Assembly (NCBI GenBank): GCA_003024785.1
Contig: PUQB01000136.1
Span: forward strand, 372,001-436,000
Direction: 5' to 3'
DNA from: Selaginella tamariscina
Lineage: Eukaryota; Streptophyta; Lycopodiopsida; Selaginellales; Selaginellaceae
DNA length: 64,000 nucleotides
Position 1 is the stretch's first letter. Each line of letters opens with the position of its first letter. Positions 1-64,000 of the stretch are shown here, in pieces. A program made the position numbers and the translations under genes. Below the pieces are notes generated by a model. It saw nothing but the letters and a program-made list of their open reading frames with translations, ran no database searches and had not been told where the DNA came from.

Positions 1-50
1 AAATAAATTAAAGAATAAATAAATAACTATATAAAATTACAATATCTTAC

Positions 51-403
51 ATGATTCTCTCCGGTTTCTTCTACATAAGGCTGTTGCCATCCCAGCATTG
101 TTATGAATGTGAGTCGCCGGAAGGCTTCATCCTGGACACTAAACATGTGTGTCTCTCTCTCTCTCTCTCTATTTCTCCACACACACATACACACACATGT
201 ATATCATTAAGAAGCTTAACTAACCTTGAGAATGGGATTAAAATCTGGAGAACCTCTTGCTATGTACCGAAAGCAGCAAAATTCGAGCAGGCTCTGGGCA
301 TCATTCTGTAGAGAAACCGGAGCTAATCTCTCAAAGTTCTCCCTCATTCTCTTGCCTGTTATGCCGTTTAACCTGCTTAAAGCACAACATTACACAACAT
401 AAA

Positions 404-441
<38 letters not shown>

Positions 442-809
442 CGCTATATTGATAGATACGTATATTCTGCAGACATCTTCATATACATAGACAACATCCT
501 ATAACATATATATAACTATAATGGATAAATACACACACACACACACACATGCATGCATACATATTACGTTTAGATGTGTATGTGTGTGTCCTTACACAAA
601 CACACGCACAATCTATATATAAAAGCACCTGCTAAACTGTTCAATGGCATTAATCGCAGCCGGAGAGAGGGTTCCTTTAGGCATATTAGTATCCACAGTG
701 TGTTCATTAACCTTGAAAGCTTCTTCCAGCTCCTGTGCATCGTTTTTCTTGTCATTCTTTGTACCTTGATCTCCCCGCCAGAACGTGGTGCTAATCCCAT
801 TAACAGCTG
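51..809 (-). CDS. Unrecognised conserved-looking plant protein, internal exons (partial)
   Basis: Three exons join cleanly on the minus strand with GT-AG borders and matching phases: 629-809, 225-372 and 51-131. The joined product is a well-ordered soluble sequence. It runs through a Lys/Asp/Glu-rich stretch, then SPAAINAIEQFSRLNGITG, then ERLAPVSLQNDAQSLLEF, then FRRLTFITMLGWQQPY. I do not recognise the family. Phase continuity over three exons makes a real gene likely. The 3' end lies beyond the window start. The 5' end is unclear: an ATG at 1230 opens a 45-codon frame, but I cannot link it by phase. The introns consist largely of CA/GT, GA and TA microsatellites. Confidence 0.6.
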
Positions 810-920
810 CTAGAAAATGTAAAGTTTCTATATAAGACACACATATTTTTCACACCACACACACACACACGTGTGTGTGTGTGTGTATGTAGTATGCATG
901 TATCTCTCTCTCTCTCTCTC

Positions 921-957
<37 letters not shown>

Positions 958-1230
958 ATGTACATGTAACACACACACATACATGTATGTATGTATGTAT
1001 GTAGTATGTATGTATGTAGTATGTATATCTATATGTATATGTATATATGTATATAATATGACAATATATAAATTATATGAAAATTAACCATTTCTCAATT
1101 GATGGCGATTATTGATGAATCTTCGCTGCCTACATAGATTACAGGATTTGAGCTGACTAGAAACCCTAAGAGTGTTTATGCATTCCACATAGACAGGGAG
1201 AATACCAGAATTGACAAGACGGGCCTCCAT

Positions 1231-3072
1231 GCTCCTTGATTAGGGCAAACAAGAACAAACAAAATATTCCCCAGGATATGCATACGCGTGTAAAGATTTC
1301 AAAACGTGTCAATATTCTAATTGAAAAGTCATAAATTGAACAATTTATTTTCATTTTTTAATAAATGCATTAAAACTATATATTATAATGTAATATATTA
1401 TGTCTTTATTTTAATTTCTTTAAATTATTTTACATAGATATACATCAATGTTTTTTTACATTAGTATATATAATATCTACATATTATATATTTGCGTGTG
1501 TTACTTAAATTTGTGTATAGTGTGATATTCTCGATTTCTTTATAGGGAAAATTACATTTATACCCTTTAAATTTATCATATTTACATATATATCCTTCAA
1601 AGTTTTATATTTATATATATACCTTTGTAATTTTAATTTAAAATTTCATAAATTTAAAAATTAAAAATTAAAAACATTTTTAAAAAATTAATAAAAATTT
1701 ATAATTAATTTATATTTTATTATATTTAGGTCTAAAATACAACCTATTAAACATATATATCACAATATAATATAATTATTTTAAAAAATATTCCATTTTT
1801 TACTATGACAATTTTTTAACATTTAATACTTAATAAATTTTAATTATTTTATTTATATTATAAATTAAAAATATATTTTTTATTAAATTGTTATTTTAAA
1901 AATTAAAATATTATGATTAAAGTTTTTCAAGGGTTATATATAAATTTAAAATTTTAAAAAAAGTATATATGAAAATATAAAACTTCTAGGAGTATATATG
2001 TAAATATGATAAATTTCAATAATATAAATGTAATTTTGCCTTATTTATATGACTTGACTCTTACTATTTTAATACAAAAAAATTATATATATAATTATCG
2101 CTTCACAAATTTTAGACTTTCTTTCATGTATATATGAATTAAATTAAAATACACCTATATATAAGTAAATGCATTAATATAATAAATAATTAAATATCAC
2201 ACAAATATATAATTGTCGTAGAAACTATAATATTATTTACAAAATTTTGTATGTAATTAAGTTTAACATTAGAAATAAAATCAATATTGATCGTAAGGAG
2301 CTATATTTAAAGGAAATATGTTTATTGTAAGTAAGTATTTAAATTTATTATAAAGAAACAAAGAAAGAAGTATATTTATTATTCATTACCAAAGGAAATT
2401 GAGATTAAAAAATCTCTTTATTAATTAAATTCTTTAATTGATTAATATTCAACATATACATGATAATGCCATTGTATACATGTAAAATATAAATGTATAA
2501 ATTCTTATATTTTTTCTTATTTTAATGTTCAGACCAACAAAAGATCCCTGATTTTAAAATTAAAATTAAAATACTTAAATGTATTATTTATAAATTTAAT
2601 TTTAAAATTTAATACAATATAATGTATTTAATATAATATTTAAAATTAGAATATGTAAATTAAATTTGCATATAATTTTATTATCACGTATACATAATAA
2701 GATTATGAACATGTGATGGTGAATTTAAGATTGTGAATCGTGTAGAATTAAATTATATTAAATTCAAAGAGTGAAAATAGTAATACTCAAGTCACATAAC
2801 ATAATAATAATAATATAATAACAATAATAGAATGTATTTGATATGACAAATAAAATTATAGATATAATCTTAATTATCTAAAATAACTATTCCAATGGTA
2901 ATCTTAAATTTTGTAATATATACAGAAATATGTAATTAATAGAAGTGTGAATTGTAAACTGATGATTTTTAACTATATATATATATATGTGTTGTGTGGT
3001 GTGTGTGTGTGTTGTGTGTGTGTATGGCTTGTAGCATAATTATTTCTGAATTTCACAAGGTTAATACATTAC
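1231..3072. other. AT-rich intergenic stretch with one MITE-like element
   Basis: I see no exon-like coding here. The stretch is very AT-rich and holds an inverted-repeat element (1544-2041) and a GT-rich microsatellite near 2988-3025. It separates the first gene from the 3' end of the IQUB-like gene. Confidence 0.6.
1544..2041. mobile_element. AT-rich MITE-like element with long terminal inverted repeats
   Basis: The left end starts agggaaaattacattta. The right end, read on the opposite strand, starts aggcaaaattacattta. The similarity continues for roughly 80 bases through the shared core aaatttatcatatttacata. A short TTAT-like duplication may flank the element. There is no coding capacity, so it is a non-autonomous DNA element of about 0.5 kb. 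The superfamily cannot be assigned from sight. Confidence 0.6.
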
Positions 3073-3641
3073 TTACAATTTATATGTCACTTTGTGTGCA
3101 AATTCTAGAGGTTGGTCCCTCCTAAGCATGGATTGCTTCTGTTTAAAATCAAAATCATTATGTACATATTGATGTCCTGCTGCTTCCGGACTAAACTCTG
3201 GTGTTTCTATAAACTGCAGATAAACCAATATTAAAATTTAATAAAATGTGTATACACCTATATACATATGCAATGTATATACGCTTGTCTCTACATATAT
3301 GTATATACCTGAAGAAAGAGGGCAAGAATACGTTGGCGAAGGCCAGAAAGGGACTTAGCAGGACGATTTCTGTACATAAGGTCCGCTTCTCTCTCAATAA
3401 GTTGCAAAATTTCCTTGGTTAACGGGTTAGTAAACTCTTGCACAGTCCACTTTACATAACCAAGTACAGCCATCCTCTCATCAACTGAGCTGAACTCCTT
3501 CCCAAGAGCTGTGTATAGCTGTGTACAATACACTATGTATACGTATCTACGTATAATAAATATAGCTAAACTGCGTCTGTATATGTGAGAGAGTGAGGGT
3601 GTGTAGCTAGCATAAAGTCCTTTACTGAGCTTCTAGCTAAG

Positions 3642-3687
<46 letters not shown>

Positions 3688-4033
3688 ACTTACATGCATA
3701 AGATCTGAAGCACGAGCAGTTGCAGGAGTCCGGACTTGAACCGTTTTCCCATTAGTTAGTTCCCACACCTTAGGGGCACACATCTTGAGCATCGTTTTCT
3801 TTATACGGTCCTTCCTATTTGCCTTTGCAGCACCTCTTCTCAGCTTGTCAATAGCAGTCAACAACTTCAACTCCTATAATATCAGAAAAACTAATATAGC
3901 TTTAAATAATTCATACTATTACATATGTACCTTTATTAGCAGCTCTTTGAGTGCATTAACCCGGTCATGGTAACCATAGTTACATGCATTGAGTTTCTCC
4001 ATTTCCTGCTTGATGACCGCACAACAGCTTATG

Positions 4034-4127
<94 letters not shown>

Positions 4128-5610
4128 TATATTGTACCTGCACTCTCCAAGCTTCAAGCTCTTCATAGAGAATAGCAAAGTCTGCAGTTGTCCGTGGACA
4201 CATCCTCCGCTCAATCTCACGCTGCAAGTCTCCCTCTGCCTGAACCTTTTGTATCTGCTCTTGCTCTTCAAAGAACTGTCAAAACCACATTCTCATTATA
4301 CATACAAGAACACACGCACACGCACACACAGGCACACACACATACGTCGATTCTGGACTCGATGAATTCACGTATCCTTCTAGCATTTCGCCGAGCAATC
4401 CAGCGACGAGTATACTTTTGAATGACAATTGAAGCCTTCCTACGAATCTCTTCCCACTCGATCGAATCAACGTACCTTCCTGGAACACGAGCATAATCCC
4501 TGCTCCAGTCTAGAACTACGTCCCTCCTGTCCATCTGTGTGTAAGTCTCCCGGATTGTGTTCCAACACTGGTTCCTTATCAAGCACTTTTGTGTTGCACG
4601 GCTGAACATTTCTACTGTTCTCTTTGGCTTCGGCTTTGTGTCTGTTTGCATTCCTGCGTGTAGATACTTCGTGCCTGTTCAAACAAGTTATACAAATCTG
4701 TTTATTTTATGTTCATTTTCTATATATGCCTACACACAATACCTTATATACATATCTAACTCATAGTCATATATATGTGAGCTATGCTAGCATAACATGT
4801 AAACATTTATTAGCTCGCTATGTATAGAACTATGTAGGCAGAGGTTTATATACTTATATATAGTAGATATGCTACATATATAGCAAGTAGTCTTATGTAT
4901 ATATGTATCCCGTTAACATTAAGGGAAAGGAAAGATACGCAAAGCCCTGTGTGTACACCCAGTGTTTTATTTACAAATATATTTGATACGATATGTTACA
5001 AAAGAAAACTACACACACACACACACACACACATAGCGTGTATACGGTTAACGATACCGATAAAGAAACAATCTGTAATATTATTAAGTACAAACTATGT
5101 GAGGTATACGTTCATAGATAGACACATATATACATACCTCGTCTTTTATCAAAGTAGCCTCCTCTAAAGGGCAAGGGCTTCATCTGCTCACAATCCACAA
5201 TAATTGTCCTCAGGAACGAATCATCGTCCCTGTTCTCCTCGCTCTTGACTTCCGCAAAGAACCTCTCTCTGCGACCCGGTCTTCGACATCCCAGACGTGG
5301 CAGTTGCAGCTGAATTGGGCCGACCATCTGGCGGCCGATCCGAGAAACCCTGGTGGAGTCATAGGGGCAGATTCCATAGCAGAATTCAGGAGCACTGGCT
5401 GAATCCGATGCGCTACTGGTTCAAAAGTAGGAATTTCAGGAGGATTTGAAGACTCAGCTGCTTCAATAGGTGCCATGATGAGCTCAAAACGGGCTTCAGA
5501 GTGGAGGACGCGACTTCGTATGTGGCGGCTTCATCGGATTCTGCAAACTGCGTACCTGCCCACTCGGATTCTTCGTCTGAGACCTCGAGATCTGACAGAT
5601 CGGCGTCCAT
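3073..5610 (-). CDS. IQUB: IQUB-like axonemal protein (IQ motif), seven exons
   Basis: Exons on the minus strand are 5138-5610, 4346-4674, 4138-4275, 3931-4027, 3694-3870, 3309-3518 and 3073-3213. The start is ATG at 5610 (MDADLSDLEVSDEESE) and the stop is TAA at 3073-3075. The junction of exons 1 and 2 reads PFRGGYFDKRRGTKYLHAG. This is the hallmark block of IQ and ubiquitin-like domain proteins, a GG-Y/F-x-x-K/R-TG-x-Y-HA pattern. Exon 2 carries an IQ motif (IQKYTRRWIARR) followed by basic helices. Later exons are helical, and the end has a TPEFSPEA block. In animals IQUB is a radial-spoke-associated ciliary protein, so I infer a role in sperm flagella. No ubiquitin-like domain is visible. 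Exon 1 shifts frame at least twice (near 5495 and between 5240 and 5340). Telo-box-like sequence lies upstream at 5746-5760. Confidence 0.7.
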
Positions 5611-6651
5611 GATCTTGTGCGCTGCTGCTCCCTGGCCATGGCGATTGGGACGCAGATAGATTGCGGTTCATTGCTCAATCGGCGGCGCCAGACACTTGGC
5701 GCCCAAATCTTGATTTTGTAACTTCAAACGGTTACATTCTCTTTGACCCTAACCCTAAAAGGATATTCTTGTTTGAAATTTACCTCTTATATTTAGATTC
5801 AAGATATTGTAAAATATTGTCATATACAAAATGGAGTTCCTGTATAAAATCATTAGTTATTTATATAAAAAAAACTTATAAAACTCATCCTCACGTAGTT
5901 TTGAAAATGCCCAAATTAGAGTTAAATTTATCGTTAATCAACTTAATCACTCATACTATATATACTACAATTTATTGGGTATAATAATGATAAATGGTAT
6001 ATAATATATACAAAAAAACAATATTATAGTAAAATTTGTATGTATTTTATTAAGCTAATTAATGATATGGCCAATTTGGACATTTTCAAAACTAATTATA
6101 TAATACTAGAGGGTCAGTTTAATAAATTTCCCTTATTTATAATATATAATAACCGTTTATATTATAATCATAATATATAAACTGAGCAAGCTTACCATCG
6201 CAGCAAAACTTTCATTGATGGAATCGTAATAGTTGTTTATCACCTGCCAAGCATAAATACAACCATTACATAAACACACACATGCATACAATATGTGTGT
6301 GGATAGAACTCACAGAAGAATGAATGTGCGTGTGTGTGTGAGAGAGATTTTACATGAAAGATGTGAAGCTCTTGACTAGTAATCCTGCGGGCAAGCTGCT
6401 TTTAGTCTTAATTACTCTACTTATTAGTAAAAGGCAAAAGAAATGTATATGGCTGTGTAACACATGTTTGTTCACATACAGAGAGTTCACAAAATGTTTC
6501 ATATTATTCATAAGGTGAACGATATTATTACTATAAGAACTGGATGGCATACCTCACAGCTATTTACATTCACGAAGGCTGTCGAGGGAAGCCCTCCAAG
6601 CTATCTGGGAAAAGGCTCAAAGAAATCCAGAACCAAGTGACGAATTACCGT
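5611..6651. other. Intergenic region between the IQUB-like and TKI1-like genes
   Basis: It holds telo-box-like repeats (5746-5760), an inverted repeat (arms 5896-5918 and 6071-6094) suggesting a small DNA element, and one isolated exon-like block. That block, minus strand 6195-6243, has good splice borders and could encode VINNYYDSINESFAAM. I cannot assign it to either neighbour. Confidence 0.45.
5896..6094. repeat. Inverted repeat pair (possible MITE)
   Basis: The left arm reads tagttttgaaaatgcccaaa and the right arm, inverted, reads tagttttgaaaatgtccaaa. They enclose about 150 bases of AT-rich sequence. Outer limits are not obvious, so this may be only the inner part of a longer element. 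Confidence 0.5.
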
Positions 6652-9624
6652 TCAACAGCAAATTCTGCCCATGAACGTTGCAAATGGCCCATCCACCGCT
6701 CCCAATGAATCCGCCTATTTATAAAACAATAAGTTCTCTCTCTCTATACACACACAGACACACACACACACACACACACTCACCCAATAGAGATCTAAAG
6801 CTGCTGAACGAAGCCCATCTCTAGAATTCCCTTGTGAAATCCCAAGTAAAGAACCATCAAACTCAGTCTCCTGAAAACACAGAATAATTAGACAACATTC
6901 TATGTGCGAGCGTGCGTGCTGGTAAAATGGGAGATGATATGTACAAATTGCAAAACCGGTAACCAATAAGTGAAGGGACATAATTAATGCTCATACAGAA
7001 AACTTGCATATATGTATTTATATAGAAGATAGTCAAATATAAATGCAACACAAAAGTATAAAAAAACATTAATGTACAAATGTATGTGCTGGAAGCACAA
7101 TAGAAAAAAGAAAATACAGTATACGTAATGGAGATATTATATATGGCGAAACCTATATACACACAAAACAGTCGTACCCGAGATGAGAGAGGAGCTACAA
7201 AAACTTCCTCCATTTGTTGCTCCCTGCAAAGTGTGGTCTGTTGTATTTGCTGCTCTCTTCGAAGTGTAATTTCCTGTATTTGGTGCTCTTTTCGAAGTGT
7301 AACCTCCTGTTTTGCTGCTCTCTTCTAGAGGTAGTTCCTTGCATTTGCTGCTCCCTTTTTAGGAAGGCAAATGCATCACAAGTCTCTTCACCTCCCCAAA
7401 TAGAAGACGTAAACCGGCTTGGTTCTGCACAATGCTTGGGCGCTTCATTTAACAGCTGGCTCACACTTATGCCCACACTGTCGACCCAATCCATAGGAGA
7501 GGGCCCTTGTTCGTTGCCCCGGTCCTGGAAAACAATCTTATATACATATGCATCACTTTATATTTCTAGTACATCGACAGAAATCTTTTTCTAATAACAC
7601 AACACTCTGTGCGTGTGTGTGTGTGTTTCTTTGTAAAGAAATACCTCATCTCGCCAAAGACGTTGGCCGAAAGCATCTGCGCTTTTATCATACAACCAGC
7701 TACAACCAGAAGCAGCTTCACGTAAATCACAGTTATCCCTTAATATGCCGGTGCGAAGAAAGAAGCTTTGTTCTCCAGCAACTCCTTTACCATGAACAAT
7801 AGCGTTCGGTGGCTTAGAATTCGAGCATACTTGAACCTCTGTTTGTGACCATCCATACCTGGTAACATCCGGAAATATGCATGTACAGTTATCAACATAC
7901 ACGGGTATATCGAGAGAGAGAGAAGAGGTACCTCAGCCGGAAAACTGCGGGTTTTCCTACAGCAGCATATACATCTGCTGCACATATACCAACGTCCTTT
8001 GAACTCCAGCTGGTAGAAGTGGTACCTTGGGAGAAAGGGTAGAGACGAAGTTCACCAGTAGCAAGAGAGGACCGTCCCCACTTCTGAAGCAAGTGTTGAA
8101 CTACGGAACTTACACTCTTCGTACCCTTTAGCGTGAGCTCGAGGTGAGGATTGTGACCATCCTTTTCGAGTGCTGCCTTTGTTGAATCGTCATTGGGAAA
8201 CAGCTGCAATTTGATCTTGCTCTCCATTTCCGAATGTATCTTGAGTTGCCTGTGTTCTATTTTTTTTTCCGGCGTGTGTTCTTTGTTCAGTCTTTCCAAA
8301 TCTATTATCTCCACTTCTGATCCATTGCTTGTGGGTTGTAGTGTTGATGAAACACCTTGGTTGCTTGTCAAATCGGGGCCTTCTGCAAATGGAGATTCAC
8401 TCGTTCCGACCACATCTTTAGAAACGGAACCTATAACATGGTGTGAAAGTGTAAGCACACACATACAAGAAATGGATACGTGTTTGTGCATAAAATGCGC
8501 ATGTGTGTGCAATGCATACGTATACATGCTATCTTTATGTGTAACCACTAATTATCTTTCCTTAAAGATGGTACATACATATAAAGATAGAACAAGAATT
8601 ACCTGCTGCTGCTTTCTTTGCTGCCGGTTGACTGCGAGTAGACGATCTTTTCCTGCTACTGGAGGCCGGGTGGGTGTGTAGTGTACTAGCAAGTTCTTGA
8701 AGACTTTCTCCGTCGATCTTTGAAAGTTTCTTTTTTGCTTTCTTTCGATCTTTTATAATCTGCTGCTCCTGTATGAAGTTTAAACGGGTTAGCAATGGCT
8801 TAAGAAACCTTCAAGATTCATACCAATGCAGTTCTGAAAGCCTTCAAGCGCTTCGGCTTTAGATGGTGAAGCTTAGTAGATGTGCACTTAAATTTTCCCA
8901 ATAAATTCCACCTGAAAAGAATATTAGTAACCAAGAAAAGTTAGAAACAGATAGATTACCAGCATAACATGGCTACATTTACATCTCTCGAGTTCTTCGC
9001 GTCTAAAGATAGCTCCGAACTATTCAACAGTCTGTTCATACGCTTAATCAACCGATAGTAATAGTGTCGAACCTGATAACACCAATTGCAACTTGAAAGA
9101 AGAACAAGAAACACGCACCCACTGCTTCTGAACTTACCTGATTCTTGTTTTTGCTCTCTACTTGTTTAGTGACCTTGTCAAAGTTCTGAGAAAATTACAA
9201 ACATGTTCAATAAACTGGTGCATTGTAAACTAAGTCACCTTGCCAACTTGCCGTAAAGCGAGAAAAAACTTCTCCTCTTCCTCATGCGTCCATGCATCCC
9301 AGTGCCGAGGCTTCTTTGCTGAAGAAACACACAGAAAAAAGCATATGTTATCACGTTCTGGTAAAACGACAAATATGTCTCTCGTAACTAGTGGTTTATC
9401 TACTGGGGAAGGACAAGGGGAACCTTACATGGATAAGAGGGTCCCTAATTCTTCCATGCTGCTTCGGAAAGCTGCTTTCAGAAGAAATCTTTGCTATAAC
9501 TGGGCTTTTCACTCGATTTTCAAGAGTTTAAGCTTCACATACCTGATTCAACCGCCTCATTCTGTTCTGATGGTGCCGTCCCTGTTTCTTGGCTTGAAGC
9601 CGGATCTTCTGCCGCCGAAAGCAT
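6652..9624 (-). CDS. TKI1: TSL-kinase-interacting protein 1 / Cramped-like SANT protein
   Basis: Minus-strand exons are 9543-9624, 9239-9318, 9138-9186, 8960-9072, 8824-8911, 8603-8768, 7932-8430, 7645-7858, 7178-7524, 6784-6870 and 6652-6714. Exons 2-4 encode a SANT/Myb domain (WDAWTHEEEEKFFLALRQVG, then QVRHYYYRLIKRMNRLL) that continues into SLDAKNS. This order is diagnostic of plant TKI1, the Cramped homologue. Exon 7 holds the second conserved block (IKLQLFPNDD, HNPHLELTLKG, WGRSSLATGELRLYPF). TKI1 interacts with TOUSLED kinase in Arabidopsis, and Cramped proteins act in chromatin and histone-gene control. Exon 9 has an in-frame 33-bp repeat. The start is the ATG before MLSAAEDPASSQE. The 3' end is the least certain part: the TGA at 6652 follows directly from the phase, but a frameshift there cannot be excluded. 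Confidence 0.8.
7205..7365 (-). repeat. 33-bp tandem repeat inside a TKI1 exon
   Basis: About four to five diverged copies of a roughly 33-bp unit (core gctgctctcttcgaagtgta on the plus strand) stay in frame. They add repeats of an 11-residue pattern ending in HF, for example REQQNRRLHFE then KYRKLHFE. Nothing similar is known to me in other TKI1 proteins. Confidence 0.65.
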
Positions 9625-10249
9625 CAAGCTCTAAGCGATCAACTAAGACGCCGCGCCTCCATTCCGCACAGAAACCCGATCAAACCCTACCCCGACAGAA
9701 AATTGCCGATTTTCGGATGGCGCTCGCAGCGGTTGTTCTTCCGAGAGCAATGGCGGCACAAATGTCGCTGTTATTCGCTCGATCGAACTGTAATCCGGCT
9801 GTACCTGGGAGAAATGTGTACAAAATCTAAACCTTGGAGCTGCGGCATGCGTTCTTCCTAGAGAATGATCAAAAAGAGTACCTTGAATCAACAGCGGCTA
9901 GACGCCGAGAGTGCGCCAAGCGAAGATCTGTGAGATGCGTAGATTTGCTCTTTAGGCGGGCTTTTCGGACGACGGCCGGTTTTCTTGGAGCTTTTGAAAA
10001 GGCAATCCAGCTCGTCCGCCACGTGGAATACAGCTAAGCACAAAATTTAAATTCGTCTCCCTATGACGTGGAAGGAATAATGATTGTGTGCAATGACAAT
10101 ATGTTTTGAAATATACCATCCGTTCCCGCTACTATTTCCCGCCCTTACTTATTTGATGACGTCAAATTCACCGTCCGCCACATCGGATTATTCGATACCG
10201 CTAGCATATTTAGTTTAACCCTGGTTTAGGGTTTAAGTTTAGGGTTCTA
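9625..10249. promoter_or_regulatory. Divergent promoter region of TKI1-like and RH16-like genes
   Basis: The two genes start 626 bases apart and face away from each other. The stretch is markedly more GC-rich than the surrounding intergenic DNA. Telo-box-like motifs are AAACCCTAC near 9682-9690 and a cluster (aaccctggtttagggttt, tttagggtt) at 10217-10246 just before the RH16 ATG. In plants such boxes are common in promoters of ribosome-related and RNA-processing genes. Confidence 0.5.
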
Positions 10250-11889
10250 ATGGCGGAGAGCGATGGAGAAGGGGAGGCCGGCTTCGAGGAGCTCGGCCTA
10301 GATGCAAGGCTTCTGCGCGCAATGGCGAAGCGTTCAATCTCCACGCCTACGCCGATCCAAGCCAAAGGGGTTCCTTCCATTCTGGTGTGTATGTTTGTGC
10401 GTGTACAATTTCCATAGATATCGCATTTTATATATGCGATATAGAACACATAATATATGTACATATACATAAACGTAATTTATCCTTTTATTCAGAAAGG
10501 AGAGAATGTTGTCGCCATGGCGAAAACAGGATCCGGAAAGACTCTTGCATATTTGCTTCCTATGGTACACAAGCTTCTTGCTCAAGATGACAATAACGGT
10601 GTAACGCTCGGTTCTCTTGTTCTTGTTCCAACCAGGGAGCTCTGTCAACAGGTACAATATGTGTGTGGTAGCAGCTATGTAATATATACATATGGAGAAT
10701 TGATTCTTATGTGTATTGGGTATTTCTTAGGTGTATGACGAGCTGGAGTCTTTATTGAGCTATTGCGGGAAAGATTTAAGGGCGGTGCAACTTACAACTA
10801 GCATGTCGGTTCCTGTTCTGGTCAGTAATATGTTTAATTGAGTTATATTACAACCGATATGATATATGATATAGTATCAAATTATAATGTTTTGCAGAAG
10901 GCTGCTATTACTAGGAGGCCCAACATTGTGGTTTCTACACCAGGATGCATTGCTACTTGCATAGCAGATGGTACCATTGCATTAAACAATCTTTCTACAC
11001 TTGTTCTTGACGAGGTATGTGCATTGTCATATACATACATACATACTTACCTGTATTGTGTGTGCATGTGTTTTTTACTGTCAACAATTTAAATAATGAG
11101 TGATAGTGTGTTTCTGTGTGTTCGTGCGGGCGCACATGTGTGCTATTCACGTTTTTATGTGATTCAGTTCACTTATTAAATGCAGGCCGACTTATTATTG
11201 TCTTATGGCTACCAAGATGATTTAACCAAGCTTGCTACCTGTGTGCCCTCTGGTTGCCAGCGTATACTGATGTCTGCAACTACAAGGTTCGATTATATAC
11301 TCATATGAAAACACCACACACACAGAGATAAATATGTAAGCGGTGTGTTCTGAAGTATATAAATTTATAGTAGAAACTTAAATAGTACTCTTATATATGT
11401 AATGTTTTCTTCTGCGAGCAGTGAGGATATAAAGGCGCTGAGAGGGATACTTGTTCCTATTGCGGCCACCTTAAAACTCACAGAAGATGATGCCTTGAAT
11501 GATACCCCTGTTCCCAGTACAGTGCAGCAGTTTATGGTCGGTTTTGTTTTATTACACACCCACGTGTACATACATTAGAGATACTTATTAATGTATGTGT
11601 TTTGTTTTTAGGTCTCTTGCAAGTGGCAGGACAAGCTTTTGCACCTACTCACACTGCTTAAGTTTGATTTAATTCAGAAAAAGGCTTTGATTTTTGTCAA
11701 CGCTATTGATACGAGTTTCAGACTCAAGCTCTTCCTTGAGCAGGTATATATATTAGAGAGAGAGAGAGAGAGTTCTTATAATCAGCTTTTCTCCTGTATG
11801 CAGTTCGGAATAAAGTCTGCTCTTCTAAATGCAGAACTTCCGCAGAACTCACGTTTGCACATTTTGAAGGTGATATTTTTGTGTGTGTA

Positions 11890-11953
<64 letters not shown>

Positions 11954-13553
11954 TGTATGTATGGATCACAAGTTTATTGATGTTTGTGACTTTTACAGGA
12001 ATTTAATATGGGTTTATTTGACTATATGATAGCCACTGATGATGGCAAATCAGATAAACTGAATGGAGGCAATGAAAAGAAGTCTTCAAACAAGAAAAAA
12101 TTAAAGAAGAAAATTATGGATGCGGAGTTCGGAGTTGTAAGGGGTGTGGACTTTAAAAACGTCCTTACGGTATGTAAAGTTAATCATGTATTATAACATA
12201 CATACGTACCCCCATAACACATAATATACATAATACTGTTTAACAGGTTGTGAATTACGATTTGCCAGAACAGTCAGCGGGTATATTCATCGAATTGGTA
12301 GAACTGGTAGAGCTGGAAATACTGGTGTAGCTGTTTCATTTGTAAGTATAATATACGCATAATACACGCTTATATGTTCAGACAATACATATTTACTACG
12401 CAGTAGATTGAACATATTGCTTTTATGTGTTTGAATGTGTTGAGTGTGTTTAAACATGTTAGGTAAGCGAAAACGATGACCAACTTATACAATCTATAGA
12501 GGAGTTCTTGTCCAGTGACAAAGAAGGTTCCAAGCGTATTCTGCCCTTCCCTACTTTCACAAAGGGCGCTGTGGAATCTCTTCGCTATACAGAGCTGAGG
12601 TATAAGCACATACACCTGTATGCAGGTATATTTGTTATAGGTGACACACTCACAGACACGCACAACACAACACACACACACACACGAGCACAAGTTAACT
12701 GTTTATGATTTGATTAGGATGTCGCTAGAAGCGTGACCAAAATAGCTATAAGAGAGGCTCGTGCGAAGGAGTTCAAAATGGAAATACTAAACTCAGACAG
12801 GTGGGATGGATATCTATTTATCATTTGTTTATTTAATGACTGTGTCTATTCTGCTCACAGATTGAAAGCACATTTTGAAGATAATCCGGCCGACTTAAGT
12901 AAGTTATATAACATAGCATTACGTTACATATTATCATATGTAAATTTATCTATATACTATATAGTTAATGTAATGTAATTGTAGTTTTACTATAATTTAG
13001 TCGTATAGTGACAATAATATTATCTGGTGCAGAACTTGTTGAAGCATGATAAAATGTTAAGTAAGCAACAGCCACCACAGCATCTTAAGTCAGTACCGGA
13101 TATTTATTGGATCCTGAGGTGGAAGCAGCTGGGAAGGCACTAAAAGCCGCCAGGGCAGCAATGGGTGATCGACAAAGGATAAATTATACAAAGAAAAGAA
13201 AGCGCTGGGAAGATGACCCTCTAAACTCTATTGGGGTACGTGTATATATGTGTTTTGGCGTGAATATTTACTACGTATGTATGTGTGACTAGTAATACAT
13301 TTGCTGACATACGTAATCTCATAGTGTGTTTAATATACTTAAACCTTCATCGGTACATATAGAACAATACACATGCATTTCTATATTCATCACATACATG
13401 CATGTAGAAACGCTGAGTCATATGTGTGTGTGTGTCGACTTCGGATTTTTGCAGAAGAAACAAAAGAGAGGTGGGAAAACCAATGGAAAGCGGCTAATGA
13501 AATTGGGGAAGCAAAAATCACATCAAAACGGAGAAAATAAATGTAAGCATTGA
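10250..13553 (+). CDS. RH16: DEAD-box RNA helicase RH16 / DDX56-Dbp9 type
   Basis: Fifteen exons: 10250-10384, 10496-10651, 10731-10820, 10898-11014, 11186-11286, 11422-11536, 11612-11743, 11804-11869, 11999-12169, 12247-12341, 12463-12599, 12718-12800, 12861-12898, 13033-13235 and 13454-13553. Motifs appear in order: Q motif ([10 protein letters not shown]), I (AKTGSGKT), Ia (PTRELCQQ), TPG, DEAD split by an intron, [17 protein letters not shown] and [10 protein letters not shown]. The lysine-rich insert before motif V and the tail [18 protein letters not shown] mark the DDX56/Dbp9/RH16 group. That group acts in nucleolar 60S ribosome assembly. The sequence has frame errors: one base short in exon 10 (near 12285), about two extra bases near 12592, and further single-base shifts near 13033 and 13110. 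All lie in otherwise perfect exons, so I treat the gene as intact in the organism. Confidence 0.88.
11893..11942. repeat. (TA)n microsatellite in RH16 intron
   Basis: An uninterrupted TA tract of about 48 bases lies directly inside the intron, a short distance after the donor site of exon 8. It is typical of the introns in this window. Confidence 0.95.
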
Positions 13554-14081
13554 ACTTGTTGAAATTAATTAACATATATAAGACATGTTATAAGTTTGAC
13601 TCACGTGAAATGTTGTTGAAAGTTATTGCAGGAGTGTGACACACTTAATTTAAAGAGTTTTGGAGAGTTATATTTACTCTAGCAGCTGACTTTATGTATG
13701 AATAGCTGCAACAGAGGTACCTTTTGTTTTCTCTAATATATCTACTAGCCTTTATGGGCTTCTTTTTTTCATTCAATATTGAAGTGCGTTTTCCTGTGAA
13801 CAAAGAAGAGCAAGTTAGATGTGTGTGTGTTTGTGTTTGCGCGTGTGTTTGTGTATGTATCTGTGTTCTTTTGTGTGTTGATTTGCAAAGATTTTAATAT
13901 AACATAATCTCTCTCTCTCACACACACACAGCGTTGTAGCTATATACTTATTAGATTTCTGCTCTTCATTATACAAGACATATAACACATCGTACACACG
14001 CCAGACTACTCGCACACACAACGACATTGTGTGTGTGTGTGCTGTGTATGCTGTGTATACACATACACACATAAGTTTTAC
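13554..14081. other. Intergenic region between convergent genes
   Basis: This is the 3' side of both the RH16-like gene and the DUF688 gene. It is mostly CA/GT and GA microsatellite sequence. A short last exon of the DUF688 gene could hide here, because the exon ending at 14082 finishes at a splice donor and not a stop. Confidence 0.5.
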
Positions 14082-14938
14082 CTCTGAGTATCTTAGATGG
14101 TCGGGTCTAAGTTGACGAGATTTAACAGTAGCCTCCCATTTTATATTCTTCTCTTGAGGCACAGGCAGAGCTTTCCATAGCCAAGGCTGAGAAGGAGACT
14201 TGGGCGGCAATAGAGCACCGTTGGATCTCGCTGGGGACTGAAGATCAACGGCATTTCTAGGCAAGTTATTCGTAGTTGACCACCGTTGACCAGATCAACG
14301 GCTGGGGACCGATCGTACAGCGAAGGAGAATATACTCCGTAGTTGTACGTATTTTCAGATCGAGTATTTCTCCTTTCTGAGGGGGAATACACTCCGTTTG
14401 TGTACGTATGCTCTGGAGGTTTGTAGTTTTCCGGGAACCCAAGGAAGCCGTTGGATTTGTCTCCATGAGAGCCGTTGGATTTGAGATTCCTAGGAGATGC
14501 TGATGTACACGTGTACGGCTCGTGGTTCCGCTTACGTGGACTTGGCTGCTCGAAGTCTGTATCGCAGTCGTAGAAGGATTCGAGGTCATTTTGAGAATTT
14601 TTGTTTGGCGATTTCATCTTGCTCCAGCGTGGCTTTCTTCCGTCCTCTGTTTCAGTTTCAGAATCCTGCCACACATGTAAGTATTTTGTATATACGACGT
14701 GTGTATATATGTATTATTGTGTGTAATATATGCATTGTTTTCATGACGTCCCATGTGCATATGTTTACAGGTCTGCATGACTAGAGCTTAGCGGAAAGTA
14801 CGTCTTTGAGTCTTTGTCTATTGTGTGTGTGTGTTGTGTGTGTGAGAGAGAGAGAGAGAGAGATCATGAGCTAGTCAAAAGATGCTGGGAAAAGCTGACT
14901 TGGTATCAGGTACTCACATTATATGTATGTATGTATCT

Positions 14939-14973
<35 letters not shown>

Positions 14974-16276
14974 GCTTGCACACGTATACTGTCATGCATA
15001 CATGCGTGTGAATAGTTAACGTACCTCGTGCTTGATTGTCAGGTTGCCATTGACCTTCTTAACAAGTACACTGGTACGAAACTCATCTGACGCAAACCTG
15101 TTGTTATTGCGATCACTGGAGCGTTTAAGTCTGGAAGAAGGATAGTTCGAACGCAGGTGTTTGAATGCAGACGTGAAGCTGAGAGAGAGAAGCCACACGC
15201 TTTCAGGGTGAAGAAATCCTCGTCGTGCCGGATATTCCTCCCCTTCTTGTGGGATATTCCTCCTCCCCCTCCCGCGAACTTGTATTGGAAAGCCTGTATT
15301 CTCTCCACGCTTGCTGAGACTTGCTTCCTGGGACTGCTGCTGCTTGGACTTCTGGTGGTTATACGGTGGTTCAATGCGTCGGAATGTATACCCCGGTCTA
15401 CAGAATTCAACACAAGGTAACATGTTTATACTTTCATACATACACACATATGCACATACACATACATAGAACACACACATAACTAAGAACTATAATTAGT
15501 TCAAAAACGACATGCTAAACATCACTATGCAGTCTCTCTCTCTCTCTCTCTAGAGAGAGACAGAGAGAGAGACACACACACACACATACACGCATGAACA
15601 CATGATTGATGTATGTATGTGTACTTACATGTTAATTGGCCATTATGGTGAGGTACCAAAGGGGAAGAGAAGGGAGAGGAGGAAGCAGATTCATCAGCCA
15701 TGGCCTTAGCAGCAGGAAGAAACCTCTGAAGTATGAAATCTCTGGCCCCGGGATCATTCCATGAGGACGAAGAAGAAGAAGAAGCATTATTGTTCACCTT
15801 GAACTCACAGCTCACCTGTGGCCGGCACCTGCTCATCGAGAACACCTCGAATGAGTCATCCTCGTGTGGATCTACATATTCTTCAGAGGAGGGGCCCTTC
15901 GTTTGAACAGCTCGCCCAGGGAGGTCTGTTGCTTACTGTTCCTCCTGAACTGTTCGTGTTTTACCCAGTCTCCTATCTACAGGATCTGCTCGGACTGTTC
16001 TCCCGGGAGGCAACGACGGAGACGGACTCCCGTAGAAACTCGGTGATGGGCATTCCAGCTTGGGCCTCCCCGGTGTCCGCTCCCACACAAACGGGACCGC
16101 TCCAGGGCTCTCGTCGAGCCCCATCCAGGGACTTGCTCAGCCTCCTGCATTCTGCTATGCTCGTCTTCTGAGGAGGAACCTGTGGACTCAATACAGAGGT
16201 TTTGCAGGTTCTTCCTCACTGAGATGAGCGGTGCATTCAAGTCCAGCTTCTTCTCCTGCTCCCTGGACAACACCAT
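14082..16276 (-). CDS. DUF688 family plant protein
   Basis: Exons are 15629-16276, 15025-15397 and 14082-14665; the 3' terminus is not located. The start is ATG at 16276 (MVLSREQEKKLDLNAPLISV). The first exon holds VPFVWERTPGRPKLE with proline-rich LPPGR nearby, then GARDFILQRFLPAAKAMA. The last exon holds LLPPKSPSQPWLWKALP. This order (PF-x-WE-x-x-PG-x-PK, RDFI-x-x-RFLPAAKAM, PKSPS-x-W) is that of the plant DUF688 family, whose function is unknown. The protein looks intrinsically disordered, with poly-Ser and Pro-rich parts. At least three frame changes occur within exons (near 16130, 15960 and 15250), again of single-base type. Confidence 0.72.
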
Positions 16277-16502
16277 TGAAGAGGTACTATAAAAGTTCGA
16301 TGTAGATCCTAGAAGTCATATATACATGTTCAGAAGGAGGTCCCTGTATACAAAGACATATATATCGTTATCTTACATTTACATATTCTCACATATATAA
16401 TGAGAATTTATTGTTTATATAGAACCTTAAACAGGATTGCACTACGGAATTGGAACCATAGCTGCTCGGTTTAGCTCTTCCCCGGGTAAAGTATATATAT
16501 AA

Positions 16503-16533
<31 letters not shown>

Positions 16534-19500
16534 ACACAGAAAGAGTGTGACGAGATACATCCATATACAGGACTCTAGAAGACAATTCATGCCTTGCGTA
16601 TATTCTCCGCGGTCATCATAAGTGATTCTCTGTTTTGGTAAGTTTTTCTACTGGTGAAAAGGATGCATGCAATATGTATTCTATGTTTGTAAAGCATTTT
16701 ACAAACATAGAATATATACTTAGATTAGTTTATATATAGATATATATATATATATATGTAATATTAATAGCGTTAAATACGGGAAGGGGATATGTATTAA
16801 TGACGTGCATATGCTGTTCTGAGTATTTGTCATAGTGGTCGCTTATCTTTGCAGATGTACAGTTTGTAACCTCTTACTAATTATTTGTGAAAAGATATTT
16901 TAGATTGTGATCTTTTACCAGACGTTTATTTCAACCGAGAATTATCTTACCAACTGTTTAAACTATTCACCGTTATCTTAAAGTATAACTTAACTATGTG
17001 TATGTGTGTGTGTGTGTGTGTGTGCGTGTGCGTGTGTGTTTATAGAGACAGATAAACTTTTGTTGCATTTTTGTCTTAGACAGTATAAGACAACACACAC
17101 AACTTATATAAAGAACTATATATACCTTGAATTGGACATAGTGCTTTATAGTATATAAACAGCTAGATGTGCTATATAAAATGTACACTTCCAAATAATA
17201 TAATATAATTTTAACTATATAATAATGTGATATAGCTTTGGACATTGCAGCATGTGACAGCCTTCTCTGTGTCTAATTAGTTTAGGTGCATGCCATTGTC
17301 AAACTATTAAATTATTATTAATTTAACTAATTAACTTAAATTTTTTTATTATTATATAAAATATAAATTTAATTGAGAATCATAAAGATCGCTGCTATTA
17401 TTGCTAGCTATTTGACCTACAAGTTGAGCCTTTAAAGTCAAGCCTTAACAAAAACATTATATATGTGTTCTGTGGGTGTGTGTATATGTACGTATGTACG
17501 TACGTATGGATGTGTGTACACGCGCACACATACACATACGGGAATCTAAATGAGTGCCACGTTGAAATTGATTGTTGCTTCGTCGGTAATTCCCATTATT
17601 AAGAAATTAACTAATATTTTTTAGAAATGAATGATTTTTAACTTATGTTTGACATCAGGCATATAGAACATTCTATTTTAATAGTTAAATATTTAAATTA
17701 TTTGTTACTCTAATTAATTTACATTTGCAGTAATTAGATTTTATTAAATTAAAATTAAAATTTATATTTCCTGCATTAAAACATTCATGCATAATATTTA
17801 TATTTTAATATATAGTTCATTAATTTATCCAACAATATATAAATCTATTTTAAATTTCTATTACTTGAATTAATAGGCCTGTGGTGAAGTTTCACTTTAA
17901 TGATGTATTTTTTTATTATTTAAATTTTTAAAAATTTATATATTTTATATTTAAGAAAAACCCTTAGTCGAATATAATTTATTAAATAATTATTTAAATA
18001 ATAAAAATATAAGTAAGCCTTGTGCATTTGGTAAACATACTATACCTGGAATATTCCCCCGTTCTTTCCTCAGGACGTTTGATAACCTCTGCCGTCCATC
18101 TGTCACTCTACTCTGCCCTTTCTGTCCATTATATATATATATATATATAATATATATATCATTTTAAAAGTTATATATTGTAGATGGTCTTTATAATTTA
18201 TAGTGATGAATGTATGAATTTGAAACTGGAATGCCACACACACACACACACACACTCATGTGTAATTAAGAAAAATATCGATAACATTGCATATGAATAT
18301 CATGTACTTATGTTTGTGTCTTTATACTTAAGTGTGCATAAACATAAACATATATTAAGTAAAACGAATTAGAATTCTCATTCATAAAAGTTGTTCATAA
18401 CTCCAAATTTAAATCATCCTATAACTTTTTTTTAACTAGTAATTTTAATGTATTAAGGTACATTACAAATATTAAGAATCTTACTTAATAATTAATAAGG
18501 TTAAATAATATAGTTAATAGTTCTTTTGTTTTAAGTATATGCTTTGTATTTCGTTAAAGATTCTAATATATTTTATAATGAATAATAGTATTGTGGGTAA
18601 ATATGTTAAAAATTAAAAAAGAAAAATTTCTAACATTCTTAATAATATAATAATAATAAAATGGTCTGAACGAGTAAATACAAAATTGTTAATTTGAATT
18701 ATTTGTTGTCACAACCCTTTAATGTGAATAGTATTATATTGTGTATAATAATTTATACATATGTATGTTATTTATTTAACTCATTTTGTATGGAATAATC
18801 ATCGATTTTTTTTATTAATAATTAATAATGATAATATCTGAAATTTTTTTCTTTTTTTCTAAAGTTTCAATACGAATTCCTTTGTGTCTATTATTCGAAT
18901 TGTAGTTTTCATACGTCAATTTTACAAGAATATTTTAAGGAAACAGTTTAATGGTAAAAAAAATTATATTTTTTATAATCATGAAACTCCATAAAAAATA
19001 CATGTTTTTGTGCCTAAATATGTATATTTACATTCATATAAAAGGTATATGTATATAAAAATGTAAAATAAAAATAACTTTTATTTCATAATAACATGTG
19101 ATATTATAAATAAAAGACAAAAGTATTTATTAAAATAACCTTGAAGTTGTTTAACATGTTTTATAAATTCTTGATAAAGTGAAATTTTAAAATGTTTTAT
19201 AAGATTATTAATAAAGAAACTAGAGGAAAATTATGTAAATGTAAAATAACATTAATCATTATTAAAACTAATTCATGTAGTGGTTTTAGGTTTCTTTATA
19301 TCGTTAAAACATTTTACATTCAAAATATATTAAAAAAAATCTTCAATTTGAAAAAAATTGTATAAGGTATTATATATTTAAACCTATATGTAATATATAT
19401 ATATAGTGTATATAATTTTAATGTATTGTATAAATACTGAAAATAATGAAGATATTGTTATTTTTTTTAATGAAGTTACATATATATAAAATTTGAAATT

Positions 19501-20647
19501 TATTAGACTTAATTTATAAGTTCAAAACCTTTTTCATTAATAAATTTCACATATCCTTTAAAAATAATTAAATAACATATTTATATGCTCTTTAAATAAT
19601 TTACAATTATACATGTATTAACTTCGTTGTAGAACTATAAATATTAATAAATTAAAATACATATTGAGTATGCTTAAATTTCAATATAATTTTTAATTGA
19701 AATTTTAAAATATTTTAATATAATTTACTTTAACAACAATTTGTATAATTAGAAAAAAACACAAAAATTATTACACAAGTTAATTCCAACAACATATATT
19801 TTTTTTTAATCTTTATATTCATTTTTCTTATTTGTTATTTATTTTTAAGTGAAACCTTATACAAAGTATTTTTAGTTATACATTAAATTTCTGTTATATT
19901 CATGATTCTAATAATCAAAATATTTATTATATATTATATGTTTATTAATAAAAGAAAATTGTTTATGTTACCTTAATATCACAAGTTATATTAACATAAA
20001 ATATACTTCTTTTTTTATTTACACTTACTCCAAATGCAAATACATATTTAAAAATAATACCTAATTATAAATTTAGACTTTACTAAATGTATATAAATAA
20101 TAATTACTTTTAAAGTATATATTTATATACCTTCTATTGCAACTTAAAATTTCTCAATGTAAAGTATATTTTAAATATGATATATTAATATACATTTATG
20201 ATCTTCTATATGTATAGTATTACAAAAGTTTTAATATTACATTTGCAATTATCTTAAATTTACTTAAAGTTTCTCAATATTTAATATTTTAAAAGGATGT
20301 TAGATCAAAATAGTGGAATCTAACGTATTAATGACAATTAAATGTTCAAAAGTACTTTAAATTTAATCCTTTAATTAATGAATTAAAATTTATTATTAAA
20401 GTATAATTAATTTAAATTATAACTAATAATTTGATTTTACTTACTTTAGTTACTTATCTAATTCATTTAAAAGTATAAATTTCAAGTAAGAATAATAATC
20501 AGAGCTACCCAGCAAAGCCCTAACAGTCATTAATCTGATGCGCTGTATAACCGACCTAAAACCAGAGCGTCTCCAATAGACCTAGGAACAGAGCATTTTC
20601 AACAGCCCTAAGGCTTAGGGTTTTTGCTGCCAGAAAGCAAGGCGGCG
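16277..20647. other. Long AT-rich intergenic region upstream of Snu114
   Basis: I find no convincing exon. The stretch is extremely AT-rich with microsatellites near 16495-16530, 17008-17035 and 18130-18158. From about 18020 to the gene it has an inverted, diverged copy at 42394-44130. A telo-box-like pair (gccctaaggcttagggttttt) sits at 20605-20625, 23 bases before the ATG. Confidence 0.6.
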
Positions 20648-22903
20648 ATGGACGACAGCTTGTACGATGAGTTCGGCAACTACATCGGCCCCGAAATCGA
20701 GTCGGAGGATGAGCAATCTGACGAGGAGGAGGAGCAACAGCAGCGGATTCCATCAGGTATGTGTATGCGTTGTGTGCGAACCTGGGCATGCGTGGTTGTG
20801 TGTAAAACTGCGTTTTGTAGCTGCATTTGTGTATGTGTGTGTGGCTGTGTGTATGTGTTTTGTTGGGTTAACTTATCATCGAAGAATCCAAGCAGATGGG
20901 AATGGCTACCATCAAGGCGACGAGCTCCTTGATGGTCCAGAAGACATGGAAACAGAGAATGCCATTGTTCTTGCCGAGGACAAGAAGTATTACCCAACAG
21001 CCATGGAGGTACCAATACATATACACAGTATAGGGTTAGTATTACTATACTGGAAATGGGTTTACACAGGTCTATGGGGAAGGTGTGGAACACTTGTCAT
21101 GGATGAAGATGCACAACCCCTTGAAGAACCCATCATCAAGCCTGTCCGTGCAAAGAAATTCGAAGTCGCATCAAGGTTTGTATATCTGTGAGAGTATCAC
21201 ACGCATGTATATCTGCGAGAGCTTAAGATGGTGTATGCGTGTCTCTCTCTAGCTATATAAAGTCATGAATAGCAACCACTTGATACGCCTTGTGCATGTT
21301 TACATAGTTTGGTCTCGGTTATGTGTGTTTGTGCGTCTTACGTATATGTGGACAGGGAAGGAGTCCGGACTTTTGTCTCGACGGAATTCATGCTTGGGCT
21401 GATGAGCAACCCGGGATTAGTTCGGAACGTTGCATTGGTGGGCCATATTCAACACGGTAAAACTCTTTTAATGGACATGTTAGTCGAACAAACACACGAC
21501 ATGAAGACTCTCGATCCCAATTCCGAGAAACATTTAAGGTATTACCTATACATGTGTATCTCTGTATGCACTTTATCTATCTACATATTATATGAGCTCT
21601 ATGTATGAAATTATCTTTATACGGTCTTTGTTACATAGATACACAGATACTCGTATTGATGAACAGGAGAGGCAGATTTCTATAAGGCTATGCCTATGTC
21701 CCTGGTACTTGAAGATAGCTCTGGCAAGTCTTATCTATGTAATATCATGGACACTCCCGGTCATGTAAACTTTTCGGATGAGATGACTGCTGCTCTTCGT
21801 CTTGCTGATGGTGCTGTCATTGTTGTCGATGCTGTTGAAGGCTCAATGGTGTGTAATGTATAGATGCACATACATATATAGCGTAATATGATACATCAAA
21901 ATCAATGTGTTACTATATATATATAATGTTATGGTAACACTTGTTGATATATCTGCAGGTAAACACAGAAAGGTCTATCAAACATGCAATAAGCGAAGGA
22001 CTTCCTATAGTCGTTGTCATCAATAAGGTACCCGGCTAAGATCTAATTAGTATATTTCTGTGCTCACGCAGAGGTGCATGCACGTACTACAATCACTTGC
22101 GTATGATATGTTTGATCCTATGTACATGTACATGCATTACATGCATGCAGATGTGTGTGTGTGGGCGCGATGTATACTGAGTTGTTGCTTTTTGTGTAGA
22201 TGGACAGACTAATTACGGAACTAAAATTACCACCAACAGACGCATATTATAAGCTCAAGCACATAATAGAGGAGATAAACACCTACATAGGCACCATCTC
22301 AACAGGTATCACAATAGATCCGGACTTGGAAACATTTGTTTTGCCAGTGCAACTGCCGGGTGGTCATTCACACTGTTGTCATTTGCGAAACTGTATGTGA
22401 AACTACACGGCATACAATTCGACGCAGAGAAGTTTGCTAGTAAACTGTGGGGTGACTATTACTATCACCCTGATTCAAGGACTTTCAAGAGAAAACCTCC
22501 TCCCGGTGGTAGTGAACGTGCGTTCGTACAGTTCATATTGGAGCCTCTCTACAAGGTATGCCGCTGTTTGTGTGTGTACATAAGTTTTTGTTAGATTATA
22601 AGTGTATGAATGTTATATAATGTTGATGAATATATATTAACACATTAATGTATTATAGATCTATAGCCAACTTATAGGCGAGCACAAGAAGAGTGTGGAG
22701 ACAGTATTGGATGAATTAGGTGTTAAACTAAGCAATGCAGCTTACAAATTAAACGTTAAGCCACTCCTTAAACTCGCATGCAGTTCAATATTCGGCTCTG
22801 CTACAGGCTTTACGGACATGCTCGTAAAGCATATTCCCTCTGCTCGTGCTGCAGCTGCTAGCAAAGTCCAGCATATTTACACGGGTCCACAGGAGGTATA
22901 TAT

Positions 22904-22934
<31 letters not shown>

Positions 22935-25900
22935 ATTACAATACTATTAGTATATGATGATCATTTTGCACATATACTAAAGATATATATATATTCATGA
23001 TAATTTATAGAAAAAACACTAGTTTCCATATTGTATAGTTTAAGTTAAATATGTCCTTAAGTCATATTTGAATAATGGTCTACGCAGATTAGTACATATA
23101 TAGTATAACCTAACATATAGTATAATACATGTATATTGCTTACTTAAATGTGTATTTTATTAGGACTCGAAAATTGCGAAGTCTATAAGCGAGTGTGATG
23201 CGAAAGGACCGTTAATGGTTAATGTAACCAAGCTATATCCCAAAAGTGACTGCAGTGTATTTGATTCTTTTGGAAGAGTGTTCAGTGGAACAATATCCAC
23301 TGGCCAAAAAGTTCGCGTTTTGGGTGAAGGATATTCTCCAGTAAGTTTATATATAACCATTTCTACACCTATACACTTATATACATGGATGTTCTCTTAT
23401 CTAAAATTATATACACAACACAACAAAGCACGTGTAATTGTACACGTACAGTATTCTGATAAGATTAAAGTGCTGATAAAAACATTGTTATACAGGATGA
23501 CGAGGAAGATATGGCTGTGAAGGAGGTGACCAAGTTGTGGATATACCAGGTACATATATGCGTATATACCATATTTATAATCCTATGTGAATCAACATAA
23601 CACTAAACTTGTAATTACGATTGACAGGCAAGATACAGAATAGCAGTTAGCAAAGCGCCTGCAGGTTGCTGGGTACTTATTGAAGGAGTTGATGCATCTA
23701 TCATGAAAACAGCCACACTTTGTCCGGAGTTTCTTAACGAGGATGTATACATATTCCGTCCTTTGAAGTTCAACACGTTATCAGTGGTATGCATTTATGA
23801 TATATGTGTGTACATGCCTTTGTATATTATGTAAATCTATAGATTCATATATGTATTCAATTCACTGCTGCAGGTGAAAACAGCAACAGAGCCTTTGAAC
23901 CCCAGTGAGCTTCCAAAGATGGTGGAGGGTTTAAGGAAGATTAGCAAGAGTTATCCGCTTGCGATAACCAAGGTTGAAGAATCTGGCGAGCATACGATCT
24001 TGGTACCGGTGAGGTATTCTTGGATTCAATTATGAAGGATCTAAGAGAGCTTTATTCTGAAGTCGAAGTCAAGGTATGTTTAACTTCTTTACTATGTAAC
24101 TATGTAACTACACTTCATATAATGGACCATGCTAGTTACCAGTCTTTAATAGTTTTTAGTGTGTATTTATGTTGTACTAATATATGGTGTGTAGTATCTG
24201 CCATTTATGTGTCTATATTTATATTCACACATACACTAGACAGTTACATGTTATACGTATGCTATTGTACTTGATAGTCAGTGATATACTCTATAATCAT
24301 GTACTTACGTAGAAGCATACGATTTAATTAATTATGTACACTGTTCAGGTGGCAGATCCGGTGGTATCTTTCTGTGAAACAGTGGTAGAGTCCTCTTCTC
24401 TAAAATGCTTTTCTGAAACACCCAACAAGAAGAACAAACTTACTATGGTGAGTATTACATTGTATTTATGTTTTATAACCGAGACATTATATAACGTTGA
24501 GTAGGATACTGTATTTCAATGTTTATAGCATTAATTTACGTGTATATTCTACAGATTGCTGAGCCACTAGAGAAAGGACTGGCTGAGAATATTGAAAACG
24601 GGGACGTTTGCATAGATTGGCCTAGTGCTCAAATTGGACGATTTTTCAAGGAAAGATATCAGTGGGATACACTGGCTGCTCGCTCTATATGGGCATTTGG
24701 TCCGGATAAGCAGGTGTGTGTGTGTGTGTGTCGCGCGTATGTGTATGCCCGGTTTGGGCATCTGTTAAACATATAACTGATACCAGTTTGGTTGCTCCAT
24801 CTCTCTGTGTTGATCATTATATGCTGTACTTTATTAGTGTCAGTATACTTATTATCATATATATGATCTATATTATCCAGGGGCCAAATATATTATTGGA
24901 CGATTTTGCCAAGCCAAGTAAATAAGCACCTTCTGGGAGCTGTGAAGGATTCCATTGTGCAGGGGTAAGTTCTACTGAATGGCTAATTATATAAAAACAC
25001 ACAGACACACAATAAACTGAATACGAAGTTAGAGATAGTAAATATAACAATCTGCAGGTTTCAATGGGGTGCACGTGAGGGACCTTTATGTGATGAGCCG
25101 ATTAGGAACGTGAAGTTTAAGTTACTGGATGCCACAATTGCACCAGAGCCTTTGCACCGTGGAGGTGGTCAGATAATCCCGACAGCTCGGCGTGTTGCAT
25201 ATTCTGCCTTTCTCATGGCCACCCCACGCTTGATGGAACCTGTTTACTACGTTGAGGTGTGTATACATATACATACCACATGAACAAATGTAGATACGTG
25301 TGTTTAATATACACGCTATACATATATAGACAAGAATATAAAAAAAAAATAACTAAGCTTGAAATGCATTAACATATCAAGTGTTTATATTTCAGATACA
25401 AACTCCTGCTGACTGTGTCTCCGCAATCTATACTGTGCTCTCTCGCAGGCGTGGATTTGTTACAAGTGACACTCCAAAACCTGGAACTCCTGCTTACATT
25501 GTCAAGGTACCACACTGTGTGTGTGGTGTGTGTGTGTGTGTGTACCCATGAATTAGTCTATAATAACTTACATATACATATATAGAAGTATTTTGAATTA
25601 TATAAATGATAACATATGTCGCTATGAGCTTTATTTGATATATAAAGCTATAGTATTGATCTAATCATAATATATTATAAATATATGTCTATATATAGAG
25701 ACAGACAGACAGACGCACACATACAAATATCTCGTTTGTGTTTAATTATATGAAAAACATTGATATCCCATATATCTGCGAGTCACTGTATTATAGAATT
25801 TTCATTCTGTGTGTATACTTTACAAAGTCACACAGACTCTATGTATAAAGTATATCAGTTATGTATATATTACTATCACATTAAATGTGCATATGTTTTG

Positions 25901-26415
25901 CAGGCATTTTTACCTGTGATAGAGTCATTCGGGTTTTGAGACGGATTTGAGGTATCACACACAGGGACAAGCCTTCTGTTTATCTGTGTTCGATCACTGG
26001 TCAATAGTTCCTGGTGATCCACTGGACAAATCCGTTGCCCTGCGTCCCTCGAACCGGCACCTGTTCAGCACCTCGCCAGAGAGTTTATGGTTAAAACCCG
26101 TCGTAGAAAGGTATGTAATCATTCTTTTTGTGTGTTGTGTGTGTGTACATAAGCGTATGTTATGGAAAGAACGTTTTCAGACATTTGATTTTGCTCTAAG
26201 ATGCTGGTATATATATATATAGAGAGAGAGAGAGGGAGAGAGAGATGGAGACAGAGAGGCAGAGAGAGGGAGGGAGGGAGAGAAGTAGTCGTTTTATTTG
26301 ATGTTTATTTGGTTAACAGGGGATGAGTGAGGATGTGAGTATAAACAAGTTCTTTGATGACCCGATGTTGTACGAGATGGCACGGCACGATACGGAATTG
26401 CAGCAGATACTTTAG
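20648..26415 (+). CDS. SNU114: U5 snRNP GTPase Snu114 / EFTUD2 (116 kDa), 19 exons
   Basis: Exons: 20648-20756, 20896-21008, 21070-21175, 21356-21538, 21639-21848, 21959-22027, 22200-22555, 22659-22895, 23164-23340, 23496-23549, 23638-23786, 23874-24073, 24349-24447, 24555-24713, 24881-24964, 25058-25256, 25396-25506, 25904-26110 and 26320-26415 (TAG). After an acidic head ([20 protein letters not shown]) comes an EF-2-like G domain with G1 GHIQHGKT, G3 DTPGHVNF and G4 NK|MD split by an intron. Later come [29 protein letters not shown] and the tail [16 protein letters not shown]. Snu114 controls the helicase Brr2 during spliceosome activation and disassembly. Seven single-base homopolymer faults break the frame (near 21090, 21684, 22325, 24003, 24903, 25935 and 26047). 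Each is repaired conceptually by one base and the introns are intact, so sequencing error is more likely than decay. Confidence 0.93.
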
Positions 26416-29400
26416 ACTGCCCCCTTAATTGTATCCTTATTAAAGGTGTAACTTTTTTGCTTATTTGATTAATTAACAGCTTAATGACTGCATGTTATAT
26501 TTACGTGTATGTTGTTAGTAATTATTTACTTTAAATAAATAATAAAACAAGAATATTCTTTTATGCACAAGTACTGTATAAGTATAAAATTATATATATA
26601 TATATATATATAAACTAATTCAAATTTTTCTTTTAATTTATTGCATATAATAAATATTAAACATTCTATATAATTTATATATATTTTTAATATTTAAATA
26701 AGAAAGAACCTTTAGATTCACTAATATAGGTGCTATAATTAAAGATTTCCTTAATTAACGGCCGACTACATCCATTTTTGTATTAATTTATTAATTTTAC
26801 TTAGTTGATTAACAAAACACTCAAAATCAAGTCTTTACATATGTACATGGACTAATTAAATTAATATAGATTAATTTAAGTTATTTAGTTAACATTATTA
26901 AATTATACAGGTAAGGTGGAACCGGAAAATAATATTAATTATTTATGTACAAGTATGCACGGGAATTACAATGTGTTCTTTTATGAAATTGTTTATTTTC
27001 TTTTTATTTAGATATAAATCATCATTGAATATTTAAGTTTCAATATTGTCCATCATTTACGTGTGTGTGTGTGTGTGTGTGTCTATATATATATATATAT
27101 AATATATATATATATAGGAGAGAGAAGAGAAGAGAGAGAGAGAGAGAGATAAGTTATATGTATAACTAGAGATAAACACATAATACACTTAATAATTTTA
27201 TGTATCACAACCTCTATTTTTAATTACAATTTAATGACATAATTTCTATTTACATTTATAATATTGCTAACATAATCTTATTATTAAGTTTTATATAATT
27301 TGTCTTTGAAATGCCAACAGATACTTAAATATTTAAATTAAATATATTAATTTAGATTTTTTCCAAGTAGTGCATAATTTTATCACAAATTGTTATAAAA
27401 TAGCAATTTTGTACATTACTATATAATTATTTAAATGTGTTGGTTAAGGACATTATCAATGAAGTTATAGGTTTGATTTTTGTGAATTACAAGTTTAGTA
27501 TAGATCTGACATATTTATTTAGATTAAATAATAAAGAATATATTAGTTAATCTGCAGAATATAAATATTCTTAAAATATAAAAGTATCTATTACAGCTTA
27601 TAAAAAAAACTTATATTAAAACTATAACAAACAAGTCAAAACTGGAGACTCGACTGCATCAATTACCTGTTTAAGAAGACAAAATTGAAGGCTCTTAGTA
27701 AGTTGTACACATATATATAAGTAATAATTTCTATATACATATAAAATACATTAATTATACATAAAATTTAGATATAAAAAGTAAGATAATATTTAATCTG
27801 TTTAATATGTGATATTATTATATTATATATCTTTTGATTGCTAGTGCTTTATTATCTTTCTAATCAACATGTATGTAAAACCACCATAGGAGTCGCATAT
27901 GCACGCACTCCTGCTTTTACGTAATTAGTAATTAATTAATTAATACGTAGTGGTCATTTAACATACTTAGATTGAACATATACGTGTGTAATTATATGTA
28001 TATACGGACAATAAATTACATGTATGCAGACTGTTTTTAAAATTGAGTAAACAATAAGAAAGTTGTATATATGTGGATATGTATATATAGATGCGCGGAC
28101 ACACAAACACATCTATATCTAAATATGTATGTATGTTATTTCGTACTCAAGTTTTAGACCAATTTTGAATGTGAAACTTCGCTATTATTTCGAGCCGTTG
28201 GATCGGTTTACGTACCAAAATGTCATTTCGAGCCATTGGATCAGCTTACATACACTGGCCGTTGGATCATGTCATTTCGACAATCAGACGGTTTAACGTA
28301 CACATTCATTCATTGGTTCGTATGGATCAGGGATGTATATACTATAAATCTTATAATAAATTAATTTATATTAATAATATTTACTAAGCAGTATGAAACG
28401 TTAAGGTCATTAATTAAAGTATAGTAAAAATTTAATATGAGTTATTAGTATATATAAAGTTTAACTGAACATCAATAACAGGGTTGTTGAGACAGGTTTT
28501 AAAAGATAAATAAATACCCAAGATTAAAATTCTATACAATATGCTTTTGGATATATATGAAAATATATGCCTCCAATCAATTAAAAAATAAATATTGTGG
28601 TTCATAGTGCCCAAAACTTGTATTCACTACTATACATACATAAATACACATACGCATATATATACATAGATTTACATTACACATTATGAGATAAATTATA
28701 TACATATATACAATACGAGCGCATAACGGATTTATACTATACACAGTAGTGTGGAATATGTGTGTGTGTTGTGTATAGGTAATATGTATATGCAAGTCAA
28801 CAGTGTAAAGGAGACGCTAGAATTTTGGAGGAACTCATAATGTTTAGATACGTGTGTCTGTGTGATTGCAAGAATACTTAAAATGAAATATATATGTTTT
28901 ATAACTCAGAATATATGTACAAAAAACAAATGTCTCTACGTAGGATTCTCTCTCCATATATATACATATATGCATACACATATACATATGTATGTATGTA
29001 TGTACGTGTATGTTTATGTTTATGTGCGTGTGTAGTATCCTTGAGATATTACCTCTAAGATAACAAATTAAATGCATCGTACATCTTTTATATTTGTTGT
29101 TTTTTCTATTTCTTAAAATGCCTTGTTTTCCAACGTGAGATCAGATCAGAGTTTAATTATGTGATTGCGATATCAATATATTATTTTAAATTATAGAATA
29201 TGTAAAATCTTAATTTACACATTTTACACATCCATATACGTACACCAAGAGACGTGAAAGTATTATTTTAGCAAAATCTACATACATACACCGTGGCATA
29301 CAAACATGTCGCATAAAACATTATTATAATAATTAAATTTTATTTATATAAAACTCTATGGAAAAATATTTTATGCGATGGCCTCAAAAGGTTTGCGGGG

Positions 29401-32400
29401 GCGTTTTATTTCGTAAAATATAAGAAAAACCATAAATCTTAAATAATTATCCATTGTAATAGAACTCTAATATTATTAAGCAATATGACTTCCATAAATT
29501 GGTAATAATGATAATATTACCTTTTTACAAATTTAATAATTCATTGTAATTCATGGTAGAACTTTAAAACATTACCAATTAAACATATATTGTACAATAC
29601 AACATAAATTTCTAATTTAATAAATACCATAAATATTAACAAATAAATAACCAAATATTAGTAATAATTAATATAACTATATTATTTTAGAGTTAAATAG
29701 CTTTAACTATGAATTAATTATAGCATTTTATTGATTTCTCAAAAGATTTGCATTTTAGAGTATATATTTAAACACGCAAATTATATAAATTGTAAATGTT
29801 TTTAAGACTAATTCTAATCCGACACTCATATATAGTGTGTGTACGAATTTTCGTTAATCTATAAAAATTGAAACATTATACATTTATACGACTATAGTAT
29901 ATTTTGGTTATTTAAAACCAGTGGCCTTCAGCTATAAACCAGTTTAATAATTTTGAATTTAAATTAAAAATTTCTAAAACAGACATTTATCAAAATATGT
30001 AAACATTTACTAACTTTTAAACTGAAATATTAAAGGGCAGTCGTGAGGTCGATTCTTCAGACCTTTAAAATAAGTCTGTTTATATTATAAATCTTCAGTA
30101 TAAACTTTTATATGGGCATAATACATCTATAACATGAAATATGAGTTTGCCTCTTTTTAGAACTTCAATCCTTTATAATATCAATATATACTATATCAAT
30201 ATGCAGATTGCATATATTACACACATGTTGTAAGTATCGAACAAGTAAAGGAAGATAAACATTTGTGTTTAGACATATATATATCATAGTACATATATAT
30301 ATACCCATATATAAACCCATTTTATTCACATGTACGTATATATGTGAATATTCCTTATATACTCATACACAAATATTAATGTTGAAGACATATACTCAAA
30401 TACACATGTACACACAGTATTTATGTGTATGTGTGTGTATATCCATTTTATATACGAGACAACGGAGTGTTTTATTTAACATTAATTAATTTTATAATGT
30501 TCTTAAATACAAATTCTGGCATTTTAATAATGAAATACGGTTTTGAGATTTATGACTGAAAATTTATCCTTATAATATAATAATTATAAGTTAAAATACA
30601 TAAAGATTTAATTTACACATTTTAAATACATATGTATAATTTAATATATAGCATTATCAGACACTAGTATTAGAATTAAGTATATTCTAATATTTAATAC
30701 TGATACTAAGTATACATAGTATATACTAATATTTATTTATCATTTAAAATATTCGTGGACCTTATAGCTGTGGTGGTGTTTACATTTACTTATTGTTTTA
30801 TTAACTACAAGAAAAACGCCGCCCATATACGACATACATTCATCATTCATTTATAATATAATATACACAAATATAATCAATTAATTTAGCTACCTTAATA
30901 TTTCACTATTCTATGGTAAACAATTAACACTGTAATATCTGTATATTTTTTAGTTAACTTGGGTCATTCACACCAAATTTATCTAAGTTTTAAATAGTGA
31001 ATTTATTTTCAGTAACACTTAATTTAGTAATTTTTTTATTTAAATAACTGAAGTGTTTGCTGTTAAGTGTGAGACATTTTTCACAAAATTTCTTTATTCA
31101 AAATAAGTAACCATTTTCTAAGAGACAGTCCCAAGGTCAGTTAAACTATTTGTCGAGTATTCACACGTGTGAAAATTAAATTAAAGAATTATATGTGAAC
31201 GACGTGTTTTTAACTTAATTTTAAATTAAAAATGTTTCACTTATTTAAGATTTAAGATTTAAGTTAAGACTCTGAACCCTTAAGTAGACCTAAGTAAAAT
31301 TAAGTTAATGATTTGTGTAAATGGACGACACTTTTCATTTTAATATTTTATTTTCTTTTTTATAGTTTTCATATTGTGGGAATTGTTAATAAAATATTCT
31401 ATAACCGAAGTTATAGAATATTTCATTAATGTATTCTCCTAAGCTCACATGGTATTATAATTAAATATATTTAATAACCTTATTGGAAATATTTAAAAAT
31501 AATTATTAATTATTTTAACACATAAAATTTAAAAGCATGAACATTCCACTACATTTAACGTATTGATTGGTGTAATGTAATAATACTTAATTTATTATAA
31601 AAATTTTAAATAACTCATTCTTTTGATTTTCTATTACTTATATTAATACAAGTTCATTAATATCCAATATAATCGATATATATGTCCCTGAATCACAGTT
31701 AATTAAGTTAAGGATTTAATGATTTTATATGCATTGAAATGATATAAATTAAAAAGACCTTCAGGCTTAATGCATTTCATTTATATACACGAAACTTAAT
31801 TAATTGGTAAATATTCAAATCTAAAAAATAGTATTTTAAAAAATAGTATTAATATACTAATACGAGATTGTGAAAGATGTATCTTAATAAATAAATATTA
31901 TAATCCAAACCTCCAATACAGTAAGTAACTTGTGTTTTGTATCAACAGGTGAAATATTAATATATTTTATATGGTTATAGATAAATTAGAATTTTATATT
32001 TGATATATTTAATGATGTCATTTGATACGCACTAGCATTTCAATCACAATATAAGAAAAATATTTTATTTTCATTTATTATCATCCGTAACTTTTAAGGC
32101 ACCCAAATACTTTCTCTTTCGGATACTTGATTCAGCAGAAATTTAAATTCTTTAAAATTTTAAACATAAAAGTTTATTAATTAAGATTTTAGTAATGATT
32201 ATTATAAAACGTGAATACATCTTTACGAATTCACAATTAAAACTGAAAATATTTAACTTAATACATGCATTTAAATATGTTGTGTGTATATATATATATA
32301 CATATATTTTGTATCTCATCTTTGACACACACATGCATATATGTTTATATACATCTGTCTGGCATTTATGGGGCCGCTATATTACTGCATTTGTAAATGG

Positions 32401-32922
32401 CATACACATATACTTATTTTATGTATTAAATGGCATACACCGTACCTGTGTGCGTGCGTGCGTGCGTGTTATAAGCATTTTCAATCTTAGAATACTTCCG
32501 CAACAACATAATGTGCTATAGCTGCAAAAGAATTCCATATAAATAGCCGTGTGTGTTGAAGTATAACTTAAATACGATTTAAGTTATTTAAATATACAAA
32601 AGCTTGAGCATTTAATTTAGAGAATTTCACTTTAAAATTTACTTAAGCAACACACATAATATTACCGTACGACAACAAAGACTTGTGGTGTGTGGTGTGT
32701 GTTTATATATATATATTATATATAATAAATAAATAATAAAGGTAAACCAGAACATTAACTTTTGATGTTCACACACACATGAACTATGTACAGTCCCAAT
32801 GGAATTTAAATTCAAATGCAGGCATGCAAGAGAGATATATGTGCTATCTCTCTCTCACACACACCCGCACGCACGCACGTATTATGTATGATAATGTGGT
32901 ATCTTAAATATAAATGCAGTAC
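26416..32922. other. AT-rich intergenic block, parent of the 44.1-57.8 kb copy
   Basis: I see no gene in this block. From about 26590 to 32770 it is matched in direct orientation by 44130-48657 plus 56645-57830; a clear anchor is acaagtatgcacgggaatta at both 26949 and 44451. It keeps the unoccupied target site of the transposon (tcgatatatatg at 31673-31684). A private stretch near 28190-28330 holds three variants of gagccgttggatc. Microsatellites include (GT)n near 27060 and GA-rich DNA near 27118-27150. Confidence 0.65.
31673..31684. other. Empty target site of the ParB-methyltransferase transposon
   Basis: The sequence tcgatatatatg followed by tccctgaatcacagttaat is the uninterrupted counterpart of the two tcaatatatatg copies that flank the element in the second duplicate. 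It shows that the element inserted after the duplication. Confidence 0.8.
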
Positions 32923-33219
32923 CTTGCGGAGCAGAGCCTTGGCGTCATCTGGGTCATGGGCTACAATGCATTTGCAAACTGGGAGCAGGATTTCTCGGCG
33001 AGTGCGAGAGGCATTTTGGGAATGAGAATGAGATGCTCCGTGCTGGCATTGCCGATCACCTTGTCTCCAAATTTGCTCTCGACCTCCGCCGGGAACGGAT
33101 CTCGGGCACCGACTTCGGATCCCGCCGAAGCTCTCGCACTGAATACACTCCTCTTCTGTCTTCCGGATGGACACCGTATCCAAGGCGCTCCATCCCCGAA
33201 ATAAGGATATTCCAATAAT
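32923..33219 (-). pseudogene. Truncated plant pterin-4a-carbinolamine dehydratase (5' part)
   Basis: The minus strand encodes GARDPFPAEVESKFGDKVIG, NASTEHLILIP and, in a second frame, DPDDAKALLRK followed by a splice donor at 32923. This is the conserved N-terminal region of plant pterin carbinolamine dehydratases, the plastid/mitochondrial PHS-type proteins linked to molybdenum-cofactor enzyme protection. No downstream exon with the catalytic core is visible below 32923, where the duplicated block ends near 32770. One frame change occurs near 33010, and no clear in-frame ATG is seen upstream. It is probably a gene cut by the rearrangement, but a distant or unrecognised second exon cannot be excluded. 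Confidence 0.6.
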
Positions 33220-34560
33220 ATTACTTCTGAATATTCTAAAATCAATAATAGAATTTATTTAATATGACATGATTTTAAGAAAAATAATTTAATCTTGAGC
33301 ATTTCAAATTTAAGATTTTATATATAAAATTTTTGTATTTTAAAAATTATAATTATATATATTCTTAGCATAGTATTTTCTACACCACATTCATTTTCAT
33401 TTCATATGCCCCTGTTATCAGACTTAGAAAAGAAAAGATTTAAATTTAAGATTTTAATGTTTTTAACTTTTTATGTATATATCATATGTGTAAAAAACAT
33501 AGAATGTATACATTATATGTAATACATATTTATACAGACATGGATACATCTATACATTTACCATGCTCACGTATAGTGGCAATAGCATGTTGTATAAGAT
33601 GAAATAAATTTATTATAATGGACTAACATTATATCTGATGGCTATCAATAAACTATGCTTGCAAATCAATGACTTTGAAGTAAGCTTTACTTGCATACTT
33701 GTATGAATGCTCTACAAGGGCATATGGATATAATAAATATGTTGGTTTGTCGCTTACTCAAACATCATTCTTTGTGGATTAAACTCATATAAATTCATAT
33801 ATATGTATATACGTATCTTAGTATAAATGAGCATGTTTATGGAAAAAAAAGGTCAATACACATTGATATTCCAAAATATAAGAGTCTAAATATATATATA
33901 TATATATATACTCAAGAAAAGGTAAATTAGCCCTAAATAGGGGTTAGGTTGGAGTAGAAACAGGGGTGGAAGCATGGTGAGGCGTAGGGAGAAGGAGAGG
34001 TGCAAGTGTGGTATATATAGGATAGAGAATCCAACATGTAAAGACTTACCACCGCAAACAATGGCAAGGCACATGGAAAATGAGCGCTTGCGGAGACTGT
34101 GCCAAAGGAATAAGATAATCTCGAGCAACTCTTTCTCTCTCCACACACATGAACATGTATTGGTCTCTCTCTTTATCTCTACACACACACAAACACGTAT
34201 TCTACTCTCTCCAACACACAGATGTGTTGTTGTGTGTGTGTGTGTGGAGGGACACAGAGGAGAGAAAGAGAATGCATTCCCTCCTTCCCACAGACAAAAA
34301 GGTATTTTAGCTCCACATACATGTAATTTACTCTTTCTCTCTCCACGCACACATAAACATGTATTGGCCTCTCTCTACCTCTGCACACACATAAACACTT
34401 ATTCTACTCTCCACACACACACACACAAAGCTCCCAAGTTACACACACACATCATTGAAATCATGAGATCAGTAAATATACACCGATATTCACAAGAGAG
34501 AATAATATAGAACATTTACACACATATGTACTGCTTTATGTAAGTTTTTACTTTACAGAT
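33220..34560. other. Intergenic region, microsatellite-rich
   Basis: The first part is AT-rich with no coding signal. From 33885 to 34460 it consists of a TA tract and many CA, GT, CT and GA runs. Open frames there are low-complexity and not credible genes. Confidence 0.6.
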
Positions 34561-35220
34561 TGGGCACCATGATCTGTTTGGTGCTACAAATTTGAGCGCA
34601 TGTTTTGTGATCTCAATGCTATAAGCACCAATAAGAAACAGTTGGAGATCACTTTTGGCAGAGTATGAACCAGTATTTCTTTTCAAAAACTCTTCTTGTT
34701 AAGTTAATGGACAAGGATGGTTTATTGCCGAATGAGAAGAGACAAAATGCTTTAGCTCGAGCTATCATAGATGAATATGTGGTTGGAAGACCAGACACAT
34801 GTTATGTCCTTGCTAAGAAGAAGAGGATGCCATGTACTTGTGGTCGTGCTCAAATAACAGTATGTGGAAAGTTGTGTTATTGTAGAAGGGTGTAAAGGTG
34901 TGAGGAGGCCATTGTCTACCACAGAAATGGCGTACATGGGGTCACACAATGTTGTCATAGCTGGGAGCCAGTTGGTATACAATTTAGTAAGGTACTAATG
35001 AATGGCACCATATATGCAACAAGTGACCATGTATGTGTCTTAAATCACTTTTTAATTACGTGTTCGTGGTCTCAACAGTGGTGGAGTGGATGAAGGTGTT
35101 CTTCTCTGGAGACTATCACCAATATAGTGTAATAGAGATGGGGACTGAAAGAGATCCAAGGAACTGTTGTTCCAACTATGACTTTTTAGATCCACAGGAC
35201 ATGCAACCTGAGTAGTTTGA
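34560..35220 (+). pseudogene. Unrecognised coding-like remnant
   Basis: Base composition rises above the flanks and two frames look protein-like. One includes LLPNEKRQNALARAIIDEYV, VGRPDTCYVLAKKKR and a Cys-rich end. The other ends in GDYHQYSVIEMGTERDPRN. Stops interrupt both. I do not recognise a family. A decayed transposon protein is possible, but nothing diagnostic is visible. Confidence 0.3.
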
Positions 35221-35574
35221 AAGGAGAGTTGTGTATGCTACCTTTTAGGGATGGGAGAGGCAATGGTAATATGATTGCCATGCCCTCTTAACCACCACGT
35301 TTCCTACACAGTGTATGGGTATGTGATGTATTTAATAAGATTGAGTGTTTTTCTGTTTATGTTTACTATCTTGTAAGTTGGCGAGGCAAACAATAGTCAA
35401 TCCAAGAAGGTTGACACATGCAGGTGAACCATTTACTTTTGAATAAGTTCTGTTTTACAAAGCTGATACTTATAATACTTTTAACCCCATTTCTCAACCC
35501 TGATTTTTAACAAGAAATGAATATGATCTTTACACCTTTACTTTCAACTTTTATTTCAGACCCTTATCACCATT

Positions 35575-36978
35575 TCAGGTTTCCTGTGTTCCTGTGACTG
35601 CAAGGTTGAGGATCCTATATGAGAAGTTGTTCGAGATCATCGAGATGTCTCCGCTGAATCTGTTTCCCGCTATCTCTAAGTTAGTAGGCAGCATTAAAGA
35701 TCTCGCCTTCCAACTACTTGTTTCAATCAACTTTGAATTCCTAGTTCCTGAGTTATAACAGAGCTGCAGAGATCTTAGCTTAGAACATTTTCCAAAAGAG
35801 CTAGGTACTTCACCAAAGAGTTCGTTCGCAGACAGGTCCAGGAATTGTTCCATAAAATTATTGTGAGAAAGATCAAGCCAGCTGATGCTTATACTCCAGT
35901 TTGCAGGGATAATGCCTGTAAACTTGTTCAGTGATAAGTCGACCTTCTTGATCTTTGTTGTGGAAATCCAATTGGTAAGAATACTGCCTGAAAACTTATT
36001 TCCTGATAGGTCATACACCGGGGTCCATGAGTTCTCCATCGAAGTTGTTATTGCATAGGCCAAGATATTGCAGCTTCTTCAACTTGTGCTAAACATATCC
36101 GTACAAGTTGTTGTATCTCAAATCTAGAATCTCCAATTTTGTGCATCCAGATATGCTAACAAAGTACCTGTGAATTTGTTTTTACTTAAGGCTAAGAAAT
36201 GAAGATTCTTGAGGTGCCCAATGGATGCAGGGATTTCTCCACTCAATTTGTTATCTGACAAGTCGAGCTCTTCCATTACTGTCCACAACGGAAATGGGAT
36301 CGGACCCATGAGACTGTTGCATGATAGATCGAATGTTTCAACTGATCCAACTTCCCCAAGGACAAAGGAACCGTACCCTCCAAGTTGCATGCTGTAAACT
36401 GAGATATTCCAGCTGATTCAACATAGGCCTTTAGTGAATGCATTTCCAGATAAATCAAGAGCTCTTAACTCATGCAGCTGACCAATGCACTCTGGGAGTC
36501 GATTTATAGCCGGTGACTGTTCATCAGGTTCATTATTTGATATAGCCAACTCATCAGGAGTGTGGCCAACATTCTTGAGGTCCAACACTTGTAATCGAGT
36601 GCAGCTGCATAAGCTCGCCGGGATTGATGCATTCAGATGCCAATTCTCAGACAGCACCAGGATTTGTAGCATTTGAAGTTCCCTAAGCTCTCTGGAATCG
36701 GCCCAGTGACTGTTGTAACTGAGGTTGAGTATCTGCAGGTGTGTCAGCTCGCTCAACATGGGAGGTATGGTGCCATTCAGTCCCATATCGCCAAGCTGTA
36801 GAGAAACAACATGAATGGCACTGTATACCTGTCCAGTAGCACATGTCAAAGGCTATTAAGTAGACAGTGCAGTATGGTTGTCGTAGAAGCTCTTCTTGAG
36901 TTCCAGTAGAACTTCAACCTCCCCGCCCTTGTTGCTCTGTGCTCAGCATAAACATGCAAGCAATACGAGAATGAACAT
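35575..36978 (-). pseudogene. Leucine-rich-repeat receptor-like pseudogene
   Basis: The minus strand starts with a signal-peptide-like MFILVLLACLC at 36978 that runs straight into TGA. It resumes in frame with GGEVEVLLELKKSFYDNHTA, an LRR N-terminal cap, then meets TAA TAG. Further on, in several frames, come at least ten plant-type extracellular LRRs (L-x-x-L-x-L-x-x-N-x-L/F-x-G-x-I-P), for example LDLSDNKLSGEIPASIGHLK and VDLSLNKFTGIIPANW. No transmembrane helix or kinase is visible to 35575. Stops at the cap plus several frameshifts mark a dead receptor-like protein. The TGA within the signal peptide is not a homopolymer slip. Confidence 0.75.
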
Positions 36979-37785
36979 CTTATAAGACTTGTATGTTTCT
37001 GCGCGTTGGAACACAAGCTCGTCTTTTCTTGCCGTGGCACTTGCAGTGGACTTTGTAACAGAGTTCTTACAAGCCATTTTTGATTTACTGTCTGGACCAG
37101 ACAGTGGATTAGCGAACTCAATTATATCAAAGAATTCTTCTAAAGAAGCCAAGTCTAGATATTTCCGCAAGTACTCTTTCAGGTCCACACTTACATATAT
37201 AATCAAAAACTTTGTTGGTTAAACTTCTGATTAATGTTCAATTCTATACGGCAATAATCTAATGCACGTATATACATATGCCAGGTGATGCCTACAGGCA
37301 TAGTGAGGAAAGTTTTTTCTGAACAATGAGGTTTTTGACTTCTTAATCACTTTGCTCAGGGTTCAGATTGACTTTGAAGACCATCAAAACATTTCCATCA
37401 AACTCGCTAAGAAGCCGAGACAAAAACATATTGCTGGTATATCCTTTATCCGTACGCCACGTGTCGGGCTGAGAGACAGTTGAAATTAGATTAATAGTCA
37501 TGTTTTAATTACATATAAAATAGCATATATAATTATTGATTAAATAATATTAGTGAAGGGATAAGAATAAAGAAAAAGCTATTAAAGGCAAGAACTTATC
37601 CCACTGTCCTTCCACACATTTTCTCAACATATCTTCTAGAACTTAATTCACTGTCCTTCCACAGTTCTCAACATATCCTCTAGAACCTCACTCATTATAT
37701 TACTGTTTAAGAGAGTTTATATATGTAATGGAAAATTAAGAAGGGTATTAATACGCTGGTTGACAACAGCTGCACACACCGACTT

Positions 37786-39250
37786 GTGGGCTCTTTGCGG
37801 GTTTGTTCAGATCTCCAAATGGAAGCGCTAAAGCAGGCATGCGAGCAGGAGGAGCAGCTATTAATACCCAGAGAACAGGCGAGTGCAGAGGTAACTAGCA
37901 TTCTAGCAGCGCATTGCTTCTTTGAGATCGTCTCTTCAGTGAAACAAGAAGAGGAAGCCATTCTGTATTTTTGTAAGTTCTCTACTCCTCAGAGCCTGCC
38001 GTCTCTTCAGAAATCATGCGAATCTGGCAAAGATGTCGTTCTTTTACTTGGAAATCTAATAGATCCACAGGATGCAGTCAAGTGCCTGACCACATTTAAC
38101 TATGCCATTGCTAAACAGACAAAAGCCGTCATGCCTAGTGATTCTTCCTTGATTAGCTTTTGACGAGCAACTGGAGATCGAGCTCGAACCAGAGTACATC
38201 AACAAGCGACTGGAGATCGAGCTCGAACCAGAGTACATCAACAAGCGTAAAAGGATATTAGGCGACTACACCAAGCAGTGCCGGATAAGCCGGAATGAAA
38301 TCAAATTAAGCTACTACAAGACGTACAAGACGTTTACATTAGGTGCAAAGAAGAATATCATTGAAACGCTCCTCAAACCTGCTGGTATTTAAGCTCTCAT
38401 ATTAATACATTATTAATTCATCAACTACAGGTTGGAGTGGACTCGTCAATGAGCAGAAGCTTGCAATTGAAATAGAGATCGACATATCTGGGAGAGCGTT
38501 CTGATGCAAGCTTCAGCGGAGAGCAACAGCATTCTGATGCAAGCTTCAGCGGAGAGCAACAGCATTCTGATGCAAGTTTCAGCGTTCAGAGTGGGGACTG
38601 TGAAATCAGACTTTTGTGATCACACCAACGAGGACATGTTTGGCTTCTATCCTGATTCCGTCAGACTATCCATAGAACCTAAGTGCATACAGTCTGTCCC
38701 TGTTTTGGTTGTTCAAGACGAGAAGCTTGCAGAAGTCTCCTATAACATAACCAGGGAACGCACTGAAGAGGTAAAACAGCAGGGGAGTGTTGGGGCGGGT
38801 ATTAACTTGGGAATCCTCAAGCTTGCACCCAAATTTGGGGCTGAAGTAACCACCAGGGAACCGGAAACTGTGGCTGCAGCAAGTATGACACCTGTTTATG
38901 AAGGGAGCGGTAATCAAATTTTCGAGTGGAAAATGAAGACTTGGGGAAACGGGCAGCCATATAACTGGGAGAAGCCACACGCGGGCATGCGAGGATTGCA
39001 TGGATGGCGGAGGCTTCCATATCCTGGGACTGGTCCGATCATCACTGGGATTAACAGAGTGCGCTGGAAGGTGCCTGAGGAGAGCGTGATATCCAACTTG
39101 AGCTTTGAGTTGACTGTGGAGGCCATGATGGTGCTGCTGGAAAAGAAAGCAGTTTGGAATCTTTGTGGGTTTGGAGGTTTGTCTATAGTTCCAAAGTCAA
39201 CTAGAACTAACGTCACGCACAAGGCAGTGATCCAGCTTAAGCCATTATAA
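37786..39250 (+). CDS. Unrecognised plant gene, two-part coding region
   Basis: One frame from 37786 to 38163 encodes a helical acidic segment (EALKQACEQEEQLLIP). It continues in another frame through a duplicated ELEPEYINKR motif to about 38390. A second frame, 38504-39250, encodes about 240 residues. They start with repeated MQASAESNSIL and continue as SVPVLVVQDEKLAEVSYN, AGINLGILKLAPKFGAEV and GINRVRWKVPEESVISNLSF, ending in HKAVIQLKPL. The second part is a clean, mixed alpha/beta-looking domain with one stop. I do not know the family. The two parts may be one gene split by an intron near 38391-38430 and a frame error. Confidence 0.45.
38164..38247 (+). repeat. 41-bp perfect tandem duplication in coding sequence
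   Basis: The unit caactggagatcgagctcga..., about 41 bases and ending caacaagcg, occurs twice head to tail. It duplicates the peptide LEIELEPEYINKR. A 41-base unit would shift frame, which fits the broken reading frame here. Confidence 0.7.
38497..38582 (+). repeat. 33-bp in-frame tandem repeat
   Basis: Two full copies and one partial copy of a 33-bp unit (ttctgatgcaagcttcagcg...) encode MQASAESNSIL twice and MQVSA once, at the apparent start of the second part of the unrecognised gene. Confidence 0.75.
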
Positions 39251-39265
39251 TATAATCGGCTAGAA

Positions 39266-39527
39266 TGCATAATACCCCTGCCCTCCTAATTATTCGCTAA
39301 TTTGGGGGCGCCGCCAAATACGGCGGGTTCCCTAATTCCACCCAATGTGTACGTGTGTATAATCAGTTTTTTAAATTAAAATTTCATAATTAATTTCTAT
39401 ATCACATGCACACATATATTGTCCTGCCCACGTGTATATTATGTAATATTTCATCTTAGGGCATCGCCATATTTGGGCGGCGCCACCAAATTAGTGACTA
39501 ATTAAGGGGGGGGCGCGGTATTATGCA
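39266..39527. mobile_element. Compact MITE with about 60-bp GC-rich terminal inverted repeats
   Basis: The left arm begins tgcataatacccctgccctc and reaches ggcgccgccaaatacggcg. The right arm, inverted, begins tgcataataccgcgcccccc and reaches ggcgccgcccaaatatggcg. The arms pair over roughly 60 bases with few mismatches. The middle is about 130 bases of AT-rich DNA without coding. Total length is about 262 bases. The element starts 16 bases after the stop of the preceding coding region. A target duplication is not clear. Confidence 0.8.
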
Positions 39528-39653
39528 GGTGACCTATATAATCATGTCAACAAGACAACTTAATAAAAGAGTGTTTGATCTTCTAGGAAACTGCACTGCG
39601 CGTGTGTTATACTCAACTTTAATCAGGCTTCAATAAGATCCTAATCCATTACA

Positions 39654-42110
39654 ATGGTGGAAGAGCTGCGGTCAGGGATTTCCTATCTTGCTAAGCATCT
39701 CCCACAATTTGGGCAAGCCCTGAGGAGCTTAGGACTTCTTTGTCACAAATTTCTACAAAACATTGACGCTGATGGTTCCACTGGAGTTCAGTGTTTCTTG
39801 AGAGCTTCTTGCTCTGCCGCATGTCCTTTACAATTACTCCAGACAGCACCAACAAGCTCTTCAGCTATCTCCGGACCTGCTGCTTTAATGTGGATGAAAG
39901 TCTCCAAGGTGAGTCTTCCATAGCCTTGGCTCGTAGGCTGCAAAAGTGCATGGATCCAAGCTCGAGCTTGCCATTGACTGGTTCACAAGATCCCACAATG
40001 CAACAAGGTTTCTTTTGCCCTTTACGATGCTCTCTCAGATGAAAAAAACCTTTTAAATGGCACAAGGCTCAGAAGCCATCAACATCACGCGTTTCACCAT
40101 CGGGCTAACTCTGGAACACTTTATAATTCAGACTAGCGTCCATTTGTTTGAGGCCTTGCGACTGAGTCGAAAGTATAGTAAGATGCACCAACTTAAGGAG
40201 CAGCTGAGCAATCTGACTCTTCAAAGTTGTCCAAATTCGAGGCTCTTGTCAAGTGGATAAACGGGTCCACTCAAAGTTATTTGGACATATACAACCGCAT
40301 CGGACACAGTCACGAAGAGCTTAGAAAATGCATTGACGTAACAATATCTCTGGGGCTTGTTGAAGACTCTGATGGGGTTTTCTACAGGTGTCTACACCGT
40401 TTTGTTCGAGGAAACTTATTTACTTATCTATTTATGTAGGTAGTTCACTACGATGAACAACTACCTTTGTCCTCCATTGAGAATCACTACATGAACCACA
40501 TTTCAGCCTCTGCACGGCAACAGGTCAATCATAAGTAATAAGTATGAGCTCTTGGAACCTTTTCTGATCTGTCAATGCAGCTTATTCATCATTGTTCAAC
40601 CGCAAACTATCCGGACTTCTCTTGCTTTTCTATCATTTCAGGTCACTTGTTCTTGAGTTCAAACTGGAGGAAGCACATGCTAAATGTCCACCCGGTTCTC
40701 ACCGCCTACACACTCATCCAGCTGGTGAAGCTTTGTGCACGGTACTACGAGAGAGACTACTGTAACAGTAGCAGAAAGAGTGAAGTCGTAGAGAAATCAC
40801 TAGCAGAAATAATGGAGTCCGTTGTTACAGCAGCCATAGCTTTTGAAAAAGCTGAGAGGGATCTTACTGGTACCGTGCGGAAGGATTTGAAGCACTAGGG
40901 TGGCAATCGCAGCCATTGAGAAAATGGAAGAGAGTCTCAAGGTAGTTCAAAATAGGAAATGATTCTTACTTCTGGAAATTCAGGCCTTGTTCCCAAGATG
41001 ATGCCAACTTTGAGCTATTTAGCGATGGTCGAATCCAGTATTTGGACATGTATTATCCAAGTTTCAGAAGCTCCAGCTGGCCTTTAATAGCAAGCGAAGA
41101 CGCTGATAAGTCTCTAATCTGGTCCGAGAGGCAAAGAACCCGTGACTTTATGTACACTCTCAGGACACAAGCCGGGAGAGCTACTTGAAGGAACTGGCTG
41201 TGTTTGATATGGATGATAGCCAAGCATTGGCAACTTCTTTTCGTATGGCCGGTGACCAGGTGGTGGTTACAGTCATTAATCAATACAAGGTGACGAGCGG
41301 AGATTGGATTTTCTTTGGGTTGCATGCCAAACAAGCTACTTGCTCATTTATCAAGGAGTAAGAGCAGCAGATCCTTTGATCTTTACGGCAACTGTCGAGG
41401 ACATTTACAACAAAAGTTTGGCCGATCCTAATTATTTTCAGACACTACATCGGTTTTTTCAAGCAGAGCTCAGGGATGTCAAGCCCAAGAAGATTATCTT
41501 TGTCAAAGGTACGTTCACAGATACTAGAATACTCCGCTCAAAGATATAATACCGTTCAACTTTCTATTGGATGAATTAACGGGATTGTTTCTGATTCAGG
41601 ATTTGCAATCGCTACCATAGCATCACTGAGAATGTTGGGCATGTGCGAGAGGAGAAAAGTGGAACTGAAGAAAAACTTGAACGCGATGAACCATGATTAT
41701 TGGTTGTGGGAGATCCTACAAACGACCCTGGGGTTTGCATCAGAAGAAGCTCCGCCTTTGCATTGTCGACTCAGATCAGTTCCCAGAAGGTGCATTGCTG
41801 TTAGCAACCAACAAGGTTCACTTGGGAAATCCTCGAGACAGTTCAACTAGCGTCGCTGTGTTGTTAGAGCTCTCATTGCTGCAAACGAGTCGGGAAACTA
41901 CTTGAGTCAGGAAATAGTTCAGCATTGCCAGGGGATGAAGGCATGTGGAGCCATCTTGACCGCTTGCTCTACTGGTGTTGGACGCAAATCCGCTGAAGGA
42001 ATTCTAGCACTTCCGAGGTATTTCCACTAGCGTGGTGGTTTCCCTGTGGGATGCTGGCAATTGTGCAAATGCTAAGTGAAGAGCATGAGGTTTATGGTGT
42101 GTCAAACGTG
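39654..42110 (+). pseudogene. Unrecognised, heavily frameshifted coding region
   Basis: A chain of coding-like segments runs on the plus strand in changing frames. It begins MVEELRSGISYLAKHLPQFG (39654), then SFTITPDSTNKLFSYLRTCC, IGHSHEELRKCIDVTISLGL, then HPVLTAYTLIQLVKLCARYY, then VVVTVINQYKVTSGDWIFFG (about 41261-41320) and DPLIFTATVEDIYNKSLADP, and ends near 42110. Codon-like composition persists for 2.4 kb, but each frame is stopped repeatedly. I do not recognise a family. It may be one multi-exon gene with many indels, or a pseudogene related to the preceding unrecognised gene. Confidence 0.4.
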
Positions 42111-42393
42111 GGCACCATTCACTATCTCTGGCTGTTGCTCCACTAAACTTCTCTTCCCTCCTCTAACAAGCTCATGAACCAAATACTCTCAGGCTACAAT
42201 TTTATAAATTTTTTGTAATGATGGTTGCAATTATGTTGTCCACTTATGTATAAATTGTTGCTCATAATCATGTCAAGTTAAGCAGTACACAACATAGATT
42301 TAGTTTACTCTTAAATAGCAAAATGTTTTCATTTATTTTTAAACTATATACATGTGTGTGTGTGCGCGCGTTTGCGTGCACACGTGTATATTG
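42111..42393. other. Junction region ending at the duplication breakpoint
   Basis: AT-rich and non-coding. It ends in a GT/CA and GCGC microsatellite (42352-42392), immediately after which homology to Snu114 exon 3 starts in inverted orientation. Confidence 0.6.
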
Positions 42394-42845
42394 TGCGTCT
42401 TCATCCATGACGAGTGTTTTCCACACCTTCCCCATAGACCTGTGTAAACCCATTTCCAGTATAGTCAATACTAACCCTATACTGTGGTATATGTATTGGT
42501 ACCTCCATGGCTGTGGGTAGTACTTCTTGTCCTCAGCAAGAACAATGGCATTCTCTGTTTCCATGTCTTCTGGACCATCAAGGAGCTCGTCGCCTTGATG
42601 GTAGCCATTCCCGGCATCTCTTCGATGATAAGTTAACCCAACAAAACACATAGACACAACCACAGACACATACACAAATGCAAACTACAAAACGCATTTT
42701 TACGCTACCCAGGCTCGCACACAGCGCCAATGCGCCATACATACAAATGCAACTACGCATACACATACCTGATGGAATTCGCTGCTGTTGCTCCTCCTCG
42801 TCAGATTGCTCATCCTCCGATGTAGTTGCCGAACTCATCACCGCC
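42394..42845 (-). pseudogene. Inverted partial copy of Snu114 exons 1-3
   Basis: On the minus strand the acidic head ([19 protein letters not shown]), the intron, [20 protein letters not shown] (exon 2) and VYGEGVE (exon 3) are recognisable and diverged from the gene at 20648-21115. Homology stops in the middle of exon 3, directly after the GCACAA codons, so the GTPase domain is absent. The start region has lost several codons, and exon 3 carries an extra A where the parent lacks one. The copy keeps the parent promoter, including aaaaaccctaagccttaggg (42859-42878). A truncated transcript is conceivable but no functional protein. Confidence 0.85.
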
Positions 42846-44130
42846 TTCTTCCAGCGACAAAAACCCTAAGCCTTAGGGCTCTTGACAATGGTCTATTCTG
42901 GTTTTAGGGTCGGTTATACAACGCATTCTTCTTATTTGAAATTTTATACTTTTAAATGAATTAGATTAATATAAATTAAGTACTTAAAGTAATACTAATT
43001 TAATTAATTAAATTATGTAGTTTATACGTTTAAATTAATTTAACTTAGTACTAAATTTTATTCATTAATTTAAAAGTGTAAAATTAAATTTAAAGTAATT
43101 TTGAACAAACATTTTAATTTGACATCATTTTAAGTCATTAAATATGTAAATTCGACTATTTTGATCCAACGTCATTTTAAACCATTAAATATGTAATTTG
43201 ACAAACTTTATAAGTAAATTTAAGAGAAATTTACATATATAAATTAGAGTATAATTTTAAGACTTTTACATATCATAAATGTATATTCAATATATTATAT
43301 TTAAAATTATTATTTACACTTATAAGTTTTAAGTTGCAATAGAAGGTATATATAATATATGCTTTAAAAGTTATCATATGATTTTATATACATTTATTAA
43401 AGTCTAAAATTATTAATTAAGTATATTACTTAAATATATATTTGCATTTGAAGTAAGTTGTAAAATTAAAAAAGAAAATGTGTTTTTATATTAATATAAC
43501 TTGTGATATTAAGATGTAACATAAAAAAATGTCTTTTTTATATTGATAATAACATATAATATTATAAATAAAAATATGATTGATTACGAGAATTGTTTTA
43601 TTTTATCTACATAAAAGTATTAATATAAAACATGTTTTTTTACCACAAGTTAATATTAACATAAAACATTTTTTTTTACCACTAATCACTTTGCAACTTC
43701 ATAATCATAAAAACACATCTTTTTATATTAAACACCACAATATCAAATAAATAACATACACATATATTAAATATTTACACAAATGCAATATTATTCACCT
43801 TGGAGGGTTGTGACAATAAACAATTCGAATTAATAATCTTTTTTTACTCATTGAAACGATTTTCTTATTCATTAACAATGTTAGAAATATATTTTTTATT
43901 TTTAACATATTAAAAACCCGTAACATTACTGTTTATTGTAGAATATATTAAAATCACAAAACATCAGAATTTATAATTACATTATTTCAATATTAATTAT
44001 TAAGTATGATTATTAATGTTTTTAATGTATCTAACAACCATCCCAGAAGAGTGGCAAATGAACGGTAGAGATTATCAAACGTGGTGAGGAAAGAACAGGA
44101 CAGGTATAATATGTTTTACCAAATGTACAT
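42846..44130 (-). repeat. Inverted copy of the Snu114 upstream region
   Basis: Read on the minus strand this matches about 18020-20640. A good anchor is ttctttcctca(g/c)(g/c)acgtttgataa at 18063 and its inverted match near 44062-44090. The junction with the following direct repeat lies at the TA tract 44130-44150. Confidence 0.75.
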
Positions 44131-46349
44131 ATATATATATATATATATATACATACATGTTTTTCTTTTAATTTATTACATATATAATATTAAAACATTC
44201 TAGATAATTAACAAAAATAATTAGTTACCCCTTTATAATTTGGGCACTCACCCACCCAGTGTCTTTACATATATACATATCTCTGTGTTTATTTGTAAAA
44301 GTAACATACACACTTTTGCTTAATTTAAATGGATTAATTAAATTAAACTAGATTAGTTTAAGTTATTTAGTTAAACATTATTAAATTATGCAGGTTTGTT
44401 TGCAAAGGGAAAAAAAATTAAGACCAAAAAATATATTAATTATTTATATACAAGTATGCACGGGAATTACAATGTGTTCTTTCATTAGTTTTTTTATGAA
44501 AGTGTTTTATTTTCTTTTTATTTAGATATAAATCATCATTGAAAATTTAAATTTCAATATTATCCATCATTTAGTATACATACACGTGTGTGTGTGTGTG
44601 TGTATCTCGATAACAAATATGTATATACTAGAGATAGAACACATAATAAACTTAATACCTTATTTTATTTTCGCAACCTCTATTGTTAAATTATAATTTA
44701 ATAACATAATTTCATAATTTCTACTTACATTTATAATATTTCTAACATAATCCTACTATTAAAGTTTATATAATTTGTATTTGTAATGCCAACAGATACT
44801 TAAATATTTAAATTAAATATATTAATTCAAATTTTCTAAGTAATGAATCATTTTGTCACAAATTGTTATAAAATAGCAATTTGTCACATTACTACATAGT
44901 TACTTAAATGTTACAAACATATAGTTTATGTGCTTATATGTTGGTTAAGGACATTAACAATTAAGTAGAGGTTTGATTTTTGTGAATTACAAATTTAGTA
45001 TAGATTGACATAATTATTTAGAATAAATAATAAAAGAATATATTAAAATATATGATTGAATCTGCAGAATATAAATATTCTTTAAAATATAAAAATATAT
45101 ATTTATAAAAAAAGCTTATATTAAAACTATAACAAACAAGTCAAAACTGTAGACTCAACTACATCAAGGACCTTTTTAAATTGAAGGCTCTTAATAACAT
45201 ATATATAAGTAATAATTTCTATATATACATATAAAATATATGAATTATACATAAATTTACATATACATTAATGTACAAAAAAAGTAAGTAAATATTTAAG
45301 TTAATTACATGTATAGAATATAAAAAACTAATAATTTCTATATAGTTTTGTCTGCATAGAGATTTAGAAATATATAGATGTATACATATTTGTTAATCAC
45401 TGTAGTTGCATGGGATTTAAGCTCATTATTAGCATTTATATTCTTCTTCACACCTATTCAAAGCATAACACTTGTAAATATAGATGTGAGAGATTTAAGT
45501 TAGTGATTATAATGTTTTCACAAACTTTAACGTATTGATTAAGTTTTAAGAAATTAAATATATTCAAGACATTCCTATATCTGCTGGCTGCATTTCTAAA
45601 TTCATTTTTTAAGTTTTTTAAATATGAATTGATTATTTATAAAATTATTTTAAATATTAGAATTAAGGTAGTTTGTATTATCAAGGTAATTATGTTATGA
45701 AGGTTATGTACACATGTATTTTAGCAAAACGGACTGTGATTTAGTGTTACCTATAAATCCTATAAGAAATTAATTTATATTAACAATATTTACTATGCAA
45801 TACGAAACGTTGAAGGCACTAATTAAAGTATGATTTATTAGTATTTAAAAGTTTAACTCAACATTAATAACAAGAACTGGAGACAGATAAATAAATACCC
45901 AAGATTATAGAATTAAAATTCTATACAATATGCTTTTTGATATATATGAAAATATATGCCTCCAATCACTTAATTTAATTAAAAAATAAATATGGAATTA
46001 AAAAATGTTAGAGCTCATCTTGATAAAGTCAAGGTTCTTAATTGTGTGGGTTCAAGCTAAAGACAGTGCCAAGATTTGTATTCACTACTTGGCTTAAACA
46101 TTTATGGAGATAAGTCACATATCAATAATTATATACATACATAAAACTATGCACACATACGCGTATATACGAGCGCATATACTTTATATATATAACGGAT
46201 TTAAACTATACACAGTACAGTGTCTGTGGAATATATATGTGTGTGTGTGTGTGTGTGTATGTGTGTGTTATTCGCGTGTGTATATAGGTAATATATGTAT
46301 ATGCAAATCAACAGTGTAAAGTTCACGCGGAGGAACTCATAATGTTTAG

Positions 46350-46389
<40 letters not shown>

Positions 46390-47738
46390 TTGCTTAAAAT
46401 GAAATTATATATATGTTTTATAACTCGGAATATATGTATATACATACATATGTATATGTGTACGCATATGTGTATATATATGGAGAGAGAATCCTAAGTA
46501 GAGACATTTGTTTATTATATATTGTATATACGTGTATGTTTATGTGCGTGTAGAGTCTTGAGATATTCACCGACAATCTCTACAATTCTAAAAACAGATT
46601 GTTTTATAAATTGTTAATTAATTAAAAATTGCTATCACTAAGATAAACAAATTAAATGCATCGTACATCTTTTATATTTGTTGTTTTTTATATTTAAAAA
46701 AAAAAAAAAACTGCTTTGTTTTTCCAACGTGAGATCAGAGTTTAATTATGTCATGAGATAGCAATATATTAATTTAAATTATAGAATATGTAAAATCTTA
46801 ATGTACACATTTTACACATCTATATACGTACACCAAGAGACGTGAAAAGTATTATTATAGTAAAATCTACATACATACACTATTGCTGCACTTAAACATA
46901 TTTTAAATAAATAAATTTTATTTATATAAAAGCCCTATATATTTAAGCCCATTAATATTATTTATCTTCATAATTATAAGAAAAAATATTTAATGAGATT
47001 TGCCTAAACAGTACGGCTCTTAACATGATTTGCCTAAACAGTACGGCGGCGTTTTATTTCGTAAAATATAATAAAAAACCTTAAATAATTATTCACTGTG
47101 ATAGAACTCTAATATTATTAAGCAATATGACTTCCATAAATTGGTAATAATGATAAATATTACTTTTTTACAAATTTTAATAATTTATTGTGATATATGG
47201 TAGAACTTTAAAACATTACCAATTAAATATATATAGTACAATATAACATAAAATTTAATTTAATAAACTACCATAAATATTATAAATGAGCAATTATTAG
47301 AAATAAGTTTTAATATAACTATATTTTATTGTAATATATGTTTATTTGGATATGTTTTAGAGTTAAATAACTTTAACTATGAATTAATTATAACATTTTA
47401 TTAATTTTTCAAAAGATTTTTGAAGTATATGAAGTTAAGGGGTATATATGGTATATTATTTAAACACGCAAATTATATATAAATTGTAAATGTTTCTAAG
47501 ACTAATTCTAATTCGAACTCATATACTTTGATATTTATATTAAAAATTTCTACCTTCTCATATATTATTGGTTAATTTACCAGCTTCAAATAGTCCACAG
47601 ATAAATAATTGTCTAAAACAGACATTTATCAAAATATGTAAACATTTACTAATCATTTCGTTAACTTTTAAGTTAAAAGTGAGGATATTAAAGGGCAAGC
47701 CGTAAGTTCGCTTCTTTATACTTTTCAAAAATAAGTGT

Positions 47739-47807
<69 letters not shown>

Positions 47808-48657
47808 TAATATAAAATATATATATATTTATTTATATTATACATAACTATTTAGTTTTATTTATAAATCTTCAGTATAATCTTTTATACGGGCATAATA
47901 CATCTATAACATGAAAAATATGAGTTTGCTCTTTTTAGAACTTCAATCCTTTATAATAAATCAATATATACTATACCAATAACAGATTGCATATATTACA
48001 CACATATTATAGGTATCGAACAAGTAGAGGAAGATAAGCATTTGTGTTTAGACATATATACAAATTGTATATCAAGTACATATATACCCATTTATACTCA
48101 CATATGTACATAATACATATGTGGATATCCATTATATCCTCATACAGAAATATTAATGTTGAAGACATATACACAATACACATGTACACACATGTGTATT
48201 TATGTGTATGTGTGTATATATCCATCTTATATCTGAGACAACGGAGTGTGTTATTTAACATTAATTAATTTATAATGTTCCTTATATACAAATTAAATAT
48301 TAGTTACAAATTTTTATTCATCGCAAAGTGGATCACTCTTCGTTTTATAAATTTGAACTGACATTTTAATATTTAAATACGGTTTTGAGATTATAATATG
48401 ATATAAAGATTTAATTTACACATTTTAAATACATATGTAGGATTATGCACATATAAGTATTAAAGATATTATTATAAAATAACGATGCCAACACTAGTAT
48501 TATCAGACACTGTCACACTAGTATTAGAATTAAGTATGAACATTCCACTACAATTTAACGTATGGTAATGTAATAAACTTAATGTATTATAAAATTTTAA
48601 AATAGCTTATTCTTTTGATTTCTTATATTAATACAAGTCATTACATATCCATTATAA
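44131..48657 (+). repeat. Direct copy of the Snu114 downstream region (left part)
   Basis: Diverged direct copy of about 26590-31672 with many indels and microsatellite length changes, for example a TA tract of about 57 bases at 47743-47800. No gene is visible. Confidence 0.75.
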
Positions 48658-48669
48658 TCAATATATATG
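48658..48669. repeat. Left target-site duplication
   Basis: The 12-mer tcaatatatatg recurs at 56633-56644. The parental copy has tcgatatatatg once. Because the site is AT-repetitive, the true duplication could be 9-12 bases, within the Mutator-like range. Confidence 0.75.
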
Positions 48670-48682
48670 AGTCGACGAAAGA

Positions 48683-48782
48683 GGGCTTCCGGGCTCCGGG
48701 CTTCCGGGCTTGGACCCGGAATATTCTAAAGAATCTACCAGAATATTCTTAGAATATTCCTAAATATTCTTAGAATTTAGGA
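48683..48782. repeat. Left terminal region: CCGGGCTT repeats and GAATATTC cluster
   Basis: Three tandem-like CCGGGCTT blocks are followed by ggaatattc, agaatattct, agaatattcc and taaatattct within 65 bases. The half site CAGTCGGCA of the internal array follows at 48791-48799. Confidence 0.7.
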
Positions 48783-48889
48783 TTTTGGCTCAGTCGGCAA
48801 TTAACAACAAAAAATATTTAATCATAGCCATGTTTATACTGTATTATTAAAGTTTTATTTCAACACCAAAGAGTACAATTCAACACTTG

Positions 48890-51800
48890 TCACTTCTTCT
48901 TACGATTGAGCAATGCTGCAATTCGTGAACCACCAGTCCTACTTGACGTCGCTATTGGTTGGGTTGGGATTTCCTCTGGCTGGATGTTCTCTTTAATCCT
49001 GTTCATAGCAATTCTCCCGAGCTCAGGGTTCTTCTCAGTCCCAACAATGTTTCTCCCCAGCTCGATAGCTGCAAGCATTGAGGACCCCGTACCACTGCCT
49101 ATATCCCAGATAAGATCACCTGGCCGGGTGAGTCGTTCTATCACGAGCTGCATCAATCGAGTGCTCTTCGGTTGGTAGTCCATCCTGCATGTGAAGATAA
49201 TGGTAAATACTTAAATTGTTGAAATGAAATGCCTACCATGGTTCTTGGAACCGCTCAGGATTATCAACAAGAATTGTTGATGACAAACGCAGTGGATTAT
49301 CGCGCAATCCTCTAGATGCATCTTGGAAGACAAGAAGGAGCAGGATGCTCTCCTGTTAAAACATCAAAAATCATTAATGAACTTCATGAATAAAGAAAAA
49401 AGTACCTTCATCTTGTTGCGGTAGCCCCAACCACGCCCTCTGTAGATGTAGTACGTTGCAGCAAGTTGAAGGTCCACCACACTTGCAGCTCGGACAACTT
49501 GATCCCAGGTGTTTGCTGCAGCAAACACAACCAACCAACCATTTGCAGCCATATGCATACCTGCAAACTGGAGTGCTTCATCGAACTTCACTGGATCAAG
49601 GTAGAGGTATGGCGTATCACTCGTTGTATTTCCTGGCAAGGTCCCATTTGGAAGGTCGAAGATCACCAAGTTGAAACCATATTCTCCCGCAATATGCTGG
49701 TAGCGAGTCTGGCTGTCAGCTGTATGGTACCTGGCCACCTGTGTCTGAACTTTTCTATAAGGAACCAGTCTAGCGTCAGGAACCTCCTCTTCCTTCTCAT
49801 CCGTGAGCACGGCCTGTTGCATCTCCTCGATGTCATCAATCGCCAAGAAATTATCACCTCGAGTTGTAGCAAGTGAAGGGACGAATGTGACCAAGTCATC
49901 CTTGATGTCCATGTCCCTGCGATGGCAGCACTTCAGATAAATTGAAGAAGGCAGCTGGATCGCGAGTAGTGGAGGTGCCAGCTACTGTATCTGAGGTCTT
50001 CTTTGACTGCTGCACAGGCTGACGCCGCTTTGCCTTGGCCTTTGTCTTCTTAATGAAGTCGACCTCTGCCGGATCCCATGAGATGCATGGGAGATCTTTT
50101 GAGTGTTCATTGTAGAGATCCTTCTCCCATGTTGGTGGTTGCCCAGGTGGATAATCAAGCCAGAACGGTACGTGTACACGCTCGAACTCTGTCAGGCCAG
50201 ATCTTGTCTTCGACCACATGTGTGGTGCTTCCATGTAATCTGACCAGAATACCATAGTCTGTGTGTGAGGCACCTTTCTCGCTGCGACATACCTGTAATG
50301 AACATATAGTAGTGTCAGAATGTAACAATGTCAAGAAGATCATCCTTACCTCCAAATCATCCTTCTTGCTGTCTCTTCGTGTTCGAGGAACTCTTTCGGC
50401 TCTATGGAGTAAGTGAACTTCACACACTCATGGAATGGCTGGAACATCACGTTCTTGCATTTTACCCGCACTTCATCGCACCAAGTCGTGAAATCTGTAA
50501 CCGGCCTGCTCCACTCGCCATCCTCGATGAGTCCCGTGAGAATCTGTACTGCCTCCTCTCTGATTGCCCGCCAATACAAATCGATAGTAAACCACCTTAT
50601 CCACTCCTTATCCTGAACACCCGGCAATCCAAGTGTCTCTTGCTCTCTCTTCAGATCGAGACGTACCAGTTTATTGAAGTACATGATTCTCGTCTCGTTT
50701 GGAATTCTCGCCCTTGAAAGCGCGTACAGCTTTTCCAACCCCATCCATCTGCATTGTTTCCATGTGATTTGGGTCACCTTGTCGAACCACTCTTCACCCA
50801 ATGCAGGATCGATGATGGCTAAGATCTTCATCATGCGCTTGTCATGCTTAATGTAGACCTGTTGTTGCTCCTGGTATTTGTTGCCTTTGGATGCCCTTGC
50901 AGCCTTCTCAAGATCATCCTCAATCTCACTCTGTAATTCACAGACGTAATCAACTAAGTGATATAAGTGTGAGACGTGGTACCTCAAAAAAGATCTTTGC
51001 ACAGATCAAATTCGGAAGTGGATGCCAAGCTTGTTGTCCAGTCGCGCTTTCCTTCCACTTTCTTATGTCATCTCGTTCCTTGTCACTGAGCCTGGCCAAG
51101 ATCTTCGCTGTGCCCTCCTCACTGGTGCAACATGTCTTCACAGATAGCAGAAGATGTGGCAGTGTGGTTTGCACTGCCGTTGCGGAGGAACTGCATATTT
51201 GAAAAGCTCGAAGTTAGTTAATCCTATGATCTAGAGGTCACTATGTTTACCTATTAATTTGCTGAAACATTGTCACAAGCTGAAGATTATCCATGACCCC
51301 AGCACGGATGAAGCCTGAACGCACTCTCACTGCCCACTGATTCTTATCTTCCGTGTCTTCTGTGTACAGCTTCTGAAGCACCTTTAGCCTGTGATTACCA
51401 TCCCAACAGATGAACTTCTTCATCGAAAGCATTGGTGCCCATTGCCGGAACATGTCGGACTGAAGCTCCTCCTCAAAAGCCAAATGCTGAGCATACATCG
51501 CTTCATCGCTTCTCAATGCTGCCAGATCTGCATCTGTCATGGGGTCCCCAACTTGAAGGATGAACTGAGTGGTGTTGCGCAAATAACCAACTGCCTTCTT
51601 GAAACTCCTAGTCAAAGATTCCAGATCCGCTGGATTGACTCTCCGCACCTGCTCATTTCCCAGAATTCGGCAAATAGGGACATCCGGTGCCTCTCCATAT
51701 TCTCGGATTGTGATCTTCGCGAGAAGACGCACTGCACTCTCCGAATGCATGCTGGCTGCAATGTTGTAAACTTCCTCATTATCTGGCACTTCTGCTTTCC

Positions 51801-52208
51801 CTTCTTCTTCTTCTTAGCAGCCTCTGAATCTCCAGCAGCTTTGCGTCGTCTCTTCTTGCTCTTGGGTTCATCCTCTTCGTCACTCGACAAAGTCACTGCG
51901 CATGAGGCTTGTGTGCCTTCTGTCTGCTCCTGTGTCTCCTGTGGTAAGACATCATCCTCAACTTCTTCAACAAAGTCTGATTGTTCTTGTTGGGGTTGAA
52001 CTACATCCTCTTGCTCTCCTGACCAGTCCTGCTGGCTTGCCTGTTCAACTGGAGCATCACTTGAAGGTCCTTGTTCCTGAACCACAGCCAGCTTCCTACT
52101 TCCTCTCCCACGACCCCGACGCCCTCTCTGAATTGCAGCTCTAGCTTCTGCTTCTCTCTCAGTAGGCTCCTTCATCTTCTTTTCTTGTAAACGTTGTGAA
52201 GAGCGCAT
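48890..52208 (-). CDS. Transposon-borne ParB-like / N4-N6 DNA methyltransferase fusion
   Basis: Six exons on the minus strand: 51251-52208, 50983-51190, 50350-50930, 49406-50292, 49237-49352 and 48890-49184 (TGA), about 1,010 residues. The start is ATG at 52208 (MRSSQRLQEKKMKEP). Residues 1-150 are Arg/Gly- and Gln/Glu-rich with a strong NLS (KSKKRRRKAAG, KKKKKGK). Exon 1 then has a ParB-like block: VPICRILGNEQVRRVNPADL, and after a helical insert ICWDGNHRLKVLQ. The C-terminal third is methyltransferase-like with permuted (beta-type) order: LVIFDLPNGTLPG (motif IV position) and GWLVVFAA first, then KSTRLMQLVIE (X), DLIWDIGSGTGSS (I) and GTEKNPE (II). Amino-methyltransferases of this type make N4-methylcytosine or N6-methyladenine. 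Single-base frame faults lie near 51800 and 49910. The motif IV variant leaves activity open. Confidence 0.75.
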
Positions 52209-53267
52209 CTACAAAAGCAATAAGGTTTAACAAAAAACTGTAATAAATGTTCAAAGATGTTTAATAAAAATTAAAAAAACATACTAGCCCTCACAGTCGG
52301 CGTGCCGACTGAGAGAGCAGTTGCTGTAAGTCCCAGTCGGCATGCCGACTGGGACTGGCATCAAAGGGAGCCCAGTCGGCATGCCGACTGGGCTGGCATC
52401 AAAGGGAGTCCCAGTCGGCATGCCGACTGGGACTGGCATCAAAGGGAGTCCCAGTCGGCATGCCGACTGGGCTCAACAAAGGGAGGCCCAGTCGGCATGC
52501 CGACTGGGACTGGCAACAAAGGGAGTCCCAGTCGGCATGCCGACTGGGCTGGCAACAAAGGGAGGCCCAGTCGGCATGCCGACTGGGACTGGGAACGAAA
52601 GGCCCAGTCAAAATGCTAGGTGGGACTAGAACAGTCAACCCTAGTCAAAATGCTGACTGGGGCTGGAACAGTCAACCCCGGTCAAAATGTTGACTGGATC
52701 TGGAACAGTCCACCCCAGTCGGCCTGCCGACTGGGACGGACAACGAAGTCAGTCCGAGTCGGCAGGCCGACTCGGATTTCTTGCAACTGTGAAGAGATGT
52801 AAAAAGATGAACAGATCATGAAAAGATCATGAGCAGATCATGAAGAAATCAGAAAATACTCACCCCCTCAATGGAAGCCTATTGTGATTAATCCCTGGAG
52901 CCACACTTGCTCCACGCTATGCCCCCAAATGCGCCGCTGCTCCACGAAAACCTAGCCGCCCTCGCTGCCCTAGCCGCCCTAATTGCAAAACCCTAGCCGC
53001 CCTAAATCAATTAAAAACCAACCTAATTTCTGTAAACATATTGCATGCATGATCGCCACTTGTACATAGTAAAACTTTTTAATTTACAAAAAACCTACCC
53101 AGACGCAGTAAATTAATTTCACTCTTCTACCCAGACGCACGCAATTAATATTATTTTTAATATTTGTCAATGAAATGATTGCCTCACGACTGACAAACAC
53201 ATTAACCATCGTGTGTAATATGTTCATTGTCTTTGAATTTTAACTTTTGTTTTTCCATTTTTGCTAC
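52209..53267. promoter_or_regulatory. Divergent intergenic control region of the transposon
   Basis: It lies between the methyltransferase ATG (52208) and the transposase ATG (53268). It contains the palindromic array (52294-52776), then tandem-like aaaagatcatgagcagatcat repeats (about 52800-52845). Next is a GC-rich stretch with repeated cctagccgccct units (52945-53005), then AT-rich DNA with a duplicated cccagacgca (53098 and 53131). Confidence 0.6.
52294..52776. repeat. Tandem array of perfect palindromes AGTCGGCATGCCGACT
   Basis: Seven identical 22-bp palindromes (CCC-AGTCGGCATGCCGACT-GGG) start at 52332, 52371, 52410, 52450, 52487, 52527 and 52566, a spacing of 37-40 bp. They are joined by spacers such as actggcatcaaagggagt. 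A variant unit precedes them (AGTCGGCGTGCCGACT, 52295). Diverged units follow, with AGTCAAAATGCTGACT and finally AGTCGGCCTGCCGACT and AGTCGGCAGGCCGACT near 52718-52770. The array is the most GC-rich DNA of the window and can form hairpins. Confidence 0.95.
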
Positions 53268-56200
53268 ATGGCAAGAATCAGCTACAATGGTGTTGACAAG
53301 GACTTCCCTGCAGATGAAGATGGTATTGCATTTGTCTTTGAAACAGATCTCAGGTCTGCATTTGACATTCCACCTTGGCAATCTTTTAAAGTGCTGCATT
53401 TGATGTCTGTTGTTGGTGGAGATGCTGCGAATGTTGAGGTAGAACCAGAAGGGGCAAGAGCTAGCAGTTTTGTGTATTACACACTTCTTCCTTCCAAAGG
53501 ACCGCTATTCCGGTTGGAGACAACAGATCGGGACAATTCTATGGTAACAATACTTCGCAATAGTCAGAGATGTAGGATTGGGAAGCAACTGGTGGTCTCG
53601 TCATCGATTCAGCAAGTTGCTGAGGTCCCAGAAGATTGCAACGGAAATGTGATTTACGAGTTGCCAGCACACGAAACAATGAAGGACAAGTACAAAGGGA
53701 TGAATAGGAAGGATGGGTGTGATTACTGGACTCAACGCTGCACAACACATTGGAATGTTCCAGCTCGTGTTAGTCGCAGTTCATGTATTGGCCACATGAA
53801 ATGCGTAAAGGAAACATGTCCGTTCATCAGCTTCAGTAAGAAAGCAAATGACTGCCAATTTAAGGGCACCATTGATAAAGTCCAGTTATCTTCAGATGGT
53901 AGAGTGCTTGGAATGAAGTGTGTGCATTGCAACAATGAGCCCCTTCTAGTGCAGACATGCTCCGTTGTTGCATATTACATAATTCCAGATGATATCACAT
54001 GCACGAGGCTTTTCATCCATCTTGGAGAACATCAACACCCACGTAGACCACCCGAATCCATGGTCTCTAAAGACAGAGCTAAGGAGACAATCAACAAAGC
54101 AGTCGCTGCAACCCCAAGAACTAATCAACGTGTCATAGAGTTTCAAGCAGCACGCAATATAATTTTGGAAAAACTGGTAACAGATTCTGGAGATGTATCA
54201 TACGACAAGGTTCTGTCAGATCTACTACCACTCACAAATCACCGCCGGTAAGCAAAAAAATTATTATTTCCTTTTGGAGATGCTTAACCTTTCCAATGTA
54301 GAACAAGAGAATGGATATCTCAGGCTAGAACAACAGACACTCGTTTCAAAGAAGGTTACGAAGGACTTCTGCAGTTAAAGAAGAAGCTATCAATCCCATT
54401 CATACATGTTATCCACATACCCGGAATGGACCTCAACGGAGCTGAAGAGCAGCCTTTAATCTTCAAAATGACGTTGCCGGCCCAGGATCCGGAATAGACT
54501 ACATTAGAAGGTGTCAATCTGGAGGTGATCTCGAACAGCAGTGGGTGGTGCTAGACCACACATATCGTATTGATGATTGGTGTACACTGGGAATACATCT
54601 CTATGATCCATTGTAAGTATTAACATATCTATGTTTTAAAATACTTACTAATATAATGCACTTATGTTTGTGTGTTTAAGGTCGATGGTGACACTTGCTT
54701 ATGGTGACATGATCAGGGAGGATAGTGTGGCGGTGATCAAATTTTTGAACACTATGCTTCAAGTGTGCAGCAAGCAAGGACTTCATAATGTGAACTTTGC
54801 GGGGTTCATGTCAGATGAGTCAGGTGCAATTTGGTTAGCATTGCGTCAAGTTTTCAACAATGGGTCAAAGGAGAGGAAGAGAAAGGAGTTGTTTGTTCCA
54901 TTACATGCAGTCAGTGCGTCAAGTTACAAAGAAGTGGATACTTGAGGAACACAGGGAGGAGCACATGAACCTTGCACGCTCATGGCCTGCAGCACTAACC
55001 AACCAAGATAAGTTGGAACGACGAGTAATGTTGGAGTCATTTTGGGAAGGCAGGTCCAGTAACGTTAGCGCTTTGCAAACATGGCTGTCATGGTGGGCAA
55101 GACATGAAGATCATATTTCCATGACAGAGATAATTGACTTGACAGAAGATGGTGTTGCGAATGTGCCTACCACTAACAACTCCGAAGTTGTTCATGCAAG
55201 AGCACGAAGAGCAAGGCTGACGAAGCGTGTTCCTTTGTTGGAGGCAACAATGTTAGATTTAACAGATGCTGTTTTCCAAAGTGCAAAGGTCAAGGCATCA
55301 TTTGAAGGGAGATATTCAGGCACAGGGTCCTTCCATGGAAACTCTTCTGAAACGTGCACAGCAGAAACTTTCAGCGGGAAAATCAGTGTCTCCAACAACT
55401 TTTGCAAATCTTGTTAGTGATGAAGAGCATCTTGCAAGTCCAGAGTTTGCCTCTACAACAAATGTTCGTGTTCGAACCGTTCGTCAACCGTCAACTGGGG
55501 ACCATGGGATTGATGCACTTCGTACACATAGACATGACACACAATATGCAGAACAAGTCATCCCAAATGCACGCAGGAAAAAACTCAAGTTTCAAGATGT
55601 CAATGTCACTGAAAGAGAGACGTTGATGACTCAGTGGGCCATCAGACGCATTGGGGAGGCAAGTCAGGTGAAATGTCTAGGTCTCACTCAGGACGGTAAC
55701 AACAAGTGTGGCAGACCCATAGGATATCCACATCATGTACCGGCACCAGGATTTCACGGTAGACGGCAATATACAAATGCATTTGGGAACATTGAGTTCA
55801 CTCATCAGATGCTATGGTTCTGCCCACGCGATTCTTGTTGCTTCAGACGACCATATGCAGGGATTCCTCCTGAGAGTATTCCAGAAGTTCCAGAGGTTTG
55901 GCCAGTTCAAAAAGGAATAAACTTGAATGCAAATGAGTTGAAGCTCTTCTGAAAGCAAGATTCAAGTTGGAGGGATTTGAAGAAATGGTAGACGACAGTA
56001 GTAGCCGAATGGATCGAACACCATCACCACCAAGAGGAGAGGGAGCACATAGAGTACCAACATACCATGGACGGAGTGTGCGAACACCAACAAGAATGTC
56101 CAAGGAACATGAGAAACATTACAACCAGGCAAAGATTCTTCAAGGTCGATCAAACAACGTGGAGGTGGTTCAAAGAGGGAAGACTGAGGCCTTCATTGTC

Positions 56201-56437
56201 TCTGCAGGCATGCAATCTGCTAAGGTAACAATTTCTGCTGTTCCGTCATGCACTTGTGCAACTTTTCAGAAAGCCAAGAACTGGAGCCCCTGCCAACACA
56301 TGTATTTTGTGTACACTCATGTTCTTGGATTAGACCCAACGATTACTTACTTCTTACAGAGGCGGACCCTTACTCCAGCAGAAGTGCATCGGTTATTGGT
56401 TGGTTGCAAGCGCAATGTCGAACCTGCGACTTTTTAA
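53268..56437 (+). CDS. Mutator-like transposase with SWIM zinc finger
   Basis: Exons are 53268-54247, 54302-54612 and 54681-56437 (TAA), about 1,015 residues. The N-terminal part has a Cys/His DNA-binding module (CIGHMKCVKETCPF, CVHCNN, GEHQHPRRP) of the WRKY-GCM/FLYWCH kind. The middle has a catalytic-domain pattern: QWVVLDHTYRIDDW (first Asp) and NFAGFMSDESGAIWLALRQV (second Asp). The C-terminus has SCTCATFQKAKNWSPCQHMY, a C-x-C...C-x-H SWIM finger typical of Mutator-like transposases. Frame faults lie near 54490, 54890, 55270-55400 and 55945; each looks like one base. The start is the ATG of MARISYNGVDKDFPA. It presumably recognises the element ends or repeats. Confidence 0.75.
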
Positions 56438-56459
56438 GTTAGTTGGTATAGTAAAGTCT

Positions 56460-56619
56460 AGTCGGCAAATAATTAGCGTTTTTCACTTGTTGGTCGGCAT
56501 TTTATAATGAAAGTTAAAGATAATCTACTTGGCAGAATATTCTAGAATATTCCCTTTTATTTGACAGAATATTCCTGGATATTCGGGAATATGCGAAAAG
56601 CCCGTTGTACGAAGCCCGG
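56460..56619. repeat. Right terminal region: AGTCGGCA half sites and GAATATTC cluster
   Basis: AGTCGGCA at 56460-56467 and GGTCGGCA at 56492-56499 repeat the half site of the internal palindromes. The 20-mer AGAATATTCTAGAATATTCC at 56534-56553 is a perfect four-unit nGAAnnTTCn series, followed by more GAATATTC. CCGGGCTTC (inverted) lies at 56611-56619. Confidence 0.75.
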
Positions 56620-56632
56620 TTTTTGCTAATCC

Positions 56633-56644
56633 TCAATATATATG
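56633..56644. repeat. Right target-site duplication
   Basis: tcaatatatatg, identical to 48658-48669. It is followed by the continuation of the duplicated block (tccctgaatcacagttaat). Confidence 0.75.
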
Positions 56645-57300
56645 TCCCTGAATCACAGTTAATCATGTTAAGGATTTAATGATTTATATGCATTGAAATG
56701 ATATAAATTAAAAGGCCTTCAGGCTTAATGCATTTCATTTATATAAACGATTGGTATATTAATGCTATTTTTTAAATACCTATTTTTTCTGATTTTGAAT
56801 ATTTACCAATTAATTAAGTTTTAATTAACTATCACTAATACGAGATTGTGAAAGATGTATCTTAATAAATAAATATTAATAATCCAAACCTCCAATACAG
56901 TAAGTAACTTGTGTTTGTATCAACAGGTGAAAATTAATATACTTTATATGGTTATAGATAAATTAGAATTTTTTATTTGATATATTTAATGATGTCATTG
57001 ATACGTACTAGCATTTCAATCACAATATAAGAAAAATATTTTATTTTCATTTATTATCCCCCTTAAGGCACCCAAATACTCTCTCTTTCGGATACTTGTT
57101 TTCAGCAGAAAATTTTCAAACTCTTTAAAATTTTAAACATAAAAGTTTACTCATTAAGATTTTAATGTTGGAAGTAATGATTATTATAAAACGTGAAATT
57201 TTTTTTTAAAATGTGAGATCTGGATATTAAACACATCTTTACGAATTCACAATTAAAATTGAAAATATTTAACTTAATACATGCATTTAAATATGTTGTG

Positions 57301-57345
<45 letters not shown>

Positions 57346-57830
57346 CACACATATATGTTTGTATCTCATCTTTGACACACACATGCATATATGTTTATAT
57401 ACGTCTGTCTGGCATTTATGGGGCCGCTATATTACTGCATTTGTAAATGGCATACACATATACTTATTTTATGTATTAAATGGCATACACCGTACCTGTG
57501 TGCGTGCGTGCGTGCGTGCGTGTTTATAAGCATTTTCAATCTTAGAATACTTCCGCAACAACATAATGTGCTATAGTTGCAAAAGAATTCCATATGAATA
57601 GCCGTGTGTATAACTTAAATACGATTTAAGTATTTTAAATATACAAAAGTTTGAGCATTTAATTTAGAGAGTTTCACTTTAAAATTTACTTAAGCAACAC
57701 ACATAATATTACCGTATGACGACAAAGACTTGTGGTGTGTGTATTGTGTGTGTGTGTGTGTGTGTGTAAATAAAGGTAAACCCAGAACATTAACTTTTGA
57801 ACTATTTAACCATTAATTATAATTAATTAA
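56645..57830 (+). repeat. Direct copy of the Snu114 downstream region (right part)
   Basis: Matches about 31685-32770, for example ggccgctatattactgcatt at 57422 and 32371. Similarity ends near cccagaacattaacttttga at about 57800, the same point where the parent block meets the pterin dehydratase fragment. Confidence 0.8.
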
Positions 57831-58575
57831 TTTATTATTTCACATGTGAATGGGAAACTTAATTTTTATTGATCATGTAATACTAAATGGACAATTTAGA
57901 TATGATTTTAATTTTAAACTTTGTTTCAAAAAATTAATGAAAGCATATCTTAGTAATATTATATGTAAGATGGATGTAGTATATGTTAAGTAATATTTCA
58001 ATTCAACGACTTAGATTTTATTATTAACTTTCAAAGAATACTTAATAATATACTATGTCTAAAATAAAGTATTTGAATATGAAAAATGAAATATATTTTA
58101 AAGATATGTACTACATGAATGATTTAAATTTTATTTTAAGTAAGTTTAATTCTCGTCTAACGAGCCGTGTATTATTTACTCGTATAGTACCAGTTTTAAT
58201 ATTTTCTATACGTGTACGAGTACACAGTTTTAATATTTCTATACGTGGAGTATTTATAATTTATGTTCAGCCAAGGATTTTTTTTTTATGAATATAAATT
58301 ATAGAGAGACCTTTGTAATTTAAAAAGTAAATCAAATTAAATAACCTCAAAATATATTATTAAAATGGCTAATTCAAGCAATATAAATTTAAAATATATC
58401 TATATATTATTGGATAAATTAGGGAGTTATATATTAAAATATTAAATATTAAATGAGTGCCTTTAATCGTCTATATGAAAACGTGAAACAGATTTTCATG
58501 TGTGTTTTTTTATGTATGCAATGGCGGGAAAGTTATAGGGTTTAGTGGCATTCTCTAGGGTTCTTGCGGGGGAGG
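57831..58575. other. AT-rich region upstream of PMS1 exon
   Basis: No coding is seen. Telo-box-like ttatagggttta (58534) and ctagggttc (58555) lie just before the PMS1 start. Confidence 0.55.
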
Positions 58576-58761
58576 ATGAGCGGCGATCGATAAGCGATCG
58601 CTGCACAGGATTTGTTCGGGGCAGGTAGTGTTGGATCTGGCCACGGCCGTGAAGGAGCTTGTGGAGAATAGCTTGGATGCAGGCGCCAGTAGCATTGAAA
58701 TCAAGCTCAAGGAAATGGAGCTGGTCGAGGTATCTGATAATGGGTCCGGCGTATCCCCGAG
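58576..58761 (+). CDS. PMS1: DNA mismatch repair protein PMS1 (animal PMS2 type), first exon only
   Basis: One exon encodes [20 protein letters not shown], then [20 protein letters not shown] and [13 protein letters not shown], ending at a GT donor (58762). These are the first two ATP-binding motifs of the MutL family (E/N in [13 protein letters not shown]-x-G-x-G in DNGSGV), and the wording is that of PMS1/PMS2. PMS1 pairs with MLH1 in mismatch repair. An ATG at 58576 lies directly upstream but one base out of frame, again a small indel. No second exon is seen in the remaining 5.2 kb, which is filled by retroelements and an array. Either the first intron is very long or the gene has been cut. 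Confidence 0.8.
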
Positions 58762-59400
58762 GTGTGTGTGTGCGTGTATGTGTATGTGTATATAGTCAAC
58801 TAGTATATCGTATATCTTCAAAAATGCAATTTGATACTTTTAACTTGTACCAGTCTGCATGTTTGATATAATGTTGATTATATACACTGTTCTAGAGAGA
58901 GAGACTATAGAACAGAGTGTGCACCAGGTGTATTATATATTTAATAAAGGTTATTGTTTGTAAGTATTTGCACATATAAACACATATTCACATAGATGTT
59001 TTATATTTATATATATTAATACAGGTACTTGATGTAAATAAGTGGATGTATATAGCACTCGATATTCTTGCAATATTTGATACAAGCATCCAATGCTTAT
59101 TAATTATCCCCGAAGAATCAACACCATGCATATATAATACACACGCACACACATAACACACTATAGAGATATACGAAATTACAGATATACAAACTTATGC
59201 AGATAATACATACAATGATAACTGTCTTATTCATGTTGTGAAAAGCTGTTAAAGCACGAGCCGGATATCAACTCTTTGTATTTCTAAATACTATTTATAC
59301 AGTAGTTCTCCATAACTATATATGGTAGTTTTCATAACTATATATGGTAGTTCTCCATAAGTGTATATGGCATAATCCATATGGCTTAGGATATATATGG
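58762..59400. other. AT-rich, non-coding stretch after the PMS1 exon
   Basis: Contains microsatellites and a threefold near-repeat (taactatatatggtagttctc) at about 59308-59365. No exon is recognised. Confidence 0.55.
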
Positions 59401-59887
59401 CTATTCGTACTCTATGCTGGATATCTCAACACTCCCACTCAGCCGTGAGAGTTCAAGATGGTCATTCAAGACCAGTGTCGTTAGAAAGTATCTGCTCAAG
59501 GCCTTGGTCATAATATTTGCAACTAAACACATGCTTGAGTTTGATGTTCCTGCTTGAACCTCTTGTCTAATAAAGTGGTACTTCACATCAACATGCTTAA
59601 CTTTGTCATGGTGTATGGGGTTCTCTGAAGTAGTTATGGTATTGGTCCTATCACAATATATTGTGATCGGCTTTGGAAATGAAATTTCCATGCCCTTCAG
59701 TAACTTCATTAACCACGTTGCTTCATTATCCGCCTTTGTTGCTGAAATGTACTCGGCCTCCATCAAGGAGAGTGCAATCACTCGCTGCATTCTGCTCATC
59801 TAACTGATAAGTCCATCATCCAGAAGAAACACATATTCTGAAGTGGGCTTCCTGGTCTCCATGTTTCCTGCCCATGAAAATGGCTAG
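59401..59887 (-). mobile_element. Ty1/copia retroelement remnant: RNase H end of pol
   Basis: The minus strand encodes WAGNMETRKPTSEYVFLL, a TAG in place of the usual Trp codon, then RVIALSLMEAEYISATKADN, YCDRTNTI, NPIHHDKVKHVDVKYHFIRQ and IMTKALSR. This is the classic copia RNase H block. Integrase and RT are absent, so the fragment is dead. The 5' border runs directly into the tandem array. Confidence 0.9.
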
Positions 59888-61010
59888 ATAAAACAAAGAA
59901 CTAACTATCTATCTATAAAGAACATGTGCATGACTCGTCCTAATAATTGAGCGGTTCCTGCATTCTGCTCATCTAACTGATAAGTCTATCATCCAGAAGA
60001 AACACATATTTTGAAGTGGGCTTCCTGGTCTCCATGTTTCCTGCCCATGAAAATGGCTAGATAAAACAAAGAACTAACTATCTATCTATAAAGAACATGT
60101 GCCATGACTCGTCCTAATAATTGAGCGGAAGTGGGCTTCTGATCTCCATGTTTCCTGCCCATGAAAATGGCTAGATAAAACAAACAACTAACTATCTATT
60201 TATAAAGAACATGTGCCATGACTCATCCTAATAATTGATAGATAAAACAAACAACTAACTATCTATCTATAAAGAACATGTGCCATGACTTGTCCTAATA
60301 ATTGAGCGGAAGTGGGCTTCTGGTCTCCATGTTTCCTGCCCATGAAAATGGCCCTAATAATTGATAGATAAAACAAACAACTAACTATCTATCTATAAAA
60401 ACATGTGCCATGACTCGTCCTAATAATTGAGCGGAAGTGGGCTTCTGTATCTATCTATAAAGAACATGTGCCATGACTCGTCCTAATAATTAAGCGGAAG
60501 TGGGCTTCTGGTCTCCATGTTTTCTAAATCTATCTATAAAGAACATGTGCCATGACTCGTCCTAATAATTGAGCGGAAGTGGGCTTCTGGTCTCCATGTT
60601 TCCTGCCCATGAAAATGGCCCTAATAATTGATAGATAAAACAAACAATAACTATCTATCTATAAAGAACATGTGCCATGACTCGTCCTAATAATTGAGCG
60701 GAAGTGGGCTTCTGTATCTATCTATAAAGAACATGTGCCATGACTCGTCCTAATAATTGAGCGGAAGTGGGCTTCTGTATCTATCTATAAAGAACATGTG
60801 CCATGACTCGTCCTAATAATTGAGCGGAAGTGGGCTTCTGGTCTCCATGTTTCCTGCCCATGAAAATGGGCTAATTGAGCGGAAGTGGGCTTCTGGTCTC
60901 CATGTTTCCTGCCCATGAAAATGGGCTTCTGTTCTCCATGTTTCCTGCCCATGAAAATGGCTAGATAAAAACAAACAACTAACTATCTATCTAGAAAGAA
61001 CATGTGCCAT
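59800..61010. repeat. Complex tandem array derived in part from the copia fragment
   Basis: About ten partial copies of a module (agaacatgtgccatgactcg, tcctaataattgagcggaag, tgggcttctg) are shuffled with a second module (gtctccatgtttcctgccca, tgaaaatgg) and with gataaaacaaacaactaact. The second module is the antisense of the copia codons for SWAGNMET, so the array grew from the adjacent element end. Unit order is irregular. Confidence 0.85.
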
Positions 61011-61078
61011 GACTTGAAGGACTCAAACCCGAGACCTTTTGACTAACACACACATGTGTTAACCAACTGGTCCGTATG
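61010..61078 (-). other. tRNA-like A/B-box sequence (possible SINE head)
   Basis: The minus strand reads cggaccagttggttaacaca, a short spacer, then ggtctcgggtttgagtcc. This resembles an internal tRNA A box (ACCAGTTGGTTAACAC) and B box (GGTTTGAGTCC) at normal spacing, but an acceptor stem does not pair. A tRNA-derived SINE piece is more likely than a tRNA gene. Confidence 0.35.
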
Positions 61079-61544
61079 ATCCTGGATGCTGAACTACACC
61101 ATCAACAGCAAGGCGTATATTCATACGCATGTTCCAGACTTGTGGACCACACATTCCAGACCAGTTGTGGATCACACATTCCAGACCAGTTGTGGACCAT
61201 ACAATCCTCAGGACCTCAGATATATAAACAGGGTTCCAGTTCCAGGTTTCTCAGAATCATTCAACACCAGTCTTCGGCCTTGTGTTTCATTTTGTATTCA
61301 TTTCTTTCTTGAATACAATCTCCTCCTTTCAAGGTTCCACCCTTGTTCTAAAGGTTTCGCCCTTTGCACAAGGTCGTGACAGTTTGAATGATTCTGGGTA
61401 GTGACAAGCTTCTGTTTCCGCTTGTCATCGATCCCATTTTCTTTCTTTCTCTCTTTTCAATTTTCTTTTCGATTTTTTTCTTTTTTCTTTTCTTTTCTGA
61501 TTTTCTTCTCTTTTCTTTTTTTGATTTTTCTTCTTCGACTCATC

Positions 61545-62449
61545 ATGTCCGAGCATGCTCTTCATGAGCAAGTTGCTGCCCTCCAGCAGCAGCTCGAACA
61601 ACTACACCTGGAGAATGATCAGCTCCGACAGCGTGCGAATTCTCCAGAGCCAAAGATCAGCATGCCCGAAAAGTTCGATGGTACCCGATCGAAGTTCCGA
61701 GGTTTTCTCAATCAAGTTCGTCTGCGGATCGTGATGCAGCCGAGGCGCTACAGCACAGAACCCATTAAGGTTGGATTGATCGGGTCGCTGCTTTTGGTTC
61801 TGCTCTTTCATGGTTCTCAGCCTTGCTGGAGAACAATGATCCGATCCTTGGGAATTTTGACGAGTTTGTGGAACGGTTCACGGCGATGTTCAGTGACGTG
61901 GATCGTGAGAGTGCTGCCATCACCAAACTCCGTCAGCTTCACCAAGGGGGTATGTCGGTAGCAGAGTACGCATCGAAGTTTCAACTTCTTGCTTGTGATG
62001 TCACATGGGGAGATCGTGCTCTCAAGGAGGTTTTCCGGTCGGGGTTGCAGGACGAGGTCAAAGACATGTTGCTGAATTTTGCGGTTCCGGAAACCCTCAC
62101 CAGCATGATCGAGTTGGCAATTCGTTGTGACAACCGGTTGATCGAGCGGAAACAAGAACGTCGGCATCCTTCTTTCTTCTTGGTGCCGTCTTCTTCCATT
62201 TCTGCAGTCCCTGTTCCCTCATCTGCTGATTCATCATCTTCCTCAGTAGAACCATCCCCGATGGAATTAGGGCGATCACGCCGAGGCAAGCTTTTGCCAA
62301 CCGAACGTCAGAAGCGGATTCAGTACAAGCTTTGTTTGTACTGTGGGGACCCGTACCACAAGTTGGAGAATTGTCATCGACGTCCAAAACAAGCTCGTGA
62401 AGTGGCCCTTGCTGTGCTGCCGGGAAACGAGAAGATCCAGCCCGAATAG
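61545..62449 (+). CDS. gag: Gypsy Gag with CCHC knuckle
   Basis: Begins MSEHALHEQVAALQQQLEQL, a coiled coil, then MPEKFDGTRSKFRGFLNQVR. After a frameshift near 61790 it continues LENNDPILGNFDEFVERFTA and MSVAEYASKFQLLACDV. It ends with a zinc knuckle CLYCGDPYHKLENC (C-x2-C-x4-H-x4-C) and a TAG stop. The fold and wording match retrotransposon Gag of Tf1/sushi-like chromoviruses. Confidence 0.8.
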
Positions 62450-62550
62450 GAGCCGTCCGGCTGGATTGCCGTGGAACAACTCATGTTCCTCAAGGCTCTT
62501 CACTCATAACATCTTCCCTTCCTCATCTTGGATCCATTCCATCCACGAAG

Positions 62551-64000
62551 GTGTGCAAGCCGTTCCATGTTCCGGTGCAGCTGAAGACACCAGAGGTGGA
62601 GTTCTCTGGTAAAGCTTTGGTGGATAGCGGAGCGAACGCAAATTTCATCGACAAGAATTTTGCTGTCAGGCACGGGATCCGTCTACATCCTTTGAAGACT
62701 CCTGGTTCTGTACGGGTCGTTGATGGACGAGATATCAAATCTGGAGCGGTAATAAATGACACGGAGTTCGTTGAGGTCGTTGCTTGCGGTGCTGTGTGCA
62801 ACATCTCCTTCAGTGTTGTTTCTATTCCAGACTCTACGATTATCCTTGGTTTGCCGTGGATCGAGTTGGTGGATCCTGGTTGGAGAGAACGTTTCATGAA
62901 CAGTTTCCCAGCTGTTTCAACTCCAGCCACACTCTTTGATTCCGATCCTGTTCCAGTTCCTCCTCCACTTCGAGTCTCGCATATCACCTTGAAGCAGTTC
63001 AAGAAAGATAGCCGACATGACCCAGCATCCGTGTTCGCGATCAAAGTCTATCCCTGCTCTGCTAAGGATGTTTCTGTTCCTCCTGCCTTACCAAAGCAGT
63101 ATGCCGATTTCGCAGACGTCTTCGACAAAAAGAAAGCTTCTGCCTTGCCACCGCACCGTGAGTACGACTGTCCTATCGATCTCGTTGAGGGTAAGCAGCC
63201 GTCCTCCGGTCCCATTTACGGTCTCTCACCAACAGAGTTGGAGACATTGAGGAGAATCTTGTCACCGGATTTATCCGTCATTCGCGATCACCGGCTGGTG
63301 CTCCAGTATTCTTTGTTTCCAAGAAGGATGGAAGTCTCCGGCTCGTGGTGGACTACCGAGATCTGAATAAGGTCACCATTCCAAACAAGTATCCTCTCCC
63401 GCTCGTCTCCGACATGCTCGAACGTCTTTCTGGTGCCCGGTACTTCACAAAGATCGATTTAAGAGGAGCGTACAATCTCATCCGAATTCGAGAAGGGGAC
63501 GAGTGGAAAACAGCTTTCCGTACACGCTACGGACATTTCGAGTACGTAGTAATGCCGTTCGGCCTGACAAATGCACCTGCTGTGTTCCAGCACATGGCTA
63601 ACGATATTTTCCGGGACTTCTTGGATTTGTTTGTCATCATGTACCTAGACGACATCCTGATATTTTCCAAGACTCGAGAAGAACACGAACGGCATGTACG
63701 GTTAGTCTTGGAGAGGCTCCGGAAGCACCACTTGTTTGCCAAGTTGGAGAAGTGCTCTTTCAGTCAGCAGTCTGTCGAGTTCCTGGGGTACATCATTTCA
63801 GCTGAAGGTGTTCACATGGATCCTGCAAAAGTCCGGACTGTATTGGAGTGGGAGAGACCATCAAATGTTCGTGATGTTCGATGTTTCCTCGGGTTTGCGA
63901 ACTTCTATCGACGTTTCGTTCGGGATTTCTCCAAGATTGCATTGCCATTGACGAAGTTGACTGGCAAGGATGTTCCATTTGTCTGGTCCTCTGAGGCTGA
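62551..64000 (+). CDS. pol: Gypsy Pol: protease and reverse transcriptase (runs off window)
   Basis: The aspartic protease shows [13 protein letters not shown] and IILGLPW. The linker ends in [13 protein letters not shown]. After a frameshift near 63262 the RT reads [53 protein letters not shown], the catalytic [10 protein letters not shown] and [18 protein letters not shown]. The [20 protein letters not shown] wording is close to fungal and vertebrate sushi-type chromoviruses. The YLDD box is intact. The reading frame stays open to the end. Confidence 0.88.

Follow-up and report, generated by a model that had tools for sequence, protein, structure and literature searches.

A DNA transposon family of Selaginella tamariscina with divergent genes for a putative transposase and for a protein with a bacterial-type methyltransferase domain

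Organization of the element

The window analysed is a stretch of 64,000 nucleotides of the Selaginella tamariscina contig PUQB01000136.1. As shown in Table 1, it contains an element in which a transposase gene and a second gene, PBM, diverge from a common array of palindromes. The element of about 8 kb with a target duplication described in a sequence-only reading of this DNA was confirmed, with a length of 7966 bp and a perfect 9-bp target-site duplication (TSD). In the family to which the window copy belongs (family A), both ends were found for 20 sequences, the window copy included, and 18 of these have a perfect 9-bp TSD; the exceptions were L016 and L027. As judged from family A only, this length falls within the 8–11 bp expected of the MULE superfamily. 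The termini GAG...CTC were the sole similarity between the ends, and no long terminal inverted repeat was found when the ends of the aligned copies were compared. Non-TIR MULEs are described in the available part of one source (PMC6446971). Exons neighbouring the element matched LRR (above the cut-off) and EF-Tu-type GTPase (just under the cut-off) families, and no match was obtained when the window was scanned for Rfam families and tRNAs.

Table 1. Features of the element in the window copy.
Feature	Position	Strand	Remarks
Left TSD AATATATAT	48660-48668	.	Identical to right TSD
Whole element	48669-56634	.	7966 bp; ends placed by alignment of copies
Short tandem repeat GGGCTTCC, left end	48683-48711	.	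Copy number differs among copies
AGAATATTC cluster, left subterminal	48719-48759	.	End-specific motif, candidate transposase site
AGTCGGCA site, left subterminal	48792-48799	+	
PBM gene	52208-48890	-	Six exons, GT-AG borders; divergent from transposase gene
PBM exon 6	48890-49184	-	Holds DIGSGTG, in the SAM-binding half of the methyltransferase, and the stop codon
PBM exon 5	49237-49352	-	GT-AG borders; open in 13/15 copies
PBM exon 4	49406-50292	-	Motif IV position, NLVIFDLPN
PBM exon 3	50350-50930	-	Conserved middle region, no fold assigned; open in window copy
PBM exon 2	50983-51190	-	Splice borders
PBM exon 1	51251-52208	-	Basic N-terminus and DGNHR motif
Array between genes	52295-52772	.	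7 perfect AGTCGGCATGCCGACT at 52335-52584, 37-40 bp pitch, and diverged units
Transposase gene	53268-56437	+	Three exons, GT-AG borders
Transposase exon 1	53268-54247	+	
Transposase exon 2	54302-54612	+	Candidate first catalytic D (VVLDHTYR)
Transposase exon 3	54681-56437	+	Candidate second D (FMSDESGAIW), C..H (SCLFHYMQ), C-terminal SWIM-like region
AGTCGGCA site, right subterminal	56460-56467	+	Second one, GTCGGCA, begins at 56493
AGAATATTC cluster, right subterminal	56534-56574	.	End-specific motif
Right TSD AATATATAT	56635-56643	.	Matches left TSD

Copy number and a second family

At least 151 matches to family A were found in the genome, and all those listed were 90–100% identical. A second family (B), carrying the same two genes, gave at least 150 matches with 92–100% identity among those listed. 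For at least 124 of the 141 transposase matches listed, a PBM exon lies divergently where it would be expected, and both genes lie inside the same family-A ends, contrary to the possibility that the two never co-occur between the same ends. Loci L039 and L040, considered as further divergent families, turned out to belong to family B. The copy number, the palindrome array and the frameshifts of the window copy were all absent from the sequence-only reading.

Between family A and the family-B locus L034, synonymous sites of PBM were saturated (pS 0.83) and pN was 0.28. The corresponding values were 0.87 and 0.28 for the methyltransferase part and 0.86 and 0.30 for the DGNHR part. In two aligned PBM stretches, 59–61% of the residues were kept between the two families, motif IV (DLPN) included. 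The SAM-binding half showed 70% identity, with DIGSGTG and GTEK unchanged.

Transposase gene

The order D..D..C..H in the predicted transposase is MULE-like as judged by eye. No Pfam MULE transposase match was obtained at E≤5 with the whole family-A protein or at E≤10 with the catalytic regions of families A and B. A C-terminal SWIM zinc finger is common but not universal in MULEs. The SWIM profile PF04434 matched families A and B at E of about 0.003 (17.4 and 17.5 bits, below the 19.6 cut-off). The divergent transposase gene proposed earlier is present, but its SWIM assignment lies under the cut-off; the Mutator-like label agrees with the TSD but finds no match in the MULE profile. When residues 130–990 were compared with 5.8 billion proteins, none of the 7324 candidates scored reached E≤0.01. 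In the window copy, exon 3 carries several indels. Its changes at 54870, 55325 and 55936 each differ from 14 of the 15 aligned copies, and the state of the window copy at 54472 differs from 11 of 15.

PBM gene and its reading frame

The earlier proposal of a divergent spliced protein was borne out, and the composite reading of the six PBM exons on the minus strand has a length of 1015 aa. The protein, for which a nuclear localization signal had been proposed, contains two short basic runs, KKRRRK at aa 118 and KKKKKGK at aa 132.

The PBM model had a frame break in all 15 aligned copies, none being open throughout. Exon 3 was open in 5 of 15, with the frame broken near 50567 in most aligned copies; family B reads through the residues that match this site. 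In exon 4 of the window copy, a 2-nt deletion near 49913 differs from 14 of 15 aligned copies. A 1-nt frameshift near 51798 in exon 1 is not private to the window copy: the 188-aa frame resulting from it is common to at least 20 of the matches listed, the window copy among them, the alternative state being found in 10 of the 15 aligned copies. In the gene regions of the 15 copies, 142 of 182 indels were 1 nt in length, and they were scattered and varied from copy to copy. The frame breaks would result from either assembly error or decay. The predominance of 1-nt indels fits long-read assembly error, but just 43 of these 142 fall in homopolymer runs of at least three.

Methyltransferase domain and DGNHR region of PBM

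The joined protein had been read as a ParB-like domain followed by permuted methyltransferase motifs. In profile searches the second part was upheld and the first was not. The motifs occur in the permuted order, DLPN at aa 796 and DIGSGTG at aa 945. The N6_N4_Mtase profile PF01555 exceeded its cut-off of 26.7 bits in both family A (E=7.3e-9, 36.3 bits) and family B (36.8 bits), the match spanning only profile positions 165–220 of 221, in the SAM-binding half. The ORF containing exon 6 gave E=7.5e-10. The nearest solved enzymes were MboIIA, DpnA and CcrM. The motif-IV half gave no profile match, and motif IV was placed by position. It reads DLPN in the window, in the family-A reading and in the family-B loci L034, L036, L038, L039 and L040, and the catalytic pattern [DNS]PP[YFW] was absent from motif IV in both families. 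Motif IV of phage vir524 is DPAY. Catalytic forms named in the available part of PMC8885841 are SPPY, DPPY, NPPY and DPPW. Since motif IV of PBM is DLPN and not DPPY or SPPY, catalysis by PBM is doubtful.

The approximately 700 aa upstream of the methyltransferase have no detectable relatives. Against 5.8 billion proteins, none of 7990 candidates scored with PBM residues 135–1000 reached E≤0.001, and none of 807 scored with the methyltransferase (239 aa) reached E≤0.01. A tblastn search of phages returned 593 records matching the methyltransferase at E≤1 (best E 3e-5); the 25 matches listed concerned mostly its C-terminal part. A phage or virus origin is disfavoured, as none of the phage matches covered 80% and a scan of viral contigs gave 161 pattern matches with 0 relatives. 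The data support a eukaryotic transposon of which a bacterial-type methyltransferase gene is a lasting part. This much of the captured modification cargo proposed earlier stands; an active enzyme is put in doubt by the DLPN motif, and the earlier idea that the cargo marks or protects the element's own copies is so far not borne out.

The ParB reading came solely from the motif ICWDGNHRLKVLQ. Neither Pfam (E≤5 to 10) nor PHROGs and NCBIfam (E≤1) gave a ParB match to PBM, and the family A and B members of the alignment had no Pfam match to PF02195 or related families at E≤10. The DGNHR region had no match at E≤10 among PDB sequences (profile search) or phages (tblastn), and PF02195 was absent from two phage records. 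AF2 models of the DGNHR exon were too poor, with pLDDT of 42.7 alone and 50.8 with a five-row alignment. The predicted order of strands and helices fits a beta-alpha-beta-beta-alpha core, but at a pLDDT of 50.8, and Foldseek on the five-row model had no ParB among the matches listed. An hhalign comparison with 80 bacterial ParBs gave the expected register but scored no better than shuffled controls (10 of 40 as high), and taking out the presumed insertion brought no gain.

Palindrome array and site distribution

Exact AGTCGGCATGCCGACT sites numbered 1142 genome-wide, against 0 for a reversed control, and the length of the array differed among copies. In a comparison of six noncoding segments from families A and B, for which the family-B borders were estimated, AGTCGGCA was the only 8-mer common to all. 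The window contains 19 AGTCGGCA sites, all inside the element (0.60 expected), and L034 contains 10 (0.23 expected). Most lie between the genes and some near both ends. The region between the genes is rich in half-sites, and the gene regions are not enriched (0 against 2.2 expected in family A, 2 against 2.75 in family B). Transitions relative to the consensus, per 1000, were 6.1 at CG, 4.1 at CHG, 1.5 at CHH and 0.7 at A/T. Such a bias is as expected of copies carrying 5mC; a base-calling bias may also produce it.

Possible role of PBM

Anatomy, match numbers, co-occurrence of the two genes, amino-acid constraint between families and motif distribution are direct observations, and from them we tentatively prefer one combined reading, which we hold somewhat short of probable. 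The element would be a recently amplified DNA transposon family of the Mutator-like, non-TIR type with two divergent genes, and PBM would be a VANC-like, sequence-specific self-recognition protein encoded by the element. The transposase would mobilise the element, probably via the end-specific AGAATATTC clusters. PBM would enter the nucleus, bind the AGTCGGCA/TGCCGACT sites of the array at the shared promoter and those close to the two ends, and keep the element transcribed and mobile against 5mC silencing by the host, as VANC does in VANDAL elements. Its methyltransferase domain may bind SAM and either place a mark other than 5mC in or beside the array or, given DLPN as motif IV, be a non-catalytic DNA/SAM-binding module. 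Against self-recognition, the 8-mer is constant in two old families, whereas the target repeats of VANDAL vary between related elements. The frame breaks in the PBM models of all 15 aligned copies also count against it.

It is possible, if unlikely, that PBM is an accessory transposition factor, which would bind AGTCGGCA at the ends and in the middle and build a synaptic complex or license integration, with no epigenetic role and the methyltransferase fold serving as a DNA-binding scaffold. The presence of AGTCGGCA in both subterminal regions and the array of families A and B agrees with this, as does the loss of catalysis suggested by DLPN, and a second ORF, in some cases antisense, is described for some MULEs in the available part of PMC6446971. 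However, AGTCGGCA lies mostly between the genes while the ends have AGAATATTC of their own, and the between-family identity of the SAM-binding half would need a reason.

It is rather improbable that PBM methylates the palindromes at N4 of cytosine or N6 of adenine, with their state, fully modified or half-modified after replication, timing transposition or transcription. Dam sites time one or the other for some bacterial insertion sequences. The beta-class motif order with the PF01555 match in both families, the nearest solved enzymes and the invariant DIGSGTG and GTEK all suit such an enzyme, and palindromes suit a two-strand mark, but DLPN is unlike the catalytic forms listed in the seen part of PMC8885841 and unlike DPAY of phage vir524. 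We regard as a little less probable again a parS-like arrangement in which a protein of ParB fold and amino-methyltransferase type would load on the AGTCGGCA palindromes of its own copies, write or read 4mC or 6mA, perhaps through an atypical DLPN active site, and shield the copies from host silencing; this would have enabled each of the two families to reach 150 or more matches in one genome.

The AGTCGGCA sites could equally belong to the transposase, since some of them are close to the two ends, where transposase sites would be expected. That they are the transposase's alone, with PBM acting on other targets such as host DNA or the proteins of host chromatin, has a small probability: nothing ties PBM directly to the sites, but the ends have the separate motif AGAATATTC, and the half-sites are concentrated between the genes. 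It is very unlikely that PBM was formerly useful and is now decaying, the present copies being moved by transposase from elsewhere; the broken models of all aligned copies, the shared 51798 shift and the exon 3 site are in its favour, but the indels resemble those of uncorrected long reads and the amino acids are constrained between families. Passive capture of a functionless gene fragment of the Pack-MULE type is hardly credible, despite the tendency of MULEs to take up host gene fragments (PMC6446971, available part), since both families have this gene at the same position, with synonymous sites saturated and amino-acid sites under constraint.

Should PBM protect the element that encodes it, a bacterial-type amino-methyltransferase would form the basis of an anti-silencing system, seemingly different from VANC as described, and bacterial DNA-modification parts would be seen to turn into lasting members of eukaryotic mobile elements. 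Two families with near-identical copies, saturated synonymous sites and an 8-mer in common are at hand, and the candidate site, both proteins and the promoter that the genes share have been delimited, which makes the question testable.

Comparison with known systems

A close likeness is to the VANDAL elements of Arabidopsis, which in the available parts of the sources are Mutator-type with a second gene beside the transposase (PMC5735166; PMC10398659) and have a short noncoding motif repeated in tandem in varying numbers, the VANC target repeats varying in array length and between related elements (PMC5735166). Unlike VANC as described, PBM combines a methyltransferase domain with a DGNHR motif, and Pfam scans of PBM and the window ORFs named no VANC-type family. 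The sites here are palindromes or inverted pairs with an 8-mer common to two old families, whereas the VANDAL repeats, as far as described, have the same orientation.

Fungal DNA transposons with a TET/JBP dioxygenase also carry a gene for a DNA-base-modifying enzyme, discussed as a counter to silencing, but the enzyme is of another class and acts on 5mC (PMC12730594, available part). Dinoflagellate and charophyte retrotransposons encode a C5 cytosine methyltransferase with demonstrated methylation of CG (PMC5890265, available part); the present element is a DNA transposon with an amino-methyltransferase domain of doubtful motif IV. The N4CMT of bdelloid rotifers is a bacterial amino-methyltransferase of permuted beta subtype taken up by a eukaryote, linked to transposons and tandem repeats, but it is a host gene with a chromodomain and SPPY, deposits 4mC at transposons, and is not described as transposon-borne in the available text (PMC8885841).

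The phage and bacterial beta-class N6/N4 enzymes (MboIIA, DpnA, CcrM; PHROG 67) share the C-terminal SAM-binding half and the permuted order, but PBM differs in DLPN, in a motif-IV half without a profile match and in the long region ahead of it. ParB/parS offers a works-like analogy only, a DGNHR-motif protein whose gene lies next to a cluster of palindromic sites; homology is unsupported by profiles and shuffled controls, and no ParA was seen. A literature search, mostly outside subscription journals, found no element of such make-up. With its bacterial-type methyltransferase domain and palindrome array, the element looks like a self-recognition or anti-silencing system of uncommon composition.

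The element and its surroundings

A target-duplicated element of about 8 kb had been proposed in the sequence-only reading, and this was confirmed as a DNA transposon with a 9-bp duplication at both borders (see table). Its transposon family is here called family A. A perfect 9-bp target site duplication (TSD) was found in 18 of the 20 sequences with both ends located, the window counted among them. The termini have only GAG...CTC in common, and no long inverted repeat was found at the ends of the family A element. The assembly searched comprised 300.7 Mb in 1391 contigs.

ORFs near the element in the window matched LRR families above cut-off and EF-Tu-type GTPase families just under it, and a reverse transcriptase match was also present. 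Tandem repeats precede a Gypsy-type retroelement. Two near-identical stretches of ORF text, separated by about 21 kb and in opposite orientation, are likely a duplication, and another repeat is common to two places in the window.

Features of the window, with coordinates in the window and residues in the predicted proteins
Feature	Position	Strand	Description
Family A element	48669-56634		Bordered by 9-bp duplication AATATATAT
Transposase-like gene		+	Three exons, 1016-aa protein (composite reading)
Candidate catalytic positions, by eye	aa 412, 476; 502, 505		D, D; C..H
PBM gene		-	Six exons, 1015-aa protein (composite reading)
PBM basic stretches	aa 118, 132
PBM motifs	aa 270; 796; 945		DGNHR; DLPN; DIGSGTG
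Palindrome array	52295-52772		Between the two divergent genes
Diverged array units	52603-52720		AGTCAAAATGCTGACT where others have AGTCGGCATGCCGACT
Variable site	50565-50571		PBM exon 3
Near-identical ORF text	20619-21188; 42271-42684		First copy adjoins EF-Tu-type GTPase match
Common repeat	32156-32518; 57278-57529		ORF text FDTHMHICLYTSVWHLWGRYITAFVNGIHIYLF
Tandem repeats	59785-60960
Gypsy-type retroelement	about 61400-63998		Aspartyl protease and reverse transcriptase ORFs

Two divergent genes

Exon 3 of the transposase-like gene lies within a long open frame in many matching genome rows (e.g. 607 aa). The gene had been read as a SWIM-type transposase; it is present, but the C-terminal SWIM match was weak (E 0.003, under cut-off) and the protein had no Pfam MULE match.

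The second gene is here called PBM. The C-terminal part of its protein matched PF01555 (E 7.3e-9), PHROG 67 (E 4.5e-12) and the solved beta-class enzymes MboIIA, DpnA and CcrM. At the sequence level the SAM-binding half of the methyltransferase is clear, and the permuted order of motifs was upheld, with DLPN preceding DIGSGTG. DLPN occupies the motif IV position in the window, in the family A reading and in five further loci (L034, L036, L038, L039 and L040). Passages of PMC8885841 give SPPY, DPPY, NPPY and DPPW as forms of catalytic motif IV. The conservation of DLPN between old families argues for some function of this segment, but the aromatic residue is lost, which speaks against ordinary catalysis. 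A precedent for an inactive partner is METTL14, with EPPL.

In the N-terminal part, VPICRI...RRVNPADLESLTRSFKKAVGYL followed by FICWDGNHRLKVLQKL corresponds by eye to the order of a ParB N-terminal domain into which about 42 residues have been inserted. However, the region of DGNHR (PBM exon 1) was picked up by none of the ParB profile searches (Pfam, PHROGs, NCBIfam), PDB sequences or phages searched by tblastn. When hhalign was run with 80 bacterial ParBs as the reference, the first motif fell at the expected spot with a probability of 0.3%; the score was slightly exceeded by that of the reversed profile and was equalled or surpassed by about a third of 30 shuffled profiles. Once the presumed insertion was taken out, the alignment was in register through both motifs, but equally high scores were reached by 10 of 40 shuffled profiles. 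The ParB likeness is a motif-level lead. Of the earlier proposal, the divergent spliced gene and the methyltransferase profile match hold, the ParB domain was not confirmed by the profile searches, and of the nuclear localization signal two basic stretches were confirmed.

Joint retention of the genes in two families

The DGNHR exon of family A had at least 151 genome matches, the listed ones at 90-100% identity. The claim that both genes belong to the same element was borne out: a PBM exon lay at the expected divergent distance for at least 124 of the 141 scored transposase matches (DGNHR exon for 104, methyltransferase exon for 88), and 17 had no PBM exon among the matches listed. Five more places picked from the palindrome list all carried both genes, one (L029) being cut.

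Divergent members, here family B, turned up in a PF01555 genome search in which 150 of 739 candidates were scored. One of its loci, L034, carries both genes, divergent as in family A. The family B DGNHR core had at least 150 matches; identity was 92-100% among those listed, and 99% for most of them. Further loci are L035-L038, the last three partly rearranged by internal deletions or insertions; transposase and PBM pieces join at about position 3128 in L038. Between family A and L034, identity was 45-70% for PBM pieces (61% and 59% over two aligned stretches) and 56-67% for transposase pieces. Simple counting gave pS 0.83 and pN 0.28 for PBM (843 codons) and pS 0.79 and pN 0.22 for the transposase (995 codons); no pN/pS ratio is given because synonymous sites are saturated. 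On these counts, PBM has long been retained as a protein alongside the transposase.

Site array and terminal motifs

The array contains seven perfect AGTCGGCATGCCGACT copies and diverged units. Perfect 14-bp cores numbered 2 to 7 in 21 sequences, mostly spaced 36-40 bp, and another copy (C72) had ten perfect sites among the matches listed. The exact array palindrome occurred 1142 times genome-wide and its reversed control 0 times.

Of all 8-mers, AGTCGGCA alone occurred in each of the six noncoding segments (left, middle and right of A and B), the borders of family B being estimated from alignment. It occurred 19 times in the 64-kb window, all within the element (0.60 expected), and 10 times in L034 (0.23 expected). 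The A sites face one another as palindromes, and in B many make up inverted pairs separated by a spacer. Another motif, AGAATATTC, has clusters towards either end of A and of L034 and no copy between the genes; 3 of 11 in the window and 1 of 8 in L034 (at 8944) lay outside the element or presumed end. Because the two motifs differ in placement, two DNA-binding proteins are suggested; any assignment of motif to protein is an inference.

State of the copies

Twenty copies were fetched at first by their DGNHR exon, and 14 with the window form a 15-row alignment. L009, L015, L018, L019, L024 and L025 were excluded (end missing, interrupted or doubled copy, or anchor mismatch); a perfect TSD flanks L024, which is full-length, and L015 (G000:C531:71250-80200) is an inverted composite with two left element halves facing.

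The PBM model was open throughout in none of the 15 copies, so the PBM and transposase proteins described are composite readings. The window carries indels at 49913, 54870, 55325 and 55936, where 14 of 15 rows agree on the majority state, and at 54472 (majority 11 of 15) and 51798 (10 of 15). The shift at 51798 is not private, the same 188-aa frame occurring in 20 DGNHR-exon match rows, window included. In exon 3 the frame of the majority sequence is broken near 50567; the exon is open in five of 15 rows, including the window, and family B reads through the matching residues. Here the copies vary (ATTGCCCGCC, ATCG-CCGCC, ATG--CCGCC and others) within almost identical surroundings, breaking the frame in most; a possible cause is miscalling at a modified base. 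Single-base events made up 142 of 182 gene-region indels. We think that assembly error is the main cause of the frame breaks; some copies may be decaying.

Transitions against the consensus of the 15 copies, per 1000, were 6.1 at CG, 4.1 at CHG, 1.5 at CHH and 0.7 at A/T. Raw CG plus CHG counts were 50/8085 in PBM, 21/6209 in the transposase, 3/335 at the left end, 9/464 at the right end, 1/656 in the rest of the middle and 3/1955 in the array, the last biased towards conserved columns because columns with fewer than 12 copies agreeing were omitted. Both ends also have elevated A/T transition rates. The pattern fits past 5mC on the copies, and base-calling errors at methylated cytosines could mimic it. 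Several G-to-A or C-to-T changes in the diverged array units resemble deamination of methylated cytosines.

Comparison with known systems

Some DIRS elements have a Dam-like domain. Some MULEs have a second gene, antisense in some groups, according to passages of PMC6446971. VANC proteins bind short motifs that form tandem arrays in noncoding regions, and silencing marks are lost through them (PMC5735166; PMC10398659). PMC12730594 and PMC5890265 report TET/JBP carried by fungal DNA transposons and C5 methyltransferases carried by retrotransposons, respectively. A DNA transposon combining a beta-class amino-methyltransferase gene with a palindrome array was not found in the literature searched. 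We would therefore place the family A element among the known transposons that bring an epigenetic or self-recognition gene of their own, here in a new composition.
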